From assembly GCF_002833405.1 (NCBI RefSeq), contig NZ_CP025135.1, forward strand, positions 601,501-665,500: 64,000 nucleotides of DNA. The letters are read 5' to 3'. A program made the position numbers and the translations under genes. This stretch comes from Planococcus sp. MB-3u-03. GTDB lineage: Bacteria; Bacillota; Bacilli; Bacillales_A; Planococcaceae. This document shows positions 1 through 64,000 of the stretch, in pieces; the stretch's first letter is position 1; the number at the start of each line of letters is the position of its first letter. The notes under the pieces were generated by a model. That model saw only the letters and a list, made by a program, of their open reading frames with translations. It did no database searches and was not told the DNA's origin.

Positions 1-56
1 CCCTTCCGTATCACGATGCTTCCATTATACGGTATTTCGCCGGATAGGGTGAAATG

Positions 57-87
57 AAAAAGCGCCCGGATGCGCCCGGGCGTTTTT
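57..87. terminator. bidirectional hairpin terminator
   Basis: A GC-rich inverted repeat (GCGCCCGG and CCGGGCG arms) is flanked by an A-run on the left and a T-run on the right, so it can terminate transcription on both strands. It lies directly after the reverse-strand membrane gene that ends at 90. Confidence 0.75.
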
Positions 88-89
88 CG

Positions 90-512
90 TCAGTCTTTTT
101 CGGTCAAGAACGTAATAATCGCAAACAATAAGAACGCGAGCAACAAAATTGTGCCGCCTGCGATGAAGAAGATCAAAACGAACGTATCGTTCATATTGAA
201 CGGATTCAAATTATAGAACCACATGCCGGCGGTCAAGCCGATGGCACCGATCATCGCGAGAAATCCGTGAATGGTGACGAGCTTTTTGTACTTGACCGTA
301 TACAAGCGGTAGAAGACGCCCCAGGCAAAAACTGAGAGCCAACCGACGAGCAAGATATGGGCGTGGATCGGGCGCAGCGCGTAATCCATCTGTCCCGCCA
401 TATGTGAGCCGAGATACGTCCCGATAAATCCGAAGATGGCCGAAAACTGGATCAAGCGCAAGCTCCATTTTTTCTCCAAAGAATTGTTGCGTGGTGTAGC
501 TGTGTTGTTCAT
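90..512 (-). CDS. small cytochrome-c-oxidase-like membrane protein
   Basis: A 140-residue protein with four predicted membrane segments. The second segment carries an IHAH histidine pair, as in short proteins of Bacillales usually annotated as cytochrome-c oxidase (subunit I-like). It is far shorter than a real subunit I (about 500 residues), so it cannot be a complete oxidase; a role with haem or quinol oxidases is inference only. The start at 512 follows AGGAGG with a 7-base gap. It is a single gene ending in a hairpin terminator, with no oxidase subunits next to it. Confidence 0.6.
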   Translation of the reverse strand: MNNTATPRNNSLEKKWSLRLIQFSAIFGFIGTYLGSHMAGQMDYALRPIHAHILLVGWLSVFAWGVFYRLYTVKYKKLVTIHGFLAMIGAIGLTAGMWFYNLNPFNMNDTFVLIFFIAGGTILLLAFLLFAIITFLTEKD

Positions 513-647
513 GAAAATCCTCCTATAGCTTTAGGGCGCCGCGGCAAAATGGGCCGCTGGAACATCCCTGAGTTCGTATGACTGTATCATACCGCACGAA
601 TATAAACGCTATATGAACGGGGCGTGACAGATCATCGACAATTTTCT

Positions 648-1502
648 TTACGGCGTTTCGCTTTCGGTCAAGGGTTCAGCGATTTCGTGTGTATCGGTTT
701 TATCCTTCAAGCCCTTTGCGAGGCGGTAGATGATCCATGCGGTAAGCAGTGTGCTGATGATCAAGACGATGATATTGGCGAACGCTTTCGCTTCGATATC
801 CGCAGCTGTGTTCACGATAAACCAGTCGATCGCGAAAAACTTGTCGATCGGCACATAGATCGATAAAGCCGCCAACGCATTATTGAGCATGTGGAAGAAA
901 ATCGGCAGCAATAAATTGCCGGTGCGCAAATACAGGAGCGAAGCAATGATGCCGAACAAGAACGAACCGACAAAATCAAGATGCAGCACGCCGAACATCA
1001 AACTCGAAATCAAAATGCCACCCCACATCGAAGTTTTCGCCGCAATCCGGGTCAAGAATACGCCGCGGAAGACAAATTCCTCAACGATCGGCGCCAAGAT
1101 CACGAGCGTCAGCAGCATGAAATACTCATACCCGACCCCGCCCGGCATCTCAACCGGCGTCAGCAATAATTCCGCAAGCCACGGAAATGCTGGATAAAGA
1201 ATCGCGAGCTGCAGCCAGAACATGGTGAGTGAGAACGCGATCGACACAATGACCATGCCCGTAATGCCGGGAAGCCATGGTTTAACGCCTTTCGTGGTTA
1301 AAACTTCTCGGAATGACCAATCGGGGTTTTTGCTCCAATAATAATGAAAGAAAAAGTACGGGACAACAATATAAAAGGCAATCTGCACCGCGATTTCGGT
1401 CGTAACGGGATCCGCGCCGATCAACATGAAAATGATCAACGTCGCGATGACGCCGAGGATGGTAAAGAGAATTAAATAGCGCGATTTCATTTCAGCGAAC
1501 AT
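648..1502 (-). CDS. CPBP family intramembrane metalloprotease
   Basis: A 284-residue polytopic membrane protein with the three CPBP/Abi (PF02517) motifs. These are E141-E142 with R146 (EEFVFR), H174 in FGVLH, and H204 with N208 in HMLNN. The glutamates and histidines are the expected metal-binding and catalytic residues of this Rce1-like family. Substrate unknown; relatives act in prenyl-protein processing, bacteriocin immunity or stress. The start at 1502 has AAGGAGG upstream. The reverse-strand 5' flank holds a long GC-rich repeat element (1588-1796). Confidence 0.85.
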   Translation of the reverse strand: MFAEMKSRYLILFTILGVIATLIIFMLIGADPVTTEIAVQIAFYIVVPYFFFHYYWSKNPDWSFREVLTTKGVKPWLPGITGMVIVSIAFSLTMFWLQLAILYPAFPWLAELLLTPVEMPGGVGYEYFMLLTLVILAPIVEEFVFRGVFLTRIAAKTSMWGGILISSLMFGVLHLDFVGSFLFGIIASLLYLRTGNLLLPIFFHMLNNALAALSIYVPIDKFFAIDWFIVNTAADIEAKAFANIIVLIISTLLTAWIIYRLAKGLKDKTDTHEIAEPLTESETP

Positions 1503-1587
1503 AAATGGCCTCCTTTTCTTCCTTAATTATACGGAAGATGGGGCGGTTTGTTTCATAATGAACGAGATTCTTCGGTTTAAATGTTAG

Positions 1588-1796
1588 TATTCCGCAAAAT
1601 TACTACGAAAAGCTTTGCTCAACTCTCGTTGCACTCGAGCATCGCAAACGAACAGACTCAGCAATGCTTCGTCTATTCGCCTCCTGCGGGCGAGCGCCAA
1701 GCCTCCTCAGTCGCTTCGCGCCTTGCGGGGTCTCGGCTATCTCGTCGCTTAAAAGAGCGCTGCTCCCTTGGGAGTCTTCGTAATTTTGCTCCATAC
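1588..1796 (-). repeat. GC-rich intergenic repeat, copy 1
   Basis: Read on the reverse strand this element begins GGAGCAAAATTACGAAGACTC, contains AGCCGAGACCCCGCAAGG and GGCTTGGCGCTCGCCCGC, and ends in ATTTTGCGGAATAC. The same order of blocks occurs at 21491-21608, and the same ends occur at 18424-18541. The outer ends are complementary (GCAAAA and TTTTGC). Such elements are common between genes in Bacillaceae/Planococcaceae and have no agreed function. Open reading frames on both strands across it look like artefacts of its composition. It lies upstream of the CPBP gene, in the same sense as that gene. Confidence 0.75.
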
Positions 1797-1963
1797 TTTG
1801 AACTGTCTTTGTAAGAGTGTATAAGGAACATTTACACCAGCTGTCGTTGGATAATGAAGAGCTCAATTTCTTCTTTTCACTCCCTCACCCAAAAATTTCC
1901 GTATTGAAGCAAGCGGTTTCAGGGTAAGATGGTAAAAAGGGCTAAGGAGACGGAGGGGTAGAA

Positions 1964-3952
1964 ATGAGCAGAGGGAAGCTGTGGATGATCGGGCTTGGCG
2001 CGGCACTTGCGCTTGCGGCGTGTTCGGACGAGGAAACGGAAGCGCCGGTGCCGGAAGAAGCGGAACCGGAGACGGTCGCATCGCCGGCACCCCGCGCAGA
2101 GCAGTTCATGGAATTGTGGCAGGCGGGCGAATACGAAACGCTGTACGAGGAATTTTTGACGGAGCGTGCCAAAGAGGCATTCGGGGAAGAGACCTTCATT
2201 GAATGGCAAGTGGAACTCGAAGAGCAATTATCGCTGACAGAGCGCGAGATCGATTGGGAATTGGGCGAAGAACCGTGGCTGAAAAACGAGCCGGCGGATA
2301 TCCCGCTGGCGATTTCGATGGACAGCGTCATCGGCGAGATCGAATTCGATAAGACGCTGAGCTTTGTCTATGAGGAGGCGGAAGAAAACGCAGAAGGCGA
2401 ATGGTTCGCGGAATGGGATCCTTCCTTCATCCTGCCGAACCTGTCGGAAGGCGATAATGTCTCCGTGCAGATCAGCGATACCGAACGCGGTGAGATCGTC
2501 GACCGCAACGGCAAGGTCATCGCCGGCAATACGGATGCCTATGAGATCGGCGTCGTGCCGGGGAATTTCGACCGCGACGATTACACGGAGCGGCTCGCGG
2601 GGCTTTTGGATTTGTCCGTCGAAGACATTGACGCAGAACTCGAAAAGCCGTGGGTCGAGCCGCATCATTACGTGCCGCTCGGAACCGTCCGGCCGGACCG
2701 CGAAAAATTGAACCGGCTGTTTGCGATTCCCGGGACCAAGCGCACGAAAGTGACGATGCGCCATTACCCGTACGGCGAATCGATGGCGCATTTGACCGGC
2801 TACATCGCGCCGATCACCGCTGAACAGCTGGAAGAGCGCAGCGGCCAGGGATACGGCCAAGGCGATATCGTCGGGCGGGAAGGCTTGGAAGAGATCTTTG
2901 AAACCGAGCTGCGCGGAAAACGCGGCGGCAAGATCTTGATCGAAAAGACCGCACAGAACGAAACGATTACCGCCGTCGACAACTCCTCGGCAGCCGGCGA
3001 GACGATCGAACTGACGATCGATGCCGATTTGCAGCAGGAAATCTATAAAGAGATGGGCAAGAAACCGGGCACTGCCGCGGCGGTCGACCCGTACACGGGC
3101 GAGACGCATGTGTTGGTCAGTTCGCCGGCCTACGACCCGAACGACTTCATTCCGGGAATCAAGGAAAGCCGTTTCCGCCAGCTGGCCAACGATCCGGACC
3201 AGCCCTTCTTCAACCGGGCAGCGGCAGCGTATCCACCGTCTTATGTGATGCAGCCAATCACTGCGGCCGTGGCCATGAAGCAAGGGACGCTGGATCCTGC
3301 GGAAGGCATCGAGATCGACGGGGAGACGTGGCAGAAATTCCCGTCCTGGAACGATTTCCGCATCACCCGCCCGAATCCGGGTGTTTCGAATCCGATCGAC
3401 ATGCAAAAAGCGCTCGTCCATTCCGACAGCATCTACTTTGCGATCCAGGCGAGCAATATGCCGGACGATAGCTTTTTAGAAGGCTTGAATGAATTTGGCT
3501 TCGGCCAGGCATTCGATTACCCGGTGCCGCTAGCGGCTTCGCAAATTTCGGAAAGCGGAACGTTCGGCTCGGAAGGCCAGCTCGCGAGTTCCGCCTCCGG
3601 GCAGGGCCAAGTGCGCGTCAACATCCTCCACGCGGCACTCATGTACGGCACCTTTTTAGCGGATGGCGACATGAAAAAGCCGGTCCTGTTCGGGGACGCT
3701 GAAGAAGAAAACCTGAAGCAAGAGCTTCTGAGCGCCGAGCAAGCGGAATTGGTCCGCACGGCACTCGTCCAAGCCGGTGAAGAAGACGGCCATGATTTTG
3801 CCGGCAAGACGGCCGTCATCAAAACCGGTGACGGCGACATGGGCTGGTTCGCCGGTTACGACCCGAAAGTCGGCAATTTGAGCGCGACGGTCATGATGGA
3901 AGATGAGGAAGACGCAGCGGCCATTGCCGGCGCATTGTTCAGCGATGACTAA
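1964..3952 (+). CDS. penicillin-binding-protein homologue with lost catalytic motifs (pseudoenzyme)
   Basis: A 662-residue lipoprotein with signal peptide and lipobox L17-A-A-C20. It has a MecA_N/NTF2-like region (about 30-150), a PBP dimerisation region (about 160-330) and a transpeptidase domain (about 350-660), the order of class B PBP3/PBP2a-type enzymes. Every active-site motif is changed. The usual PPGSTFKP reads PPSYVMQP (residues 424-431), so the nucleophilic Ser is Tyr427 and the Lys is Gln430. SxN reads S487-D-S489. KTGT reads K615-T-A617, with two residues missing; a stray KTG at 620-622 is displaced. The frame is open throughout. The start has GGAGGGG upstream. A catalytically dead, structural or beta-lactam-sensing role is inference. 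Confidence 0.85.
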   Translation: MSRGKLWMIGLGAALALAACSDEETEAPVPEEAEPETVASPAPRAEQFMELWQAGEYETLYEEFLTERAKEAFGEETFIEWQVELEEQLSLTEREIDWELGEEPWLKNEPADIPLAISMDSVIGEIEFDKTLSFVYEEAEENAEGEWFAEWDPSFILPNLSEGDNVSVQISDTERGEIVDRNGKVIAGNTDAYEIGVVPGNFDRDDYTERLAGLLDLSVEDIDAELEKPWVEPHHYVPLGTVRPDREKLNRLFAIPGTKRTKVTMRHYPYGESMAHLTGYIAPITAEQLEERSGQGYGQGDIVGREGLEEIFETELRGKRGGKILIEKTAQNETITAVDNSSAAGETIELTIDADLQQEIYKEMGKKPGTAAAVDPYTGETHVLVSSPAYDPNDFIPGIKESRFRQLANDPDQPFFNRAAAAYPPSYVMQPITAAVAMKQGTLDPAEGIEIDGETWQKFPSWNDFRITRPNPGVSNPIDMQKALVHSDSIYFAIQASNMPDDSFLEGLNEFGFGQAFDYPVPLAASQISESGTFGSEGQLASSASGQGQVRVNILHAALMYGTFLADGDMKKPVLFGDAEEENLKQELLSAEQAELVRTALVQAGEEDGHDFAGKTAVIKTGDGDMGWFAGYDPKVGNLSATVMMEDEEDAAAIAGALFSDD

Positions 3953-3968
3953 ACAGGGAGAGGTGGCC

Positions 3969-4913
3969 ATGAAAAGCTTTGCGACGCACGACGAACAGCT
4001 CGCGATCTTGAAAAGCCGCGGGCTCGTTATTGAAGACGAAGCGGCCGCAAGACGCGTGTTGTCGCGCGATAATTATTACGCGCTCATCGACGGCTACAAG
4101 GAGCCGTTCCTTGAGCGCAGTGAGACGAGAAACCCGTACGGCGAAGAACTGTACGAAGCTGGGACGGCGTTCAATCATATCCTCGCGCTGTATCAATTCG
4201 ACCGCAAACTGCGTTTGTTATTGCTCGGCGAACTCTTGAAGTTCGAGCGCAGCATCAAATCGAAGCTCGCCTACCGGTTTTCCGAACGCTTCCCGGAAGT
4301 CGACAGCTTTCTCGACAGCGCGAATTACAGCCCGGACAACATCCATTTTCACGAACGCGACCGCATCACGGCGACGCTCAACAATTTGATCGAAAGCCAT
4401 CGGAAGCGCCACCGCGTGCGCTATCCGGAGCTCCGCGAGTTCTACGAAAAACATAAGAACTTGCCGCTATGGGTGCTCGTCAATTTCCTGTCACTCGGCC
4501 AGATCACGAATTTTTATACGGTCATCGACCAAGACTTGCGCACGCGCATCGCGCAGGACTTCGCAGACGACGCGGGCGAACACGTCATCACACTGAGTGC
4601 AGCGGAACTCGACGAGATCCTGTCGATCGCGTTTCCGTTCCGCAATAAAGCAGCACATGAAGAAGTGCTGTATTCGTTCCGGTTAAGGTCTCCGCTTGAA
4701 CTGGAGAAACTCGAAGCGCAACTGCATCAGGAAAAAGGCTACATCACCCGTGGCACGACAGCATCACTCGTTAAGGTGCTGAAAGTGGTGGCGCCAGCAG
4801 AAGAGTATGAAGTTTTCACTCGGGAGCTGTTGGAATTGATCCGGAGCTTGGAAGAAGCCTTGCCGGAAAGGCCGTATGTCTGGATTATGAAAGATGCGGG
4901 ATTCCGCGAATGA
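3969..4913 (+). CDS. Abi_2 family HEPN protein (AbiD/AbiF-like)
   Basis: A 314-residue protein of the Abi_2 family (PF07751), known for phage abortive infection by AbiD/AbiF-type proteins. The N-terminal YYALIDGYKEPF resembles the family's YYRLSGYWKPF. The C-terminal part has RNKAAH, the RxxxxH signature of HEPN ribonucleases. I chose the ATG at 3969 because GGGAGAGG precedes it and it lies 16 bases after the PBP-like gene's stop; an upstream in-frame start at 3903 would overlap that gene. The tight spacing suggests co-transcription with the inactive PBP homologue. RNase activity is inferred from the motif. Confidence 0.75.
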   Translation: MKSFATHDEQLAILKSRGLVIEDEAAARRVLSRDNYYALIDGYKEPFLERSETRNPYGEELYEAGTAFNHILALYQFDRKLRLLLLGELLKFERSIKSKLAYRFSERFPEVDSFLDSANYSPDNIHFHERDRITATLNNLIESHRKRHRVRYPELREFYEKHKNLPLWVLVNFLSLGQITNFYTVIDQDLRTRIAQDFADDAGEHVITLSAAELDEILSIAFPFRNKAAHEEVLYSFRLRSPLELEKLEAQLHQEKGYITRGTTASLVKVLKVVAPAEEYEVFTRELLELIRSLEEALPERPYVWIMKDAGFRE

Positions 4914-5009
4914 AAACCATGGAGCCAAAAGGAATTCTCATGAACAGGGGGAAGCCGTTTGAAAGTGACGCGCGACATGGTCGTCAAACAATTGCGTATG
5001 CGGTGAAAG

Positions 5010-5935
5010 TTGTTGGACTGGCTCGTTACGAAGTCCAGTGAAGACAAGTTTCTCAAAGCGATGCAGAAATCCAAAAAACAGATGGCCAAAACCTATGAAG
5101 GAAAAGATGTCGACGGGCTTGATTGCAGCGAAGTGAGGATTCCGCGGCGCGACGGTTCGTCCATTCGCCTGCGCATATATAAACCGGTGCAGCACGACCG
5201 CCGGCTGCCCGGGGTATTATGGATTCACGGGGGCGGTTACGCGCAAGGGACGCCGGAGATGAGCGGGGCTATGTACAAACAACTCATCGAGACCAGCGGA
5301 TGCGTCATCGTCGCACCGGATTACCGTTTATCGATCGATGCACCGTACCCCGCAGCGCTGGACGATTGCTACGACGCGCTGAAGTGGATGAAAGAGCATG
5401 CCAAAGAGCTGGGCATCCGGGACGCTCAATTGATGGCCGGCGGGGAAAGCGCAGGCGGCGGCTTGACCGTCGCGCTCAGTTTATACGCGAGAGACCAAGG
5501 AGAGGTCCAGCTCGCTTTTCAAATGCCGCTGTACCTGATGATTGACGACCGGATGGAGACGGAATCGGCCCGCGACAATAACGCTTACGTGTGGAATTCC
5601 GACATGAACCGCTGGGCGTGGAAAGCCTATCTCGGCGGGTTGTATGGAAAGAAGTGCCGGTGTATGCAGCGCCTGCCCGGGCCAATGATTTCAGCAATTT
5701 GCCGCCGGCTGTCACATTCGTCGGGGATATCGAGCCTTTCCATGACGAAACCATCCAATTGGTCGATCGTTTAAGGGGAGCAGGGGTGCCAGCCGATTTT
5801 AAGCTCTTCAAAGGCGCTTATCACGGCTTTGATATTATCCATCCGAAAGCGGACATCAGCCAGAGAGCGCGGAAGTTTTTGATGGAGTCTTTTAAATATG
5901 TGACAGAACATTATTTTGTTGAACAGAAGAACTGA
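5010..5935 (+). pseudogene. alpha/beta-hydrolase (HSL/acetylhydrolase family), one frameshift
   Basis: The first part (5010 to about 5648) has the oxyanion-hole HGGGYAQG and nucleophile elbow GGESAGGG of hormone-sensitive-lipase-type esterases. The second part, in another frame to 5935, supplies the acid (GDIEPFHDE) and the histidine (YHGFDIIHP). The frame breaks in the A-run at 5648-5650. One extra A there gives LYGKEVPVYAAPARA and one continuous enzyme of about 308 residues, so this is either a sequencing error or a very recent mutation. The start is uncertain: TTG at 5010, or an in-frame ATG at 4977 followed by a stop at 5004. Confidence 0.7.
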
Positions 5936-5943
5936 TGGAGATG

Positions 5944-5984
5944 AAAGCCCGCCGGAAAATCGTTTGATTTCCTGGCGGGCTTTT
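5944..5984 (+). terminator. rho-independent terminator
   Basis: AAAGCCCGCC pairs with GGCGGGCTTTT around a short AT-rich loop, nine bases after the hydrolase stop. Confidence 0.85.
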
Positions 5985-6070
5985 GTCATTTCACTACTTC
6001 CAACTTTACCTTATGGAGGAAATAGCTCTAGTTTTATTTACATAATGTCCAATATAATAATTTATTTAAT

Positions 6071-6093
6071 AAGTTAGAATTATTTTATAACTT
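6071..6093. promoter_or_regulatory. candidate operator dyad upstream of the pantothenate cluster
   Basis: AAGTTA and TAACTT form an inverted repeat with an 11-base spacer in an AT-rich stretch just before the first gene of the cluster. It is a possible site for the PucR-type regulator at 12445-14061. Only the symmetry is seen; the assignment is a guess. Confidence 0.3.
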
Positions 6094-6123
6094 AAACCAA
6101 AAGTTTTGACTGGGGGGAGAAAG

Positions 6124-6405
6124 ATGAAGGGGATGGAAGAAACTGAAGACTGGCGTTTTAAAATTGCCAATCGGGAAGCATTGATCGGTGTAGCGTTAGC
6201 GGTCTTCAATTTTATCTGGTGGTTTGGTTTTGCTTATGGTTTAGGATCGCGGCCAGTCGAAGAATATACGTATGTGTTCGGGCTGCCTAGCTGGTTCTTC
6301 TACAGTTGTGTGGTAGGATTCGTCACGATTGCCATATTGGTTATCATAGTTGTTCGCTTTTTCTTTAAAGAAGTGCCGTTTACAGAAGAGGGGGATGAGG
6401 TATGA
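6124..6405 (+). CDS. yhdT: YhdT family membrane protein (DUF997), PanF partner
   Basis: A 93-residue protein with two membrane segments (about 18-38 and 58-80), including the FNFIWWFGFAYGLG region typical of YhdT. YhdT precedes panF in many bacteria, including E. coli, and here the ORFs overlap by four bases (ATGA). It is thought to accompany the sodium/pantothenate symporter; its exact role is not established. The ATG at 6124 follows GGGGGGAG; an earlier TTG at 6106 is in frame but less likely. It is the first gene of the catabolic operon. Confidence 0.8.
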   Translation: MKGMEETEDWRFKIANREALIGVALAVFNFIWWFGFAYGLGSRPVEEYTYVFGLPSWFFYSCVVGFVTIAILVIIVVRFFFKEVPFTEEGDEV

Positions 6406-7895
6406 ACTGGCCTGTAATAATTCCGATGCTAGGGTTTCTGGTGATTATCTTCTTTATCGGTATTTGGTCTAGCCGAAAAACAGCCGCTTCTGGTGATGGC
6501 TTTATTCAAGATTATTTCCTGGGTGGTCGAGAGCTAGGCGGATTTGTTCTAGCGATGACTATGGTAGCCACTTATGGAAGCGCTTCCAGTTTCTTGGGTG
6601 GCCCAGGTACTGCCTATACGATGGGCTTTGGCTGGATTTTGCTAGCCATGTCCCAAGTAGTGACGGGTTATTTCGTATTAATGATTTTAGGGAAGAAATT
6701 CGCCATTTTGGCGAGGCGCTATAACGCGATCACTTTAGTGGATTTTTTGAAGATGCGCTATCAAAGTACAGCGGTGGTTCTGTTGTCTGCTTTTGCAATC
6801 ATCGTTTTCTTGTTCTCCGCAATGGCTGCCCAATGGATTGGCGGAGCGCGCCTTGTCGAGTCATTAACCGGGATTTCCTATAATACCGCGTTGTTCATAT
6901 TTGCCATTTCAGTATTGGTTTATGTAACAATCGGTGGATTCCGTGCAGTAGCTGTGACGGATGCGGTACAAGGTGCTGTAATGGTAGTAGGGACTTTCGT
7001 GCTTCTTGTAGCTGTAATCATTGCGGGAGGCGGCATCCCGAACATTATTGGAGATTTAGTCAGCGAGAATCCGAATCTAATCACCCCGTATGGGAATGAA
7101 GGAAATCTATCGAAAGCATATGTATCGTCTTTCTGGATATTAGTCGGGGTCGGGGTTGTGGGCTTGCCGCAAATTGCGGTTCGTTCCATGTCTTATAAAA
7201 GCTCTGTCTCGATGCACCGAGCGTTGATTATCGGAACTATCGTGACTGGGATCATCATGCTCAATATGCATTTAATCGGGGTCTTTGCACGGCCAATCCT
7301 TCCAGGGATTGAAGTAGGGGATACGGTGATTCCACTTATTTCAATGGAAGTTTTGCCGGCCTGGCTTGCCGGGGTTGTGCTTGCTGCCCCAATGGCTGCC
7401 ATTATGTCGACCGTGGATTCTTTACTGATCCTGGTCAGTTCGACTGTAGTAAAAGATGTGTATTTAAACTACATTAAGCCGGACGCCTCGATGAAAACCG
7501 TTAAACGGGCAAGTTTCGGAGTAACGGCAGTTCTGGGGATTATCGTCTATATGTTAGCGCTGAACCCGCCGGATCTTTTAATCTTCCTGAACCTTTTTGC
7601 TTTCGGTGGTTTGGAGGCGGCATTTATTTGGCCGATCGTCATGGGGCTTTACTGGAAATACAGCAATAAATACGGGGCCATTGCTTCGATGATTATGGGG
7701 ATATCAAGCTACATAGGCCTTCATTTCTATAATCAGGCGAACGGCAATTTGTTCGGCCTCCATACAGTGGCTTTGCCGGTTCTCCTATCGTTTTTAGCAT
7801 TTGTCATAGGAAGCCTGGCATTCGAGCGGAAAGCATATAGCTTTAAACAAGCGAGAAAGGAGCAATTAAAACATGAATACGCGACTGAAGAGTGA
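6402..7895 (+). CDS. panF: sodium/pantothenate symporter (SSF family)
   Basis: A 497-residue transporter of the sodium:solute symporter family with about 13 membrane segments, the PanF length. It has a YGSASSFLGGPGTAY segment near the start and GGFRAVAVTDAVQG in the middle, both characteristic of PanF-like SSF proteins. Together with YhdT this points to sodium-driven pantothenate uptake, although SSF specificity cannot be fixed from sequence alone. It is translationally coupled to yhdT, and its 3' end overlaps the next gene by about 23 bases, so the uptake and catabolic genes form one transcript. Confidence 0.82.
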   Translation: MNWPVIIPMLGFLVIIFFIGIWSSRKTAASGDGFIQDYFLGGRELGGFVLAMTMVATYGSASSFLGGPGTAYTMGFGWILLAMSQVVTGYFVLMILGKKFAILARRYNAITLVDFLKMRYQSTAVVLLSAFAIIVFLFSAMAAQWIGGARLVESLTGISYNTALFIFAISVLVYVTIGGFRAVAVTDAVQGAVMVVGTFVLLVAVIIAGGGIPNIIGDLVSENPNLITPYGNEGNLSKAYVSSFWILVGVGVVGLPQIAVRSMSYKSSVSMHRALIIGTIVTGIIMLNMHLIGVFARPILPGIEVGDTVIPLISMEVLPAWLAGVVLAAPMAAIMSTVDSLLILVSSTVVKDVYLNYIKPDASMKTVKRASFGVTAVLGIIVYMLALNPPDLLIFLNLFAFGGLEAAFIWPIVMGLYWKYSNKYGAIASMIMGISSYIGLHFYNQANGNLFGLHTVALPVLLSFLAFVIGSLAFERKAYSFKQARKEQLKHEYATEE

Positions 7896-9099
7896 TTCTT
7901 ATACAAGAGACCGCAAAGCGGTAATCGAATTGACACAACAATTGGTACAGATTCCGAGTGTTTATAGAGGTGAAGGTGTAGAAGGCGGCAACGAGGAAAA
8001 AGTAGCGAATTACGTCGCCGAGCATTTAAAGGGAATTGGAATCGAGACGCATATTGAAGAAGTCGTTCCAGGACGGCCAAATGTGATCGGCATCATTGAT
8101 TCTGGAAAGCCAGGAAAAACTTTATTGTTTGAAGGGCATACGGATGTCGTGACGGAAGGAGACCGCAAGGCTTGGAAATACGATCCGTTCGGTGCGGAAA
8201 TTGTGGATGGCCGCATGTATGGACGAGGCACGAATGATACGAAAGGAAATCTGGCGTGTATGATTACAGCGGTCCACTCGATTTTACAAGATGAAGAAGA
8301 ATTCAGCGGCAAAATCATCTTGTGTATTCCTTGTGATGAAGAAGGCCTCATGCTTGGTATCAAACATTTCATAAAGCAAGGGTGGGCAAAAGGTGTAGAT
8401 GGTGCCATTATCTGTGAGCCAGAAGAAAATAATGTATGCATCGCGCAACGGGGTGCCATTCGTTTACAAGTTGATTTTCACGGAAAAATGGCCCACGGCG
8501 CAATCTCTTGGAGCGGTATCAACCCGAATTGGCGCTTGGCACGTTTCATTACGAAAATAGAAAAACTTGAAAAGGCTGAGACAAAACGCCTCGGGGAAGA
8601 CCCTTATCTAAAATGGCCTTCGATAACCCCCACGATTATCCAGTCCCCTGTAACTGGAGATGCACAGATTAATGTCATCCCTGACCATTGCCGCTTGACG
8701 CTCGATATCCGCACGGTACCGGAGCAAAATCACGACATATTGCTCCAAACAATCGAAGGAATCGTTTCTGATATGAAAGCGGAGGATTCGGATTGCCGGA
8801 TCGATTTGACGGTACTCGATAATCGCCCACCCACCGCAACAGCTAAAGAAGATGAAGTGGTAAAGGCAATCTATGGCGCGGTTGAGGAAATTACCGGCAA
8901 GGAACCTATTTACAACGGGGTGCCAGGAGCAACGGATGGAACTTTCCTACACATGGAGGGCATTCCTATTGTCACCATTGGTGCTGGAGATCGTGAAATT
9001 CCTCACCAACTCAATGAATATGTAGACATTGAAGAACTCGCTGAGACTACGGCCATCTTTAAAGAAGCCGCACTTCGATTCTTGAATGGGCGGGTGTAA
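7873..9099 (+). CDS. M20 family metallo-amidohydrolase, candidate pantothenase
   Basis: A 408-residue ArgE/DapE-type protein of the M20 peptidase family. The metal ligands and catalytic residues are visible: H89-T-D91, D122 in GTNDTKG, E156-E157 in CDEEG, E182/E184 in CEPEE, and H378 in IPHQLNE. M20 enzymes cleave amide bonds beside a carboxylate. In this operon the likely substrate is pantothenate, giving pantoate and beta-alanine (EC 3.5.1.22). That assignment is inference from context; the studied Pseudomonas pantothenase works through an acyl-enzyme, so this would be an unrelated solution. AAAGGAG precedes the ATG, which lies inside the end of panF. Confidence 0.85.
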   Translation: MNTRLKSDSYTRDRKAVIELTQQLVQIPSVYRGEGVEGGNEEKVANYVAEHLKGIGIETHIEEVVPGRPNVIGIIDSGKPGKTLLFEGHTDVVTEGDRKAWKYDPFGAEIVDGRMYGRGTNDTKGNLACMITAVHSILQDEEEFSGKIILCIPCDEEGLMLGIKHFIKQGWAKGVDGAIICEPEENNVCIAQRGAIRLQVDFHGKMAHGAISWSGINPNWRLARFITKIEKLEKAETKRLGEDPYLKWPSITPTIIQSPVTGDAQINVIPDHCRLTLDIRTVPEQNHDILLQTIEGIVSDMKAEDSDCRIDLTVLDNRPPTATAKEDEVVKAIYGAVEEITGKEPIYNGVPGATDGTFLHMEGIPIVTIGAGDREIPHQLNEYVDIEELAETTAIFKEAALRFLNGRV

Positions 9100-9104
9100 A
9101 CAGA

Positions 9105-10178
9105 ATGGGGTCATATAAAATTGCTATCATCGAAGGAGACGGTATCGGAAAAGAAGTAATGGCGCAGGCGTTGCGCATATTGTGCGAACTGGAACAGTTG
9201 GAACCAGAAATTTCATTTCAGTTAGAACAATTGGATTGGAGTTCGGATTATTACTTGGAGCACGGACGCATGATGCCCGAGAATTGGCGGGACATTCTGA
9301 TGCCGCAAGATGCCATTTTGTTTGGGGCCATTGGAGACGCTCGAGTTAAAGATGAAGTGACCATCTGGGAGTTGATCATGCCGATCCGCAAGGAATTCCG
9401 CCAGTATATCAATTACCGGCCAGTTCAATCATTGCCGAATATCGCTTCTCCGCTGGAAGACAAAACAGGAATTAATTTTTCGATCTTCAGGGAAAATGCC
9501 GAAGGGGAATATTCGAATAGCGGTGGCCGGATGTTTAAAGGGGAGCCATCGGAAATGGCGATTCAAAATACAATCATGACCCGTACAGGAATTGAGCGAA
9601 TCACTCGTGCAGCCGGAGAGTATGCCAGAAAACATGGGAAGTGCAAAGTGACGTGTGCTACAAAATCGAATGCGATCATTCATACGAACACATTATGGGA
9701 CGAATGTGTAGAGCGCGTCATGCGCGAGGAATTTCCGGAACTGGAATTAGAGTCGTATTATATCGATGCTTTGGCCGCTTATTTCGTCCAGCGTCCGAAA
9801 AGCTTTGAAGTGGTGCTCGCTTCTAATCTATTCGGTGATATTTTATCGGATCTCGGGTCAGGGATAGTCGGTGGCCTGGGCTTATCGCCTTCAGGGAATA
9901 TCAATCCTGAAAAAGACTATCCATCAATGTTCGAACCAGTCCATGGCTCTGCTCCGGATATAGCAGGGTTGGGAATCGCTAATCCGATAGCTCAGATTTG
10001 GTCAGCTGCTTTACTGCTGGAGCATATAGGAGAAACAGAAGTTGCAGGCAAAGTGATTAACGCGATACAGGCAGTGCTGGAAGAGAACCGTGTATTGACA
10101 AAAGATATCGGCGGGCAAGCGACAACAGAGGAGATGGGCACAGCCATTATCGAAAAATTGAACGCACAATACACATAA
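9105..10178 (+). CDS. isocitrate/isopropylmalate family dehydrogenase, candidate 3,3-dimethylmalate dehydrogenase
   Basis: A 357-residue beta-decarboxylating dehydrogenase of the tartrate/D-malate (TtuC) branch. Visible features are GDGIGKEV at the start, the metal- and substrate-binding stretch from DALAAYF to NLFGDILSD, and the NAD-site region EPVHGSAPDIAG. In the pantoate route, 3,3-dimethylmalate is oxidised and decarboxylated to 2-oxoisovalerate (EC 1.1.1.84) by an enzyme of this type. The specific substrate is inferred from the operon; D-malate or tartrate are alternatives. It starts 5 bases after the amidohydrolase. Confidence 0.82.
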   Translation: MGSYKIAIIEGDGIGKEVMAQALRILCELEQLEPEISFQLEQLDWSSDYYLEHGRMMPENWRDILMPQDAILFGAIGDARVKDEVTIWELIMPIRKEFRQYINYRPVQSLPNIASPLEDKTGINFSIFRENAEGEYSNSGGRMFKGEPSEMAIQNTIMTRTGIERITRAAGEYARKHGKCKVTCATKSNAIIHTNTLWDECVERVMREEFPELELESYYIDALAAYFVQRPKSFEVVLASNLFGDILSDLGSGIVGGLGLSPSGNINPEKDYPSMFEPVHGSAPDIAGLGIANPIAQIWSAALLLEHIGETEVAGKVINAIQAVLEENRVLTKDIGGQATTEEMGTAIIEKLNAQYT

Positions 10179-10191
10179 AGGGCGTGTGGAA

Positions 10192-10938
10192 ATGGAATTG
10201 AATGAAAAAGTAGTGGTCGTCACCGGTGCTGGCGGCGGAATGGGAAAAGCTATCAGCGAAAAGCTATTAGCGGAAGGTGCACGTGTGATTGGGATGGACT
10301 TGAAAGAAGAATCGATGAAAGACCAGGATCATTCACAATTCACGGCTGTGGCCGTTGATATTTTGGATGAAGAAGCGGTAGCAAGTGCTTTTGCGGAAGC
10401 TCATAAACAATCTGGAAAAATAGACGGTCTAGTGAACGCCATCGGAATGGCTCAGTCTGCATCTCCAATAGAAGACGTTTCCCTAGAGCTTTGGCATAAG
10501 TTGATGAACGTTAACGTCACGAGCTTGTTTCTTACTTCTAAAGAGGCAGCCAAGTATATGAAAAAGCAAAATCAAGGATCCATTATAACGATTGCTTCTA
10601 TTTCAGCCGTCCGTCCAAGACCCGGCCTTCAGGCATATATCGCTTCAAAAGGAGCAGCAGAAAGTTTTTCACGCGCATTGGCGATCGAACTTGCACCGCA
10701 TGGAATCCGGGTGAACACGGTACATCCCGGCCCGACAGACACGGGCATGCTCGGCCAATTTGCTGCATCGGGAGCGGATGTGGAAACAACAAAAAAACAA
10801 ATTTTCGCCGATAGTGTGCCAATGGGGAGGCTCGTGGCCCCTAGTGACATTGCAGAATCAATTTCCTATTTAATATCAGATAGAGCGGCGATGGTGACCG
10901 GAGCAGTCCTTCATGTGGATGGAGGTAGAGGCTTATGA
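10192..10938 (+). CDS. SDR family oxidoreductase, candidate pantoate 4-dehydrogenase
   Basis: A 248-residue classical short-chain dehydrogenase. It has the cofactor motif T11-G-A-G-G-G-M-G18, the active site Y149-x-x-x-K153, HPGPTDTGM after strand six, and the C-terminal VDGG. D38 at the end of the second strand favours NAD. In the pathway it would oxidise pantoate at C4 to 4-dehydropantoate (EC 1.1.1.106), an inference from position. ATG 10192 fits the AAAGGG site better than the in-frame GTG 10186. The stop overlaps the next start by four bases (ATGA). Confidence 0.8.
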   Translation: MELNEKVVVVTGAGGGMGKAISEKLLAEGARVIGMDLKEESMKDQDHSQFTAVAVDILDEEAVASAFAEAHKQSGKIDGLVNAIGMAQSASPIEDVSLELWHKLMNVNVTSLFLTSKEAAKYMKKQNQGSIITIASISAVRPRPGLQAYIASKGAAESFSRALAIELAPHGIRVNTVHPGPTDTGMLGQFAASGADVETTKKQIFADSVPMGRLVAPSDIAESISYLISDRAAMVTGAVLHVDGGRGL

Positions 10939-12410
10939 GTAAAGAGGAGATGAATTCCGAAAAAGTTCAACGGATTCCACTCTTAATAGATGGACAATGG
11001 ATTGGAGAAGAGCGTGAAGATGTCTATTCTGTTTATGCCCCAGCCAATGGGCATAAGTTAGCGGAAATTGTAAGGGGCAATGGACAAGATGTGGAACGGG
11101 CAGTTCAAGCCGCGCAGACAGCATTTGAAAGTGATGCCTGGCAAAATATTAAACCGTTCGAGCGCGGGCAATTGCTCGTCCGTTTGGCGCAGCATATCCG
11201 TGACCATCGCGATGAATGGGCAGCGCGTGAATGCCAAGACGTTGGCAAGCCTTTGAGCCAAGCATACGCAGATGTAGAAGCGGCAGCGCGTTACTTCGAA
11301 TTTTATGGTGGCGCAGCTGATAAAGTGGCAGGGGAAACCATCCCGATAGAAAATGGGCTTTTAAATGTCACGGTATTGGAACCTGTGGGCATCACCGTCC
11401 ATATCGTTCCATGGAATTATCCACTGCAAATTATTGCGCGAAGTGTGGGTGCAGCTCTTGCCACCGGAAATGCCGTCATCGTAAAAAGCGCTGAAGATAC
11501 ACCTTTATCTGCCCATGCGCTTGCAGAATGGTTTGCTGCTAGTGAACTGCCGAAGGGAATTTTTCAGCATCTTACAGGGTTAGGGCAGGAAGTCGGAGCG
11601 CCTCTTGTAGCGCATCCAGGCATAAACCATGTAACGTTCACTGGATCGGTTCAAACCGGTATCTCAGTCATGAAAGCAGCTGCAGAAAATGTGGTTCAAT
11701 CAACATTGGAACTGGGGGGCAAATCACCGAACATTGTCTTCGCTGACGCTGATTGGAACAAAGCAGTCGAAGGGGTTACGCGGGCAATCATACAAAATGC
11801 CGGGCAGACTTGCTCGGCTGGCTCAAGACTATTGATTGAAGAAAGCTGCAAAGCGGAGTTTTTAGACAGGCTGCGCCAAAAGTTTGAGTCGCTTCAAATA
11901 GGCCCGGGGGAAAGCGATGCCGATATCGGCCCCATTTTAAATGAAAAGCAATTCAAGCAAATTATGGGACGTATTGATGAAGCGAAGAAGCAGGGCAAAA
12001 TCATCGCTGGCGGGCGTGCAGTCAATCCCGAAGGTGGAGCAGGTGGATTCTATATTGAACCGACGATCATCGATGGTTTAGAGCCGCATTGTTCTGTGGC
12101 ACAAGAGGAAATTTTCGGCCCCGTACTGTCTGTTTTCACTTTTAAGTCAGCTGAAGAAGCAATCAATTTAGCTAACAGTACGGATTACGGACTCGTTGCT
12201 GGAGTTTGGACAAAAGACATAGACGTTGCTCACACTGTCGCTGCGAAAGTAAAGGCTGGACAAGTATTTATCAATAATTACGGAGCGGCGGGTGGCATTC
12301 AAATGCCATTTGGCGGTTACAAAAAAAGCGGAATCGGACGGGAAAAAGGCTTCGTCGCGCTCCGTAATTACTTGGAAATCAAAAATATAGCCGTGAAGTA
12401 TGGAAATTAG
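10935..12410 (+). CDS. aldehyde dehydrogenase, candidate 4-dehydropantoate dehydrogenase
   Basis: A 491-residue ALDH superfamily enzyme with general base E259 (LELGGKSP), catalytic C293 (NAGQTCSAGS) and the PWNYPLQ cofactor region. It would convert 4-dehydropantoate to 3,3-dimethylmalate (EC 1.2.1.33), the substrate of the dehydrogenase two genes upstream; this is inferred from the gene set. It is translationally coupled to the SDR (4-base overlap). It closes the forward five-enzyme run; the PucR regulator lies opposite with convergent orientation. Confidence 0.8.
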   Translation: MSKEEMNSEKVQRIPLLIDGQWIGEEREDVYSVYAPANGHKLAEIVRGNGQDVERAVQAAQTAFESDAWQNIKPFERGQLLVRLAQHIRDHRDEWAARECQDVGKPLSQAYADVEAAARYFEFYGGAADKVAGETIPIENGLLNVTVLEPVGITVHIVPWNYPLQIIARSVGAALATGNAVIVKSAEDTPLSAHALAEWFAASELPKGIFQHLTGLGQEVGAPLVAHPGINHVTFTGSVQTGISVMKAAAENVVQSTLELGGKSPNIVFADADWNKAVEGVTRAIIQNAGQTCSAGSRLLIEESCKAEFLDRLRQKFESLQIGPGESDADIGPILNEKQFKQIMGRIDEAKKQGKIIAGGRAVNPEGGAGGFYIEPTIIDGLEPHCSVAQEEIFGPVLSVFTFKSAEEAINLANSTDYGLVAGVWTKDIDVAHTVAAKVKAGQVFINNYGAAGGIQMPFGGYKKSGIGREKGFVALRNYLEIKNIAVKYGN

Positions 12411-12444
12411 AAGATGAATTCTCAAGCGGACGATTTGGTACGGA

Positions 12445-14061
12445 TTATAGCAAAATCCGATAGGCTTTCACTGCACTTTCAAGAGCTAAGCGGTTCGCTG
12501 GTGCCATGAAATCCGCTCCAAGAATCATTTCCAACTTTTCGAGTCGGTGGTAAAGTGTCTGCCGAACAATAAATAGGCGTTCGGCAGTATCTTTTTTAGA
12601 ACCATTGGATTCAAGGTAAACGGCTAAGGTTTCAAATAAATTGCTGTCCATTTTATTATCGTATTCAAAAATCGGAGCTAAATAACTGTCGGCATACGTT
12701 CTTAAAAAATCAGGGTCCTTAATTTCCAATAATATTTTATAGAGTCCAAGGTCTTCATAAAAAGGCGATTCCGCTACTCCTTTTTGACACATTTCCTCGA
12801 CTTTCAATGCTTCGGCATAAGCTTTATTGGCTTGAGAGAACGCCTGGTATACCGAACTGATGCCGAATTGGCATAACTGGCCATCGATATAATTGCTGCC
12901 ATTCATTTCCCGGATTTGCTCAATTGCTTGAAGTGACCTGCTTTTCTCTTCCTTCACCCGATTGTCTGCCAAAAAACAAGCAATTGCGGTAATGCTGTTC
13001 TTGCTGCAGGAAAGAGCAGGGAAAAAGCCGCAGCGCTTCAGCAGGGTCCGGATGCTCATCAAACGCTGAAGTTTGATTTCTTCCCAATCGCTCGGGTGGA
13101 GGTTCTTTTCAGAGATAGCCAGTTGAATATGGAAAATACGATAATACATATTCTTACTTGGGACTGGAACAAAGGTTTGCAGGTCTTCATCATCTACAGG
13201 ACGTCCATTGATCAGGTTGCGAACAAAGTCATCTTCGTTGTTTTGTTTACGCTCCTCGATGGTCCGATCCCTCAACAGAATTTGGGCAATAGCGAGTGCC
13301 GCGCGGTCAAGGATGAGGAAGGCAAAATCTTCTGGAACTGTCTGGCTCCTTTGAAGACACAGATGTCCGAGAACTTGGCCAAGGCCTTCTATCGGGAGTA
13401 TCGCGAACGATTGCCCACCCACGACAAGAGAATTTGGCTCTGCGTAATGGCCTGAGGACTGTTCCAATAAAAGGCGTATTTGGGTTTCCCACACTTTGCT
13501 TTCAGAAGGATAATAATAGAGTTTTGGTTTTTCGGTTATAAAAATAGCACTTTGCTTGAAGAAATGATTCAATTCTTGAAGTATTTTCAGGATTCCATTA
13601 TGCGTTAAGGACAATGAGTTAAATTTTCGGGACATAGTATCCAATTGCGAAAGCATTTGATGATGTTGATTGATGATATATGTATGTAAATCCTGTGTGA
13701 TATCAACAAACCGGACTTTCTTTTCGAAGATGATAATCGGAAATGCGTGAAAATCCGCCAACTTGATGATTTCCTCAGGGATTTCTTCGAAATAGGGGCC
13801 AATTTCAATGCACAAACAAGAGACTTGGCGATCGATCAATTTTTTTACGTAATGAAATTGAGTCATTAGGTCAAGCTGAAGGCCCACACCTGTGGTTAAA
13901 ATGAGTTCACCCCCGTTAATCAGAGAATCTAAATCCTGCACTTCAAGGACGTGGGACCACTTCACTTCCCGGTCCAAGCCCTCGTGGCCAGCAATTAACC
14001 TTGCACCTTGAAACGATTTTCTTTCCAGCACATGCCGGATTGTCAATGTTAGTTTCTCCAT
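12445..14061 (-). CDS. PucR family transcriptional regulator
   Basis: A 538-residue regulator. The N-terminal PucR domain (PF07905) runs from about residue 8 to 125 (VLEVQDLDSLINGGELILTT) and the C-terminal PucR HTH_30 domain ends the protein (ERLFIVRQTLYHRLEKLE). Members usually sense catabolic substrates and switch on degradation operons. It sits between the pantoate arm and the beta-alanine arm, divergent from the latter, so it probably controls both. I chose ATG 14061 because GGAGG sits 8 bases ahead of it; the ATG at 14076 actually overlaps that site. Confidence 0.85.
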   Translation of the reverse strand: MEKLTLTIRHVLERKSFQGARLIAGHEGLDREVKWSHVLEVQDLDSLINGGELILTTGVGLQLDLMTQFHYVKKLIDRQVSCLCIEIGPYFEEIPEEIIKLADFHAFPIIIFEKKVRFVDITQDLHTYIINQHHQMLSQLDTMSRKFNSLSLTHNGILKILQELNHFFKQSAIFITEKPKLYYYPSESKVWETQIRLLLEQSSGHYAEPNSLVVGGQSFAILPIEGLGQVLGHLCLQRSQTVPEDFAFLILDRAALAIAQILLRDRTIEERKQNNEDDFVRNLINGRPVDDEDLQTFVPVPSKNMYYRIFHIQLAISEKNLHPSDWEEIKLQRLMSIRTLLKRCGFFPALSCSKNSITAIACFLADNRVKEEKSRSLQAIEQIREMNGSNYIDGQLCQFGISSVYQAFSQANKAYAEALKVEEMCQKGVAESPFYEDLGLYKILLEIKDPDFLRTYADSYLAPIFEYDNKMDSNLFETLAVYLESNGSKKDTAERLFIVRQTLYHRLEKLEMILGADFMAPANRLALESAVKAYRILL

Positions 14062-14208
14062 TGTATCGTCCTCCATAAAGTAAAGTTTCCCGTATATGTA
14101 TTTGACAAAATGTAAATTGAAAGAAGACGGAATTATTTGTAAAGTACACTTAGTAGTCTAAAGAATTACGTGGAAAAGACAATAAGCATGAGACAGGAGG
14201 AAGTAAAG

Positions 14209-15675
14209 ATGACTTCAGTAGATACAGAAAAGAAAACTTTGATGAACTTCATCGGTGGACAATGGGTAAAATCAAATACAGACAAATATGAAGAAGTGCC
14301 AAATCCGGCAACAGGTGAATTGTTAGCAGAAGTGCCGATTTCGACTTCCGAGGATTTGGAAACTGCGGTCGCTTCGGCTAAGGAAGCTTTCTCTACGTGG
14401 AAAAAAACACCGGTGCCGCAACGTGCGCGGATCATGTTCAAATATCAGCAATTGCTCGTCGATCATTGGGATGAGCTGGCGACAATCATTACGAAAGAGA
14501 ACGGCAAAAACTTCAATGAAGCTTACGGAGAAGTGCAGCGGGGCATCGAATGTGTCGAGTTCGCTGCGGGTGCGCCGACTTTAATGATGGGGCAGCAATT
14601 GCCGGACATTGCAACCAATGTAGAATCGGGCATGTACCGATATCCGATCGGTGTAGTAGGCGGCATCACGCCGTTCAATTTTCCGATGATGGTGCCGTGC
14701 TGGATGTTCCCATTGGCGATTGCGAGCGGAAACACATTCATCCTAAAGCCTTCTGAACGGACGCCTTTACTTGCCAACCGCCTGGCAGAACTGTTTCAGG
14801 AAGCCGGCTTGCCAGATGGTGTTTTCAACATCGTCCATGGCGCCCATGATATTGTTAATGGCATTTTAAGCCACCCCGATATTCCAGCCGTTTCGTTCGT
14901 TGGCTCCCAGCCGGTCGCTGAGTATGTCTATAAAACAGGCACCTCCCATGGCAAACGGATCCAAGCGCTGGCGGGAGCGAAGAACCATACAATTGTCATG
15001 CCGGATGCAGATATGGATTTGACGATTACGAATGTCATCAACGCTTCCTTCGGTTCTGCGGGAGAGCGCTGCATGGCTTGTGCAGTCGTGGTCGCTGTAG
15101 GAGATGCCGCGGATGAACTGTCGAAAAGGCTAGTAGCAGAAGCTGATCAAATGACGATAGGCAATGGGCTCGATCAAGATGTTTTCCTTGGGCCGGTGAT
15201 CCGCGATTCCCATAAAAAGAAAACGCATGCTTATATCGAATCCGGCATCGAAGAAGGCGCGACTTTACTGCGGGACGGCCGAGGAGATCAAAGTCCTGAA
15301 GGCGGCTATTTTGTCGGACCGACCATCTTTGATGAAGTTACAGAAAATATGAAGATTTGGAAAGAAGAAATTTTTGCCCCGGTTCTATCGATTGTACGGG
15401 TGGAAACCTTGGATGAAGCCATCGAGTTAACCAACCAATCCGATTTTGCGAACGGCGCATGCTTATTCACTGATAGCGCAAAAGCAATCCGCAAGTTCAG
15501 GGAAGAGATAGATGCCGGCATGCTCGGAATCAATTTAGGCGTCCCTGCCCCAATGGCTTTCTTTCCTTTCTCGGGCTATAAAAAATCATTTTATGGAGAT
15601 TTGCATGCAAATGGACGCGATGGGATTGAATTTTACACCCGCAAAAAGATGGTAACAGCCCGTCATGCGTTCTAA
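14209..15675 (+). CDS. mmsA: CoA-acylating (methyl)malonate-semialdehyde dehydrogenase
   Basis: A 488-residue ALDH of the MmsA/IolA subgroup, which makes acyl-CoA rather than free acid. Catalytic C288 sits in [10 protein letters not shown], and the ending [14 protein letters not shown] is typical of the family. It would turn malonate semialdehyde, formed from beta-alanine, into acetyl-CoA and CO2 (EC 1.2.1.18). The start at 14209 follows GGAGG; an upstream in-frame start at 14170 is unlikely. It is divergent from the PucR gene and followed after 21 bases by the aminotransferase. Confidence 0.88.
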
Positions 15676-15696
15676 ATGAAAAGGGAGGCACGTGCA

Positions 15697-17053
15697 ATGA
15701 AGTCAGCAAAAGAAAAGGCACTCACTTTAGCGGAAAAAGACAAAGAAAACCTATGGCATCAAATCTCCTCATATAATGAAAAAAAGCGCCCAATGGTCGT
15801 AGAAAAGGGAGAGGGCGCGTGGATTACTGACCACGAAGGCAATCGTTACCTGGATGGGATGTCGGGTCTATGGTGCGTCAATGTCGGATATGGACGGGCG
15901 GAGCTGGCTGATGCAGCGGCAGAACAAATGAAAAGCTGGCGTATGTCCCGATGACGCAAAGCCACGAACCGGCCATTCTTCCGCTGAGAAATTGAACGAG
16001 TTGCTCGGCGGCGAGTATAAAATCTTCTATTCCAATAGCGGTTCCGATGCAAACGAAGTAGCGTTCAAGCTAGTGAGGCAATATCATCAGCAAAACGGAG
16101 AACCTTCACGCTTTAAATTCATTTCCCGCTACCGTGCATATCACGGAAGTTCCATGGGGGCTTTATCAGCAACAGGCCAAGCCTTGCGCAAGTATAAATA
16201 CGAACCCCTGTCGCCAGGCTTTTTGCACGTGGCACCACCTGACAATTACAGGCGGCCTCCAGGGCAATCGGTTGAAGATTATAATCTTCAGCGGGCCCAG
16301 GAATTTGAAGAGAAGATTATTTGGGAACAAAAAGAGACCATCGCAGGTATTATTATGGAACCGCTCATTACAGGAGGCGGCATTTTGATCCCGCATCCGG
16401 TCTATGTCGAGAAAGTACAGGAAATCTGCAAACGGCACGGGGTTCTGCTCATTATAGATGAAGTGATCTGTGGATTTGGAAGGACCGGGAAAGCTTTTGG
16501 CCATCAACATTTCAACATCAAGCCCGACATCATCACGATGGCAAAAGGAATGACCAGTGCGTATTTGCCGCTTTCCGTTACGGCAATCCGCAAAGACATC
16601 TACGACCAATTCGATACCGAGGAAGAAAATAGCCACTTCCGGCATATCAATACATTTGGGGGCAATCCCGCAGCTTGTGCCGTCGCGCTGAAAAACATTG
16701 AAATCATTGAACGCGAGAGCCTGATAGAACGTTCCAGTGAACTCGGGGAGCGCTTGTTGAAAGAGTTGGCGAATTTAACAGAACATCCGTACGTGGGTGA
16801 TGTGCGTGGCTTAGGATTTCTGCTGGGCATTGAACTGGTGGAAAATAAAGAAACAAAAGAACCGGCAACAGCTGAGCGCGTAGCCAAGATCATAAACGGC
16901 TGTAAAGAGCATGGCCTGATCATTGGGAAAAACGGGGACACGGTGGCTGGATTCAATAATGTACTGACAATCAGCCCGCCGTTATCGTCTACAGATGAAG
17001 ACTTTGAATTTATCGTGGCGGTTCTTCAAAAAGTGTTCAAAGAAAATGAATGA
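15697..17053 (+). pseudogene. class III aminotransferase (beta-alanine:pyruvate type), two frameshifts
   Basis: The translation matches omega-amino-acid/beta-alanine-pyruvate aminotransferases: YLDGMSGLWCVNVGYGR, YSNSGSDANEVAFKL, IIDEVICGFGRTG and the PLP lysine in TMAKGMTSAYLP. The frame breaks twice, in the A-run 15931-15934 and at TT 15979-15980. Adding one base at each restores MKKLAYVPMTQSHEPAILSAEKLN and a protein of about 450 residues. Both defects are single-base losses in short runs, so sequencing error is likely; if real, the beta-alanine arm is cut. ATG 15697 follows GGGAGG. Expected reaction: beta-alanine plus pyruvate to malonate semialdehyde plus alanine. Confidence 0.78.
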
Positions 17054-17075
17054 GTCGAATAAAGTCTGATACAAG

Positions 17076-17118
17076 AAAAAAGCCCGCCGGGAAATCGATC
17101 GATTTCCCGGCGGGCTTT
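17076..17118. terminator. bidirectional terminator
   Basis: AAAGCCCGCCGGGAAATC pairs perfectly with GATTTCCCGGCGGGCTTT around a GATC loop. It serves the forward aminotransferase and the reverse pbuE gene. Its arms resemble those of the hairpin at 5944-5984. Confidence 0.9.
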
Positions 17119-17137
17119 CATCTAGTGTTAATTCATT

Positions 17138-18340
17138 TTAATGTTGTTCGAGGTTTTGGCTATAGTTCGGGCTTTTCTGCGCTTGCGCATTGCGTTCAAT
17201 TTTCGGGCGCGTAATGGAGAACACCGCACAGCCAAGCGCGACGAGGACGATCACGGCGCCGACCCAAGCAGTGCTGGTGACAGATCCGGTCTGCGTCAAA
17301 GTGAGACCGCCGACTGCAGATCCGAGCGCGATGCCGATTTGCAGCGCCGAGTTATTGAAGCTCTGCTGGATGTCGGATGTGGCCGGATCGGTTTCGATCA
17401 AATAGCTTTGCTGCGGCGGGGCAAGTGCCCAGCTGAGCGCGGCCCAAATGACCATTACCGGCAAGAATATCACGAGCGAGAAAGTCGTGAACGGAAGGAC
17501 AAACAAACTGACGGCAAACGCCGAGATGACGATCAAAATGCTTTTCTTTGAACCGATTGAATCGGACATGGTGCCGCCGATCGCGCCCCCGCTCACTGCA
17601 GCAATCCCAAAGATCAAATAACAAGCACTGACCCAGAACGGGCTGAGCTGCATCGTCGTTTCCAAAAACGGCGTGAAGTACGCATAAACGGTGTAATGCC
17701 CAGCAAGCATGAATAGTGTCGCGAGGTGGGCGGTGCCGATTTTTGCACTCGCCACCGCTTTTAATTGCTGTTTAAGCGGAATCGCCGTGCCTCCAGGAAT
17801 CGGCTGGATATAGAGCGCGATCAACGCCATCGAACCGAGCGACAGGGCAGCGATCGCAAGGAAAATCACGCGCCAGCCGAATGCATCAGCGATCAAAATA
17901 CCAAGCGGAACGCCGAGCACGAGCGATGAGCTGATCCCCATAAAGATCAAGCCGATCGCTTTCGCGCGGTAAGGCGGCTCAACGATTTTCGCGGCAATCG
18001 TGAGAGACAAGACGACAATGAGCGCCGTACTCGCTGCGGTAATGACGCGCGCAACGACCATCCATGTGAAGTCCGGGCTGAAGAAAGTCATGATGTTCCC
18101 GAGGAAAAAGATGAACATGGAAATCAAATACACTTTCTTGCGCTCAAAGCGGCTGGTCGCAATCAATAGCACCGGTCCTGCGACCGCGTAAATTAAGGCG
18201 AACAAAGTAATCAATTGGCCAGCAGCGCTCACCGACACATCAAACTCTTCGGCAATGGTCGGCAAGATGCCGCCGACGATCAGTTCCACAAGCCCAACAG
18301 CCACCGTGGCCAAGGCTAAAATATAAACTTTCAAATTCAT
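17138..18340 (-). CDS. pbuE: PbuE-type purine (adenine/hypoxanthine) efflux pump, MFS
   Basis: A 400-residue major facilitator with 12 predicted membrane segments. From memory it resembles B. subtilis PbuE along its whole length, for example [15 protein letters not shown] near the start, LVVLSLTI-type helix 4, [14 protein letters not shown] and the [13 protein letters not shown] stretch. PbuE exports adenine and hypoxanthine. The identification is supported independently by an adenine-type purine riboswitch upstream (18653-18717). AAAGGAAG precedes the ATG at 18340. A 280-base leader separates the riboswitch terminator from the start and contains a GC-rich repeat element. Confidence 0.9.
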
Positions 18341-18423
18341 AACATACGCTTCCTTTCATAGATACAAGTTTTACTGTTTGGCACCTTTTAATGAATAAGT
18401 TACATTGCTAATACATTCATCAG

Positions 18424-18541
18424 ATATTCCGCAAAACAGCTGGCTTTCCGGGGGCTCGAGCTGAACTAATTCGGGCTATGTGCCCGAATGGATTTCAGCA
18501 CTTCGCTGGTCCCCCAGGAGTCTGCGCTGTTTTGCTCCATA
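18424..18541 (-). repeat. GC-rich intergenic repeat, copy 2, inside the pbuE leader
   Basis: Read on the reverse strand it runs from TATGGAGCAAAACAGCGCAG through GACTCCTGGGGG to CAGCTGTTTTGCGGAATA. The ends match copies 1 and 3, while the middle is diverged and contains its own inverted repeat (CATTCGGGC and GCCCGAAT). The outer GCAAAACAGC and GCTGTTTTGC arms are perfectly complementary. It lies between the riboswitch and the pbuE start, so it is transcribed when the switch is on. Confidence 0.7.
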
Positions 18542-18616
18542 TCTTTGCTTGTAAACTAAGCGTTCTTCTCATTTATAGGCTTGTAAGTTCAACTTGTAGA
18601 AGTATCGTCAGAAAAT

Positions 18617-18670
18617 AAAAAAATCCTGATTACAGAAAACGAGTGATCGCTTTCTGTAATCAGGATTTTT
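18617..18670 (-). terminator. riboswitch-controlled terminator of pbuE
   Basis: Twenty-base perfect arms (18619-18638 and 18651-18670) with a 12-base loop, followed on the reverse strand by seven Ts. The 5' arm contains the 3' half of the aptamer (P3, J3/1 and P1 strands), so aptamer folding and termination exclude each other. This is the layout of an ON switch as in B. subtilis pbuE. Confidence 0.9.
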
Positions 18671-18717
18671 CGGTTCCTGGTAGAGACCCTTAAGCCGTAT
18701 TCTTAAGGTTATACAGA
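18653..18717 (-). promoter_or_regulatory. purine riboswitch, adenine class
   Basis: In the transcript, P1 is UCUGUA with UACAGA. P2 is CCUUAAG with CUUAAGG around loop AAUACGG. The core J2/3 reads GUCUCUAC (consensus UUUCUAC), P3 is CAGGA with UCCUG, and loop 3 carries the CC that pairs with the GG of loop 2. J3/1 reads AUUA: the specificity base is U, as in adenine switches, where guanine switches have C (ACUA). A CATAAT -10 lies just upstream on the same strand (18722-18727). Ligand binding should block the terminator and turn pbuE on. Confidence 0.88.
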
Positions 18718-18884
18718 TAGATTATGGGGGTTGTTTACTTTGAACAGCTTACTACATAGACAGGTTTTATGCAAGAAGATATACAATAGACGTCCGACCT
18801 CTTGGTAAACCGAAACTTTTTCAAGGGCTAGCCGTATAATTCATTACAATGGAAAACACGGCAAACCAAGAAAGGGTGGAGACG

Positions 18885-19052
18885 ATGAAATCGACAGGGC
18901 ACGTCTTTCTCATGCTCGGGTTCATCTTTTTGATTTTAAGTTTCACGGGCGATATGTCACCAGCGCTCGGCATCGCGTTCATGGCACTCGGCATTATCTA
19001 CAGCTCTGAAAACGCCGTCAAAAAATCGAAAAAGCCAAAAGGCAATTCTTAA
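18885..19052 (+). CDS. small two-helix membrane protein
   Basis: A 55-residue protein with two hydrophobic helices (about 6-22 and 25-42) and a basic tail rich in Lys and Ser. I do not recognise a family. The ATG at 18885 is preceded by GGGTGGAG; an in-frame start at 18849 lacks such a site. It stands alone and is followed by a hairpin terminator. Confidence 0.6.
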   Translation: MKSTGHVFLMLGFIFLILSFTGDMSPALGIAFMALGIIYSSENAVKKSKKPKGNS

Positions 19053-19093
19053 GATTTTCCACTATTTCCAGCCAATAGCTAGTCACTTTCAGC

Positions 19094-19143
19094 GAAAGCC
19101 TGTATCGTAGATGATAACAAATCTACCGGTACCGGCTTTTTTT
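19094..19143 (+). terminator. probable terminator
   Basis: An imperfect hairpin: AAAGCCTGTATCGTAGAT pairs with ATCTACCGGTACCGGCTTT with mismatches, followed by a run of Ts. It separates the small membrane protein from the two-component operon. Confidence 0.65.
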
Positions 19144-19169
19144 ATTTCAAAACGGATAGGGGAATACAG

Positions 19170-19853
19170 ATGAACATACTCGTAGTCGAAGACGACCGGA
19201 CGATCGCTTCCGGCCTGACATATTCGCTTCAACAGGAAGGCTTCACGACCGCTTTATGCCATAACGTGAAAGACGCCGCCGCGGCGATCGAAGAGCAGCT
19301 CCCAACAATCGATTTATGCCTCTTCGATCTGTCCTTGCCGGACGGCAGCGGCTATGACTTATGCGCGCTCGTGAAAAAGAAAAGCGATATCCCGGTCATT
19401 TTCCTGACGGCGTTCGATGATGAAGTGAATGTCGTCATGGGGCTCGATATGGGTGCGGACGACTACATCACCAAGCCGTTCCGCGTGCGTGAACTATTGT
19501 CGCGCATCAATTCCGTGCTGCGCCGCTATCAGCGCCATGCGCAGCCGAAAACGGTCGTCGAACTCGGCGACGTGCACATTAACACATCGGACGGCAAAGT
19601 CCATAAAGCGGGCAATGAAGTTCTCCTCACCGCACTCGAATATCGCTTGCTGCTCATTTTCGCGAACCACCTCGGCCAAGTGCTGACGCGGGCGCAATTG
19701 CTCGACCGCATATGGGACGTCGGAGGCGATTTCGTCAATGACAATACGCTGACGGTCTACATCAAACGGCTGCGCGAAAAACTGGAAAATGACCCTCAAC
19801 AGCCAATGCTCATCAAGACCGTCCGCGGCATGGGCTATAAGGCGGGTGAGTAA
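19170..19853 (+). CDS. OmpR family response regulator
   Basis: A 227-residue regulator. The receiver domain (about 1-118) has acidic pair D8-D9, phosphorylation site D53, T80 and K102. A winged-helix DNA-binding domain (about 130-226) follows, ending DNTLTVYIKRLREKL and KTVRGMGYKA. It starts the two-gene operon with the sensor kinase (2-base gap). The direct repeats at 21354-21380 before the ABC genes are the obvious candidate binding sites, at a spacing typical for OmpR-type proteins. Confidence 0.92.
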   Translation: MNILVVEDDRTIASGLTYSLQQEGFTTALCHNVKDAAAAIEEQLPTIDLCLFDLSLPDGSGYDLCALVKKKSDIPVIFLTAFDDEVNVVMGLDMGADDYITKPFRVRELLSRINSVLRRYQRHAQPKTVVELGDVHINTSDGKVHKAGNEVLLTALEYRLLLIFANHLGQVLTRAQLLDRIWDVGGDFVNDNTLTVYIKRLREKLENDPQQPMLIKTVRGMGYKAGE

Positions 19854-19855
19854 GG

Positions 19856-20860
19856 ATGCTGCGCAATAATGAAATCCGCTGGCTGCTGGTCACACTCATC
19901 ACAATCAGCGCACTTGGCACGATCCTCTCTGCCATTTTCGTTTCTTATTCAGCCGCGTGGTTTGTGCTCGGCGTCGCGTTATTGCTGAGTGCAACGGCCA
20001 TCATTTTCACTTGGTGGCGCTACAGGGAAATCGAGCGCTTGTCCGGTTTCCTCCAGCAAATCAGCAGTGGCGATTTTCAGCTCGATGTGCGCGACAACCG
20101 CGAAGGCGAGCTGAGTCTATTAAAAACGCAAATTTACAAAGTGACGAAAATGCTGTCGGAACATGGCGCCCTGCTTAGTGAAGACAAAGGCAAGCTGACA
20201 AACGCCATTTCGGACATTTCCCACCAATTAAAAACGCCGCTCACCTCAATGATGGTCATGGCGGATCTCTTACGCGACAGCGAGTTGGATGACGCAAAAC
20301 GCACCGAATTCATCCGCAATCTCCACGTTCAGCTCGAGCGCATGGACTGGCTTGTGTCATCGCTGTTGAAACTATCGAAGATCGATGCCGGCACGATTCA
20401 TTTTAAACAAGACCGCATCCCGGTATCCAAGCTCATCGAAAAAGCGGTCGAACCGCTGCACATCCCGATGGACATTAAAATGCAGGAACTTCACATCGAA
20501 GGCGATCAGGACGCAGCGTTTACAGGCGACCTCAACTGGACGACAGAAGCACTCATCAATATTTTGAAGAACTGTGTCGAACATACCGGGGAAGGCGGAA
20601 AGGTGACAATTCGCTATAGCGAAAACGCGCTGTACACCGATATCCGCATCGAAGACAACGGCAGCGGCATTTCCAGAAAAGACTTACCCTATATCTTCAA
20701 GCGCTTCTATAAAGGCGAAAACGCCGGCGACGACTCGGTCGGCATCGGCCTCGCCATGGCCTATAGCATCATCACGAGCCAAAGCGGCGACATCGAAGTC
20801 GCCAGCACGCCGAATGAAGGCACCCGCTTCCATATCAAATTCTACAAGCAGGTGATCTAG
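19856..20860 (+). CDS. sensor histidine kinase with minimal input domain
   Basis: A 334-residue kinase. Two membrane helices (about 9-29 and 33-53) are separated by only a few residues, so there is almost no extracellular sensor, as in intramembrane-sensing (BceS-like) kinases. Then come a HAMP-like linker, the HisKA domain with H123 in ISHQLKTPLT, and an HATPase with N-box NILKNCVEH and G-boxes DNGSGIS and GIGLAM. Such kinases typically sense cell-envelope stress through a partner ABC transporter, which here lies 800 bases downstream. ATG at 19856. Confidence 0.9.
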   Translation: MLRNNEIRWLLVTLITISALGTILSAIFVSYSAAWFVLGVALLLSATAIIFTWWRYREIERLSGFLQQISSGDFQLDVRDNREGELSLLKTQIYKVTKMLSEHGALLSEDKGKLTNAISDISHQLKTPLTSMMVMADLLRDSELDDAKRTEFIRNLHVQLERMDWLVSSLLKLSKIDAGTIHFKQDRIPVSKLIEKAVEPLHIPMDIKMQELHIEGDQDAAFTGDLNWTTEALINILKNCVEHTGEGGKVTIRYSENALYTDIRIEDNGSGISRKDLPYIFKRFYKGENAGDDSVGIGLAMAYSIITSQSGDIEVASTPNEGTRFHIKFYKQVI

Positions 20861-20873
20861 CGCCTGCTTTTTT
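20846..20873 (+). terminator. terminator of the two-component operon
   Basis: AAGCAGG and CCTGCTT arms around the kinase stop codon, followed by a T-run, so the last codons of the kinase form part of the hairpin. Confidence 0.75.
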
Positions 20874-20883
20874 CTGTGGAATG

Positions 20884-20920
20884 AAAAAAACAGAAACTCC
20901 GCATCCAGGGAATTTCTGTT
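20884..20920 (-). terminator. terminator of the reverse-strand small membrane gene
   Basis: On the reverse strand ACAGAAA and TTTCTGT arms with an internal CC/GG pair are followed by seven Ts. Confidence 0.65.
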
Positions 20921-20945
20921 CCGCATTTTTAATTAACATCAATGG

Positions 20946-21176
20946 CTATCCGGAGGTGCTATTAAACCACCAAACGACCAGTGCTATACTGACAACGCCC
21001 CAAGCTGTAACGCTCCATACCCACCAAACCATGTGCTTGGTATCTCTTGAAGCTGCCTCGCTGTCCGGGTTTGCTTTAACATGCGCGAGCTTCGTCTCCA
21101 TTCGTTTTTTCATTAAAAGGAATACAAGCAATCCGATAAGGATGAAACCGATCATAAACCACAATAAAAAATCCAC
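20946..21176 (-). CDS. small membrane protein
   Basis: A 76-residue protein with two hydrophobic helices (about 4-22 and 49-70) and a charged linker of about 25 residues. It uses a GTG start with GGAGGGG six bases upstream. It lies between the two-component system and the ABC transporter but on the opposite strand. Family not recognised; an accessory role with the transporter is only a possibility. Confidence 0.6.
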   Translation of the reverse strand: MDFLLWFMIGFILIGLLVFLLMKKRMETKLAHVKANPDSEAASRDTKHMVWWVWSVTAWGVVSIALVVWWFNSTSG

Positions 21177-21353
21177 GTTTTACCCCTCCTCTATAATAAG
21201 TGATTTGTTTTACTCTAAACCAGTGTAAACAAATTGAGTCGAATAGGAGTTTTGATAATTAAATTGTAACATGAAATCAATATCTAGAAATTGCCTTCCA
21301 CTTCAAGTGAACTAGAACAGACCTTTACCTAATTTTCCTTAAGTGACTGGATT

Positions 21354-21396
21354 GTCACCTAAGAGTCACCGGGCAGTCATTAACCCTCTCTATACT
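21354..21396 (+). promoter_or_regulatory. response-regulator operator and promoter of the ABC operon
   Basis: Three direct half-sites GTCAC, GTCAC and GTCAT begin at 21354, 21365 and 21376, exactly 11 bases (one helical turn) apart. Just upstream GTGAC at 21343 forms an inverted pair with the first. A TATACT -10 hexamer follows at 21391, and the repeats occupy the -35 region. This is the layout of an activator-dependent promoter for an OmpR-type regulator. The regulator at 19170 is the likely partner by inference. Confidence 0.65.
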
Positions 21397-21490
21397 AAAG
21401 TTATGTAAGACGATAAAGGGTTGAAATCCTGACAGACTATCTCATTAAGTTTTGGTGAGTTGTAGTGTTTTTCTTTTTAAGTCGACAAAG

Positions 21491-21608
21491 AATGAAGCAA
21501 AACTGCGGAGACTCCCGCGGAATAGCGAGACAGCCGAGACCCTGCAGGAGCGCAGCGACGAAGCGGCTTGGCGCTCGCCCGCAGGAAAGCGCAGCGGTTT
21601 TGCGAATG
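21491..21608 (+). repeat. GC-rich intergenic repeat, copy 3
   Basis: Here in forward orientation: GAAGCAAAACTGCGGAGACT at the start, AGCCGAGACCCTGCAGGAGC and GGCTTGGCGCTCGCCCGC in the middle, and GCGGTTTTGCGAAT at the end, with complementary termini. It lies between the operator/promoter and the ABC ATPase start, so it belongs to the transcript leader. Confidence 0.78.
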
Positions 21609-21660
21609 TGGTGAAAATCCAACTTAATTAATAAACAGTAACCAAACGGAGGGTACACTC

Positions 21661-22344
21661 ATGACAATCATGGAAGTAAAAAACTTATCAAAAGTATACG
21701 GCAAGGATGAAATGGCAGTCACCGCACTCGACGATGTGTCGTTCACCGTCAACAAAGGCGAATTCATCTGCATCATCGGGCCATCGGGTTCCGGCAAATC
21801 GACTTTGCTTCATCTGCTCGGCGGCGTCGACCGCCCGACCAGCGGCAATGTGTCGATCGACGGCACGAATATCTACAAGCTGGACGAAACACAACTGGCG
21901 ATTTTCCGCCGCCGCCAAATCGGCTTGATCTACCAATTCTACAACTTGATCCCGATCTTGACGGTCGAGGAAAACATCACCTTGCCGATGCTGCTCGACG
22001 AACAACGCGTCGACAAACACCAATTCCGCAAAATCACCGACACGCTCGGGCTCGACCAACGGCTGGACCATTTGCCGAACCAATTGTCGGGCGGTCAGCA
22101 ACAGCGCGTGTCGATCGGCCGCGCGCTCGTCAGCAACCCGGCGATCATGCTCGCGGACGAACCGACCGGCAACTTGGATAGCAAAAACAGCGAAGAAATC
22201 ATGGAGCTTCTCAAAATGTTCAATAAAACCTTCAAGCAGACTTTGATCGTCATCACGCACGATGAGCGCATTGCCTTGCAAGCAGACCGCGTCATTTCCA
22301 TCGAAGACGGCAAAATCGCCAAAGACGAGGTCATCCGCTCATGA
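21661..22344 (+). CDS. ABC transporter ATP-binding protein (MacB/BceA type)
   Basis: A 227-residue ATPase with Walker A GPSGSGKST, Q-loop, signature LSGGQQQR, Walker B IMLADEPTG and switch histidine (VITHD). It belongs to the LolD/MacB/BceA group that powers FtsX-type permeases. Its stop overlaps the permease start by four bases. Together with the kinase and regulator upstream it forms an envelope-stress or peptide-resistance module of the Bce/Vex kind; the actual substrate cannot be told. Confidence 0.92.
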   Translation: MTIMEVKNLSKVYGKDEMAVTALDDVSFTVNKGEFICIIGPSGSGKSTLLHLLGGVDRPTSGNVSIDGTNIYKLDETQLAIFRRRQIGLIYQFYNLIPILTVEENITLPMLLDEQRVDKHQFRKITDTLGLDQRLDHLPNQLSGGQQQRVSIGRALVSNPAIMLADEPTGNLDSKNSEEIMELLKMFNKTFKQTLIVITHDERIALQADRVISIEDGKIAKDEVIRS

Positions 22345-24926
22345 ACATCGTCAATAAAGTCACCGTCCGCCACTTGAAGGAAAACAAACGGCGCTCGCTC
22401 GTCACCATTATCGGCGCGATCATCTCTGTCGCCATGATCACCGCCGTCGCAACGCTCGGCGTGTCGTTTCTCGATCTGTTGATTCGCGGGGACATCGAAG
22501 AAAACGGCGAATGGCATGTGCAGTATCAAGATGCAAACGTCGAACAGCTTGAAGCGGTCGCAAAAGATGACAACACCGAACAGCTTATTGTTACGAGCGA
22601 TGGCTTTGCCACATTCGACAGCGCCAAAACGGAAAACAAACGCTATCTTTATTTTCGCAACTTCGAAGCACAAGGCATGGATCATTTCCCGCTTGCGCTC
22701 ACAGAAGGGCGCTTGCCTGAAAACGCCAATGAAGTCGTCATCTCGGAAACTTTGAATACCAATTCCGACGAAACGTACCAAGTCGGCGACATCTTGACCG
22801 CCGGCATCGGCGAACGCATGCACAGCTTGGAAAACCGCAAGCTCTCAGAGTTCGATGCCATGCAATTCGGTGAAGGCGACACATTCAATGAAGAACTGGT
22901 TGATGTAGAAGAGAAAACGTTCGACATCGTCGGCATCATCGAGCAGCCGGGCTGGGAAGTGTCTTGGCTTCCGGTAGTGAGCGTCGTCGGGTTTACCGAT
23001 AGGGGCACTGCTGCAGCAGGTGAGACTTTTGACGGCTACGTCGTCGCTTCAAAAATCAACAACGATTTATTCGATGACGCCAAGGCGTTCGCCGAAGCAC
23101 AAGGCATTCCATCGGTCGATTTCAATTCGGACCTCCTGCGCTTTTACGGCGCGACACAAAACGATAATTTGCGGTCGACTTTGTTCTCGCTCGCCGGCAT
23201 CATGATGGGCATCGTCGTCATCGGTTCGGTGGCGCTTATCTACAACGCGTTCGCCATCAGCGTCTCTGAACGCGCGCGTCATCTTGGCATGCTCGCAAGC
23301 GTCGGGGCGACGAAACGCCAGAAACGCAACTCGGTATTTTTCGAAGGGGCCATCATCGGCGCCATCAGCATCCCACTCGGCATACTCGCAGGGCTCGCGG
23401 GCATTTGGGTGACCTTCCAGTTCGTCAACACCTTCTTGCAAGGCGCGCTCAATGTCGAGCAGGAGCTCGAAGTCGTTGTCACGCCGAGGATGCTCGTCGT
23501 GGCGATTGGCGTCTCGGCACTGACGATTTTGATTTCAACGTACATTCCGGCGCAAAAAGCGTCGAAGATCTCCGCGATCGACGCCATCCGCCAGACGCAA
23601 GACATCAAATTGACCAATAAAGCCGTAAAGACCTCGAAATGGGTGCGCAAGCTGTTCGGCCTGGAAGCGGAAATCGGCCTGAAGAACTTGAAGCGCAACC
23701 GCAAGCGCTATTTGGCGACGGTGTTCTCACTGGTCATTTCGATCGTGTTGTTCTTGTCGGTGACCTATTTCACCAATAACTTGAAAACATCGCTTGAAAT
23801 GACGCAAAGCGAACTGCGATACGATATCCAATTGTATGGCGGCGAACTGAACGAAAACAGTCTCGCACAATACGCAAACCTGCCGGATGTTACGGAGGCC
23901 GGCTTGATGCGCCAGGCAGAGGGCGAAACGCATATCCCGCAAGACCGATTGCCAGAAGCATTGCTTGAAGAAATTGAACGGGGCGAAACGGAGCTCGTCG
24001 ACGGCCGCTACCGTTATTACGTCTCGGTCTATGCGATGGATAGTGAAAACTTCGAGCAATACGCAGAACAAATCAGCGTCGATCCAGCCGATTTCGGACA
24101 GGAAACGCCACGTGCCATCCTCATTGACAAGGTGGTCTACCAAGACGGCATGTCCGGCACGTTGAAAGAAACAGAGACTGTCAAAGTGGAGGAAGGCGAG
24201 AGTTTAGAACTTCTCGGCAGTTCCATCAATGAAATGGGCGAGGAAATCGTACCGGAAGTGCTCGCCAATGTCGAAATCGCCGCGCTGACAGACGAAACGC
24301 CAGCGGGTGTGTCCGCTTCCTATCTAGGTAATTTGGATTTGATCGTGCCAATGGATGCGCTTGATGAACTCGGCTTTATCGCTGGCGACACCTATCCGTC
24401 CATCACGCTTGCATCGAGCGACCCGATGAAAACAGAAGCCGAGATTCTGGAAATCAACGAAGCTGGCATCGACATCTCGAATGTCTTCCAGCGGCGCCAG
24501 CAGCAAGAACAGCTTGTCTTGCTTATGCAGATATTCACATATGGGTTCATCACCTTGATTTCGCTTATTTCCATCGCGAACATTTTCAACACCATCTCGA
24601 CGAGCGTTCAACTCAGAAAACGCGAATTCGCCATGTTGCGCTCGGTCGGCATGACACCAAAAGGCTTCAACAAAATGATCCGCTACGAAAGCCTGTTCTA
24701 CGGCGTCAAAGCACTCGCTTACGGTTTGCCGATAAGTTTCGCGGCGATGGTTGCCATGCATTTTGCACTCGGCCAGACCTTCGATTACGGATTCATCGTC
24801 CCGTGGGGCAGCGTCGCCTTTGTCATCGTCGTCATTTTCCTGATCGTCGGTGCAGCCATGCTTTACTCGATCGCCAAGATCAAGAACGACAACATCATTG
24901 AAAGTTTGAAGCAAGAAAACGCATAA
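22341..24926 (+). CDS. FtsX-like ABC transporter permease
   Basis: An 861-residue permease with an N-terminal helix (about 19-40), a large extracytoplasmic domain (about 45-270), an FtsX core (helices near 280, 330 and 380), a second amphipathic/helical start near 455-475, another external domain (about 480-740) and a second FtsX core (helices near 750, 800 and 830). This duplicated layout matches MacB/Vex-type permeases of mechanotransmission or export systems. It follows the ATPase by translational coupling and ends with a strong terminator. Confidence 0.88.
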   Translation: MNIVNKVTVRHLKENKRRSLVTIIGAIISVAMITAVATLGVSFLDLLIRGDIEENGEWHVQYQDANVEQLEAVAKDDNTEQLIVTSDGFATFDSAKTENKRYLYFRNFEAQGMDHFPLALTEGRLPENANEVVISETLNTNSDETYQVGDILTAGIGERMHSLENRKLSEFDAMQFGEGDTFNEELVDVEEKTFDIVGIIEQPGWEVSWLPVVSVVGFTDRGTAAAGETFDGYVVASKINNDLFDDAKAFAEAQGIPSVDFNSDLLRFYGATQNDNLRSTLFSLAGIMMGIVVIGSVALIYNAFAISVSERARHLGMLASVGATKRQKRNSVFFEGAIIGAISIPLGILAGLAGIWVTFQFVNTFLQGALNVEQELEVVVTPRMLVVAIGVSALTILISTYIPAQKASKISAIDAIRQTQDIKLTNKAVKTSKWVRKLFGLEAEIGLKNLKRNRKRYLATVFSLVISIVLFLSVTYFTNNLKTSLEMTQSELRYDIQLYGGELNENSLAQYANLPDVTEAGLMRQAEGETHIPQDRLPEALLEEIERGETELVDGRYRYYVSVYAMDSENFEQYAEQISVDPADFGQETPRAILIDKVVYQDGMSGTLKETETVKVEEGESLELLGSSINEMGEEIVPEVLANVEIAALTDETPAGVSASYLGNLDLIVPMDALDELGFIAGDTYPSITLASSDPMKTEAEILEINEAGIDISNVFQRRQQQEQLVLLMQIFTYGFITLISLISIANIFNTISTSVQLRKREFAMLRSVGMTPKGFNKMIRYESLFYGVKALAYGLPISFAAMVAMHFALGQTFDYGFIVPWGSVAFVIVVIFLIVGAAMLYSIAKIKNDNIIESLKQENA

Positions 24927-24928
24927 CG

Positions 24929-24964
24929 AAAACGCGCTCTGCCGGTTGGCGGAGCGCGTTTTTT
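24929..24964 (+). terminator. rho-independent terminator
   Basis: AAAACGCGCTCTGCC pairs with GGCGGAGCGCGTTTT around GGTT, followed by further Ts. Confidence 0.9.
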
Positions 24965-24985
24965 GAATGGGCATCCAGTGAATGG

Positions 24986-25282
24986 TCACCAAAGTGGTTT
25001 TTGTTCATTAGCTAACTTAATTGTATAAGGGATAGTCACGGTCATCACAAGCGCTAAAGAAAGCAATAACATAAAGAAAACGGCATCGTTTAAGTGGAAA
25101 AGCGGGTTGGCGGTGATGAGAATCATGCAAGGGAGATAGTAGAAGAGCAAGTGACTCTTTTTGGTATTCGGTGTCACATATTGCCGTTGGCCGCAGTTCG
25201 GGCATTTTTTTGTGTTTTTAATACTGATTATCAATGAATCTTTCCATGCCCATTGAAACCCACAGTTTTGGCATTCTGGCAT
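24986..25282 (-). CDS. TIGR04104-like CXXC-20-CXXC membrane protein
   Basis: A 98-residue protein with CQNC near the start and CPNC about 20 residues later, a zinc-ribbon-like pair, followed by two membrane helices. This is the pattern of the cxxc_20_cxxc proteins of Bacillales, of unknown function. The ATG at 25282 has GGAGGA upstream; longer in-frame starts do not. Confidence 0.7.
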   Translation of the reverse strand: MPECQNCGFQWAWKDSLIISIKNTKKCPNCGQRQYVTPNTKKSHLLFYYLPCMILITANPLFHLNDAVFFMLLLSLALVMTVTIPYTIKLANEQKPLW

Positions 25283-25355
25283 TTCAACATCCTCCTCGAA
25301 TGAAAGACAAAGGTGTCCAGTAAGTTCATTACATATTTTAGTTAAAACCAATTTA

Positions 25356-25646
25356 TTAGATTCTGCGAACGGCGTCTTTCTTGCGGAAGATCCCCATCAG
25401 CAATAAAACCAAGCCGATAATAAACGTGCTGGGGTAAAGTATGGCGAGCATCGCCACAGCTGCCCAACCACTTCGCTCATAATGGGCATAGCCCATACTG
25501 ACGAGCCAGGAAAACAACGGGCAAATCACAAACATTGTCGTAATGCCCCAAATGACGTATTTGCCTTTTCGCGAGTAGCCCTTACTGAGGTGATAGGCGA
25601 GCAGCAACGAGACGAGCAAAATGCCACTGGCTGCAAGGTATTCCAT
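25356..25646 (-). CDS. small membrane protein
   Basis: A 96-residue protein with three hydrophobic segments (about 4-20, 29-49 and 60-85) and a basic C-terminus. I do not recognise the family. AAGGAGG precedes the ATG at 25646. It reads in the same direction as the CXXC protein 73 bases downstream. Confidence 0.55.
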   Translation of the reverse strand: MEYLAASGILLVSLLLAYHLSKGYSRKGKYVIWGITTMFVICPLFSWLVSMGYAHYERSGWAAVAMLAILYPSTFIIGLVLLLMGIFRKKDAVRRI

Positions 25647-25825
25647 ATCGAATAGCCTCCTTGTGGTGGATGCCAATCCAAGGTGAGTTTCTGTTTAAGT
25701 GGTTTCATTTTAACACAAATTCCCAATTTTTGAAGTTCTGCTTGAATAACATTCAGCTATCTTATTGGAAAGGTTTCCAGGTATTCCCTGAGGGTAACAG
25801 GGGAGTAGAGCTAGGAGGAGAAAAA

Positions 25826-26041
25826 ATGAGTAACCGATTGAAAAATGCTTTATTGGTGATACCCACTTATGGCGTAGTCGCCTTTATTATGGGTTACATC
25901 ATAGAAGGAAAGCCGGTTTGGAATCTGGTGCTCAGTTCCGTCATTGCTGGATTTCTTCTTGTTGTATTCATTTTGCCGCGCATGGAGAAGAAGCGGCTAG
26001 AAAAAGAAAAGAAGAGACAAAACAGCTTGGAGGATAACTGA
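25826..26041 (+). CDS. small two-helix membrane protein, paralogue 1
   Basis: A 71-residue protein with two membrane helices (about 8-26 and 32-51) and a Lys/Arg/Glu-rich tail. CTAGGAGGAG precedes the ATG at 25826. The next gene, one base downstream, has the same architecture and similar sequence (GEP/GKP-x-W turn, SxIAGF helix), indicating a tandem duplication. Confidence 0.6.
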   Translation: MSNRLKNALLVIPTYGVVAFIMGYIIEGKPVWNLVLSSVIAGFLLVVFILPRMEKKRLEKEKKRQNSLEDN

Positions 26042-26042
26042 A

Positions 26043-26249
26043 ATGACTAACTATGCAGTAAAAGCTATTTCATGGGCAGTGGCATACGGCGCCATCGCAT
26101 TTTTGGTGAGCTACCTACTCGGTGGCGAACCGGGTTGGGTCTTCTTTATCGGCTCCTTGATTGCCGGATTCATTCTATTCGGTGTGCTGCGGCCCATCGT
26201 CCAGAACAAGCGCCACAAGAAACAACAGAGAGTAGGTGAACGCATTTGA
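26043..26249 (+). CDS. small two-helix membrane protein, paralogue 2
   Basis: A 68-residue protein matching the preceding gene: helix, GGEPGW turn, GSLIAGFILF helix, basic tail. The start sits in the junction after the upstream stop, and its stop overlaps the TTG start of the next gene, so the three genes are one translationally coupled unit. Function unknown. Confidence 0.6.
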   Translation: MTNYAVKAISWAVAYGAIAFLVSYLLGGEPGWVFFIGSLIAGFILFGVLRPIVQNKRHKKQQRVGERI

Positions 26250-26488
26250 GCTGGCCTGAAATCAAAGAACATCTGACAGAGCCGATCTTTTCAAAGAAGA
26301 AAGATCCGATACTCTTTTTTCCCTTAGTATTTCTCGTCACTTGGCTTGGGACAGTCGTATACCAAAGAACCGGCATTTCTTATGTTGAATACATATTATG
26401 GCTGATTCCGATCGCCCTCGTTCTTTCTGCCTTGTACATTTTACTGATTGCCTGGCTAAAAAAGAAAAGAGCACAAAATAAAAAATAA
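26246..26488 (+). CDS. small membrane protein
   Basis: An 80-residue protein with two membrane helices (about 23-40 and 48-70) and a Lys-rich end. It begins with TTG at 26246, overlapping the preceding stop by four bases. Not recognised. It is the last gene before a terminator. Confidence 0.5.
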   Translation: MSWPEIKEHLTEPIFSKKKDPILFFPLVFLVTWLGTVVYQRTGISYVEYILWLIPIALVLSALYILLIAWLKKKRAQNKK

Positions 26489-26494
26489 TCCATC

Positions 26495-26532
26495 CAAAAA
26501 ACGCCAATCTACTGGAGATCGGCGTTTTTTAA
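26495..26532 (+). terminator. rho-independent terminator
   Basis: AAAAAACGCC pairs with GGCGTTTTTT, with a short inner stem. Confidence 0.85.
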
Positions 26533-26675
26533 TATGCATTTATCTCTACCCGAAAGCTTGAGGGAGCAGTTCACTCCCGCCATAAAAATAATTTATCCTA
26601 CACCCCAAAATTCTATTCTCCAAATGAGCAGTAAGTGCTATTATATGTAAGATATTCCAAATCGAGAGGGAGAAA

Positions 26676-27968
26676 ATGATGAGCAAGACAAACATTCAAT
26701 CAGATAGAGAGAGCATTTATTTTATTCTTAGCGTAATTTTCAGTGTGTTGATTTATGTATTGGTAGCCATCTCCATTGTTGGTATCGGCATTGCCTTGGC
26801 GATTTTCGCATTTTTGCTGTTCACCAATGCGGTCATGCTCGGCACGATTCGCGGAAACGGCGTGCGCATCCACGAGCGCCAATTTCCGGATGTCTACGAA
26901 CGCGTGCAGACTTTGTCTGCGCAAATGGAATTAAAGAAAGTCCCTGACGTCTTCGTCATCCAATCAGAAGGCGCGCTCAACGCTTTTGCGACACGCTTCT
27001 TCGGTCGCGACATGGTCGTGTTATATTCAGAAGTCTTTGAACTGGCGCGCGAGCAAGGGCAGGCGGAACTGGATTTTATTATCGCCCACGAACTGGCTCA
27101 CGTAAAACGCCGCCACGTCTGGAAAAACCTGTTGATCATGCCGGCTGGGTTCATCCCGTTCCTCAGTACGGCGTATAGTCGCTCGTGTGAATACACATGC
27201 GATCGCCACGCCGCCTACGAGATCCAAGATGCTGCCGCTGCGAAACGTGCATTGACACTGCTGGGCATTGGCAAGAAAGCCTACATCGAAGTAAACGAAG
27301 ATGCGTACCGCGAACAAATCACGACGGAATCGAATGCATTCGTTTGGCTGGCCGAAGTATTGTCGACGCATCCGCGTTTGCCAAAACGCATCCAATCGAT
27401 CGACTGGTTCAGTAAGGCCGACGTCAAATTCTACCAGCCGAAACACGGCCGGATTGCTCTTGGGGCAGTCGCCATCGCTCTTGTCTTGAGCTTGGCGTAC
27501 GCTGGAGTTGTTGGCGTGTTCGCCACCACCTCAGCTATTGCCAATTCGTTCTTACCCGAATTTGACGATGCGTTCTACGATGAAATGTATAGCATCGAAG
27601 GTGAGACTCCGCTCATGGCAGCCGCAGCAGCAGGTGATGTCGCTGGTGTCGAACAAGCACTCGCTGACGGTGAGGACATTCATGCGAAAGACTCGGAAGG
27701 CTCTGATGCCTTGATGTACGCCGTCCACTGGGGCGACCCTGAGGTGATCCAAGCATTGGTAGACGCAGGGGCCAAGGTGAACACATCCGATTATTACACA
27801 ACGGCCTTAGCAGTTGCCGTCATGTACGAAGACTACGAGAGCGCCAAACTGCTTATCGAAAATGGTGCCGATCCAACATTTGAAGGACCCGACGGTTTAA
27901 GCGCTATTGATGAAATGGGCGTAGATTCCGAGGAAGAGTTCATGGAAATGCTGAAACAAGGCTATTAA
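26676..27968 (+). CDS. M48 family metallopeptidase fused to ankyrin repeats
   Basis: A 430-residue protein. Two membrane helices come first (about 12-50), then an M48 (HtpX/CAAX-protease-like) domain with zinc motif H138-E-L-A-H142 and downstream ligand E172 in SCEYTCD. After a further helix (about 262-290) come at least three ankyrin repeats (about 309-425): GETPLMAAAAAGD, ALMYAVHWGDPEVIQALVDAG and a third with LLIENGADP. Ankyrin repeats suggest a docking surface for a protein partner or substrate. The pairing is unusual for a bacterial M48 enzyme. The start could be 26676 or 26679. Confidence 0.85.
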   Translation: MMSKTNIQSDRESIYFILSVIFSVLIYVLVAISIVGIGIALAIFAFLLFTNAVMLGTIRGNGVRIHERQFPDVYERVQTLSAQMELKKVPDVFVIQSEGALNAFATRFFGRDMVVLYSEVFELAREQGQAELDFIIAHELAHVKRRHVWKNLLIMPAGFIPFLSTAYSRSCEYTCDRHAAYEIQDAAAAKRALTLLGIGKKAYIEVNEDAYREQITTESNAFVWLAEVLSTHPRLPKRIQSIDWFSKADVKFYQPKHGRIALGAVAIALVLSLAYAGVVGVFATTSAIANSFLPEFDDAFYDEMYSIEGETPLMAAAAAGDVAGVEQALADGEDIHAKDSEGSDALMYAVHWGDPEVIQALVDAGAKVNTSDYYTTALAVAVMYEDYESAKLLIENGADPTFEGPDGLSAIDEMGVDSEEEFMEMLKQGY

Positions 27969-27978
27969 TAGACTTCAC

Positions 27979-28019
27979 CAAACAAGCGCCGATCGCTAAC
28001 AGATCGACGCTTGTTTCAT
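27979..28019. terminator. shared bidirectional terminator
   Basis: AACAAGCG-CGATC pairs with GATCG-CGCTTGTT. It ends the forward M48 gene, and the stop codon of the reverse-strand lipoprotein lies inside the loop, so the last six codons of that gene form one arm. Confidence 0.75.
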
Positions 28020-28262
28020 TTCTACGCTGCCATCATCCCCATCGACATGATCGATGCCCCATTCGCAATTCCCTTCGTTTTCCCACTCCACTTCATAGCG
28101 CCCCCAGCCATAGTCGATGGAAATCACTTCGGCTGTCCCAAATGAATTGGTGTGAAGATCTTCGATGATCGTGATCGCTTCGGATTCACTAATCTGCGGT
28201 TCTTGCCTACAGCCGAATAATAGAGAGCTTAAGAACAATACGAGCAAACTCAAGCGTTTCAT
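27996..28262 (-). CDS. small lipoprotein
   Basis: An 88-residue lipoprotein with signal peptide and lipobox ending at C17 (SSLLFGC). The mature part contains an EAITIIEDLH helix and a GWGRYEVEW strand, somewhat like a PepSY-type fold; that likeness is weak. AAAGGGGGTG precedes the ATG at 28262. Single gene, function unknown. Confidence 0.6.
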   Translation of the reverse strand: MKRLSLLVLFLSSLLFGCRQEPQISESEAITIIEDLHTNSFGTAEVISIDYGWGRYEVEWENEGNCEWGIDHVDGDDGSVEMKQASIC

Positions 28263-28477
28263 AGCTTCACCCCCTTTGAAAGCTAGACGGAAAGGAGCCA
28301 ACAAAAGTTACTGGAATTTCGGCTGAATATGTTATGTGCTTGCGATAGGCGGGTAGGCAGGGAGTAACACCCATTTATTTGGCAACTGGGAACAACTTGG
28401 TGAATGACCGCAAATGGCCCGGATAGTTAGCACGGAGGAAGAAACCTCAAAATCCTTACTAGAGAGGAATGGTTGAA

Positions 28478-28633
28478 ATGAAAAAATTCGCAGCAATTAT
28501 CTTCGCAAGCGGATTGGCATTGTCCGCATGTTCAGGCGACAGCGAACCGGAAACGGAACCACTCGAAGAAAACGACGGCGCCGATGATACGATGACGGAT
28601 ACGGATGATGGTGAAGAGGAAGAAGAGGATTGA
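28478..28633 (+). CDS. truncated lipoprotein, short copy of the gene at 29632
   Basis: A 51-residue product, MKKFAAIIFASG followed by lipobox and C18, then an acidic tail ending EEEEED. Its first 43 residues closely match the start of the 218-residue lipoprotein at 29632 (SDSEPETEP, DTMTDT blocks), after which it stops. It has a ribosome site (AGAGGAA) and a terminator of its own. It is either a decayed duplicate or a tiny acidic lipoprotein in its own right. Confidence 0.55.
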   Translation: MKKFAAIIFASGLALSACSGDSEPETEPLEENDGADDTMTDTDDGEEEEED

Positions 28634-28689
28634 GAGGACACCATCGTTGGTGAAGGATCTGCAGATAATAAAATATGATTTGAAATGAG

Positions 28690-28713
28690 AGCCTGTGTAA
28701 TCACAGGCTTTTT
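28690..28713 (+). terminator. rho-independent terminator
   Basis: AGCCTGTG pairs with CACAGGCT around TAAT, then TTTT. Confidence 0.85.
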
Positions 28714-28929
28714 GGTGCTTTAAAACATCCCTTTCACTGAGTTTGTTATCTTTTTGTGATGAATAGGTAATGTTAGTGAAATAACCCATTTAATTGGTAA
28801 TCATATATTTCATCTAGTATAATTTGGCATTAACAACTTAACATTTATTAGTCATTCCGATGAACGATAGATGACACAAGATGACATCTTGATTCACCGG
28901 ACACCAAAGAAATGAGGAGGACGAGGAGA

Positions 28930-29598
28930 ATGATTAAAAAATGGTTTGCAGCAGGAACGATCGGTGCAGCATTAACACTTAGCGCCTGCGGTTCGGATAC
29001 GACCGAGGTCAATGAGGAGCAAGATACGACAGCTTCCGAAAGTGTAGAAGAAACGGAAGAAGAAGTCGGCGAAGCAGAAGAAGAGCCTGCTGAGGAGGAA
29101 GCGGCACCGGAAGAAGAAACGGAAGAGTCGGAAAGCGGCAAGCGCTCGAACCCGGTAGCGGTCGGCGAGACGAAAGTGGTCGACATCACGATCTTCGACA
29201 ATGATTCCAATTCTTACGAAGGGAAAGCGGAAATCACCGTCAATTCCATTACGCGCGGCGAAGAAGCGTGGGAAGAAATCCAAAGCACGAACGAATTCAA
29301 CGAAGAACCTGCAGACGGCAGTGAATACTTGATGGCTGATGTAACGGCGACACTCATCGAAGCTGAGACGGAAGATTATGCCTGGTATTTGGATGCCATG
29401 AACTTCAACTTTATCGGCAGCGACGGCTCGCCGTATGACTGGACATCGGTCGTCGTGGAGCCCGAATTGAACGGGGAAGTCTATGAAGGCGGCACATTGG
29501 ATGGCAAAGTGGTCAATATGGTGAAACAAGATGATCCGATCCTCTTGGTCTTTGAAGACGGAAATTGGGACAATGTGTTCTTCAGCACAGAGGAATAA
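28930..29598 (+). CDS. DUF4352-like lipoprotein, copy B1
   Basis: A 222-residue lipoprotein: signal with lipobox LSAC, a long Glu-rich linker (about 25-70) and a C-terminal beta domain (GKRSNPVAVGETKVVDI, FIGSDGSPYDWTS, GKVVNMV) of the kind found in DUF4352/telomeric-repeat-like extracellular domains. A close paralogue lies at 30444. GAGGAGG precedes the ATG at 28930. Function unknown; surface-exposed lipid-anchored protein. Confidence 0.7.
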   Translation: MIKKWFAAGTIGAALTLSACGSDTTEVNEEQDTTASESVEETEEEVGEAEEEPAEEEAAPEEETEESESGKRSNPVAVGETKVVDITIFDNDSNSYEGKAEITVNSITRGEEAWEEIQSTNEFNEEPADGSEYLMADVTATLIEAETEDYAWYLDAMNFNFIGSDGSPYDWTSVVVEPELNGEVYEGGTLDGKVVNMVKQDDPILLVFEDGNWDNVFFSTEE

Positions 29599-29631
29599 AA
29601 CGGAGAAACCACAAAGGGAGAAGGATATTTT

Positions 29632-30288
29632 ATGAAGAAATTTGCAGCAATCATCGCAGCGAGCGGTTTGGCACTCGCCGCTTGCTCGAGCGACAGCGAA
29701 CCTGAAACGGAACCGGTTGAAGAAACTGACGGAGCGGCCGATACGATGACCGACACGCAGGATGCAGAAGAGACGGAATCAGATGAAGAAGGCGGGGGCG
29801 TCAGTGTCGATGAAGGACTCTTCAATGTCGAAGTGACCATTCCGTCCTCGTTCTTCGAAGGCGAAGACCCGGAACAAGTCGCAGCGAACGTCGACAATGC
29901 AGAGGAAGCGATCGTCAATGAAGACGGCTCGATTACCTACAAAATGTCGAAAGCCCAGCATGAAGAAATGATGGAAGAAGTCGCCACAAGCGTCGAAGAA
30001 GCGACCGCCACCATCACCGAATCCGGTGACTACCCGTCCATCCAGGCAATCGAAACCTCTGATAACTATGACCATTTCATCGTCCAAGTCGACCGCGAAG
30101 CATACGAAAACAGCTTCGACGGCTTTGCGACGATGACACTTGGCGTCGTCGGTTCCTTGTATCAGCTATTTAATGGGGAAGATCCTGACAGTTACGAAGT
30201 TACTATCGAGATGGAAGACGTGGAGAGCGGGGAAGTGTTCAATACGATTACTTATCCGGAAGCGTTGGAAGAGATGGGTGAGGAATAG
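29632..30288 (+). CDS. acidic lipoprotein, copy A
   Basis: A 218-residue lipoprotein with lipobox LAAC (C18), an acidic linker (about 22-60) and a C-terminal domain of about 155 residues with no family I recognise. It sits 33 bases after copy B1, probably in the same transcript, and is followed by a terminator. A shortened paralogue of its N-terminus is at 28478. Confidence 0.65.
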   Translation: MKKFAAIIAASGLALAACSSDSEPETEPVEETDGAADTMTDTQDAEETESDEEGGGVSVDEGLFNVEVTIPSSFFEGEDPEQVAANVDNAEEAIVNEDGSITYKMSKAQHEEMMEEVATSVEEATATITESGDYPSIQAIETSDNYDHFIVQVDREAYENSFDGFATMTLGVVGSLYQLFNGEDPDSYEVTIEMEDVESGEVFNTITYPEALEEMGEE

Positions 30289-30302
30289 AATAAAGTTTAG
30301 AA

Positions 30303-30330
30303 AAAGCCTGCAGCAATGCAGGTTTTTTTA
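30303..30330 (+). terminator. rho-independent terminator
   Basis: CCTGCA pairs with TGCAGG around GCAA, followed by seven Ts. Confidence 0.85.
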
Positions 30331-30380
30331 TGTGTAGAAATAAAGAATAGACTATCTTGGAAAACATTAGAAACATTTTT

Positions 30381-30423
30381 ATTGACTGAGACAATTAATT
30401 GTTTTATTATTGTCTTAGACAAT
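30381..30423. promoter_or_regulatory. double operator upstream of lipoprotein B2
   Basis: ATTGACTGAGACAAT (30381-30395) and the perfect odd-length palindrome ATTGTCTTAGACAAT (30409-30423) flank ACAATTAATTGT, a third dyad. The same box occurs before the HTH gene at 31187-31201. Its position directly before the ribosome site suggests repression. Confidence 0.65.
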
Positions 30424-30443
30424 AAATAATGGAGGCGTTAAAA

Positions 30444-31115
30444 ATGAAAAAAGGAATGATCTTAACTACAGGATTGGTTTTCTTATTGGTAGGATGCGGG
30501 GCGGAAGAAAGCAGCACGAACAATTCGGCAACTGAAGAAACGGAAGCAGTTACACAAGCTGAACAAGTTTCGACGGAGAGTGACAGTGGACAAAACGAAG
30601 ACGAAGAAGTGATTGAGCAGGAAAAAGATGAAAATCCAGCTGAAGAAACACAAGCAGGCAAACGGTCGAACCCTGTAGCGGTTGGCGAAACACATATTGT
30701 AGATGTAGCCATTTACGACAATGATTACAATACTCATGAAGGAAAAGCAGAAATCACGATTAATTCGATTCAGCGCGGGCAAGAAGTGTGGGAGTATGTC
30801 CAAGGCGTCAACCAATTTAATGAAGAACCGGCAGAAGGCCATGAGTTTTTAATGGCTGATGTCACAGCGAAATTAGTAGAAGCGGAAACGGAAGACTATG
30901 CCTGGCGTCTGAGCGATATGGACTTCAGCTTTATCGGTAGCGATGGTTCGCCTTATGAATGGACTTCGGTAGTCGTAGATCCAGAACTAAGAGGAGAAAT
31001 TTATGAAGGGGGAACTGTAGAGGGAAAAGTCGTCAATATGGTGAAAAAAGATGACCCGATCCTACTTGTCTACGAAGATAGCAATTGGGACAATATTTTT
31101 TTCGCGACAGAGTAA
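30444..31115 (+). CDS. DUF4352-like lipoprotein, copy B2
   Basis: A 223-residue paralogue of the lipoprotein at 28930. Lipobox ends at C16, an acidic linker follows, and the C-terminal domain has the same blocks (KRSNPVAVGETHIVDVA, SFIGSDGSPYEWTS, GKVVNMVKKDDP). GGAGG precedes the ATG at 30444. Unlike B1 its promoter carries the boxes found in front of the restriction-controller-like HTH gene, so its expression is probably tied to that regulator. Confidence 0.7.
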   Translation: MKKGMILTTGLVFLLVGCGAEESSTNNSATEETEAVTQAEQVSTESDSGQNEDEEVIEQEKDENPAEETQAGKRSNPVAVGETHIVDVAIYDNDYNTHEGKAEITINSIQRGQEVWEYVQGVNQFNEEPAEGHEFLMADVTAKLVEAETEDYAWRLSDMDFSFIGSDGSPYEWTSVVVDPELRGEIYEGGTVEGKVVNMVKKDDPILLVYEDSNWDNIFFATE

Positions 31116-31186
31116 TGGAAAATGCACTGTACTAGAAATAGCCGATCCCCCTTATTGTTTTCTGCAATACTGGACTTTACAATAGT

Positions 31187-31201
31187 ATTGACTAAGACAA
31201 T
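31187..31201. promoter_or_regulatory. operator before the HTH gene of the type I R-M operon
   Basis: ATTGACTAAGACAAT matches the boxes at 30381 and 30409 and touches the AAGGAGG ribosome site of the gene at 31216, which fits autorepression. Confidence 0.6.
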
Positions 31202-31215
31202 AAGGAGGTGGCGGC

Positions 31216-31806
31216 TTGATCGGCTTGGAGTTCATCCTGCATTTATACGAAATGCCCCATATGGAGCTCGCTGAAAAATTGGGCATCCGAAAACAGAACA
31301 TCAATTTATGGATCAAGAAAAAGCAGAACATCCCGAAGAAATACTTGCCGGTTCTTGCTGATATGTTTCACTTAGATGCCGCCTACTTCCAAAAGGAACT
31401 GACCGATCTCGACAAACTGCAGATCCAAAAAGAAAAATTGGAACGGGAACTTCAACCTGTTAATATTAAAGAAATAGAAGAATTTTCTATTTTTGAACCA
31501 GAATCTTTATTAATTGAAAAAAAGCTCTACGATAAACCGGAACTAAACGAACTCATCGCTGAAATCGATCAGCAAAAACTCATCGATAAATTCAGTGAGT
31601 TGGTAGCTGAACCTTTATCCAATAAAGATACAGTTTCGCTGTTTCTAAAATTGCTGGAAGACGCCCCGGCCGAGCCGTTATTCCATAAGACCCTGGAAGG
31701 CTTGGCGCATTATTTGGACGTGCTGCCGCCAGAAATTTCAACGGAACCGGAACAAGAAGAATTCGAAGAAGACCTGTTTGAGGTTTTCGATGACCATAAT
31801 TATTAG
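31216..31806 (+). CDS. HTH regulator heading the type I R-M operon
   Basis: A 196-residue protein with an N-terminal helix-turn-helix (about 12-50: [20 protein letters not shown]) like XRE-type regulators, a coiled-coil segment (about 60-85) and an acidic C-terminus. TTG start with AAGGAGG upstream. It lies 11 bases before hsdM, so it probably controls expression of the restriction-modification genes and, from the shared boxes, its own gene and lipoprotein B2. The C-terminal part is not recognised. Confidence 0.7.
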
Positions 31807-31817
31807 GAGGACTCATC

Positions 31818-33341
31818 ATGAACAACACCACAGCCAATGTCGGCTTTGAAGAAACGCTCTGGAAAGCTGCGGATAAACTGCGCGGCAGTATGGATTCAGG
31901 GGAATACAAACACGTCGTACTCGGGTTGATTTTCCTGAAGTACATTTCCGATAAATTCGAAACGAAATACCAAGAGCTCGTCGAAGAAGGCTCAGGTTTT
32001 GAAGAAGACATCGATGAATACGCAGCCGAGAATATTTTCTGGGTGCCAGCTGAAGCGCGCTGGGATTTCATCAAAGACCACGCAAAAGACGTGAAAATTG
32101 GGCAGATCATCGATGACGCGATGCTCGCGATTGAAAAAGAAAATGCTTCATTAAAAGGCGTGCTTGAGAAGCGCTATGCCCGTCCGGAAATCGATAAGCG
32201 CCGGCTCGGTGAATTGATCGATTTGATCTCGACAATCAAACTGCATTCGAAAAGCGAGAAAGATTTGCTTGGCCGCGTGTATGAATACTTCCTCGGCAAG
32301 TTCGCTTCCGCAGAAGGAAAAGGCGGCGGAGAATTCTATACGCCGACAAGTGTCGTAAAAGTATTGGTTGAAATGCTGGAGCCTTATCAAGGCCGTATCT
32401 ATGACCCGGCTTGCGGTTCAGGAGGGATGTTTATCCAAAGCGAGAAATTCGTTGAAGAACATAAAGGTCGTGTACAAGATCTATCTATCTATGGGCAGGA
32501 ATTAAACTCGACAACATGGAAACTGTGCCGAATGAACTTGGCGATTCGCGGCTTGGACGGCAACTTAGGACCGCACCACGCGGATACGTTTCACGATGAC
32601 TTGCATAAGAACTTAAAAGCGGATTTCATCCTTGCGAATCCGCCGTTCAACATCAGCGACTGGGGCGGCGAACAACTGACCGACGACGTGCGCTGGAAAT
32701 TCGGCATTCCGCCAAAAGGAAACGCCAACTTCGCATGGGTACAGCATATGCTTCATCATTTGGCGCCGCACGGTTCGGCAGGGATTGTGCTGGCTAACGG
32801 ATCGCTTTCTTCGAACACTTCAAATGAAGGGGTTATCCGTAAGAACTTGATTGAAGAAGACCTTGTTGACTGCATCGTATCCTTGCCAGGAAACTTGTTC
32901 TACTCGACAGCCATTCCCGTGTCTCTTTGGATTTTAAGACGCAACAAAGAGAAAAGCGGAAGATTCCGCGAGCGGAAAAACGAAATCCTCTTTATCGATG
33001 CACGCAATGAAGGAAAAATGGTTGACCGCAAACTGCGTGAATTGGAAGCGGAAGATATCAATAAAATCGCCTCAGTTTACCACGCATGGCGCAATAAAGA
33101 TGGTGACTACGAAGATGTACCAGGATTTGTTAAGTCAGCCACTATTGAAGAAGTGCGCAGCCATGACCATATTTTGACACCAGGGCGTTATGTGGGGCTT
33201 GCGGATATTGAAGATGATGGGGTTCCTTTTGAAGAGAAGATGGTAAGCTTAACTACTGAACTAGGAGAGCTATTTACAAAATCATCTGAATTAGAAGACC
33301 AAATCCGTGAAAACTTAAGGGTGATAGGATATGAGATTTAA
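31818..33341 (+). CDS. hsdM: type I restriction-modification system, DNA methyltransferase subunit
   Basis: A 507-residue HsdM: N-terminal helical HsdM_N region (about 8-150), SAM-binding motif D196-P-A-C-G-S-G-G and catalytic NPPF at 274-277, marking an N6-adenine methyltransferase. It works as a dimer with HsdS. GGAGG precedes the ATG. Its end overlaps hsdS by 11 bases. The operon is complete and intact, so active restriction is plausible. Confidence 0.95.
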
Positions 33342-34608
33342 ATTAAATGAATTAATGAGTATAAAACATGGGTTTGCGTTTAAGGGAGAATTTTTTTCAG
33401 AAAGTCCTACTAATAAAATTCTTGTAACACCAGGGAATTTTAAAACAAGTGGTGGTTTTAATAATAATAAATTTAAATATTATCAAACTGATGGTCCAAT
33501 TAATCGAGATTATGTCTTTAATTCCGGTGACTTAATTATAAATATGACTGATCTTAGTAAGCAATCTGACTCTTTAGGAGCAACTGCTCTTATACCAGAC
33601 AATGGTAAAATGCTTTATCTACATAATCAGCGGGTAGGTAGAGTGAATATAGAAAGGCCAGATTTAATCTCTAAGGAGTTCTTTTATTTTTATAGTAAAA
33701 CTAGATTCTTCCGACACGAGATTATTGGAAGCGCTTCGGGGACTACGGTTAAACATACTTCTCCAACGAAAATTCTATCACATGAAATTGAGTTGCCTCC
33801 ACTGACGATTCAAAAGAAGATATCAAAAATCCTATTAGACATTGAAAATAAGATTTTTTTGAATATGAAAATTATAAATAAATTAGAGGGAATTTCTGAT
33901 ATTTTATTTAGAAACTGGTTCATCGATTTCGAATTCCCGAACGAAGAAGGCCAGCCGTACAAATCAAGCGGCGGGAAAATGGTTGAGAGTGAGTTGGGGA
34001 TGATACCGGAAGGATGGGAAGTAAAACCTGTTTCAAGTATCTCTAAAATTATGAGTGGTGGCACTCCTAAAACAAGTGTTGAAGAATACTGGAATGGTGA
34101 TATTCCATTCTTCACGCCTAAAGATGTTAACAATTCATATTATTCATTAAAGACTGAAAAATATATTACTGAGGCAGGGTTAGATAAGTGCGCTAGTAAG
34201 TATTATCCTAAGAATACAATCTTTATTACGGCTCGGGGCACCGTTGGGAAGTTAGCTTTAGCAGGTAGAAGTATGGCGATGAATCAATCTTGCTATGCTT
34301 TAGCGCATAATGAAAATTATCAATATTACCTCTATCTGCAACTGAAAAGTTTAATGAGGAATATTATTCAGAGTTCTAATGGGGCAGTTTTCAATGCCAT
34401 TACTGTGAGAGATTTTAATTACTACAAGATTCCTGAGGTCTCTCAAGAGATAGTAGAGAAATTTGAGAATTTAGTTTCGCCATTATTTGAAACAATACTA
34501 AATTTGCAGGAAGAGAATATACAATTATCAAACTTACGTGATACTCTTCTACCAAAACTACTTTCAGGAGAAATCGAAGTGCCAGTGAAAGAACCAGAGA
34601 GCGTGTAA
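33331..34608 (+). CDS. hsdS: type I restriction system specificity subunit
   Basis: A 425-residue HsdS with two target-recognition domains (about 1-165 and 225-385), each followed by a conserved helical spacer ([15 protein letters not shown] after the first, [14 protein letters not shown] at the end). These set the two halves of the recognition site. The recognition domains are clearly AT-rich, while the central spacer has the GC-richer codon use of hsdM and hsdR, a mosaic that points to exchange of recognition domains by recombination. Confidence 0.93.
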
Positions 34609-34618
34609 GAAAAGGGGG

Positions 34619-37600
34619 ATGATGATGGAAGGGGTCGAAGCGTTTAACGAAGAGTTTTTGGAGCTTGCGGCGATCGAGGTGCTGCAGGAGTTGGGATATG
34701 ACTATATACACGGACCTGAACTGCACGAGTCAGGGATGCGCAAAGACTACCGGGAAGTAATCATCGAATCGAAATTGCGGGATGCGCTCGGGTTTTTGAA
34801 TCCCGGTATCCCGGGAGAAGCGATTGAAGAAGCTTACCGGCGGATCGTCGCATTTCCTAGTCCGGCATTGATTGAAAATAACCGGGAGTTCCATGAATTG
34901 CTTGTCGATGGGATTGATGTAACCTTCCGGCGCGACGGAGAAATCCGGACGGAAAAAGTATTCATCGTCGATTTTGAAAATATTACACGGAATGACTTTC
35001 TGGTGGTCAATCAATTTACAGTGATCGAGCATGAGAACCGCCGGCCGGATTTGCTTGTTTTCGTCAACGGTTTGCCGCTGGTGGTCATCGAATTGAAGAA
35101 CTTGTCCGATGAAGCTGTCGGTGTTGAACAGGCATATAACCAAATCCAAACGTATAAAACAGAAATTCCTTCCTTGTTCCGCTATAACGCGTTCTCGATC
35201 ATTTCGGATGGCCTTCATGCGAAAGCGGGAACGGTGACATCTAATTTAGAGCGGTTCATGAACTGGCGCACGATTGACGGAGATACGGTCGAGCCTCTTG
35301 ATACACCTCAATACGAAGTGATGCTTCGCGGCTTGCTCGAACCATCGCGCTTTCTCGATGTAGTGCGGAACTTCACGCTTTTCCAGGAAACGCGGGACGC
35401 GGAATTGGACGCAAATGGCCGGAAAATCGGCGAACGTAAATCCATCATCAAAATCATGGCGGCTTATCACCAGTACTATGCGGTGAAAAAAGCGGTGGAA
35501 AACACGAAGCAAGCGGTATCTGCGGAAGGCGACCGGAAAATCGGCGTCATCTGGCATACCCAGGGGAGCGGGAAAAGCTTCTCGATGGTGTTCTATACCG
35601 GGGCGCTTGTCACCGAATTGAACAACCCGACGATTGTCGTCGTCACGGACCGGAATGATTTGGACGATCAATTGTTCAATACGTTTGCGAAATCCGCCGA
35701 TTTATTGCGCCAGGAACCAAAACAGGCGGACGTGCGGAAGTTAGCTGATGCCGGCGGGCAAGCCGGTCAGAACGGCTTATACGATCTCCTCAATGAGCGG
35801 GAAGCGGGGGGCATCATTTTCACGACGATCCAGAAGTTCGCCCCAATTGAAGGCGAGATGCCTGCACTGACCGACCGGCGGAACGTCATCGTTATCGTTG
35901 ATGAAGCGCACCGTAGCCAATACGGTTTCGACGCCAAGACGAATCTCGACACAGGAGAGCAAAAATTCGGCTATGCGAAGTATTTGCGCGATGCGCTACC
36001 GAATGCTTCATTCATCGGATTTACCGGCACACCGATCGAATTCGAAGACAAGTCGACACCTGCCGTTTTCGGCAATTACATCGACATCTACGATATGACC
36101 CAAGCGGTGGAAGACGAAGCAACGGTTAAAATCTATTATGAAAACCGGATTATCCGGCTGGATGTCGATGATGCGGAATGGGACAAAATCGATGAAGCGT
36201 TCGAAGAAATCGTTGAAGGCCATGAAGACACGGCGCGGGAAAAATATAAGTCGCAATGGTCCAGGCTCGAAGCGGTCGTCGGCTCCCCGAACCGCTTGAA
36301 GATGCTTGCCAAAGACATTGTCGAGCATTACGAGACCAAGTCGAAATCGATGGCCGGAAAAGCGATGATCGTCACGATGAGCCGCAAAATCGCGGTACGT
36401 TTATACGATGAAATCATCGGGTTGCGCCCTGAGTGGCATAGTGACGATGTCGATAAAGGCGTCATTAAAGTCGTCATGACAGGCTCCGCTTCTGACGAGG
36501 AAAATCTTCAAAAGCATACCGGCGGCAAACAGCGGCGCGATACTCTGGCGAACCGCATGAAAGATCCGGCTGATGAATTGCAGCTGGTGATCGTGCGGGA
36601 TATGTGGCTGACTGGTTTTGATGTACCGTCGATGCATACGATGTATATCGATAAGCCGATGAAAGGTCATAACCTCATGCAAGCGATCACGCGTGTTAAC
36701 CGGGTCTTTAAAGACAAGCCGGGCGGGGCGATCGTCGATTACCTCGGTATTTTCGAAAGCCTGAAAAAAGCCTTGCGCCAGTATACCGACAAAGACCGGC
36801 AGACAACCGGCATCGATACCGATGCGGCCATCAGGGTCTTGCAGGAAAAGCTGGAAGTGCTGCAAGGCATGTTCCATCGTTTCGATTACTCGGCGTATAT
36901 GGGAACTGCCAATAAAGATCGCGCCATGGCAATCATCGGCGGCATGAACTATGTCCTTGGTATGCCAGAAGAAGAACAAAAAGACTTTAAGCAAGTGGCG
37001 ATGGAACTTGCAAAAGCCCATGTACTGGTCTCAGCAACGCCGGAAGGCATCGAAGTCAAGCCGCACGTTGATTATTTCAAATCAGTGCGCGCCACTTTAC
37101 AGAAGCTCGGCACAGGAAATGGAACGAAGCGTTCGCGTACGGAAATCGAAGCGCGCGTCGATCAGCTTCTCGAGAAGTCGATCATTTCACAAGACGTGGT
37201 CGACGTATTCGATTCACTCGGCATCGAACAGCCGGACGTCTCGATTCTGTCCGAACAATTCCTTGAAGAAATCCGCCACTTGCAGCACAAAAACGTTGCA
37301 GTGGAAATGCTCAAAAAATTGCTCGACGGCAAACTGAAAGTCATGGAGCGTTCAAACCTCGTGAAATCCGAACGCTATTCCGAAAAGCTGCAGCGGGCAC
37401 TTCAGAAATACCGCAACCAGGGTATTACGAATGTTGAGGTCATTGAAGAATTGATTCGTCTTGCATATGACATTAAAAAAGAAGATGACGCTGAAAACGA
37501 ACTTGGTTTGAACAAAGACGAAGTCGCTTTCTATACGGCTTTGACTGATAACGAAAAAGTAAATGAAATGATGGGCGACGAAACGCTTATCAAAATCGCC

Positions 37601-37840
37601 CAAGAATTGACGTCCAAAATTCGCGCGAACGTATCAGTCGACTGGACTGTCCGCAAAGACGCCCAAGCCGCCATGCGCCGACTTGTCAAACGCTTGTTGA
37701 AAGAACATGGTTATCCACCGTTCCAACAGAAAGTGGCAGTGGAGACTGTTCTGCGTCAGGCTGAATTGATGAGTACGAATGTTAGTGATTGGAAATCGAA
37801 GCAGCGGGTTTCGGATCCACAAGGTTCATATATTGATTAG
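34619..37840 (+). CDS. hsdR: type I restriction system endonuclease/translocase subunit
   Basis: A 1073-residue HsdR. The N-terminal PD-(D/E)XK nuclease has PDLLVFVNGLPLVVIELKN. The SF2 translocase has Walker A G316-S-G-K-S320, DEAH box D428-E-A-H431 and a later TGFDVPSMHT. A helical C-terminal domain binds the methyltransferase. It starts 10 bases after hsdS. The start may be 34619, 34622 or 34625 (three ATGs in a row). Confidence 0.95.
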   Translation: MMMEGVEAFNEEFLELAAIEVLQELGYDYIHGPELHESGMRKDYREVIIESKLRDALGFLNPGIPGEAIEEAYRRIVAFPSPALIENNREFHELLVDGIDVTFRRDGEIRTEKVFIVDFENITRNDFLVVNQFTVIEHENRRPDLLVFVNGLPLVVIELKNLSDEAVGVEQAYNQIQTYKTEIPSLFRYNAFSIISDGLHAKAGTVTSNLERFMNWRTIDGDTVEPLDTPQYEVMLRGLLEPSRFLDVVRNFTLFQETRDAELDANGRKIGERKSIIKIMAAYHQYYAVKKAVENTKQAVSAEGDRKIGVIWHTQGSGKSFSMVFYTGALVTELNNPTIVVVTDRNDLDDQLFNTFAKSADLLRQEPKQADVRKLADAGGQAGQNGLYDLLNEREAGGIIFTTIQKFAPIEGEMPALTDRRNVIVIVDEAHRSQYGFDAKTNLDTGEQKFGYAKYLRDALPNASFIGFTGTPIEFEDKSTPAVFGNYIDIYDMTQAVEDEATVKIYYENRIIRLDVDDAEWDKIDEAFEEIVEGHEDTAREKYKSQWSRLEAVVGSPNRLKMLAKDIVEHYETKSKSMAGKAMIVTMSRKIAVRLYDEIIGLRPEWHSDDVDKGVIKVVMTGSASDEENLQKHTGGKQRRDTLANRMKDPADELQLVIVRDMWLTGFDVPSMHTMYIDKPMKGHNLMQAITRVNRVFKDKPGGAIVDYLGIFESLKKALRQYTDKDRQTTGIDTDAAIRVLQEKLEVLQGMFHRFDYSAYMGTANKDRAMAIIGGMNYVLGMPEEEQKDFKQVAMELAKAHVLVSATPEGIEVKPHVDYFKSVRATLQKLGTGNGTKRSRTEIEARVDQLLEKSIISQDVVDVFDSLGIEQPDVSILSEQFLEEIRHLQHKNVAVEMLKKLLDGKLKVMERSNLVKSERYSEKLQRALQKYRNQGITNVEVIEELIRLAYDIKKEDDAENELGLNKDEVAFYTALTDNEKVNEMMGDETLIKIAQELTSKIRANVSVDWTVRKDAQAAMRRLVKRLLKEHGYPPFQQKVAVETVLRQAELMSTNVSDWKSKQRVSDPQGSYID

Positions 37841-37885
37841 TATTAGTTGCGCTTAAAGTTGTAGCTATGTAGATAACGATAGATT

Positions 37886-37938
37886 AGAAAAGAGACGATT
37901 TTGAGAATCTAAATGATTTTTAAATCGTCTTTTCTTTA
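37886..37938 (+). terminator. terminator after hsdR
   Basis: AGAAAAGAGACGATTT pairs with AAATCGTCTTTTCT with one bulge, then a short T-run. Base composition turns strongly AT-rich here, at the start of the island. Confidence 0.7.
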
Positions 37939-38028
37939 AAATAATTTGTCAGAATTAATTGGGAATTTATTTATAGAATGAGTCAATACTATCCAATTTA
38001 AAATTACATTTTTTAAGGGGACTCGTTT

Positions 38029-39555
38029 ATGAGTAAGCAAAAGAAAGTTGGTTTCTTTTTTGGAGCTGGAGCAGAAATAGGCTATGGTCTACCATCTGGC
38101 GGTAAATTTGCTTTAGAAATTTTTAAGGGCTCTAAAGAGGAAGATAGAGAAAAGTTCAGGAGTCAATTATCTGAAATTGATTTGCAGTCACAAATAGCAA
38201 CACAGTGGCTGCCAGCAAATTTTCAATCTAAGCGTATTAATGTTTTCGGCAAGGGCAACTTTGAAGAAATTATCTCATCGAGTTTAGAACACAGAAGAGC
38301 GGATACTTTAAGCTATTTGGAGAAGTTCGATGACAATGTTTCAAAAATCTTAACAAGCTGGGATATTAGTGAGCAGCAATTACATGATAGTTATGCTGCT
38401 TTCATGGGGGAAGCAATTGGAGATAAGCTTTACTCACAAGAAATTTTGCTGAACAAAAAATTAGCTGAACAAGTTAACTTATTTGACTCTCAATATTTTT
38501 CAGCTTTCCTAAAAGTGCTTGAAAAAACACCAGATAACATGATGAAAAGAATTGTAACAGCTTTTCTGGAACTTTTGATTGGAGCGCTTGGCCAAAATTT
38601 AGTATCGCAATTAAATGACGAGCTGTTCGAAAAAGCACCTAATTCAGTAAATGTATTCGATGACTTGAGTGGGATTTTCCATTTGAATTATGCATCAATT
38701 GGTCAAACAGGAATGGAAATTGTAATTGAAGAATCTAGAGAAGCAGTAAATTCGGACTCAGAAATACTTTTGATTTTTAGAGAGCTTGGAAAAACGATAT
38801 TAGAACAAATTTATTCTCAAACATTAGACTATCAATCCTTAATCGATAGCCATTTTAGATATCTATACAATCCGAAATCACAATGGGCAAAGTTCACTAA
38901 AATCTCTGTATTTTTATATACAGTGCAACGTTATATCTTAGAATATATCAAAATAGATACAGAAAAAATTCAAAATGGACCAGGGTTTTACCATGACCTA
39001 TTGGAGTTAAAACAAAGAGTTACGATTACTTCAATAGGAACCACAAACTATAACAACTTCATTGCAGATGTCTTTGACCGGAACGATACAGAAGCAGTAA
39101 GTGTGCATCATTTAAATGGTAATATCCTTGATTACTACGATCCTTATAAAAATAGAATTGTAAGTAAAGAAGATGTGGATGACAGTAAACAAATCTTAGT
39201 ACCTTTCATTTTCACACAGAGCGGAGTAAAGCCTTTAACCTCCATCACAATGTCTCAAAGATATGTGGAGTTGTATGAACAGTACAAGGCATCAGACTGT
39301 ATTTGTATCATCGGTTATAACTTTAATGGCGATGATGGTCATATCAACGGCATGTTTAGAAGTTTGATTGAAGAAGATAATAAAGAAGTTCACATATTCC
39401 ATTACGCAGAAGAGAATATTTCATTAACTACTTTGCAACGTATGTATAAAGATAAACTGCGAATAGACAGTGTTTATAATTTGAAAATACATTTAATAAA
39501 CTCGAAAAGAGAAGTTAATGAAGATATTTGGCACAGCGTTTTATATGCAGAATGA
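38029..39555 (+). CDS. SIR2-like domain protein (candidate NADase defence effector)
   Basis: A 508-residue protein with divergent SIR2 features. The N-terminal NAD-binding loop is G12-A-G-A15 followed by G20-L-P22; T338-T339-N340 and H361 in HHLNG correspond to the sirtuin TQN and catalytic His positions. A helical region of about 200 residues is inserted between, and a later GYNFNGDDGH segment resembles the second nucleotide-contact region. SIR2-like proteins in defence islands commonly deplete NAD when phage is sensed. The gene is AT-rich, follows the type I R-M operon and forms an operon with the membrane protein at 39588. NADase activity is inferred. Confidence 0.75.
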   Translation: MSKQKKVGFFFGAGAEIGYGLPSGGKFALEIFKGSKEEDREKFRSQLSEIDLQSQIATQWLPANFQSKRINVFGKGNFEEIISSSLEHRRADTLSYLEKFDDNVSKILTSWDISEQQLHDSYAAFMGEAIGDKLYSQEILLNKKLAEQVNLFDSQYFSAFLKVLEKTPDNMMKRIVTAFLELLIGALGQNLVSQLNDELFEKAPNSVNVFDDLSGIFHLNYASIGQTGMEIVIEESREAVNSDSEILLIFRELGKTILEQIYSQTLDYQSLIDSHFRYLYNPKSQWAKFTKISVFLYTVQRYILEYIKIDTEKIQNGPGFYHDLLELKQRVTITSIGTTNYNNFIADVFDRNDTEAVSVHHLNGNILDYYDPYKNRIVSKEDVDDSKQILVPFIFTQSGVKPLTSITMSQRYVELYEQYKASDCICIIGYNFNGDDGHINGMFRSLIEEDNKEVHIFHYAEENISLTTLQRMYKDKLRIDSVYNLKIHLINSKREVNEDIWHSVLYAE

Positions 39556-39587
39556 ATTATTTAATTAGAATGAATGGAGGAGTTTAA

Positions 39588-40091
39588 ATGACCAGTAATA
39601 AAGAATACAAAGGTAGAGAGTTTAAGAATCGCAAAGTGGGAAATGCAGCTCGATTGAAAACTGTTGATAAATTAGAAATTACTTCAGAAGCAAACGAAAA
39701 AGAGTTAACCCAAGCTTTAAACAAAATCGGGAAATTAAAAGGAGAAAAGAAAGAAGAATATGTAACCGAGCTTGTAAATAGAACAGACTCAATAGCGTTT
39801 GCTACAGATATGTTGAATATTTTAGATTCAATCATCACCTTGAACCATAGATTAGATGAGCAAATTGTACTGAGTCATCAAAGTACTATTGAAAGATTAT
39901 TAGATAGACTAGATAAATTAAGTGGAGAGAAAGATGAATTCGAAATAAAGATGATTTACAACCAAATTGCTGATCTTACTAAAAAAATCCAACAAATTCA
40001 TAAAGATTGGATGAAAGTACTGCTATTGGTGATTACGGGGATATTTTCATTAGTGGGGATTGTTGTAAAGGACAAAGTAACCAAACGTTAA
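39588..40091 (+). CDS. coiled-coil protein with C-terminal membrane anchor, partner of the SIR2-like protein
   Basis: A 167-residue protein: basic N-terminus, long charged helical/coiled-coil region (about 30-140) and one membrane helix near the end (about 144-161: VLLLVITGIFSLVGIVV), with a short basic tail. I recognise no family. GGAGGAG precedes the ATG, 32 bases after the SIR2-like gene, so the two are probably co-expressed. It could anchor, sense for or restrain the effector; this is inference. Confidence 0.6.
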   Translation: MTSNKEYKGREFKNRKVGNAARLKTVDKLEITSEANEKELTQALNKIGKLKGEKKEEYVTELVNRTDSIAFATDMLNILDSIITLNHRLDEQIVLSHQSTIERLLDRLDKLSGEKDEFEIKMIYNQIADLTKKIQQIHKDWMKVLLLVITGIFSLVGIVVKDKVTKR

Positions 40092-40172
40092 TCAAATTTA
40101 AATAAACGCCCTAGGGTGATTTTAAAGTTAATGCGAACTTAAGGAATAGCAAAATACGCGGGGAGAATTGAT

Positions 40173-40718
40173 ATGGATAAACTTCAATCGAAATACAATG
40201 CATATTTATCTGAAGCTGTATCTAGAGTAGGAAATGAATATTACAAAATCAAAACGACGTATGGTGAAATCGTTAGAGAAAGAGTCTTCTGTTATGAATT
40301 CTATCACCAATTAAGGCTTTTACAGAAAAGATTTAGTTTAGATGAACTATCTTTGTCGGCTGAAATTGATAAAAGAGGACATCAAGAGATTAGAACATCT
40401 GAACAGAGAAATCCAGATTTAATCTTTCATAAATACGGAGAATTTGAAAGTAATGAAATAATAATTGAAGTAAAGGGAAAATGATCATAGAGGAATAAGA
40501 AAGGACTTTGAAACTCTTAATATCTATATGAAGAATTATAGGTATAGGTTTGCTTATTTTATTCTTTATAACTATAGTTGTGCTGATTTTTGAAACTTTT
40601 CAAGAGTCTTTGATACTGAAAACGAAGAGAATTAATAGAAAACGAAAACATCACAATTATATGTAAAAACTACAATTCAAAGTGTGAAATTTTCAAACTA
40701 AATGAGCTGCATTCATAA
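40173..40718 (+). pseudogene. PD-(D/E)XK nuclease-like gene, several frameshifts
   Basis: The first 103 codons end in NPDLIFHKYGEFE and IIIEVKGK, a PD-(D/E)XK core. The sequence goes on in other frames: NDHRGIRKDFETLNIYMKN after the A-run 40478-40481, then a stretch ending FKLNELHS at 40718. At least three single-base changes, mostly in homopolymers, break a protein of about 180 residues. It follows the SIR2 pair by about 80 bases. Confidence 0.6.
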
Positions 40719-40944
40719 TTTCAAGCCTTGTGGCTCTAAGTATCGAACAGCGCAAAAATAGAGTCTCTCACATAGGTTTATAACGTATCTCCTCAAAGCT
40801 GGTAAGCATACAGATTCAGCAGCTGTCTCAGTTTTAAAAAGAGAAGATGATCGATAAAGTTATTTGTAAAAGTGCAATTTATGAAATTGATTCAATTAGC
40901 TAATAATAAATTTGGCGATATAAATACAAAAGGAGGTTAAGTTT

Positions 40945-42685
40945 ATGAAGTTAAAAAGTTACGCGTATCAAACTTTAGAGGAATTGGAGGGATGCAGATA
41001 ATCCGGGAATTGAAATAGATTTTGAAGATATCGATCTAGTTTTTGATAGGTCAAAATAAACAGGGAAATCTTCGATTTTACATGCATACGAGTATTTCGT
41101 ATTGTCAAAATAGAATCGAAATTTAGTGATTTTCATAAGAGAAATCTTAATCCAATCACAATTGAAGGGTGGATACAGACTGAAAGTGATGAAGATAGAG
41201 AGCATCTAGCATTAGTTAAATCAGTAGACGATGAAGGGGTTGCTAGATTCAGGAAGATTTGGGGTAACATTGGTGAGGGAGCTCAAAATATACATATAAT
41301 GTAGAGACAGCAGAATGGAGACCGGGGAGCAGGGGATTTGACTCACTATTACAAAATGCTTGTCCTGAACCAATGTGGTTAAGAGGATTAGACGGTGTTG
41401 ATATTATACTTGAAAAGTACAAAACTTATCAAAGAAAAGTAATTGACCAAGCTTCTGAAATGCAAAGATTTATAACCATTAAAGATGAATTAGAGGCACT
41501 CCGTACAGAAATTATTCAAGCAGATTATTCAAGAAAACTAGAAACAAGATTAAATGATATGATGCAAGAAACTTTCCTGATCTCTCAGTATCATTGTTCG
41601 GTGATCAGAAAGAAGATATTGCCAAGAAGTTATATACTTTTATACAAACTGATATTAATTTTCTAACGGGGACGGATTTGCTGTTGACATGAATAATCAT
41701 GGACATGGAATTAGAAGACAATTTTATTTAATTCCTTGCGAGGGTTAAATCATGTTTTCAATGAGTTAGATAAGACAAAAGCACAAAGAAACTCAGAGGT
41801 AATAGATAACATAGAGCAAGGTGCCATTCATTTTAGAAAAATGCTCTTAATCGAAGAACCAGAGTTATTTTACATCCACAATCAGTAAGAATGTTTTCTA
41901 AAACATTACATGATTTAGTTAATCGAGAAGGCGGAAATCCAGAATTTCAAATTATAGCAGCTACTCATTCTCCAATCTTGATTGATCTGAGCAAAGATCA
42001 TACTACTCTATTGAAAACACATATAGACAATCAAGGTGCAGTTTGCTTAAACCAAGTTAAATCTTCAATTTTGATGATGAAGAAAAAGAGACTAAAATGC
42101 TAAATACATTTAACCCATATGTTTGTGAAGCTTTTTAACGATAATGTAATTTTGGTTGAAGGTGATACAGAAGCTATTATCTTAGAGAGCTTTTAAATAA
42201 ATTTGTTGAACATGGAAAATAAATTTGAGCAATGTGCCGCTTATAGTTAATTGTGGTACAAAAATAATATTCCATCATTCCAAAAGGTTTTGGGGCATTT
42301 TGACATATGCTACAATGTCATCCATGATCTCGATTATACGTATAAAGAAAATGGAAGTCGAAATAGTGCTTGGACATTAAATCAAACAATACATGATGAA
42401 ATTGACAGTGTGAATGATTGTCTGAAGGCGAGAAGATATGTGATGGAAAGAAACTTTGAAGATGCACATGGATACAGTCATAGTTCCTCATTAGGTAAGC
42501 CTTTATCAGCGTATCGCTTAGTACAGGGATGGGATATAGATGATACTAATATTAAAGCAATTGAAGCTTTAATGTTTTGTTTAGAATATGATGCTAGCCT
42601 TGATGTTTTGATGAAGCATGGGTTACATCAAGAAGCACTTCTCCGCCAGGGCAAGCTTCAACTTCAGTTTAAGGGTTTACTATGA
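40945..42685 (+). pseudogene. OLD family ATPase/TOPRIM nuclease, heavily broken
   Basis: Pieces in changing frames give an N-terminal ATPase (NPGIEIDFEDIDLVF, a damaged QNxQGKSSILHAYEYF Walker A, DFHKRNLNPITIEGWIQTE), a middle coil, the late ATPase motif IIAATHSPILIDLSKD, and a TOPRIM domain (VILVEGDTEAII, IHDLDYTYKENG). This is the order of OLD-type overcoming-lysogenization-defect nucleases of about 580 residues. AAAGGAGG precedes the ATG at 40945. More than five shifts plus stops indicate true decay, though some may be read errors. Confidence 0.75.
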
Positions 42686-42793
42686 TCGGATTTCTAAATT
42701 ACATTCTTATGTCAATAGCAATTTATTTTAATAGTCATAATTAAATCTAAAAGAAACCATATTTAGTGACCTTAAATGTTACTAAGAGAGCGT

Positions 42794-42980
42794 AAAACAT
42801 CTTGTGTAAATGAATAAATAGAAAAGGAAGACCTTTTCTTGTAGAATTAAGTCACTACAACCAATTAATAGAAAAGAGGCCTTCCCTATGACTCAGTTTG
42901 CAACAGATACTATGCGAGATTTGGTAAAAGAACACATCGTCGAAGTTTTCCGTAAGTATACGAAGAACCATGCAAAGTAA
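42794..42980 (+). mobile_element. IS256-type insertion sequence 5' fragment
   Basis: A terminal-repeat-like start (TTGTGTAAATGAATAAATAG) is followed by a 30-codon piece (42888-42980) beginning MTQFATDTMRDLVKEHIVEV, which resembles the N-terminus of IS256-family transposases. The rest of the transposase is missing. A dead remnant. Confidence 0.5.
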
Positions 42981-43174
42981 TTTGCACGTATTTATAAATT
43001 GAAAAACTTTAATGATTTTCAAGTAAATATGTCATATTATTAAATTTAATAATATGACAAACAATTCCTGTTGAATCGAGGTGTGAGAATATGGATTGTT
43101 TTTAAATGAAAGATCTTATAAAAAGTAGAAGTCAAAGCCAGTTTTTGATAGCTTTGAAGGTGCTAAGCATCTGA

Positions 43175-43462
43175 AAAATAGTTAAAGCAGCTGAGATTTG
43201 TATTACAGATAATTGTAAATGCAAATGCAGAATAGATATCGAAGATAACTTAAAATGCAAGAGAGCAGTATATTTTGAAAAAGAAAAATTATTGAGAAAA
43301 TCAGAAAGTCTTTATAAAAATTCAGTTAGCACATTTTATGATAAGGAGGAAGTAGATTCAACATTAGTTGAGACGAAGGAATCGCTGAGGAGGCTAAAAG
43401 AACATGCTTACGCTACTAGAAAATTTAAAGAATTGAGTTGTAGACACATAAAAGAAGAATAA
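43175..43462 (+). pseudogene. coding remnant without a start codon
   Basis: A stop-free stretch of 95 codons with coding-like composition (CKCKCRIDIED, then a charged helix YFEKEKLLRKSESLY) ending at TAA 43462. There is no start or ribosome site; stops lie just upstream. Probably the tail of a larger lost gene. Family unknown. Confidence 0.35.
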
Positions 43463-43779
43463 TATATCTGATTAACAGCTTAGTTGCAAAGATCTCTCAA
43501 CGATGGCGGAAGAGACTTGGGAAGTTATAAGTCATTTGAAGAATAATGAGCAGGTGAGAATTGCCAGCATTCAATAGCAAAGTGTTTTCTAACCATCAGT
43601 TTAGTTTTATGTTATTTCTTGGCTGGATTATGAATTACCGGAAGAAGTAGCAGTGCTTGAAACTCCGGCCTAGCCATTGGTGGCACAGGTGATTGAAAGA
43701 TACTAATATCCTTTACGGAATGTTTGCATTAGGCGCATCAGAATCGAAATTTTGGATTATTTGTTTATGACATTCTAAA
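43463..43779. other. intergenic stretch, nothing recognised
   Basis: About 300 bases of AT-rich sequence between relics. Short stop-free pieces are present, but I see no gene, hairpin or repeat that can be supported. Confidence 0.5.
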
Positions 43780-44750
43780 ATGTAGTCTTTGACAGTTAAT
43801 TTATGTAGTCTTTCTCAAGACTATTTGAATAAAAAGTCATTTGTCAACAGTACATCATACATTTAAATTCTCTGTGATTGGGCTAACAATTACAGGGGGA
43901 TAAGGAGTGTTAATAGTGACTGACGTAAATTATATTAGACAAGAAGTAAATCTGAAAAGGCGTCCATATTCAGAAGTGGTGAATCAGATGGGACTAGATT
44001 TCCAAACGATTAAGAAATATGCGGCTAAAAAAGATTGGAATGAACCAAAGCAAATACAGCGTCTTAAAGCAAGAGTATTGGGGGCAGTGAAACCGATTAT
44101 CGACCAGTGGCTGTTGGATGATTCAAAGAAAAAGAAGAAATTCCAACGCACTGCCAAGCGAATGTTTGATCAACTGGTGAAGGAACATAATTTTCAAGGG
44201 TCGTACCGTGCATTATGTGAGTATGTAAGCCGACGTAAAAGGAGCTAGGGGAAACTGTGGAAGCTGCATTGCCGTTGGAGGCTTAGCCAGAAAATGCACA
44301 AGTGGACTTTGGGGAAGCACGCTTCATACATAAAGAGAAGGTCATTGACCTCTCCTTTCTCGTACTTTAATTTTCCCTATAGCAATACCTTTTATTTTCA
44401 AGTGTTTTTATTCCAAAAACGGGAGTGTTTCCTCGAAGGCCTGAAAAGAATCTTCTATTACATAAGAGGCGTTCCTAAAGCTATACGTTTTGATAATTTG
44501 GCGCCGGCAGTAAAGAAAGTCTTGCCTCATGGTGAAAGAATCTTAACGGACGAATTTCAACGCTTTGTCTTTCATTACGGTTTCACCCTAGAATTCTACA
44601 ATCCAACGAATGGCAATGAAAAGGGACATGTAGAAGCGATGGTCAAGTGTAACCGTCAAGTAGAATAGATCAATTTTCCACAAATAAGATAGATCAATTT
44701 TCACCATTTAAGACAGACCATTTGTTTCGGAAAACAAAGTTTTCCGGTAC
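43780..44750 (+). mobile_element. IS21-type insertion sequence remnant
   Basis: The left part has two copies of ATGTAGTCTTT about 25 bases apart (from 43783), like the multiple terminal repeats of IS21 elements. A broken istA gene follows, then two copies of ATAGATCAATTTTC about 24 bases apart (44667-44705). No istB is present, so the element is incomplete. Confidence 0.6.
43907..44668 (+). pseudogene. istA: IS21 family transposase IstA, broken
   Basis: The N-terminal 113 codons give the IstA helix-turn-helix (RRPYSEVVNQMGLDFQTIKKYA) region. After a frameshift near 44246 come ENAQVDFGEA, the first catalytic Asp of the DDE domain, and, after another shift, the second (IRFDNLAPAVKKVLP) and NPTNGNEKGHVEAMVKCNR. 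The reading frame ends at 44668, well short of the usual 400-500 residues. Start GTG 43907 or 43916. Confidence 0.7.
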
Positions 44751-44810
44751 TTCATGCGGATGCTGTCCGTTGTTCGACGTCAAAATGAATGCGGCCTTCT
44801 TATTCTTATG

Positions 44811-44861
44811 AGTGGTTCTCAGATGTCCGAAGTGGTTCTGTTTTATGGCACGAGTGGTTCT
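44811..44861 (+). repeat. three direct copies of AGTGGTTCT
   Basis: AGTGGTTCT begins at 44811, 44831 and 44853, i.e. at 20- and 22-base intervals. This resembles the stepped internal repeats at the ends of a second IS21-type element, whose body is not seen here. Confidence 0.5.
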
Positions 44862-45115
44862 CGAGCTTGTCTTTCTTCATTGTGAACCTTTCTTGTTATA
44901 CTGGACGTGAGAGTATTCTCAAACAGATAAGTAGTGGAGATTTTTCGCAAGTGTTGCTTTTCTAGGGCGTGCACTTCGGAAGGTCTCTTTTCTTACGATT
45001 AGTCAATGATTTTCGAGCCATTCCTATGAATTTCTTCGTCAGATATTTGTAGATAGAAAAATTGTGTCCTTTGTCAGTGTTCTTTAAAACTATTGCGAAT
45101 TTAAAAATTATATAC
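44862..45115. other. intergenic stretch, nothing recognised
   Basis: AT-rich sequence between the repeat cluster and the hairpin at 45116; no supportable gene. Confidence 0.4.
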
Positions 45116-45146
45116 AAAAACCTCACGTCCTATAGAACGTGAGGTT
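45116..45146 (-). terminator. reverse-strand terminator before the toxin gene
   Basis: AACCTCACGT and ACGTGAGGTT arms. The T-run lies only on the reverse strand, so a reverse transcript crossing the toxin gene at 45308 would end here; it could be the tail of an antisense RNA. Confidence 0.55.
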
Positions 45147-45307
45147 ACTATTTCAATTTTGCATACGCAAATAAGCCGTTTTTCTTGATTTCTTTAAATA
45201 ATTGACCTATTCTGACATAGTAAAGCCTGAATAGGAAATAGGAGGTTAAAAAATCAAATTAAACGGATAACGAATTTGGGCTTATAAAAAAGAAAAAAGG
45301 TGATCAC

Positions 45308-45409
45308 ATGAACTCAAATGACTTAATGTCTTTGTTATCCCTAATGTGTAACTTGGGATTATTTGTAATAGCCTTGTTAACTCTTGTTCTATATGCAGGT
45401 AATTTGTAA
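45308..45409 (+). CDS. small holin-like toxin (type I toxin candidate)
   Basis: A 33-residue peptide: short polar N-terminus (MNSNDLMSL) and one hydrophobic helix (LGLFVIALLTLVLY). This is the pattern of the putative holin-like toxins of Bacillales and lactobacilli (MxxxEALxLMxxFGxFxxxLL), related in style to TxpA/BsrG. AAAGGTGATC precedes the ATG, and a terminator follows within 12 bases. Such toxins are normally silenced by an antisense RNA, and the reverse-strand terminator at 45116-45146 fits one. Confidence 0.55.
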   Translation: MNSNDLMSLLSLMCNLGLFVIALLTLVLYAGNL

Positions 45410-45420
45410 TACTTGACTTG

Positions 45421-45454
45421 AGACATTCCGTTGTGGCGACGGAGTGTCTTTTTT
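45421..45454 (+). terminator. terminator of the small toxin gene
   Basis: AGACATTCCGT pairs with ACGGAGTGTCT around TGTGGCG, then six Ts. Confidence 0.85.
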
Positions 45455-45456
45455 AA

Positions 45457-45852
45457 TTCGAATAATTTAGTATTTGACTATTTATATCATTATTTTTAGC
45501 ACTTGTACTTAGAATAATACTTTTTTATTACCAATGATTAACTGATTATAAACCAGTGTAGAAAACAGTTGTTTTCCTGCTTCTGCGTATGGGGTACAAC
45601 ATTTTTCTATCTGAATACAGTGTAAACAATTGCACTAACTATTGTCAATCAATTCAATTGACTATTGTCAGTTGAAAGTAATAGTCGATAATTACATTGA
45701 GCAAGATAACGGAAGGCGTAAACAATGGAAATTAAAAAAGATGGCTCTGGCACAATATTTAAATCATCTGGGACAGCTTAGCGACAGGGTGTATTTTATA
45801 ACTATCCACTATATGGGGCTCCGTTCACCCCTAGCCTCCTTTACCATTTCTC
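45457..45852. other. intergenic stretch, nothing recognised
   Basis: About 400 bases with mixed composition. A stop-free forward stretch (45642-45863) has no family likeness or ribosome site and is probably chance. Confidence 0.4.
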
Positions 45853-46545
45853 CCTCATTCTGATCCAAAAGTCACAATCCCAAAAGCCTCCAAATACATA
45901 TTCAACACACGCAGTCATTGCTTACCAGTCGCAAGAGCTACGTGGCCATCCGGCCGGATCAGATATAGCGTGTCTTGCTTGAATCCCGCCTCTTACAATT
46001 TAGCTTCCAAAGGAAAATCGTAGAGTTCAAGCGACTGCGAATGGGCAAAGTCGATGAGCTTGGGATTCGCTTTACCGTAGATATGGATTTGCCAATCGTC
46101 GGAGCGCAACGGTACGAAATTATCGCCGTTTACGGTTTCGATCCATCGCAAGCGCATGCCGCCGCAGACTTTACCGGCATTGCCTTTGCTTAAATGGATG
46201 TTGCAGTAATTGATATAGGTTTGAGACAAGATTTTGAAGGCATTTTTGGACGAGAAGGAAAATTTGAATAGCTTAGGGAAGACGTACGGGACGAAATATT
46301 GCCGAAGCAAAGTCCTGGGCAGTTTTTGATTAACGATCGTTTGGAACGTTTTGTCGGTCGTCGCGATCAAGCGGCGCGCAAAGACGATACGCTCTTGTTC
46401 TTAAGTGCTCAATATACGGGAATCGGCTTTCACTTAAACCACCGCTGCGAGTTTCCATCCGAGATTGATGGCATCCACGACGCCGGTGTTCATGCCTTAT
46501 CTACCGGCCGGGCTGTGCAGCTAGCCGGCGTTGTCTAGAGTGAAG
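45853..46545 (-). pseudogene. FAD-dependent monooxygenase relic, copy 1
   Basis: Read on the reverse strand: GMNTGVVDAINLGWKLAAV, the FAD_binding_3 signature (GMNTGxQDAxNLxWKL), a stretch of about 125 codons (46370-45993), then QDTLYLIRPDGHVALA, the C-terminal thioredoxin-like end of aromatic hydroxylases. Stops and frame changes separate these parts, and the N-terminal half is gone. A second, more diverged copy of its C-terminal part is at 57515-57860 in the same orientation. Confidence 0.7.
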
Positions 46546-46686
46546 ATGTTCACTTCTTCTCTTTCTAATGATTTTATTCACAACAAATATAATCCTACTC
46601 CCAAAAATCTCCTGCTAGATACTTCCTGTTAATGATAAACTGAAAAGAAAGATAACGCTCAGAATGAGCATGGTATGGAGGAAATG

Positions 46687-48567
46687 ATGACCCACTCACT
46701 AGAACAAATCGCACAACTCGAACACTCAAAAGAATTCGCCCGCCTGCACCAAAAATTTCATCAATTCAATCCGCTGAAAGTATTACGGGTGGATCAGTTT
46801 GAAATCCGTCACTCGAACATCTTAGCGTGGCTGCTCGATCCGAATGAGACGCATCAGCTCGGCAGTTTCTTTTTGAAGAAGTTGCTGACGCGTCTTGTGA
46901 TGCGTGCGGAGAACGAAGGGAAAGGGGACGGCATCGACTTTTTGTCGTTTCTTTATAGTTCATTCCATGATGCAGAAGTGTCGCGGGAAGTAAAGACGCA
47001 TACGAATCGGATGATCGATTTGCTTGTACATGTGCCTTCGCAGAAACTGGTGCTCGTTATCGAAAACAAATTCCATGCCGGCGAGTCGGACGGACAGCTT
47101 GTGGATTATTTGGCTTATGCGAAAGCTGAGTTCCAGGAACCTGGCTACACGGTGTTGCCGATTTTTTTGACCTTGGCAAATGAGGAACCGTCGGATGATA
47201 GCTATCTACTGCTGGGCTATGAGGACGTGCTCGAAATCATTGAACAGCAGCTCGAGTTCTCGAAAGAAACGACCGCCGATGCGATTTATGATTTTTTATC
47301 GTTTTACATAGAAGTTCTGAAAGAGCAATTGGTCCATGATGCGGAATCGGTGGAACTGGCACTGACAGTGTATGAGGAAAATAAAAATGCCATCGATTTC
47401 CTGTTCTTGAGCCAGAATGATAATTTCAAGAAACAAGCGGTCTATAAAGGCATTTATAAGCAACTTGCCAAGTTGGATGATTCGGAGAAAACGGCATTAC
47501 GGAAGATCTATAGTGCCAAGAAAAAGACAATCGACTTTGTCTTCAATATCGGTGGCAACGTCATCCGGGAAGCGTTTCTCGACTTCGTAAAAGAAGCGGA
47601 CATGCCGGAAGAAGCCTATTCGGCCAATATCCGTTTCCCGAACTTCGTCTTGCCGGATTGGTTTGATTTCCAGGAGACGCTAGGGAAGCCGGAGTCTGCG
47701 TATTGGCTCGGCGAGGCGTTCATCATTTGGTTCGAACGGCAAGTCGGCGAACGTTTGAAGATCACCGTGGAAGTCGGACCGATCCCGTATGCGGAGAGAT
47801 ATCGCTTACTTACGGAGCTGGAAAATCGCGATGTCAGCTTCCAGAAGAGCGGTAAAGAAGAAGGAAAGAAATATACGAAGATCTATACGGCATGGACAGA
47901 TGTCGGCGACTGGGCATCCAAGCAGGAAGTGCTCAAGAGCATGTTCGTGTTGTATGATGCACCGGAGCTGAATGACTTGTTCCGGAAGATTGCGGAGTCC
48001 GTGGAGGCGATGGCAGACGAAGAAGAAGCTGTATTGCTTGAGAAAGAAGTGGTGTCATACAAAAGAGAACGCGCCACTTTCTCTCCGCAAGCATTCCGCC
48101 AATTTTGCGAAGCACAAGGCGTCGATGAAGATGAACGCAAATACCATTTCAGGAGCCCTTCCTTTATCTTGCCGTCATTCTCCCGCTTGAAAGAACGCTT
48201 TGGCGAGACCCGCATCAAGTGGTGGTGGCAAAACGGGCCGTTCCTGATCTGGTTCGAACAATTGCGCGATGGCCGCCTGAAGCTGGTGTTGGAGCTCGGT
48301 CCTTTATACGGGGATAAACGCGTCGCATTGATTGATGAATTGGAAGCATATGGCCTGGAATTCAAACCGGCTTCCAAGCAAAAGACTGCAAAATACACAC
48401 GGCTTTTCACGAATACGAAAGTAATTGATGACTGGCAGGACGATAGTCGAGTGGCTGATATGATGACGAGATTGTATGAAGATCCGAAGCTGCAGGAAGT
48501 GCTGCGGATTATTGAGATGATTAGCTTGGAGAAATCGGGTATTCAGGAGGAATCGAAATGGCGCTGA
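46687..48567 (+). CDS. PD-(D/E)XK nuclease family protein (PDDEXK_4-like)
   Basis: A 626-residue protein. The N-terminal nuclease domain (about 1-200) has RHSNILAWLLDPNETHQLG, the family's opening motif, and the core D111 followed by E126-N-K128 (LVLVIENKF). The rest holds two similar modules (about 310-440 and 470-610), each with a W-x-x-x-x-F-x-IWFE block, apparently a repeated ligand- or DNA-contact domain. GGAGG lies five bases before ATG 46687. It overlaps the next gene by 10 bases, so both are one operon. Confidence 0.72.
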   Translation: MTHSLEQIAQLEHSKEFARLHQKFHQFNPLKVLRVDQFEIRHSNILAWLLDPNETHQLGSFFLKKLLTRLVMRAENEGKGDGIDFLSFLYSSFHDAEVSREVKTHTNRMIDLLVHVPSQKLVLVIENKFHAGESDGQLVDYLAYAKAEFQEPGYTVLPIFLTLANEEPSDDSYLLLGYEDVLEIIEQQLEFSKETTADAIYDFLSFYIEVLKEQLVHDAESVELALTVYEENKNAIDFLFLSQNDNFKKQAVYKGIYKQLAKLDDSEKTALRKIYSAKKKTIDFVFNIGGNVIREAFLDFVKEADMPEEAYSANIRFPNFVLPDWFDFQETLGKPESAYWLGEAFIIWFERQVGERLKITVEVGPIPYAERYRLLTELENRDVSFQKSGKEEGKKYTKIYTAWTDVGDWASKQEVLKSMFVLYDAPELNDLFRKIAESVEAMADEEEAVLLEKEVVSYKRERATFSPQAFRQFCEAQGVDEDERKYHFRSPSFILPSFSRLKERFGETRIKWWWQNGPFLIWFEQLRDGRLKLVLELGPLYGDKRVALIDELEAYGLEFKPASKQKTAKYTRLFTNTKVIDDWQDDSRVADMMTRLYEDPKLQEVLRIIEMISLEKSGIQEESKWR

Positions 48568-49235
48568 CACAAATGCAGATCATTCAATCACTCGGTGAAG
48601 CGATGAGTTGGCTCGAGCGGGAAATTAGCTGGGGGGCAGACCCGCGTGAGTTGCGCCATTTGATCGGCCGCATGGGTGAACTGTATGTCGCCATGTACAC
48701 AAACGGCAATATGGCGGATGCAGTGAACGAACGTGGCTATGACGTAGTGACGAAAGACAATGAGCGTATTTCGGTGAAGACCACCGCACGGATTGGCAGC
48801 ACTGGGTTTGTCGCGTTCAATCCGAATACGTTGGATCTAGCGGACCGCGTCATCATCTTGCGGTTCAATCAGGAAGAAATGGAACTCGAGATTTTACTCG
48901 ATGCTCCGATTGACGAAGCGAAGCGACTGATGACGGAACGGCCAGATGGAAAACTTTCCATCGCTATGTCGAAGCTCTTTAACGTCGATGAGAAAGTCCG
49001 CAGCGACGAGCAGATTAAAGTGTCTAAGGAAGCCCGCTATCATGACTACCTGATCAAAGAACTCGAAAGTGGCAGTATCGAAGTGTACGAAGGGGACCGG
49101 AAGCATCAAGTCGTGAAGCCGATTCTAAGGAAAGTTGCAGAAGGACTGTCGATTCCGATTGTGAATGGGAACGGCAATCCTTATAATACGCGGCAGCTTG
49201 GGGCGGTTATTATTCGGGCATTGCAAGATGGTTAA
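48558..49235 (+). CDS. restriction-endonuclease-like protein, uncharacterised
   Basis: A 225-residue protein. E41 (MGELYVA), D62 (ERGYDVVT) and K74 (RISVKTTAR) sit at the places of a PD-(D/E)XK fold, with Ser72 where the acidic residue usually is. Loops like this occur in DUF6998-type proteins; I am not certain of the family. The C-terminus (about 195-225, NPYNTRQLGAVIIRALQ) is duplicated as a fragment at 49832. It overlaps the upstream nuclease gene. Confidence 0.6.
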   Translation: MALTQMQIIQSLGEAMSWLEREISWGADPRELRHLIGRMGELYVAMYTNGNMADAVNERGYDVVTKDNERISVKTTARIGSTGFVAFNPNTLDLADRVIILRFNQEEMELEILLDAPIDEAKRLMTERPDGKLSIAMSKLFNVDEKVRSDEQIKVSKEARYHDYLIKELESGSIEVYEGDRKHQVVKPILRKVAEGLSIPIVNGNGNPYNTRQLGAVIIRALQDG

Positions 49236-49259
49236 CCAAAGTAAGAGTGGAGGACTGGA

Positions 49260-49844
49260 ATGAAGAAAACAGGACTTGAAGCATTCCAAAAAGATGATCA
49301 GGAAATGGATTTGAAACTTCTCGAGTTTTGGCAATGGAGCCAGTCGGATTTATTAAGCAATACACTCCGCGGTACACTAGCAGAATTTCTTGTTGCTCGT
49401 GCCGTAAAAGCTGTAAATCCGGTCCGCGTCGAATGGGATGCATATGATCTCATTACAGAAGAAGGAATTAAAATCGAAGTGAAGTCTGCTGCCTATATCC
49501 AATCATGGGTACAGAAAAAAGACTCCGTGATTTCTTACGGTATTCATGAAGCCTTAGGATGGGATGCATCTACCGCCACTTACTTGGCGGAATATGGCCG
49601 AAGTGCGGATGTTTATGTGTTTTGCCTGTTAAAGGAAAAGAATCGAGAAACAATTGATCCTATGAACTTGAATCAGTGGGACTTCTTCATTTTATCAACT
49701 GAACAATTGAATCGGGAAAAAGGAAAGCAGAAAACGATCGGACTCAACAGCTTACTGAAGATGAATCCGCTATGTACAGATTATGATGGGCTATATGATG
49801 GAGTTAGAGAAGTGTGGAAAAGCATTTGTGAATGGGAACAATAA
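49260..49844 (+). CDS. PD-(D/E)XK-fold nuclease-like protein
   Basis: A 194-residue protein with a clean core: E42 (GTLAEFLVA), D63 (WDAYDLIT) and E73-V-K75 (IKIEVKSAAYIQSW). The size and layout match stand-alone restriction-like nucleases found in defence islands. GAGTGGAGG precedes the ATG, 24 bases after the previous gene. Its 3' end runs into a diverged copy of the previous gene's 3' end. Confidence 0.68.
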   Translation: MKKTGLEAFQKDDQEMDLKLLEFWQWSQSDLLSNTLRGTLAEFLVARAVKAVNPVRVEWDAYDLITEEGIKIEVKSAAYIQSWVQKKDSVISYGIHEALGWDASTATYLAEYGRSADVYVFCLLKEKNRETIDPMNLNQWDFFILSTEQLNREKGKQKTIGLNSLLKMNPLCTDYDGLYDGVREVWKSICEWEQ

Positions 49845-49911
49845 CCCTTATAATACCCGGCAGCTTGGGGTAGTTATTATTCGTGCGTTGCAAGAAAATA
49901 ACCAGGAAGGT
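49832..49911 (+). repeat. diverged copy of the 3' end of the gene at 48558
   Basis: GTGAATGGGAACAATAACCC and the following 55 bases match 49162-49238 at roughly four bases in five, in the frame that encodes NPYNTRQLGVVIIRALQ. This suggests the gene at 49260 was inserted into, or swapped beside, an earlier tandem copy. Confidence 0.7.
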
Positions 49912-50303
49912 ACAAATCGATGATTGAAAAAATCAATAATGACTATTACTCTCCAGTTAAAAATGACGAACACCAGCGCTGTCGATCATGAGGGCATGTA
50001 TATCTGTTTTTATAAAGCTAACCATAAAATGAATATTCCCGAAATGGTTGACCATGCTAGTCTGCATTTAGCCTATGTTTAGCAAGTTGGGAAATGATTT
50101 GAGGAAGTATGCAGCTTTTGAAAAATAAAATCCTGGTGTTTAAAAGAGTCTGTCTAAGAAATGAAAATTTTCTTGGGGAGGCTCTTTCCTCATTCTCTAG
50201 GGCTATTCAAGGAATCTTGATAAAGAACTGTGGTAAAATTATGTAATAATAGTAACTATTGATCTCATTATTAATAAATTCAAAACATCTAGAGGTGAAT
50301 ATC
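49912..50303. other. intergenic stretch with a possible coding remnant and hairpin
   Basis: A short piece (MIEKINNDYYSPVKNDEHQ, then in another frame VDHEGMYICFYKANHKMN) looks like a broken gene of unknown family. A hairpin with AAAGAG and CTCTTT arms and T-rich end (50141-50190) may terminate the upstream operon. Confidence 0.35.
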
Positions 50304-50579
50304 ATGAAACAAGAATTGGTCCATATGCGGGACAAATTGAATAATATCAGCAAGCGCAACCGATCAATTCGTTTGTTGAAGCTCTATGATAAATGGAGTT
50401 TTGATTTGACGCGGAGCTCAGTCGAAACAGCCGAATCGATTGTGGAAGGTTTGAAGAAGAAATCGACTAAGTCCTTTTCTTTACTCACCAAAGACGAAGA
50501 AACAGATGTGATGATTAACCGAAAGCTAACCAATTTATACAGAAATATAAAGGAATTGAAGATGAAACGGGGTTCATGA
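50304..50579 (+). pseudogene. N-terminal part of the helicase gene, split off by frameshifts
   Basis: MRDKLNNISKRNRSIRLLKLY resembles the N-terminus of DUF4011 helicases. The sequence carries on past the stop in other frames (GVHDFYLGTPFVSGSFLM, then YPVRLEKDAVNRQTYVLK) and joins the long frame at 50724 once the A-run 50701-50705 is corrected. At least four single-base changes lie in 50555-50710. AGAGGTGA precedes ATG 50304, the likely true start. Confidence 0.65.
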
Positions 50580-50723
50580 CTTTTACTTAGGGACACCTTT
50601 TGTTTCAGGAAGTTTTCTGATGGAACATTCTTTCAGGCCCTTTATTCCTCTATCCAGTTCGGTTGGAAAAGGATGCCGTCAATAGGCAGACGTACGTTTT
50701 AAAAAGATGAAGGAGAGCCGATT

Positions 50724-53700
50724 TTGAATCGGACTTTGTTTTTAGCATTCAAGAAAATCGACCAATTGCATTTCTCAGAAGAATGGATGGAAGATGCGCA
50801 GGAAGTGGCCTTAAAAGGCGATGCGGAAATCGAATCATTTTTAGCGAAATTTCAATTAGCCTTGAAAGAGATACCGGACTCTTATGAGCCATTAAAAGAA
50901 TATAAAGCAGATGAGATTCCACCGAAGAGTCAATTGAAGCTGATAAAAAACGCTGTCATTGGCCATTTTCCTCAAGGGAGTTCTGCTTTAGTCAGAGATT
51001 ACGACCAATTAATCGATTTAAGTCAAAACAGCAAGCTATCCTTAGTTGGAGATTTATTAAATCCTGAAGATGAGTCAGTGATAGATAGTGACTGGGGAGT
51101 CCAAAAAGAAGAAGCGGAGAGAGTGCGGGAGTTTGACCGTCTTTATCTATTGAATACAGACGGTTCCCAGGAAGAAATTTTGAAGGAAGCGCGCTATAAG
51201 AAGGGCTTAGCGGTCCATGGGCCTCCGGGTACCGGGAAGTCACAAGTGATTGTTAACTTGATCACGGATGCCCTTCATCAAAAGAAGAAAGTTCTGGTAG
51301 TATGCCAAAAACGGGCAGCGTTGGATGTTGTCTATCAGCGCTTGCAAAGTCTTGGGTTGAGTGGTTATACCGCATTGATTCATGATGAAAATCAAGATAG
51401 AAAATCTTTGTATAGCAAAATAAACGATACGCTATCCTATTCGTTGGGCCAATCAGGCGACTGGGCCCAAAGCTTGAAAACTGTTTCTCAAAAACTCGAA
51501 CAACAAGAAAAGGAACTGAACAGCATCGCAATTGGCCTGCACTCGAAAGGGGACTATGGCTATTCACTTTTCGACTTGTATAACAGAACCAATAGCACCG
51601 AAGAAATGGAAGTGTTCATCAGTGTGGAGACTGTCGCTAATGAACTGAATGCTGATAATTTGGAAGAGGTTTTGGCAAATGTTTATACCTATGCTGAGTG
51701 GTACGAACGTTTTGGAAAAGACTCGTATCCATTAAAAGATAGACTTTCTTTTGCTAATTTCGGCATGAAGGATAAAACTGAGTTCATTCAAAAAATGAAC
51801 CATTTAATCGAGAAAACGAAAAAAGCGGAAGAGTATTTGAGCCTTTTGAATGTTGAAGATATAACCCCCGGCTACACATTAGGAGTTCAACAAGAGCTCT
51901 CGAAAATACAGCCAGACATTTCTGAAGGGGAGACACGGACATTGCAGGGCTTGCGCTTATGGTATTGGACCAGTTTCCCCGGCAAGAAAATCCTTGAGGA
52001 CTTAAATAAAGGCGAGAAATTCCCTGGTGTTAAATCTCAGGAATGGCCGAAGATTAAGAAGAGCTTATTGCTCATGAATGATTTGGCTCAAGTTACTGAA
52101 GAAATCAATCAAGAAATGGAAGTGTTGAAGTACTTCCTTGAGACGTCAAAAGTGGAAAAGTACAAAGAGATGGTCTCAGAAGGGGCATTGCCCTTAAAAG
52201 AGCTGGAGCTGATTCGAGAATATCTTCATAGTGATTTTGAAGACTTGCAGCACATGGATCAGTTTGGAAAAGAACGTACGGATCTGGAACAGCGACTTAT
52301 CAAGTTATTGGCGGAGAAAAGAAATCAAATCGGGTTCGATAATCTTCCAGAAAAATGGACAGAAGCTGCAAGGCAATCAATCTTTCTCTATTGGATAGAT
52401 AAAGCAGAAAGAAAACACCCTTCAGTCAAGAAAGTTTCGAACTCCGAGTACCGCCGGCTTCGTTCTTCATTTGAAGAGCTGGTAGAAAAGAAAAAAGAAT
52501 TGGCACGGCAGTACTTAGTTAACGAATTGCAGCTTTCATTGGAAAGTGCTCAAGAAACTTCCAATAAGACTTTCAAAGATCTCAAGCATCAGACAGGCAA
52601 GAAGCGCCAAGTCTGGCCATTGCGAAAGCTAGTGAACCAATATGCGGATGAGGGACTGATGGACGTAGCACCGGTTTGGCTTGCTTCGCCAGAAATTGTC
52701 TCCTCGATTTTCCCGTTAACAGAAGAGCTTTTTGACTTGGTCATTTTTGATGAGGCTTCACAATGTACAGTCGAGAACGGACTGCCTTCTATTTACCGGG
52801 CGAAGCAAGTCATTGTGGCGGGTGATGAAATGCAATTGCCCCCATCCAATATGTTCATGTCTACCATTGAAAATGATGATGACGAAGAAGATTTTTCTTC
52901 CAATGATTCGCCAAGCCTGTTGAATTTGGCTAAGCGCCGTTTTGATGAAAGAACTTTGCAGTGGCATTACCGCTCCAAGTACGAAGAGTTAATCAATTAC
53001 TCGAACCATGCATTTTACAACGGATCCATCCAAATATCGCCGAATGTCCAGCCTTATAAAGAGCCGCCAGCGATTCAGTGGATCAAAGTAGAGAATGGGC
53101 GCTGGATCGATAGAGCGAATGAAGTGGAAGCCATCAAAGTGGTGGAAGTACTAAAGAACCTGTTGTTAACAAAACAGGAGAAGTCAGTCGGAATCATCAC
53201 CTTCAACAGCACCCAGCAGACGAAGATACTCGACATGATCGAAAAAGTAGCTATAGACGATGGAGAGTTCGGCACTCTGTACGGGGAAGTCATGAGCAGG
53301 GATTTAGATGAAAGGATTTTTGTAAAGAACATCGAGAATGTTCAAGGGGATGAGCGTGACATTATCCTGTTCTCTGTAGGCTACGGTAAAAACGAAGAAG
53401 GCCGTGTCTATAACCGCTTCGGTTCATTGAACCAAGAAGGCGGGGAGAATCGTTTGAATGTGGCGGTGACGCGTGCTAAAGAAGAAACCATAGTGGTAAG
53501 CAGCATCGAGCCTGAAGAACTGGAAGTAGCGAACTCAAAGAGTAATGGACCACGCTTGTTCAAAGATTACTTGAAATATGCAAGAGCCGTTTCAAACGGC
53601 CAGATTGAAAGAGTAGAAGAAGTTATCCTAGACGTCAACGAGCTTGGAAGTACTAGCGTTTCCACGTCAGCGTTGCAATTCGATTCTCCATTCGAAGAAC

Positions 53701-54047
53701 AGGTCTATCAGCAATTGCAGAACCTAGGATATAAAGTCGAGACGCAAGTCGGCATGTCCGGGTATCGGATTGACTTGGCTGTCATTCACCCAAATGATTC
53801 CTCGCAATATATTTTAGGTATCGAATGCGATGGCGCAATGTACCATAGCTCCAAAAATGCCAAAGAACGTGATATCTACCGTCAAAAGTTCCTCGAAAGC
53901 CGAGGTTGGACCATCGAACGCATCTGGAGCCGTAACTGGTGGAAGAACCAGAGTGCAGAGATTGAACGGATCGACCAAGTGATTAAAGCTTTGGTTAAGA
54001 AGGATGAGGTTAAGGAAGGTATAGGTGCAGTTAGAGAAGAAAAATGA
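50724..54047 (+). CDS. DUF4011-helicase-Vsr type protein (Hhe-like), main part
   Basis: A 1107-residue open frame. The SF1 helicase has Walker A G166-P-P-G-T-G-K-S173, Walker B D676-E-A-S679 (LVIFDEASQC), then GDEMQLPPSN, the RNVAVTRAK-like LNVAVTRAKEE, and a C-terminal Vsr/DUF559-type nuclease (D1017, E1034-C-D1036, ERIWSRNWW). With the N-terminal piece at 50304 this is the order DUF4011-helicase-Vsr, described as the anti-phage gene Hhe. It is active only if the frameshifts upstream are read errors. TTG at 50724 is merely the first possible start in this frame. Confidence 0.72.
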   Translation: MNRTLFLAFKKIDQLHFSEEWMEDAQEVALKGDAEIESFLAKFQLALKEIPDSYEPLKEYKADEIPPKSQLKLIKNAVIGHFPQGSSALVRDYDQLIDLSQNSKLSLVGDLLNPEDESVIDSDWGVQKEEAERVREFDRLYLLNTDGSQEEILKEARYKKGLAVHGPPGTGKSQVIVNLITDALHQKKKVLVVCQKRAALDVVYQRLQSLGLSGYTALIHDENQDRKSLYSKINDTLSYSLGQSGDWAQSLKTVSQKLEQQEKELNSIAIGLHSKGDYGYSLFDLYNRTNSTEEMEVFISVETVANELNADNLEEVLANVYTYAEWYERFGKDSYPLKDRLSFANFGMKDKTEFIQKMNHLIEKTKKAEEYLSLLNVEDITPGYTLGVQQELSKIQPDISEGETRTLQGLRLWYWTSFPGKKILEDLNKGEKFPGVKSQEWPKIKKSLLLMNDLAQVTEEINQEMEVLKYFLETSKVEKYKEMVSEGALPLKELELIREYLHSDFEDLQHMDQFGKERTDLEQRLIKLLAEKRNQIGFDNLPEKWTEAARQSIFLYWIDKAERKHPSVKKVSNSEYRRLRSSFEELVEKKKELARQYLVNELQLSLESAQETSNKTFKDLKHQTGKKRQVWPLRKLVNQYADEGLMDVAPVWLASPEIVSSIFPLTEELFDLVIFDEASQCTVENGLPSIYRAKQVIVAGDEMQLPPSNMFMSTIENDDDEEDFSSNDSPSLLNLAKRRFDERTLQWHYRSKYEELINYSNHAFYNGSIQISPNVQPYKEPPAIQWIKVENGRWIDRANEVEAIKVVEVLKNLLLTKQEKSVGIITFNSTQQTKILDMIEKVAIDDGEFGTLYGEVMSRDLDERIFVKNIENVQGDERDIILFSVGYGKNEEGRVYNRFGSLNQEGGENRLNVAVTRAKEETIVVSSIEPEELEVANSKSNGPRLFKDYLKYARAVSNGQIERVEEVILDVNELGSTSVSTSALQFDSPFEEQVYQQLQNLGYKVETQVGMSGYRIDLAVIHPNDSSQYILGIECDGAMYHSSKNAKERDIYRQKFLESRGWTIERIWSRNWWKNQSAEIERIDQVIKALVKKDEVKEGIGAVREEK

Positions 54048-54051
54048 AAAA

Positions 54052-54084
54052 AAGAGCTTTTCAGGAGACTGGAAAGCTCTTTCT
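54052..54084 (+). terminator. rho-independent terminator
   Basis: AAAGAGCTTTTC pairs with GGAAAGCTCTTT around a short loop, with adjoining A and T runs. Confidence 0.85.
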
Positions 54085-54155
54085 AAATCTCGATGAATAA
54101 TACAACATTACAAGTATTTGGTGCAAAAGCTGAAAAGAAATGAGGCGTTAATATA

Positions 54156-55382
54156 GTGGATAATATTTGGCTAGTGCCAGCAGTTATAGGAATCATAGCT
54201 ATTGTTCTTTACATGTTTTTAAGTAGAAAGAAAGTGACTAAACATGATGAAGAACAATCTAAACAAACAAGTAAAACGAAAATGCAAGATGTTGAATCAG
54301 ATGTGCTAAAAGATCCTTACGAGCAATTCATGCCTCAAGTTACTAATGTACAAAATGAAGAAATAGTAAAAAGAGAATATAAGAAAATTGAAATCCCTCC
54401 AATTTTAAAGACTGATATCCGGCAAACTCTTGCAGCGGGAGCGATGATCATAGAAGATTACAACACTTATAAAGTGGAATTCAGTCCAGAAGTAGTTAAA
54501 GGGTTGAAAGATGGAAGCATGAGTCTTATAAAGAAAGTAGATGGGAAAGGACATCTTCCCGCAGTAAACAAACAAGGGGTAAAAGGAATCTATAAACAAG
54601 GTGTATTAGTTAAAAAAATTAATCCAGGAATGGTAGCCAATGCGAGTTTTGGACTATTAACAGCAGTTGTAGGACAACAACAACTGGTCGAAATTCAAAG
54701 TTCATTAAAAAATATTGAAAGAAAATTAGACATCATTATTCAAAACAGAGACAATGACTTTGCTGGGAGAATTGAGGCGAGATTTAGTTATTTTAAAGAA
54801 GTAATAGAACGTTTTCGGAGAAATGGTATTACGCTCGGGGGAGTAGAAGACCACAAAATAGAAGATTTTTATGCGGGTACCCTCCAAGATTTGAAAACGT
54901 TGATGAAGGATCTTAAAACGACTGGAACAAGTGTAGAAGAACTGAAGGAGTATGAAAATATTCGCAAATGGGGCGAAGCCCCAGTGCAAAAGGAGTATGT
55001 AAAACTCATTGAGCAGTTCAACGCCAAACAGGAGATGGTTTTATTGAACATACAGTTCATTGAAGAATGCTATGAGCCTTATCTAAGAATAATTAGAAAT
55101 CAAAATGAAGCCAATGTGAAATCTCAAGGTTTAACTGAAGTTATTACAGAAAACAATTCAATTATCAATAGTATTGAAGACAAAGTTAAAAGTATAGAAG
55201 AGAACTACAAAGTAAAGGTCAACTTTGGGATAAAAGCATTGAAATATCGGGATTTCGAGAGTTTAAAAGAAACTGTTCCATTAAAGATAAGCCAACAAAA
55301 AGCTGCCGCTCAAGAAATTCCGTCGGAGATATTGGTGGAGATTACAGGAGATGATAAAGCTTATGCGTACGTGCCTCGATGA
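54156..55382 (+). CDS. membrane-anchored protein of unknown family
   Basis: A 408-residue protein with one N-terminal membrane helix (about 4-22), a basic/acidic linker, a compact region (about 85-165), a helix with SSLKNIERKLDIIIQNRDND (about 180-205) and a long helical C-terminus with coiled-coil character. GTG start. It lies 68 bases before the GmrSD-like gene, same strand, AT-rich; a joint system is possible but unproven. Confidence 0.5.
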   Translation: MDNIWLVPAVIGIIAIVLYMFLSRKKVTKHDEEQSKQTSKTKMQDVESDVLKDPYEQFMPQVTNVQNEEIVKREYKKIEIPPILKTDIRQTLAAGAMIIEDYNTYKVEFSPEVVKGLKDGSMSLIKKVDGKGHLPAVNKQGVKGIYKQGVLVKKINPGMVANASFGLLTAVVGQQQLVEIQSSLKNIERKLDIIIQNRDNDFAGRIEARFSYFKEVIERFRRNGITLGGVEDHKIEDFYAGTLQDLKTLMKDLKTTGTSVEELKEYENIRKWGEAPVQKEYVKLIEQFNAKQEMVLLNIQFIEECYEPYLRIIRNQNEANVKSQGLTEVITENNSIINSIEDKVKSIEENYKVKVNFGIKALKYRDFESLKETVPLKISQQKAAAQEIPSEILVEITGDDKAYAYVPR

Positions 55383-55450
55383 ACCAGGAAATAATCAATA
55401 ATATTCTTGATCTTACAAGTGATAATATGAAACGTTAAAGGAGGGGTATA

Positions 55451-57226
55451 GTGACAAATTATACAGTAAGTAATACAACAATAAATGCATTAATTAGTTG
55501 GATCGATCAAGAGATAATAGCTATTCCAGAAATACAACGTCCATTTGTATGGGACGCTTCCAAGGTAAGAGATTTAATCGACTCTTTATATAAAGATTAT
55601 CCGGTTGGGTATATTATTACGTGGCAGAATCCCAGTGTTAGACTGAAAGATGGATCAATATCTAATGGTAAAAAAATTCTGATAGATGGACAGCAACGTG
55701 TAACTGCGCTTATGGCTGCACTTGCAGGATTAGAAGTGGTGGACAAAGATTATAAACGCAAAAACATTAAAATTGCTTTCCATCCTCTTGAGGAGAAGTT
55801 TGAAGTCTCCAATCCAGCCATTGAAAAAAATAATCGTTGGATTTCAAACATAGCAAAACTCTTCGAACCTTCATTCAGTACTTTTGCTTTTGTTAATGAA
55901 TATTGCGCGAAAAATAATGAAGCTGATCCTGATAGTATCCATAAAGTTTTGCAAAATCTAGTTAATATCCGCAACAGTTCGATAGGTATAATAGATCTTT
56001 CACATAATCTAGATATTGAAAGAGTAACTGAGATTTTTATACGAATTAATTCAGCGGGTGTCGTATTAAGCCAAGCAGATTTTGCGATTTCTAAAATCAC
56101 TTCAAATGAAGATTTCAATGGTCCAACGATTAGAAAAACCATTGATTATTTCAGTAATTTAATACGGAATCCTGAAGTCTTTGCAAATATTAAAACAAAT
56201 GATAGTGATTTCGCAGAAAGCTTAAACTTCCGTAAAATAGCTTGGGTGAAGGGCTACAACACAAATATTTATGAACCGAGCTATTCGGACTTATTAAGAG
56301 TTGCCTTTACTTTTAAGTTCCGGAGAGGGAAGCTAGCGAATCTGGTTAGTTTATTATCCGGACGAGATTTTGAAACCCGTGAAAATAGAACGGAAATTAT
56401 TGAGTCTTCTTTCAACGATTTGGAGCAAGCAGTACTGCAATTTGTGGACGAAACTAACTTTAAACGGTTTGTGATGATTGTTAAGTCTGCAGGCATAATT
56501 GATAAAAAGTTAATTCGTTCACAGAATGCCTTAAATTTCGCTTATATTCTTTTCTTACTTTTACGTGAACGAGGTCTTGAAGGGACGAAAATTAATCACA
56601 TCGTCAGAAGGTGGCTGGTCTTATCTATTTTGACACAGCGTTATTCATCTTCTCCAGAATCACAATTTGAGTATGATGTGAAAAGGTTTGCCGATGCCGA
56701 TGATCCATTGAAGTATTTAAATGACATTGAAGAAGGAGAGTTATCAGAAGCATTTTGGAATAACGTACTTGTTGCAAGTCTTGATACTTCAGTTACAAGC
56801 AGTCCGTTTTTTAATTTATTCATTATGGCGCAAATTTATGAAAAAGATTTTGCTTTCTTATCAAAGTCTGTAACAGTTCAACATTTGATTGAAGAGCGAG
56901 GGGATGTTCATCACGTTTTCCCCAAAGATTATTTAAAGAAAAATGGTTTTACAAATCGTGGAACATACAACCAAATTGCAAATTACGTGTATACAGAACA
57001 AGTTGTCAATTTGGCTGTAAAAAATAAGCCGCCGAAAGTATATTTATCCAAAGTTTTGCCTAAAGAAGCAGATTATATAAGTGAAATTGCAACACAAGAA
57101 GAACTTGATAAGAATTTTAAAATGAATGCGATTCCAAACTCTCTTTATAATATGGAAGCTATAGACTATCAAGAGTTCTTACTAGAAAGAAGAAAGTTAA
57201 TGGCAGCTAAGATTGAGGGTTTTTAA
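55451..57226 (+). CDS. GmrSD-type protein (DUF262 plus DUF1524)
   Basis: A 591-residue protein. The DUF262 domain has I25-P-E-I-Q-R-P-F-V-W34 and ILIDGQQRVTAL, the ParB/Srx-like nucleotide-binding part of GmrS. The C-terminal DUF1524 part has V486-H-H-V-F-P and later NQIANY and EQVVNLAVKNK, the His-Asn nuclease part of GmrD. Single-chain GmrSD enzymes are type IV restriction nucleases that cut modified phage DNA. GTG start after AAAGGAGGGG. Confidence 0.8.
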   Translation: MTNYTVSNTTINALISWIDQEIIAIPEIQRPFVWDASKVRDLIDSLYKDYPVGYIITWQNPSVRLKDGSISNGKKILIDGQQRVTALMAALAGLEVVDKDYKRKNIKIAFHPLEEKFEVSNPAIEKNNRWISNIAKLFEPSFSTFAFVNEYCAKNNEADPDSIHKVLQNLVNIRNSSIGIIDLSHNLDIERVTEIFIRINSAGVVLSQADFAISKITSNEDFNGPTIRKTIDYFSNLIRNPEVFANIKTNDSDFAESLNFRKIAWVKGYNTNIYEPSYSDLLRVAFTFKFRRGKLANLVSLLSGRDFETRENRTEIIESSFNDLEQAVLQFVDETNFKRFVMIVKSAGIIDKKLIRSQNALNFAYILFLLLRERGLEGTKINHIVRRWLVLSILTQRYSSSPESQFEYDVKRFADADDPLKYLNDIEEGELSEAFWNNVLVASLDTSVTSSPFFNLFIMAQIYEKDFAFLSKSVTVQHLIEERGDVHHVFPKDYLKKNGFTNRGTYNQIANYVYTEQVVNLAVKNKPPKVYLSKVLPKEADYISEIATQEELDKNFKMNAIPNSLYNMEAIDYQEFLLERRKLMAAKIEGF

Positions 57227-57238
57227 AGTTTATAATCG

Positions 57239-57309
<71 letters not shown>

Positions 57310-57457
57310 AGTCTAAGTATTGCTCTAGTATAGGAGAGCTCCGACCAATATTAGCAATATATCTCATGTTCGAAAATTATTAATTAAAAGCGTCCATGAT
57401 GGCAGATTATAAAATAAATAAAGATTTAAATTAGCGAGTTTCTTTAATAAAGTATCA

Positions 57458-57507
57458 GGAGACTAGGGAATGATTCCATCACGGATTCATTTCTCTAGTC
57501 TCCTTTA
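57458..57507 (+). terminator. terminator
   Basis: AGGAGACTAGGGAATGA pairs with TCATTTCTCTAGTCTCCT with one mismatch region, then a T-rich tail. Confidence 0.8.
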
Positions 57508-57514
57508 TTATTTC

Positions 57515-57860
57515 TATCTCACTCCACTCAAAAGCCACAATGCTAAAGGTCTCCAAATACATGTTCAGCAAACGCAGCCATTGCTTGACAGGCGCAAGTG
57601 CCACATGTCCAACTGGTCGGATTAGGTATATAGCATCTTGCTTGAATCTTGCGTCGTGCATTTATGCTTCCCAAGAAAACTCTCAAAGCTTAAGCGACTG
57701 GAATCGGGCAAAATAGATGAGCTCAAGAGTCGCTTTGCCATAAATATTAATTTGCAATCGACGGGCGTAGCGGTGCGAAGTTATCGCCATTTGTGGTTTC
57801 GATCCGTGACAAGCGCACGCTAGTTTAAATTTTGCCGGCTTTATCCTTGCTCAACAGGCT
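57515..57860 (-). pseudogene. FAD-dependent monooxygenase relic, copy 2
   Basis: Reverse-strand remnants FKQDAIYLIRPVGHVALAP and LLNMYLETFSIVAFE match the C-terminal end of the relic at 45853-46195 base by base over about 340 positions, with many changes. It is same-oriented and more decayed; it lacks the FAD signature part. Confidence 0.65.
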
Positions 57861-58020
57861 GCTGCGGTAGGGGCAGGAAACTGGAAAGCTCTCGCTCTCT
57901 TTGAGAAATTCTTAAAACTATACTTGAGCACAACAGGTCATCACAATCTAAAAGCTTACTTACATTAAATTTTACTTCCCATATAATAAAATTTAAAAGG
58001 GTTGGGAAAATGAAAAATTG

Positions 58021-58289
58021 ATGAGCACTGTAGATGTCACGTCAGTAAATGGAGTGTATCGCTTCTATCAATTTCGTGATGGAAATTCTTTGCCACAAAT
58101 CGAGTTATACAAGTTATCAGGTGAAAAGAAATCGCTGTTCAGAATGTGTACGGAGAATTAAAGAAATTGAATGATGAATATAAATTCAAAATTAAGTATG
58201 CTCCTGAAAATAGAAAGAGCCCACTCAACACAAGGGAACTCAGTGATAAATTTATAAGAGAGTATAAAAGTAAAATAAAGTTTATTTGA
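58021..58289 (+). pseudogene. small unknown gene with one frameshift
   Basis: MSTVDVTSVNGVYRFYQFRD in one frame continues as VYGELKKLNDEYKFKIKY in another after a shift near 58137, then ends at TGA 58289; about 88 residues in all. Family unknown. It is probably in one operon with the AlbA_2 gene 28 bases downstream. Confidence 0.45.
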
Positions 58290-58317
58290 TTCAGAGATTT
58301 CCGACGAAATAGGAGGT

Positions 58318-59231
58318 ATGAATAATTTAATGGAAGAGATAATTACGGATCTAATCGAAAATGGAATAGAATCGTCGAGCTTGGATTTTAAAGAAAAGAT
58401 GTATCCTAAAAGCGGAACTCCTGACTTACTTAAAGATATTTTAGCAATGGCCAACTCGAATTATTTAGGTAAGAGATACATTATTATGGGAGTCAAAGAT
58501 AGAGTTGGAGAGGAACGAATCATATCTGGTATTTCTCAAGATGAGGTTATTGATGCAGCAAGTTATCAGCAGTTCATTCTGAATAATATAGAACCTGATA
58601 TTCACTTTGATTTAAATTATATTGATTTTCAAAATAAAAATTGCTGTAATTGTGATGGATGATACTACTGAGAAGCCCTACCTTACAAAAACAATATAAA
58701 GGGATAAATCAAGGTCTTTGCTTAATTAGAAAAGGAAGTATCAACTCTATAGCGAATAAATACGATTTTGATAAAATTTATGAACGTAAGAGTGGCGTAT
58801 TCGAAGTGAGAATCTTGGATAACCAGTTGAGAGCAGTAAGGCCGGATGATGGAACGGCCTTGTTGGATGTATCATTTAGGAATAGTACCACTAATCCAGT
58901 TACATTAATTGCAGGCAGACTATTGTTAACGGATTCTGGAAATAAAATCAGGTCAACTCATAGTGTATATGGTTTTGAAAAAGAGGCGGAATCTGAATTC
59001 CGTTTAGAGATTGCTCCTAAAAAAGAAATCACTGGAGATTTACATATAGGTTTTGGTTCAAATGATGCGTTACTTTTAGATTTAGATGAGTATGGATCCA
59101 CCGATGAAAGGTTTAAATTCACTTTGCAATTCATGGACTCCTGGAACAATGAGTACAGTGTAGCAGTGACGGACGGCATCGTATTCGCAAGAGGAGACTT
59201 TCTATGGAAAGTAGCGCTGAAAAATAAGTGA
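58318..59231 (+). pseudogene. AlbA_2 (Schlafen-like) domain protein, two frameshifts
   Basis: The N-terminal part has IESSSLDFKEKMYPKSG, LLKDILAMANS and KRYIIMGVKD, the AlbA_2 pattern (PF04326). It then shifts at A-run 58636-58640 to IAVIVMDDTTEKPYLTK and at A-run 58687-58691 to QYKGINQGLCLIRKGS, and runs to 59231 with a beta-rich C-terminal half. Removing one A at each run gives one protein of about 304 residues, so read error is quite possible. AGGAGG precedes the ATG. Confidence 0.65.
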
Positions 59232-59314
59232 TATAAAGTCTACTTATTCATTTATATAAGTTGTTTGGAATTGTGCCGCTCCAAGAGAAGTGAAACAGTA
59301 AGGAGACTTAATAA

Positions 59315-60013
59315 ATGAAATACTTCACGAGGGATTGGTATGAAGAAATGCAGGTTGCCGGTTTTCTCGTATTACCGGAGACAGAAGAGGATTGGCAAGA
59401 GGAATTGGATTATTACCGTGAGGAAGGAAAAGATTTGCGGGAGGTGAACTTGCGCAATCTGGATGATATGCGAGAAAGTTTGATGCGCTACTTGCCAGAG
59501 ACGTTTCATCCATATATCCACGATGGCACACTGGTGACAGAATACCCGACGCCAGAATTGCGCATGCTCGTTAACCGATGGGAACGGGATTACGAGCGGC
59601 GGATGGAAGAGTTGAGTGACCGGTATCGGCAGCATTTCGATTCGATCAAAGCAGAGCTTCCGCCAAATGCAGTCGAACTGGTGGAGAATGGACTGCATGA
59701 TGCGGTGGTGATTTCTGTTGAAAGACCGTCTGAAGATCAGCTTGTCCTGACGCTTGATTGCAGTGGAGGGTTCCATTATTTCACCGATGTCCGGTTCACT
59801 TTTAAAGGGGTGACTTATTCAGATATCCCAGCTGAATTCAAAGGTGCCTGGTGGTTGTATGACGAGATTTATAAAACAGAAGATGGTTTCGAGCTTCATA
59901 CTTTGTTCGACTGCCCGATGACCGAGACGGTAATCCGTGCGCGCGATGTGAAAATCGAGTCTTTGAAATTGCCGCTGATGCGCCGGATGAAGATGTGGTA
60001 TAAAAATAGATAG
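59315..60013 (+). CDS. DUF4085-like protein
   Basis: A 232-residue soluble protein beginning MKYFTRDWYEEMQ, as in the DUF4085 proteins of Bacillales, with a helical N-terminal half and a beta-rich C-terminal half (VENGLHDAVVISVE, GGFHYFTDVRFTFKG). Function unknown. AAGGAGA precedes the ATG. GC content returns to the backbone level here, so it marks the right edge of the island. Confidence 0.65.
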   Translation: MKYFTRDWYEEMQVAGFLVLPETEEDWQEELDYYREEGKDLREVNLRNLDDMRESLMRYLPETFHPYIHDGTLVTEYPTPELRMLVNRWERDYERRMEELSDRYRQHFDSIKAELPPNAVELVENGLHDAVVISVERPSEDQLVLTLDCSGGFHYFTDVRFTFKGVTYSDIPAEFKGAWWLYDEIYKTEDGFELHTLFDCPMTETVIRARDVKIESLKLPLMRRMKMWYKNR

Positions 60014-60024
60014 TTGATAACATT

Positions 60025-60074
60025 AGGAGGCTAGAAGCATAATCCCACATGGGTACATGCCTCTAGCCTCTTTT
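60025..60074 (+). terminator. terminator
   Basis: AGGAGGCTAGAAGCAT pairs with ATGCCTCTAGCCTCTTTT with one bulge. Confidence 0.85.
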
Positions 60075-60100
60075 AGTATTTCTTCTCATTCTTAAAACGC

Positions 60101-60145
60101 AAAAGCCCGATCCGGTGGGAAGTTTCCACACGGAATCGGGCTTTT
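60101..60145. terminator. bidirectional terminator
   Basis: AAAAGCCCGATCCG and CGGAATCGGGCTTTT arms; it ends the reverse-strand yfkAB gene. Confidence 0.85.
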
Positions 60146-60148
60146 CAT

Positions 60149-61279
60149 TTAAACGGTAATTTTTGATTTTTGGACGGTGAAATCGATGTCCGGGTAGTAG
60201 GCGTCTTTCACCAATAAATTCGGTCCGAGGCATTTGGCCGCTGGGCAGTGGCAGGCGATTGTTTTGGCTAATGGCCGCTCCAGCCAGCGGTCAAGCATCG
60301 CGGGCAGGGAATCGTGCTGGATATTGCCCATCGCCGGTGTATCGCCGAAATCGGTGACGATGACTTCGCCGGTGAAGATATTCACATTAAGCCGTGAGCG
60401 GCCGTCCGGGTCATTGCGGACTGTGACGTTTTTGCTTGAGTGGATGCGGTTCAGGAGTTGAATGTCTTCGTCGTTTTGGCTGCACGGGTAAAACGGCAAT
60501 GTACCAAAGAGCATCCAGACATCTTCATCGCGGGCATCCAGTAAGTCGTGGATTGCTGTTCTCGTTTCATCTAGCGACAGCACTTCCAATTGGCTGGCGA
60601 AATCGCTTGGATACATCGGATGCACTTCGTGGCGCGCACATTTCATTTCTTCAATGATTTGCTTATGTATGCTCTTCAGGTGAGGCAGGGTCCGCTTGTT
60701 CAGCATCGTTTCTGCGGAGACCATAACGCCTGCTTCTGCAAGTGCGCGGCTGTTGTCGATCATGCGCTGGAACTGCTCAGCCCGCCGCTCACGTGAAGGC
60801 TTGCGTTCCATATTGGCAAATCCGCCATCGACAAAATCATCGATGGTGCCCCAGTTATGGGAAATGTGCAGGACGTCCAAATAAGGGGCGATTTCCATAT
60901 AGCGGTCCAGCGGCATCGTCAGGTTTGAATTCATCTGGGTGCGGATGCCGCGTGCATGAGCGTATTTCAGGAGGGGCAAGACATAATTGGCGACCGATTT
61001 TTTCGAAAACATCGGCTCTCCGCCCGTTAAACTGATGGTCCGCAAATGAGGGATTTCATCGAGGCGCGAAACGAGCAGCTCGATTGGCAACGCGTCCGGA
61101 TCTTTGTGCTCAAGCATATAGCCGACCGCACAATGTTCACAGCGCATATTGCATAAATAAGTCGTGGTGAATTCGATGCTGGATAGTGTCAGTTTCCCGT
61201 GGTCTTCGATATCCATATACGCTTCCCATGGATCATATTGAGGGTTAATTTGTTTAAGTGTTGTTGCTTGGTTTTCCAT
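60149..61279 (-). CDS. yfkAB: radical SAM/CxCxxxxC motif protein YfkAB
   Basis: A 376-residue radical SAM protein with the cluster motif C43-N-M-R-C47-E-H-C50, the SAM-binding LTGGEP and a C-terminal C-x-C-x4-C motif (ACHCPAAKC) that gives the family its name. YfkAB occurs widely in Bacillales; its substrate is unknown. The ATG at 61279 follows GGAG; longer starts at 61300 or 61339 are in frame. Confidence 0.88.
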   Translation of the reverse strand: MENQATTLKQINPQYDPWEAYMDIEDHGKLTLSSIEFTTTYLCNMRCEHCAVGYMLEHKDPDALPIELLVSRLDEIPHLRTISLTGGEPMFSKKSVANYVLPLLKYAHARGIRTQMNSNLTMPLDRYMEIAPYLDVLHISHNWGTIDDFVDGGFANMERKPSRERRAEQFQRMIDNSRALAEAGVMVSAETMLNKRTLPHLKSIHKQIIEEMKCARHEVHPMYPSDFASQLEVLSLDETRTAIHDLLDARDEDVWMLFGTLPFYPCSQNDEDIQLLNRIHSSKNVTVRNDPDGRSRLNVNIFTGEVIVTDFGDTPAMGNIQHDSLPAMLDRWLERPLAKTIACHCPAAKCLGPNLLVKDAYYPDIDFTVQKSKITV

Positions 61280-61501
61280 ATGTACCGAACTCCTAATCAT
61301 TTTTTCGACTCTTAAGTATGCGCTTTTCCTGTGGCTCACGCAAGAGCTTGTTTTAATGTGAAGTAAAGTAAGTGAACTACTTTAATTTATGCTTTTATCA
61401 TTTTTTAACTAAATATTCTATTTTTTTGAGCTTTTTACTAGTAATCAAACGTTTGTTCTGGTATATTAAAAGCATATCACTATGGAATGAGGTGCGTTTC
61501 G

Positions 61502-61828
61502 ATGGTGCTAGCGATCAAAGAAGTGAACGGATTCGAAAAAGGTATGGAATATACGAGGGATCTTGAGTTTTTGTCATGCTTTACAAACGACGAGCATCGG
61601 GTCGTCTCTTTAATAGATACAGAGGGCAATGTTTTTTACTGGACGACTACGGAAGGGTCGCCCGAATATCGAAACTTCCGGTTAAAAGCTACTTATACAT
61701 TTAAAGTCAGTTATATATCGACCATACTGGGTCCTTCAAGCCCGAAGGTCATTATTGCCGACTTAAAGGACCTATCAGCGAGAAAAAGTATGTATGGCAA
61801 GGCCAAGCGCTTCAAATTAAACGCTTGA
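61502..61828 (+). CDS. hypothetical protein
   Basis: A 108-residue soluble protein with alternating strands (VVSLIDTEGNVFYWTTT, FRLKATYTFKVSYIS, KVIIADLKDL), suggesting an OB-like or other small beta domain. I do not recognise the family. GAGGTG precedes the ATG at 61502. Single gene followed by a terminator. Confidence 0.5.
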   Translation: MVLAIKEVNGFEKGMEYTRDLEFLSCFTNDEHRVVSLIDTEGNVFYWTTTEGSPEYRNFRLKATYTFKVSYISTILGPSSPKVIIADLKDLSARKSMYGKAKRFKLNA

Positions 61829-61892
61829 TTCAAATAAATCATCGCCCGGTGTCAAAATCGATTCAGTGTATGGGCTGCAATTGCATGCAAAA

Positions 61893-61937
61893 TAAGCCGT
61901 ATCCAGAAACCTCAATGGTTAATGGATGCGGCTTTTG
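61893..61937 (+). terminator. terminator
   Basis: AAGCCGTATCCA pairs with TGGATGCGGCTTTT with one mismatch. Confidence 0.75.
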
Positions 61938-62059
61938 TATTGGAACGTGGCAATTGTATGAGAATATAAATTTTCCAAATAAAGAATTATATGAAAAATT
62001 CTTATTATTTCTGAATAAGAATGTTAGAATAATAAGATAATTGAAAAGGAGGAGTTTAG

Positions 62060-63349
62060 TTGTTAGCATTACTTGGTTTCCTAACTATTTTTGTATTTCT
62101 TACATTAATTTTGACTAAAAAGGTATCGGTAATTGTCTCATTAATTCTCGTGCCTATTGTATTTGCGCTTGTAGGAGGATTTACAAGCGAGCTGGGTACA
62201 TTCATGTCCGATGGTATTGTAAGTGTAGCTCCTACAGGAATTATGCTTGGCTTTGCGATTCTATTCTTTGGTGTCATGAACAATGCAGGTCTCTTTGACC
62301 CGCTAATATCCCGGGTTTTGAAATTGGTGAAAGGGGATCCTGTAAAGATCGTGATTGGGACAGTAGTCATCGCTATGGTAGCCCATTTAGATGGTTCGGG
62401 GGCATCCACTTTTTTAATTACTATTCCTGCTCTACTTCCTTTGTACGATAAGTTAGGCATAAGCCGAATTATTTTGGCAGGGATGGTCGCTTTAGGCGCT
62501 GGCACTATGAACTTAACGCCGTGGGGTGGACCGACTGCCAGAGCAGCCAGCGCTTTGGATGTTAGTGCGGCTGAATTGTTCAATCCGGTTATACCCGCTT
62601 TTTTAGCTGGAGTTATTTGGATTATATTTGTTGCGTACATAGTAGGTAAACGTGAACGGAAACGTTTAGGGGTGCAAGATGTAGAACATAATCATGATGA
62701 TGAATTGACAGAAGAACAACTCGACATGAGACGTCCGAAGTTGTTTTGGTTCAACTTAGCTTTAACGGTTTTGACCATAGTAGCGCTGGTTCAAGTATGG
62801 TTGCCATTGCCTATCGTATTTATGGTAGCGTTTGCAATTGCAGTGCTCGTCAATTATCCAAAACCGAATGATCAAATGGAACAGATTCGTACCCAGTCTG
62901 TTGGGATGATCACAGTAGTTACGATTATTTTTGCAGCCGGCATATTTACTGGCATTCTGTCGGGTACGGGAATGATTACAGCAATGGCCACAGCCCTAGT
63001 TGATATCATTCCGGAAAATGTAGGCGGATTCATGGGAGTTTTAGTAGCTATCATTGGAATGCCGCTAAGCTTGATTTTCACGCCAGACGCTTATTATTTT
63101 GGTGTCATGCCGATCTTAGCAGAAACAGCCAGTGCTTATGGACTCGATCCTGTTCAAATCGGGCAGGCTTCGATACTTGGACAGATGACAACAGGTTTTC
63201 CTTTAAGTCCCTTGACTGCTTCGACATTCTTATTGATCGGACTTGCCGGCGTGGAGCTTGCAGATCATCAGAAGTTTGTATTTAAATGGGCATTTGGCAC
63301 AACGATTGTCATGACGATTGTCGCTGCCATTACAGGGGTAATTATTTAA
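62060..63349 (+). CDS. CitMHS family metal-citrate/proton symporter
   Basis: A 429-residue transporter with about 12 membrane segments. AHLDGSGASTFLITIPALLPLY and GAGTMNLTPWGGPTARAAS are hallmarks of CitM/CitH-type symporters, which import citrate with divalent metal. TTG start after GGAGGAG. The following AtuA/DUF1446 gene suggests uptake of another carboxylic acid that is then degraded. Confidence 0.88.
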   Translation: MLALLGFLTIFVFLTLILTKKVSVIVSLILVPIVFALVGGFTSELGTFMSDGIVSVAPTGIMLGFAILFFGVMNNAGLFDPLISRVLKLVKGDPVKIVIGTVVIAMVAHLDGSGASTFLITIPALLPLYDKLGISRIILAGMVALGAGTMNLTPWGGPTARAASALDVSAAELFNPVIPAFLAGVIWIIFVAYIVGKRERKRLGVQDVEHNHDDELTEEQLDMRRPKLFWFNLALTVLTIVALVQVWLPLPIVFMVAFAIAVLVNYPKPNDQMEQIRTQSVGMITVVTIIFAAGIFTGILSGTGMITAMATALVDIIPENVGGFMGVLVAIIGMPLSLIFTPDAYYFGVMPILAETASAYGLDPVQIGQASILGQMTTGFPLSPLTASTFLLIGLAGVELADHQKFVFKWAFGTTIVMTIVAAITGVII

Positions 63350-63377
63350 AGAAATAAATAAATATGGGGGTTAATAC

Positions 63378-64000
63378 ATGAAGACTATCAGAATAGGTTC
63401 GGGCGCCGGCTATTCAGACGACCGGCTTGAGCCTGCGCTGGAAATTATGGAAAAAGGGAATGTGGACTATATCGTTTTTGAGTGCTTGGCTGAACGCACA
63501 ATCGCCATTGCCCAACAGCGGAAGATGAAAAATCCGGATGAAGGTTATGATAAATTACTGGCTTATAGAATGGAACGAGTATTGCCGCTATGCAGTTCAA
63601 AGAAAGTGAAAGTCGTAACCAACATGGGGGCAGCGAATCCAGTAGCTGCAGCAAAACTAGTGAAGGAAATGGCTGAAGCGCAAAATATGAGTGGATTAAA
63701 AATTGCAGCAGTAGTCGGAGACGATGTCTTTTCGGAAATCGATTATTACAGTGATGCAAGTTTATTGGAAAACGGCCGGAAAATAAATGAGATTAGATCG
63801 TCTATCGTCTCTGCAAATGCATATATTGGGGCTGCGGGTATTGCAGAAGCGCTTGATAATGGTGCGGATATCGTGATCACCGGCCGTGCGTCAGATCCAT
63901 CCCTATTTTTGGGGCCACTAATCCATGAATTCGGCTGGTCGATGGATGACGCTAATTTGATGGGGATTGGAACAATGGCGGGCCACTTGATGGAATGTGG
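63378..64000 (+). CDS. AtuA family (DUF1446) protein, cut by the window edge
   Basis: The frame is open from ATG 63378 (after TGGGGG) to the end of the window, at least 207 codons. It begins MKTIRIGSGAGYSDDRLEPA, then NMGAANPVAAAKL, VITGRASDPSLFLGP, typical of the acyclic terpene utilisation AtuA/DUF1446 family, which commonly pairs with transporters and small DUF4387 partners in catabolic operons. Precise reaction unknown. Confidence 0.82.
   Translation, partial: MKTIRIGSGAGYSDDRLEPALEIMEKGNVDYIVFECLAERTIAIAQQRKMKNPDEGYDKLLAYRMERVLPLCSSKKVKVVTNMGAANPVAAAKLVKEMAEAQNMSGLKIAAVVGDDVFSEIDYYSDASLLENGRKINEIRSSIVSANAYIGAAGIAEALDNGADIVITGRASDPSLFLGPLIHEFGWSMDDANLMGIGTMAGHLMEC

Follow-up and report, generated by a model that had tools for sequence, protein, structure and literature searches.

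A candidate pantothenate catabolism locus with a putative metal-dependent pantothenase in Planococcus sp. MB-3u-03 and related gene clusters in Bacilli

Introduction

The degradation of pantothenate (vitamin B5) is known from biochemical studies of Pseudomonas fluorescens performed in the 1960s and 1970s, about sixty years ago. Pantothenase, pantoate 4-dehydrogenase, dehydropantoate dehydrogenase, and dimethylmalate dehydrogenase act in this pathway, and the pantothenase of P. fluorescens works via a pantoyl-enzyme. Pantoate is a 2,4-dihydroxy-3,3-dimethyl acid, the breakdown of which needs both an alcohol and an aldehyde dehydrogenase as well as a malate-type oxidative decarboxylase, and its amide needs an amide hydrolase. 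To our knowledge, four enzymes of the pathway have no assigned sequence, and in the open-access literature we found no genes assigned to these steps. A paper of 2023, which cites the early studies, calls the pantothenase protein of P. fluorescens unknown (PMC10393543).

Two further systems are relevant here. According to a report on ThnT, this hydrolase converts a pantetheinyl group to cysteamine only while the group is attached to a carbapenem (PMC6097109). For PanT, the S component of an ECF-type pantothenate transporter, W64, R95, and N131 (L. brevis numbering) are named as pantothenate-binding residues (PMC7755397). In this study, we describe a gene cluster of Planococcus sp. MB-3u-03 that probably serves pantothenate catabolism.

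Results

Organization of the locus

The window analyzed comprises 64,000 nucleotides, to which all positions refer. Based on the layout of the open reading frames, yhdT, panF, and the genes for the M20 hydrolase, the IDH-type dehydrogenase, the SDR, and the ALDH form a single tight operon (6124-12410), in which neighboring genes overlap or are separated by no more than 7 bases. Genes for a PucR-type regulator, an MmsA-type dehydrogenase, and a class III aminotransferase in two pieces are located 3' of the ALDH gene (Table 1). An additional in-frame TTG is present upstream of the chosen yhdT start, at position 6106.

Table 1. Features of the locus, with positions in the window.
Feature	Position	Strand	Basis
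yhdT-like small membrane protein, panF partner gene	6124-6405	+	DUF997, PF06196 105 bits
panF, sodium/pantothenate symporter	6402-7895	+	TIGR02119 equivalog 703 bits, cut-off 328 (passed)
M20 hydrolase, proposed metal-dependent pantothenase	7873-9099	+	TIGR01910 ArgE/DapE family 271 bits, cut-off 218
IDH-type dehydrogenase, proposed (R)-3,3-dimethylmalate dehydrogenase (decarboxylating)	9105-10178	+	best model TIGR02089 tartrate dehydrogenase
SDR, proposed pantoate 4-dehydrogenase	10186-10938	+	PF13561 210 bits; NF005559 232 bits, cut-off 215; module position
ALDH, proposed 4-dehydropantoate dehydrogenase	10935-12410	+	PF00171 528 bits; module position
PucR-type regulator, probable locus regulator	12445-14076	-	PF07905 123 bits, PF13556 65 bits; adjoins the genes in L164 too
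MmsA-type, proposed malonate-semialdehyde dehydrogenase (CoA-acylating)	14170-15675	+	TIGR01722 625.6 bits, cut-off 448.5 (passed)
class III aminotransferase piece 1, proposed beta-alanine aminotransferase	15676-15954	+	NF005812 104 bits, model positions 4-78; early frame end
class III aminotransferase piece 2	15992-17053	+	NF005812 615 bits, cut-off 488, model positions 98-449

An earlier note on this DNA had listed the genes from yhdT to the MmsA-type gene, and all of these genes were found where it placed them. The class III aminotransferase of that note is also present, but not as a single open frame, since frame breaks separate its two pieces in this assembly. In the close relative L038, the gene at the same spot is one open frame of 459 codons. 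The longest exact word shared by the yhdT upstream region and the pucR-mmsA intergenic region was one 9-mer, and scans for promoters and terminators gave hit numbers at chance level. The genome has panC outside the locus, which makes the locus dispensable for obtaining the vitamin and is in accord with a catabolic role.

Proposed pathway

We infer all substrates and reactions of the locus from sequence. Together with YhdT, PanF would import pantothenate with sodium, and the M20 hydrolase would split it, releasing (R)-pantoate and beta-alanine. For pantoate, we predict oxidation at the C4 alcohol by the SDR and conversion of the resulting aldehyde to (R)-3,3-dimethylmalate by the ALDH; oxidative decarboxylation of this product by the IDH-type enzyme would yield 2-oxoisovalerate, an entry into valine metabolism. 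Beta-alanine might be converted to acetyl-CoA by the aminotransferase, whose frame is broken in the assembly, and then MmsA, and PucR probably controls the locus. Thus, one candidate enzyme class per pathway step lies beside a pantothenate transporter, as the earlier note had proposed, with the reservation that the aminotransferase is split over two frames. The fit of the enzyme classes to pantoate chemistry supports the pathway, and the broken aminotransferase frame weakens it. SDRs more commonly act on secondary than on primary alcohols, which counts against the SDR as pantoate 4-dehydrogenase.

The M20 hydrolase

The M20 protein passes the cut-off of a broad subfamily model only (TIGR01910). 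Among the matches listed (25 of 58 models), it reached none of the equivalog cut-offs for DapE or ArgE, with 182 bits for NF009557 (cut-off 284) and 179 bits for TIGR01892 (cut-off 298). The residues H89, D91, D122, E156, E157, E182, and H378, which we take to be the metal-binding and catalytic residues of the M20 family, were invariant in 29 sequences. The predicted structure (pLDDT 85.8) had DapE (7uoi) as best fold match. The gene shows a patchy distribution (48 of 200 genomes of the family), which together with the equivalog cut-offs missed among the matches listed disfavors a function as DapE or ArgE of this genome.

Conservation of the IDH-SDR-ALDH genes

The 84 M20 loci fetched included 47 from the same family and 37 from other families, the latter representing 37 of the 39 genomes outside the family with a strong M20 match (G396 and G483 were left out). 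Genes for IDH, SDR, and ALDH were located on the strand of the M20 gene in 43 of the 47 same-family loci (57 of the 84 M20 loci in total), indicating more than a chance grouping. At least one of the three was missing from the fetched stretch in 27 loci, a point against a function in pantothenate breakdown. Of the 45 genomes with a strong M20 match, 43 also had a strong IDH match (E up to 1e-110; exceptions G321 and G371), compared to 16 of 353 genomes without a strong M20 match; 23 of the 45 belong to one genus and hence are not independent. This co-occurrence and the linkage in the same-family loci support the proposed pathway.

The earlier note had suggested checking whether other Bacillales keep this set of genes next to panF. 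The yhdT-panF-M20 genes were found with IDH-SDR-ALDH in six same-family loci (genera g1 and g4), and panF-M20 without these three genes in two further ones. L112, which belongs to another family, has panF-M20-SDR-ALDH. In a third family of Bacilli, seven of nine loci have the order yhdT-panF-amidase-IDH-SDR-ALDH, and in eight an unrelated amidase-signature hydrolase replaces M20 between panF and IDH, which also argues for pantothenate as substrate. Because of the pantoyl-enzyme mechanism of the P. fluorescens pantothenase, the amidase-signature form would fit that enzyme better than the metal-dependent M20 protein. Further support comes from L164, where pucR-aminotransferase-mmsA adjoin panF-amidase-IDH-SDR-ALDH. 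Hydrolase and transporter are exchanged around three constant genes, and judged by these neighborhoods IDH-SDR-ALDH behaves as a plug-in module.

The IDH-type protein missed the cut-off of TIGR02089 (462.0 versus 470.4 bits), and the closest solved chain was 3flk, a tartrate dehydrogenase/decarboxylase. Residues 87, 89, and 91 consistently set module IDHs apart from non-module members in a comparison that left out L148, L187, L185_5646, and the short loci L152-L159. In a tree calculated without translations that contained stops or had fewer than 300 residues and without near-copies (from 88% identity), 30 module and seven partial rows were separated from 16 non-module rows with a support of 81/92, which is below the threshold of the tool; the module row L148 and the partial row L187 fell outside the module grouping.

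Transporters and distant relatives

In 75 of the 84 M20 loci, no panF was present within the fetched stretch, which speaks against pantothenate as substrate. Outside the family, 33 of 37 M20 loci contain an ECF vitamin transporter. When the S component of L137 was compared with PDB chains (E up to 10), it matched 4rfs_S and 6zg3_C only, both of which are solved pantothenate S components (PanT). The counterparts of Arg95 and Asn131 were kept in 33 of 33 S components and, together with the exclusive PanT match, favor pantothenate as substrate; the exchange of Trp64 for Phe in all 33 weakens this assignment. The ECF transporter, of an independent type and equipped with an S component similar to PanT, indicates the same substrate as PanF. 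These transporters and the gene order beside panF lend support to the pantothenate catabolism predicted in the earlier note. An Opp-type transporter was found in 35 of the 75 loci without panF; we know of no link of this type to pantothenate, another point against. In four loci, the module is accompanied by a TRAP transporter and no recognized amidase, as expected if pantoate itself is perhaps taken up, and this arrangement is again in favor of the proposed pathway. The front ends of the module thus comprise the amidase-signature hydrolase in place of M20, ECF with S58, Opp-type ABC with S58, another sodium symporter, and TRAP.

A search of plasmid records gave IDH matches in 483 records and M20 matches in 25, and ten of the 65 rows listed were examined. 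Eight IDH relatives (49-52% identity) had other gene contexts; with the queries used, SDR and ALDH together were found at none of these loci, four of which were stretches without annotation, and an ALDH gene was nearby in L182 and L187. Proteobacterial plasmid versions were rejected on these grounds. Of two M20 relatives with 39-40% identity, the one from Deinococcus has pyrimidine-catabolism genes as neighbors, and the one from Thermus has genes for an SDR, an MmsA-type protein, and an ABC transporter. A contig scan for the IDH motif, biased to GC-rich codons, yielded 13 loci (four Bacillota, seven Acidobacteria, two Gemmatimonadota). The nine non-Bacillota loci had an SDR in eight cases, all distant (29-39%), S58 in two, and an ALDH of the module type in one, and were not counted as members. 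A close version of the gene set beyond Bacilli was found neither in the plasmid records examined nor in the contig motif scan, which weakens the case for pantothenate.

Alternatively, the module might degrade another 2,4-dihydroxy or malate-like acid, the hydrolases cutting its amide and the PanF-like and ECF transporters being of relaxed specificity. The similarity of the IDH to tartrate dehydrogenases would agree with this, as would the TRAP- and Opp-linked forms, in which the module is not bound to pantothenate transporters, and the same-motif IDHs beside different genes in Acidobacteria and Gemmatimonadota. However, PanF and the PanT-like ECF transporter, unrelated types with pantothenate assignments, both converge on the module, and the position between panF and IDH is taken by one or the other of two unrelated amidases, so that such an acid is an unlikely substrate. 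Nor are we aware of any other common 2,4-dihydroxy acid amide.

The S58 hydrolase of relatives

An S58 gene is linked to the M20 gene in 65 of the 84 loci and was present in all 36 ABC-type genomes tested. It is missing from the locus described here, and the single S58-family gene of the genome gave no match to the S58 of the relatives in a direct comparison. The nearest solved match of the latter was nylon-66 hydrolase (257 bits, versus 172 bits for ThnT), and therefore the sequence does not give S58 a pantetheine role; perhaps it catalyzes the upstream step from pantetheine to pantothenate. A function as general pantothenase is disfavored, as six of seven symporter-type M20 genomes, including this one, lack a match (E 1e-30). 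Where present, S58 could still be the true pantothenase, with M20 cutting another amide, e.g., a beta-alanine derivative. The frequent linkage, the better match to nylon-66 hydrolase, the two non-Bacillota loci with S58 beside SDR and IDH, and the 40% M20 relative adjoining pyrimidine-catabolism genes on the Deinococcus plasmid point in this direction, but in the symporter-type genomes without S58 the M20 protein is the sole linked hydrolase between panF and IDH, and together with the lack of a match for the S58-family gene of this genome this makes the proposal very improbable.

That the locus serves only the salvage of beta-alanine for CoA synthesis or nitrogen, with dehydrogenases of another pathway, is hardly credible: L040 and L041 contain yhdT-panF-M20 without the module, in 17 ECF-S58-M20 loci the module genes are all missing from the stretch fetched, and bacterial pantothenate cleavage with reuse of beta-alanine is reported in PMC10393543, but the six genes are tightly coupled in this locus, and four Brevibacillus-type genomes lacking the module beside M20 carry it elsewhere (L176-L179).

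Discussion

The score of PanF far above its cut-off and its coupling in one run with M20-IDH-SDR-ALDH argue for a function in pantothenate utilization, and with the conservation described above we consider it likely that the locus serves pantothenate catabolism and that its M20 protein is a metal-dependent pantothenase. With more reserve, we lean toward a modular use of the CoA vitamin as food in Bacilli, in which a constant SDR-ALDH-IDH pantoate module would be joined to five or more types of transporter, two unrelated pantothenases (the metal-dependent M20 and the amidase-signature form), a ThnT-like pantetheine hydrolase, and an ECF vitamin transporter that serves feeding instead of vitamin supply.

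For enzymes described until now mainly in the older biochemical literature, the locus and its relatives provide candidate genes that can be tested. If the assignments are correct, one gene can be named for each step, and a metal-dependent pantothenase as well as a second, unrelated one are predicted; if the modular view is also correct, genes for four pathway enzymes would be at hand. The names "tartrate dehydrogenase" and "succinyl-diaminopimelate desuccinylase" would then have to be replaced on these proteins, and bacteria destroying vitamin B5 could be recognized more easily.

Compared with pantothenate degradation in P. fluorescens, the locus offers the same sequence of reaction types with one enzyme class per step; genes were not named there, whereas candidates are available here. 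PanF occurs in the same yhdT-panF pair as its TIGR02119 counterparts, but shares its operon with degradative enzymes. The M20 protein resembles the DapE/ArgE deacylases in fold and metal-site residues and differs from them by reaching just the broad subfamily cut-off and by its patchy presence. The IDH comes within about 8 bits of the cut-off of the tartrate dehydrogenase/D-malate dehydrogenase group, with 3flk as nearest structure, but module IDHs differ at positions 87, 89, and 91 and mostly occur with SDR and ALDH. The linked S58 of the relatives belongs to the same family (Peptidase S58) as ThnT and the nylon hydrolases; ThnT needs a carbapenem-attached substrate, whereas the S58 proteins are closer to nylon-66 hydrolase. 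Finally, the S component of the relatives is similar to ECF-PanT of lactobacilli in sequence and in two of the three binding residues, whereas the third, Trp64, is Phe throughout and the ECF genes, with their own EcfA, EcfA', and EcfT, are clustered with those of degradative enzymes.

Organization of the candidate pantothenate locus

The genome of Planococcus sp. MB-3u-03 (G000; 3.6 Mb in 13 contigs, including the window) carries a six-gene run from yhdT to ALDH, in which panF overlaps the end of yhdT, the M20 hydrolase gene the end of panF, and the ALDH gene the end of the SDR gene, the two remaining intergenic gaps measuring 5 and 7 bases. Downstream of ALDH lie pucR on the opposite strand and then mmsA and a class III aminotransferase gene. 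The earlier note had read this region as an apparently complete gene set for pantothenate catabolism. The gene set was confirmed, except that the aminotransferase is split into two open pieces and does not form one frame; no second aminotransferase above the cut-off of that family was found elsewhere in the window genome. The pantothenate interpretation was supported by independent comparative evidence from sequences. Pantothenate catabolism is a probable function of the locus as a whole, and each single enzyme assignment is somewhat less probable. Since panC is present elsewhere in the genome, the locus is dispensable for obtaining the vitamin. Among the open-access matches listed, judged by titles, counts and abstract openings, none assigned genes to pantothenase, pantothenate hydrolase, pantothenate degradation or the dimethylmalate steps; subscription papers and most preprints lay outside this scope.

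Features of the window at and around the candidate locus and in the low-GC region
Feature	Coordinates	Remark
Abi-like (AbiD/Abi_2) gene	3903-4913	possible phage-defence gene
alpha/beta hydrolase divided between overlapping frames 5010-5774 and 5591-5935	5010-5935	possibly another broken gene
yhdT, panF, M20 hydrolase, IDH-type dehydrogenase, SDR, ALDH	6124-12410	six genes head to tail
type I restriction enzyme gene	34619-37840	followed by the low-GC stretch
low-GC stretch	38000-44000	about 32% GC
first gene of the low-GC stretch	38029-39555	weak SIR2-like match

PanF scored far above its equivalog cut-off (703 versus 328 bits) and MmsA also passed its own (626 versus 448.5 bits). The IDH-type dehydrogenase (IDH) scored slightly below the tartrate dehydrogenase cut-off (462 versus 470 bits), and M20 was above cut-off only for a broad deacylase subfamily. 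Residues H89, D91, D122, E156, E157, E182 and H378 of M20, the metal-site residues expected for this enzyme type, were invariant in 29 sequences. The best structural matches of its predicted model (mean pLDDT 85.8, pTM 0.86) were DapE proteins. The M20 protein of Planococcus plakortidis was 95% identical to that of the window.

Conservation of M20 and the dehydrogenase module

An M20 orthologue with at least 74% identity was present in 48 of 200 Planococcaceae genomes, the window genome counted, and at E values up to 1e-60 these 200 genomes gave no match below 74%. Neighbourhoods were compared for all of these loci except the window's own (n = 47). IDH, SDR and ALDH genes, the module proposed as pantoate arm, lay on the M20 strand in 43 of them, usually directly downstream; an exception is L056, where the module is several kb away. 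The transporters were Opp-type ABC systems (35 loci), PanF (8) or the sodium symporter SSS28 (3), and the single locus without a transporter sits on a short contig. At L040 and L041, yhdT-panF-M20 is present and IDH, SDR and ALDH are absent.

Among 398 genomes sampled from the class Bacilli, 45 had a strong M20 match (at least 56% identity) and three a weak one (34-38%). At E values up to 1e-110, IDH was found in 43 of the 45 strong-M20 genomes, which are not independent (23 belong to one genus), versus 16 of the 353 others. Outside the family, 37 of 39 strong M20 loci were compared; ECF transporters occurred at 33, SSS28 at three and PanF at one (L112). The full module was found within the fetched stretch at 14 of the 37, and 17 ECF loci had no IDH, SDR or ALDH there. 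In all four genomes of this module-less ECF type whose IDH locus was examined, IDH is again accompanied by SDR and ALDH (L176-L179). L137 has the order sigma-54 activator, IDH, ALDH, SDR, EcfA, EcfA', EcfT, S component, S58 hydrolase, M20; this ALDH shares only about 31% identity with that of the window, so that the same enzyme class here derives from another branch. A gene that by eye resembles a GlcD-type FAD-linked oxidase was noted near module genes at L112, L120, L122 and L161, at L112 without a nearby IDH; it might stand in place of IDH, oxidizing a 2-hydroxy acid. M20 relatives at 39-40% identity were found on two plasmids: in Deinococcus (L189) the neighbours are preA and hydA, in Thermus (L190) they are an SDR and an MmsA-type gene, and both settings are suggestive of beta-alanine chemistry.

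In an IDH tree, module members were separate from the others except for two sequences; support for the split was lower than the threshold set by the tool. When 68 module IDHs, many of them near relatives, were compared with 17 others, positions 87, 89 and 91 were among those that differed most sharply: Val/Ile in 67, Glu in 66 and Ile in 67 of the 68, versus Leu in 16, Gly in 15 and Leu in 14 of the 17. In enzymes of this family, region 87-91 is presumably the loop that reads the substituent at C3, and a change there would be expected with a gem-dimethyl substrate. The same loop motif was seen in IDHs on Acidobacteria and Gemmatimonadota contigs (L192, L193, L194, L195, L197, L198, L200, L201, L203), mostly beside a distant SDR and in some cases with a sodium symporter or S58.

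Exchange of the hydrolase and transporter genes

Examination of IDH loci without nearby M20 revealed L164, with the order pucR, aminotransferase, mmsA, yhdT, panF, amidase-signature hydrolase, IDH, SDR, ALDH. This amidase occurred in 9 of 146 genomes of L164's own family, the L164 genome counted, and seven of the nine amidase loci had the order yhdT-panF-amidase-IDH-SDR-ALDH; L218 has yhdT-panF-amidase-IDH, and at L217 the amidase adjoins pucR-aminotransferase-mmsA. The position between panF and the dehydrogenases is thus taken by either of two unrelated amide hydrolases, as a pantothenase role predicts. In a control set of 20 IDH loci, the module was full at 10, partial at two, and neither SDR nor ALDH was found at eight. 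A set of the sodium symporter SSS15 and the amidohydrolase AmHyd3, sometimes with a C45-family hydrolase, recurred at L217, L039, L040, L041, L043 and L045, next to panF-M20 or to the amidase with pucR-aminotransferase-mmsA. As the C45 family presumably includes beta-alanyl-amine hydrolases, this set may be a further beta-alanine feeder.

At L161, L162, L163 and L165 (three of these loci belong to the genus of the window), TRAP genes directly precede IDH-SDR-ALDH; the amidases used as queries had no match at these four loci, and for L161 and L162 the neighbouring frames were also read. TRAP transporters are organic acid carriers, which makes pantoate itself a natural guess for the substrate of the TRAP-linked module. 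A gene that by eye resembles dihydroxy-acid dehydratase (ilvD) was seen upstream of this run at L162; 2-oxoisovalerate, the proposed pathway product, is the ilvD product too.

Comparison of S58 and the ECF S component with known proteins

At 65 of the 84 M20 loci, a linked gene encodes an S58 (ThnT-family) hydrolase. This S58 was found in all 36 ABC-type genomes whose loci were examined (33 ECF, 3 Opp), and at an E value of 1e-30 it had no match in 6 of the 45 strong-M20 genomes of the class sample, all of symporter type (G000, G003, G022 and G252 with PanF, G261 and G347 with SSS28); of the seven symporter-type genomes, only G232 has this S58, and there it is unlinked. The window genome's single S58-family gene gave no match to the linked S58 in a direct comparison and is of another kind. 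According to PMC6097109, ThnT trims the pantetheinyl group to cysteamine, only on the carbapenem. Its membership in this family makes conversion of pantetheine to pantothenate a possible role of S58, but the best solved match was nylon-66 hydrolase (257 bits) and not ThnT (172 bits), which argues against it.

When the L137 S component was compared with all PDB chains at E values up to 10, only 4rfs_S (3.5e-9) and 6zg3_C (0.0035) were matched. 4RFS is PanT of L. brevis and 6ZG3 is ECF-PanT, which was shown to transport pantothenate, with three residues important for binding (PMC7755397). Arg95 and Asn131 were retained in all 33 S components of M20 loci, and Trp64 was replaced by Phe in all 33. 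This similarity to PanT points to pantothenate as the probable ECF substrate, a line of evidence independent of PanF.
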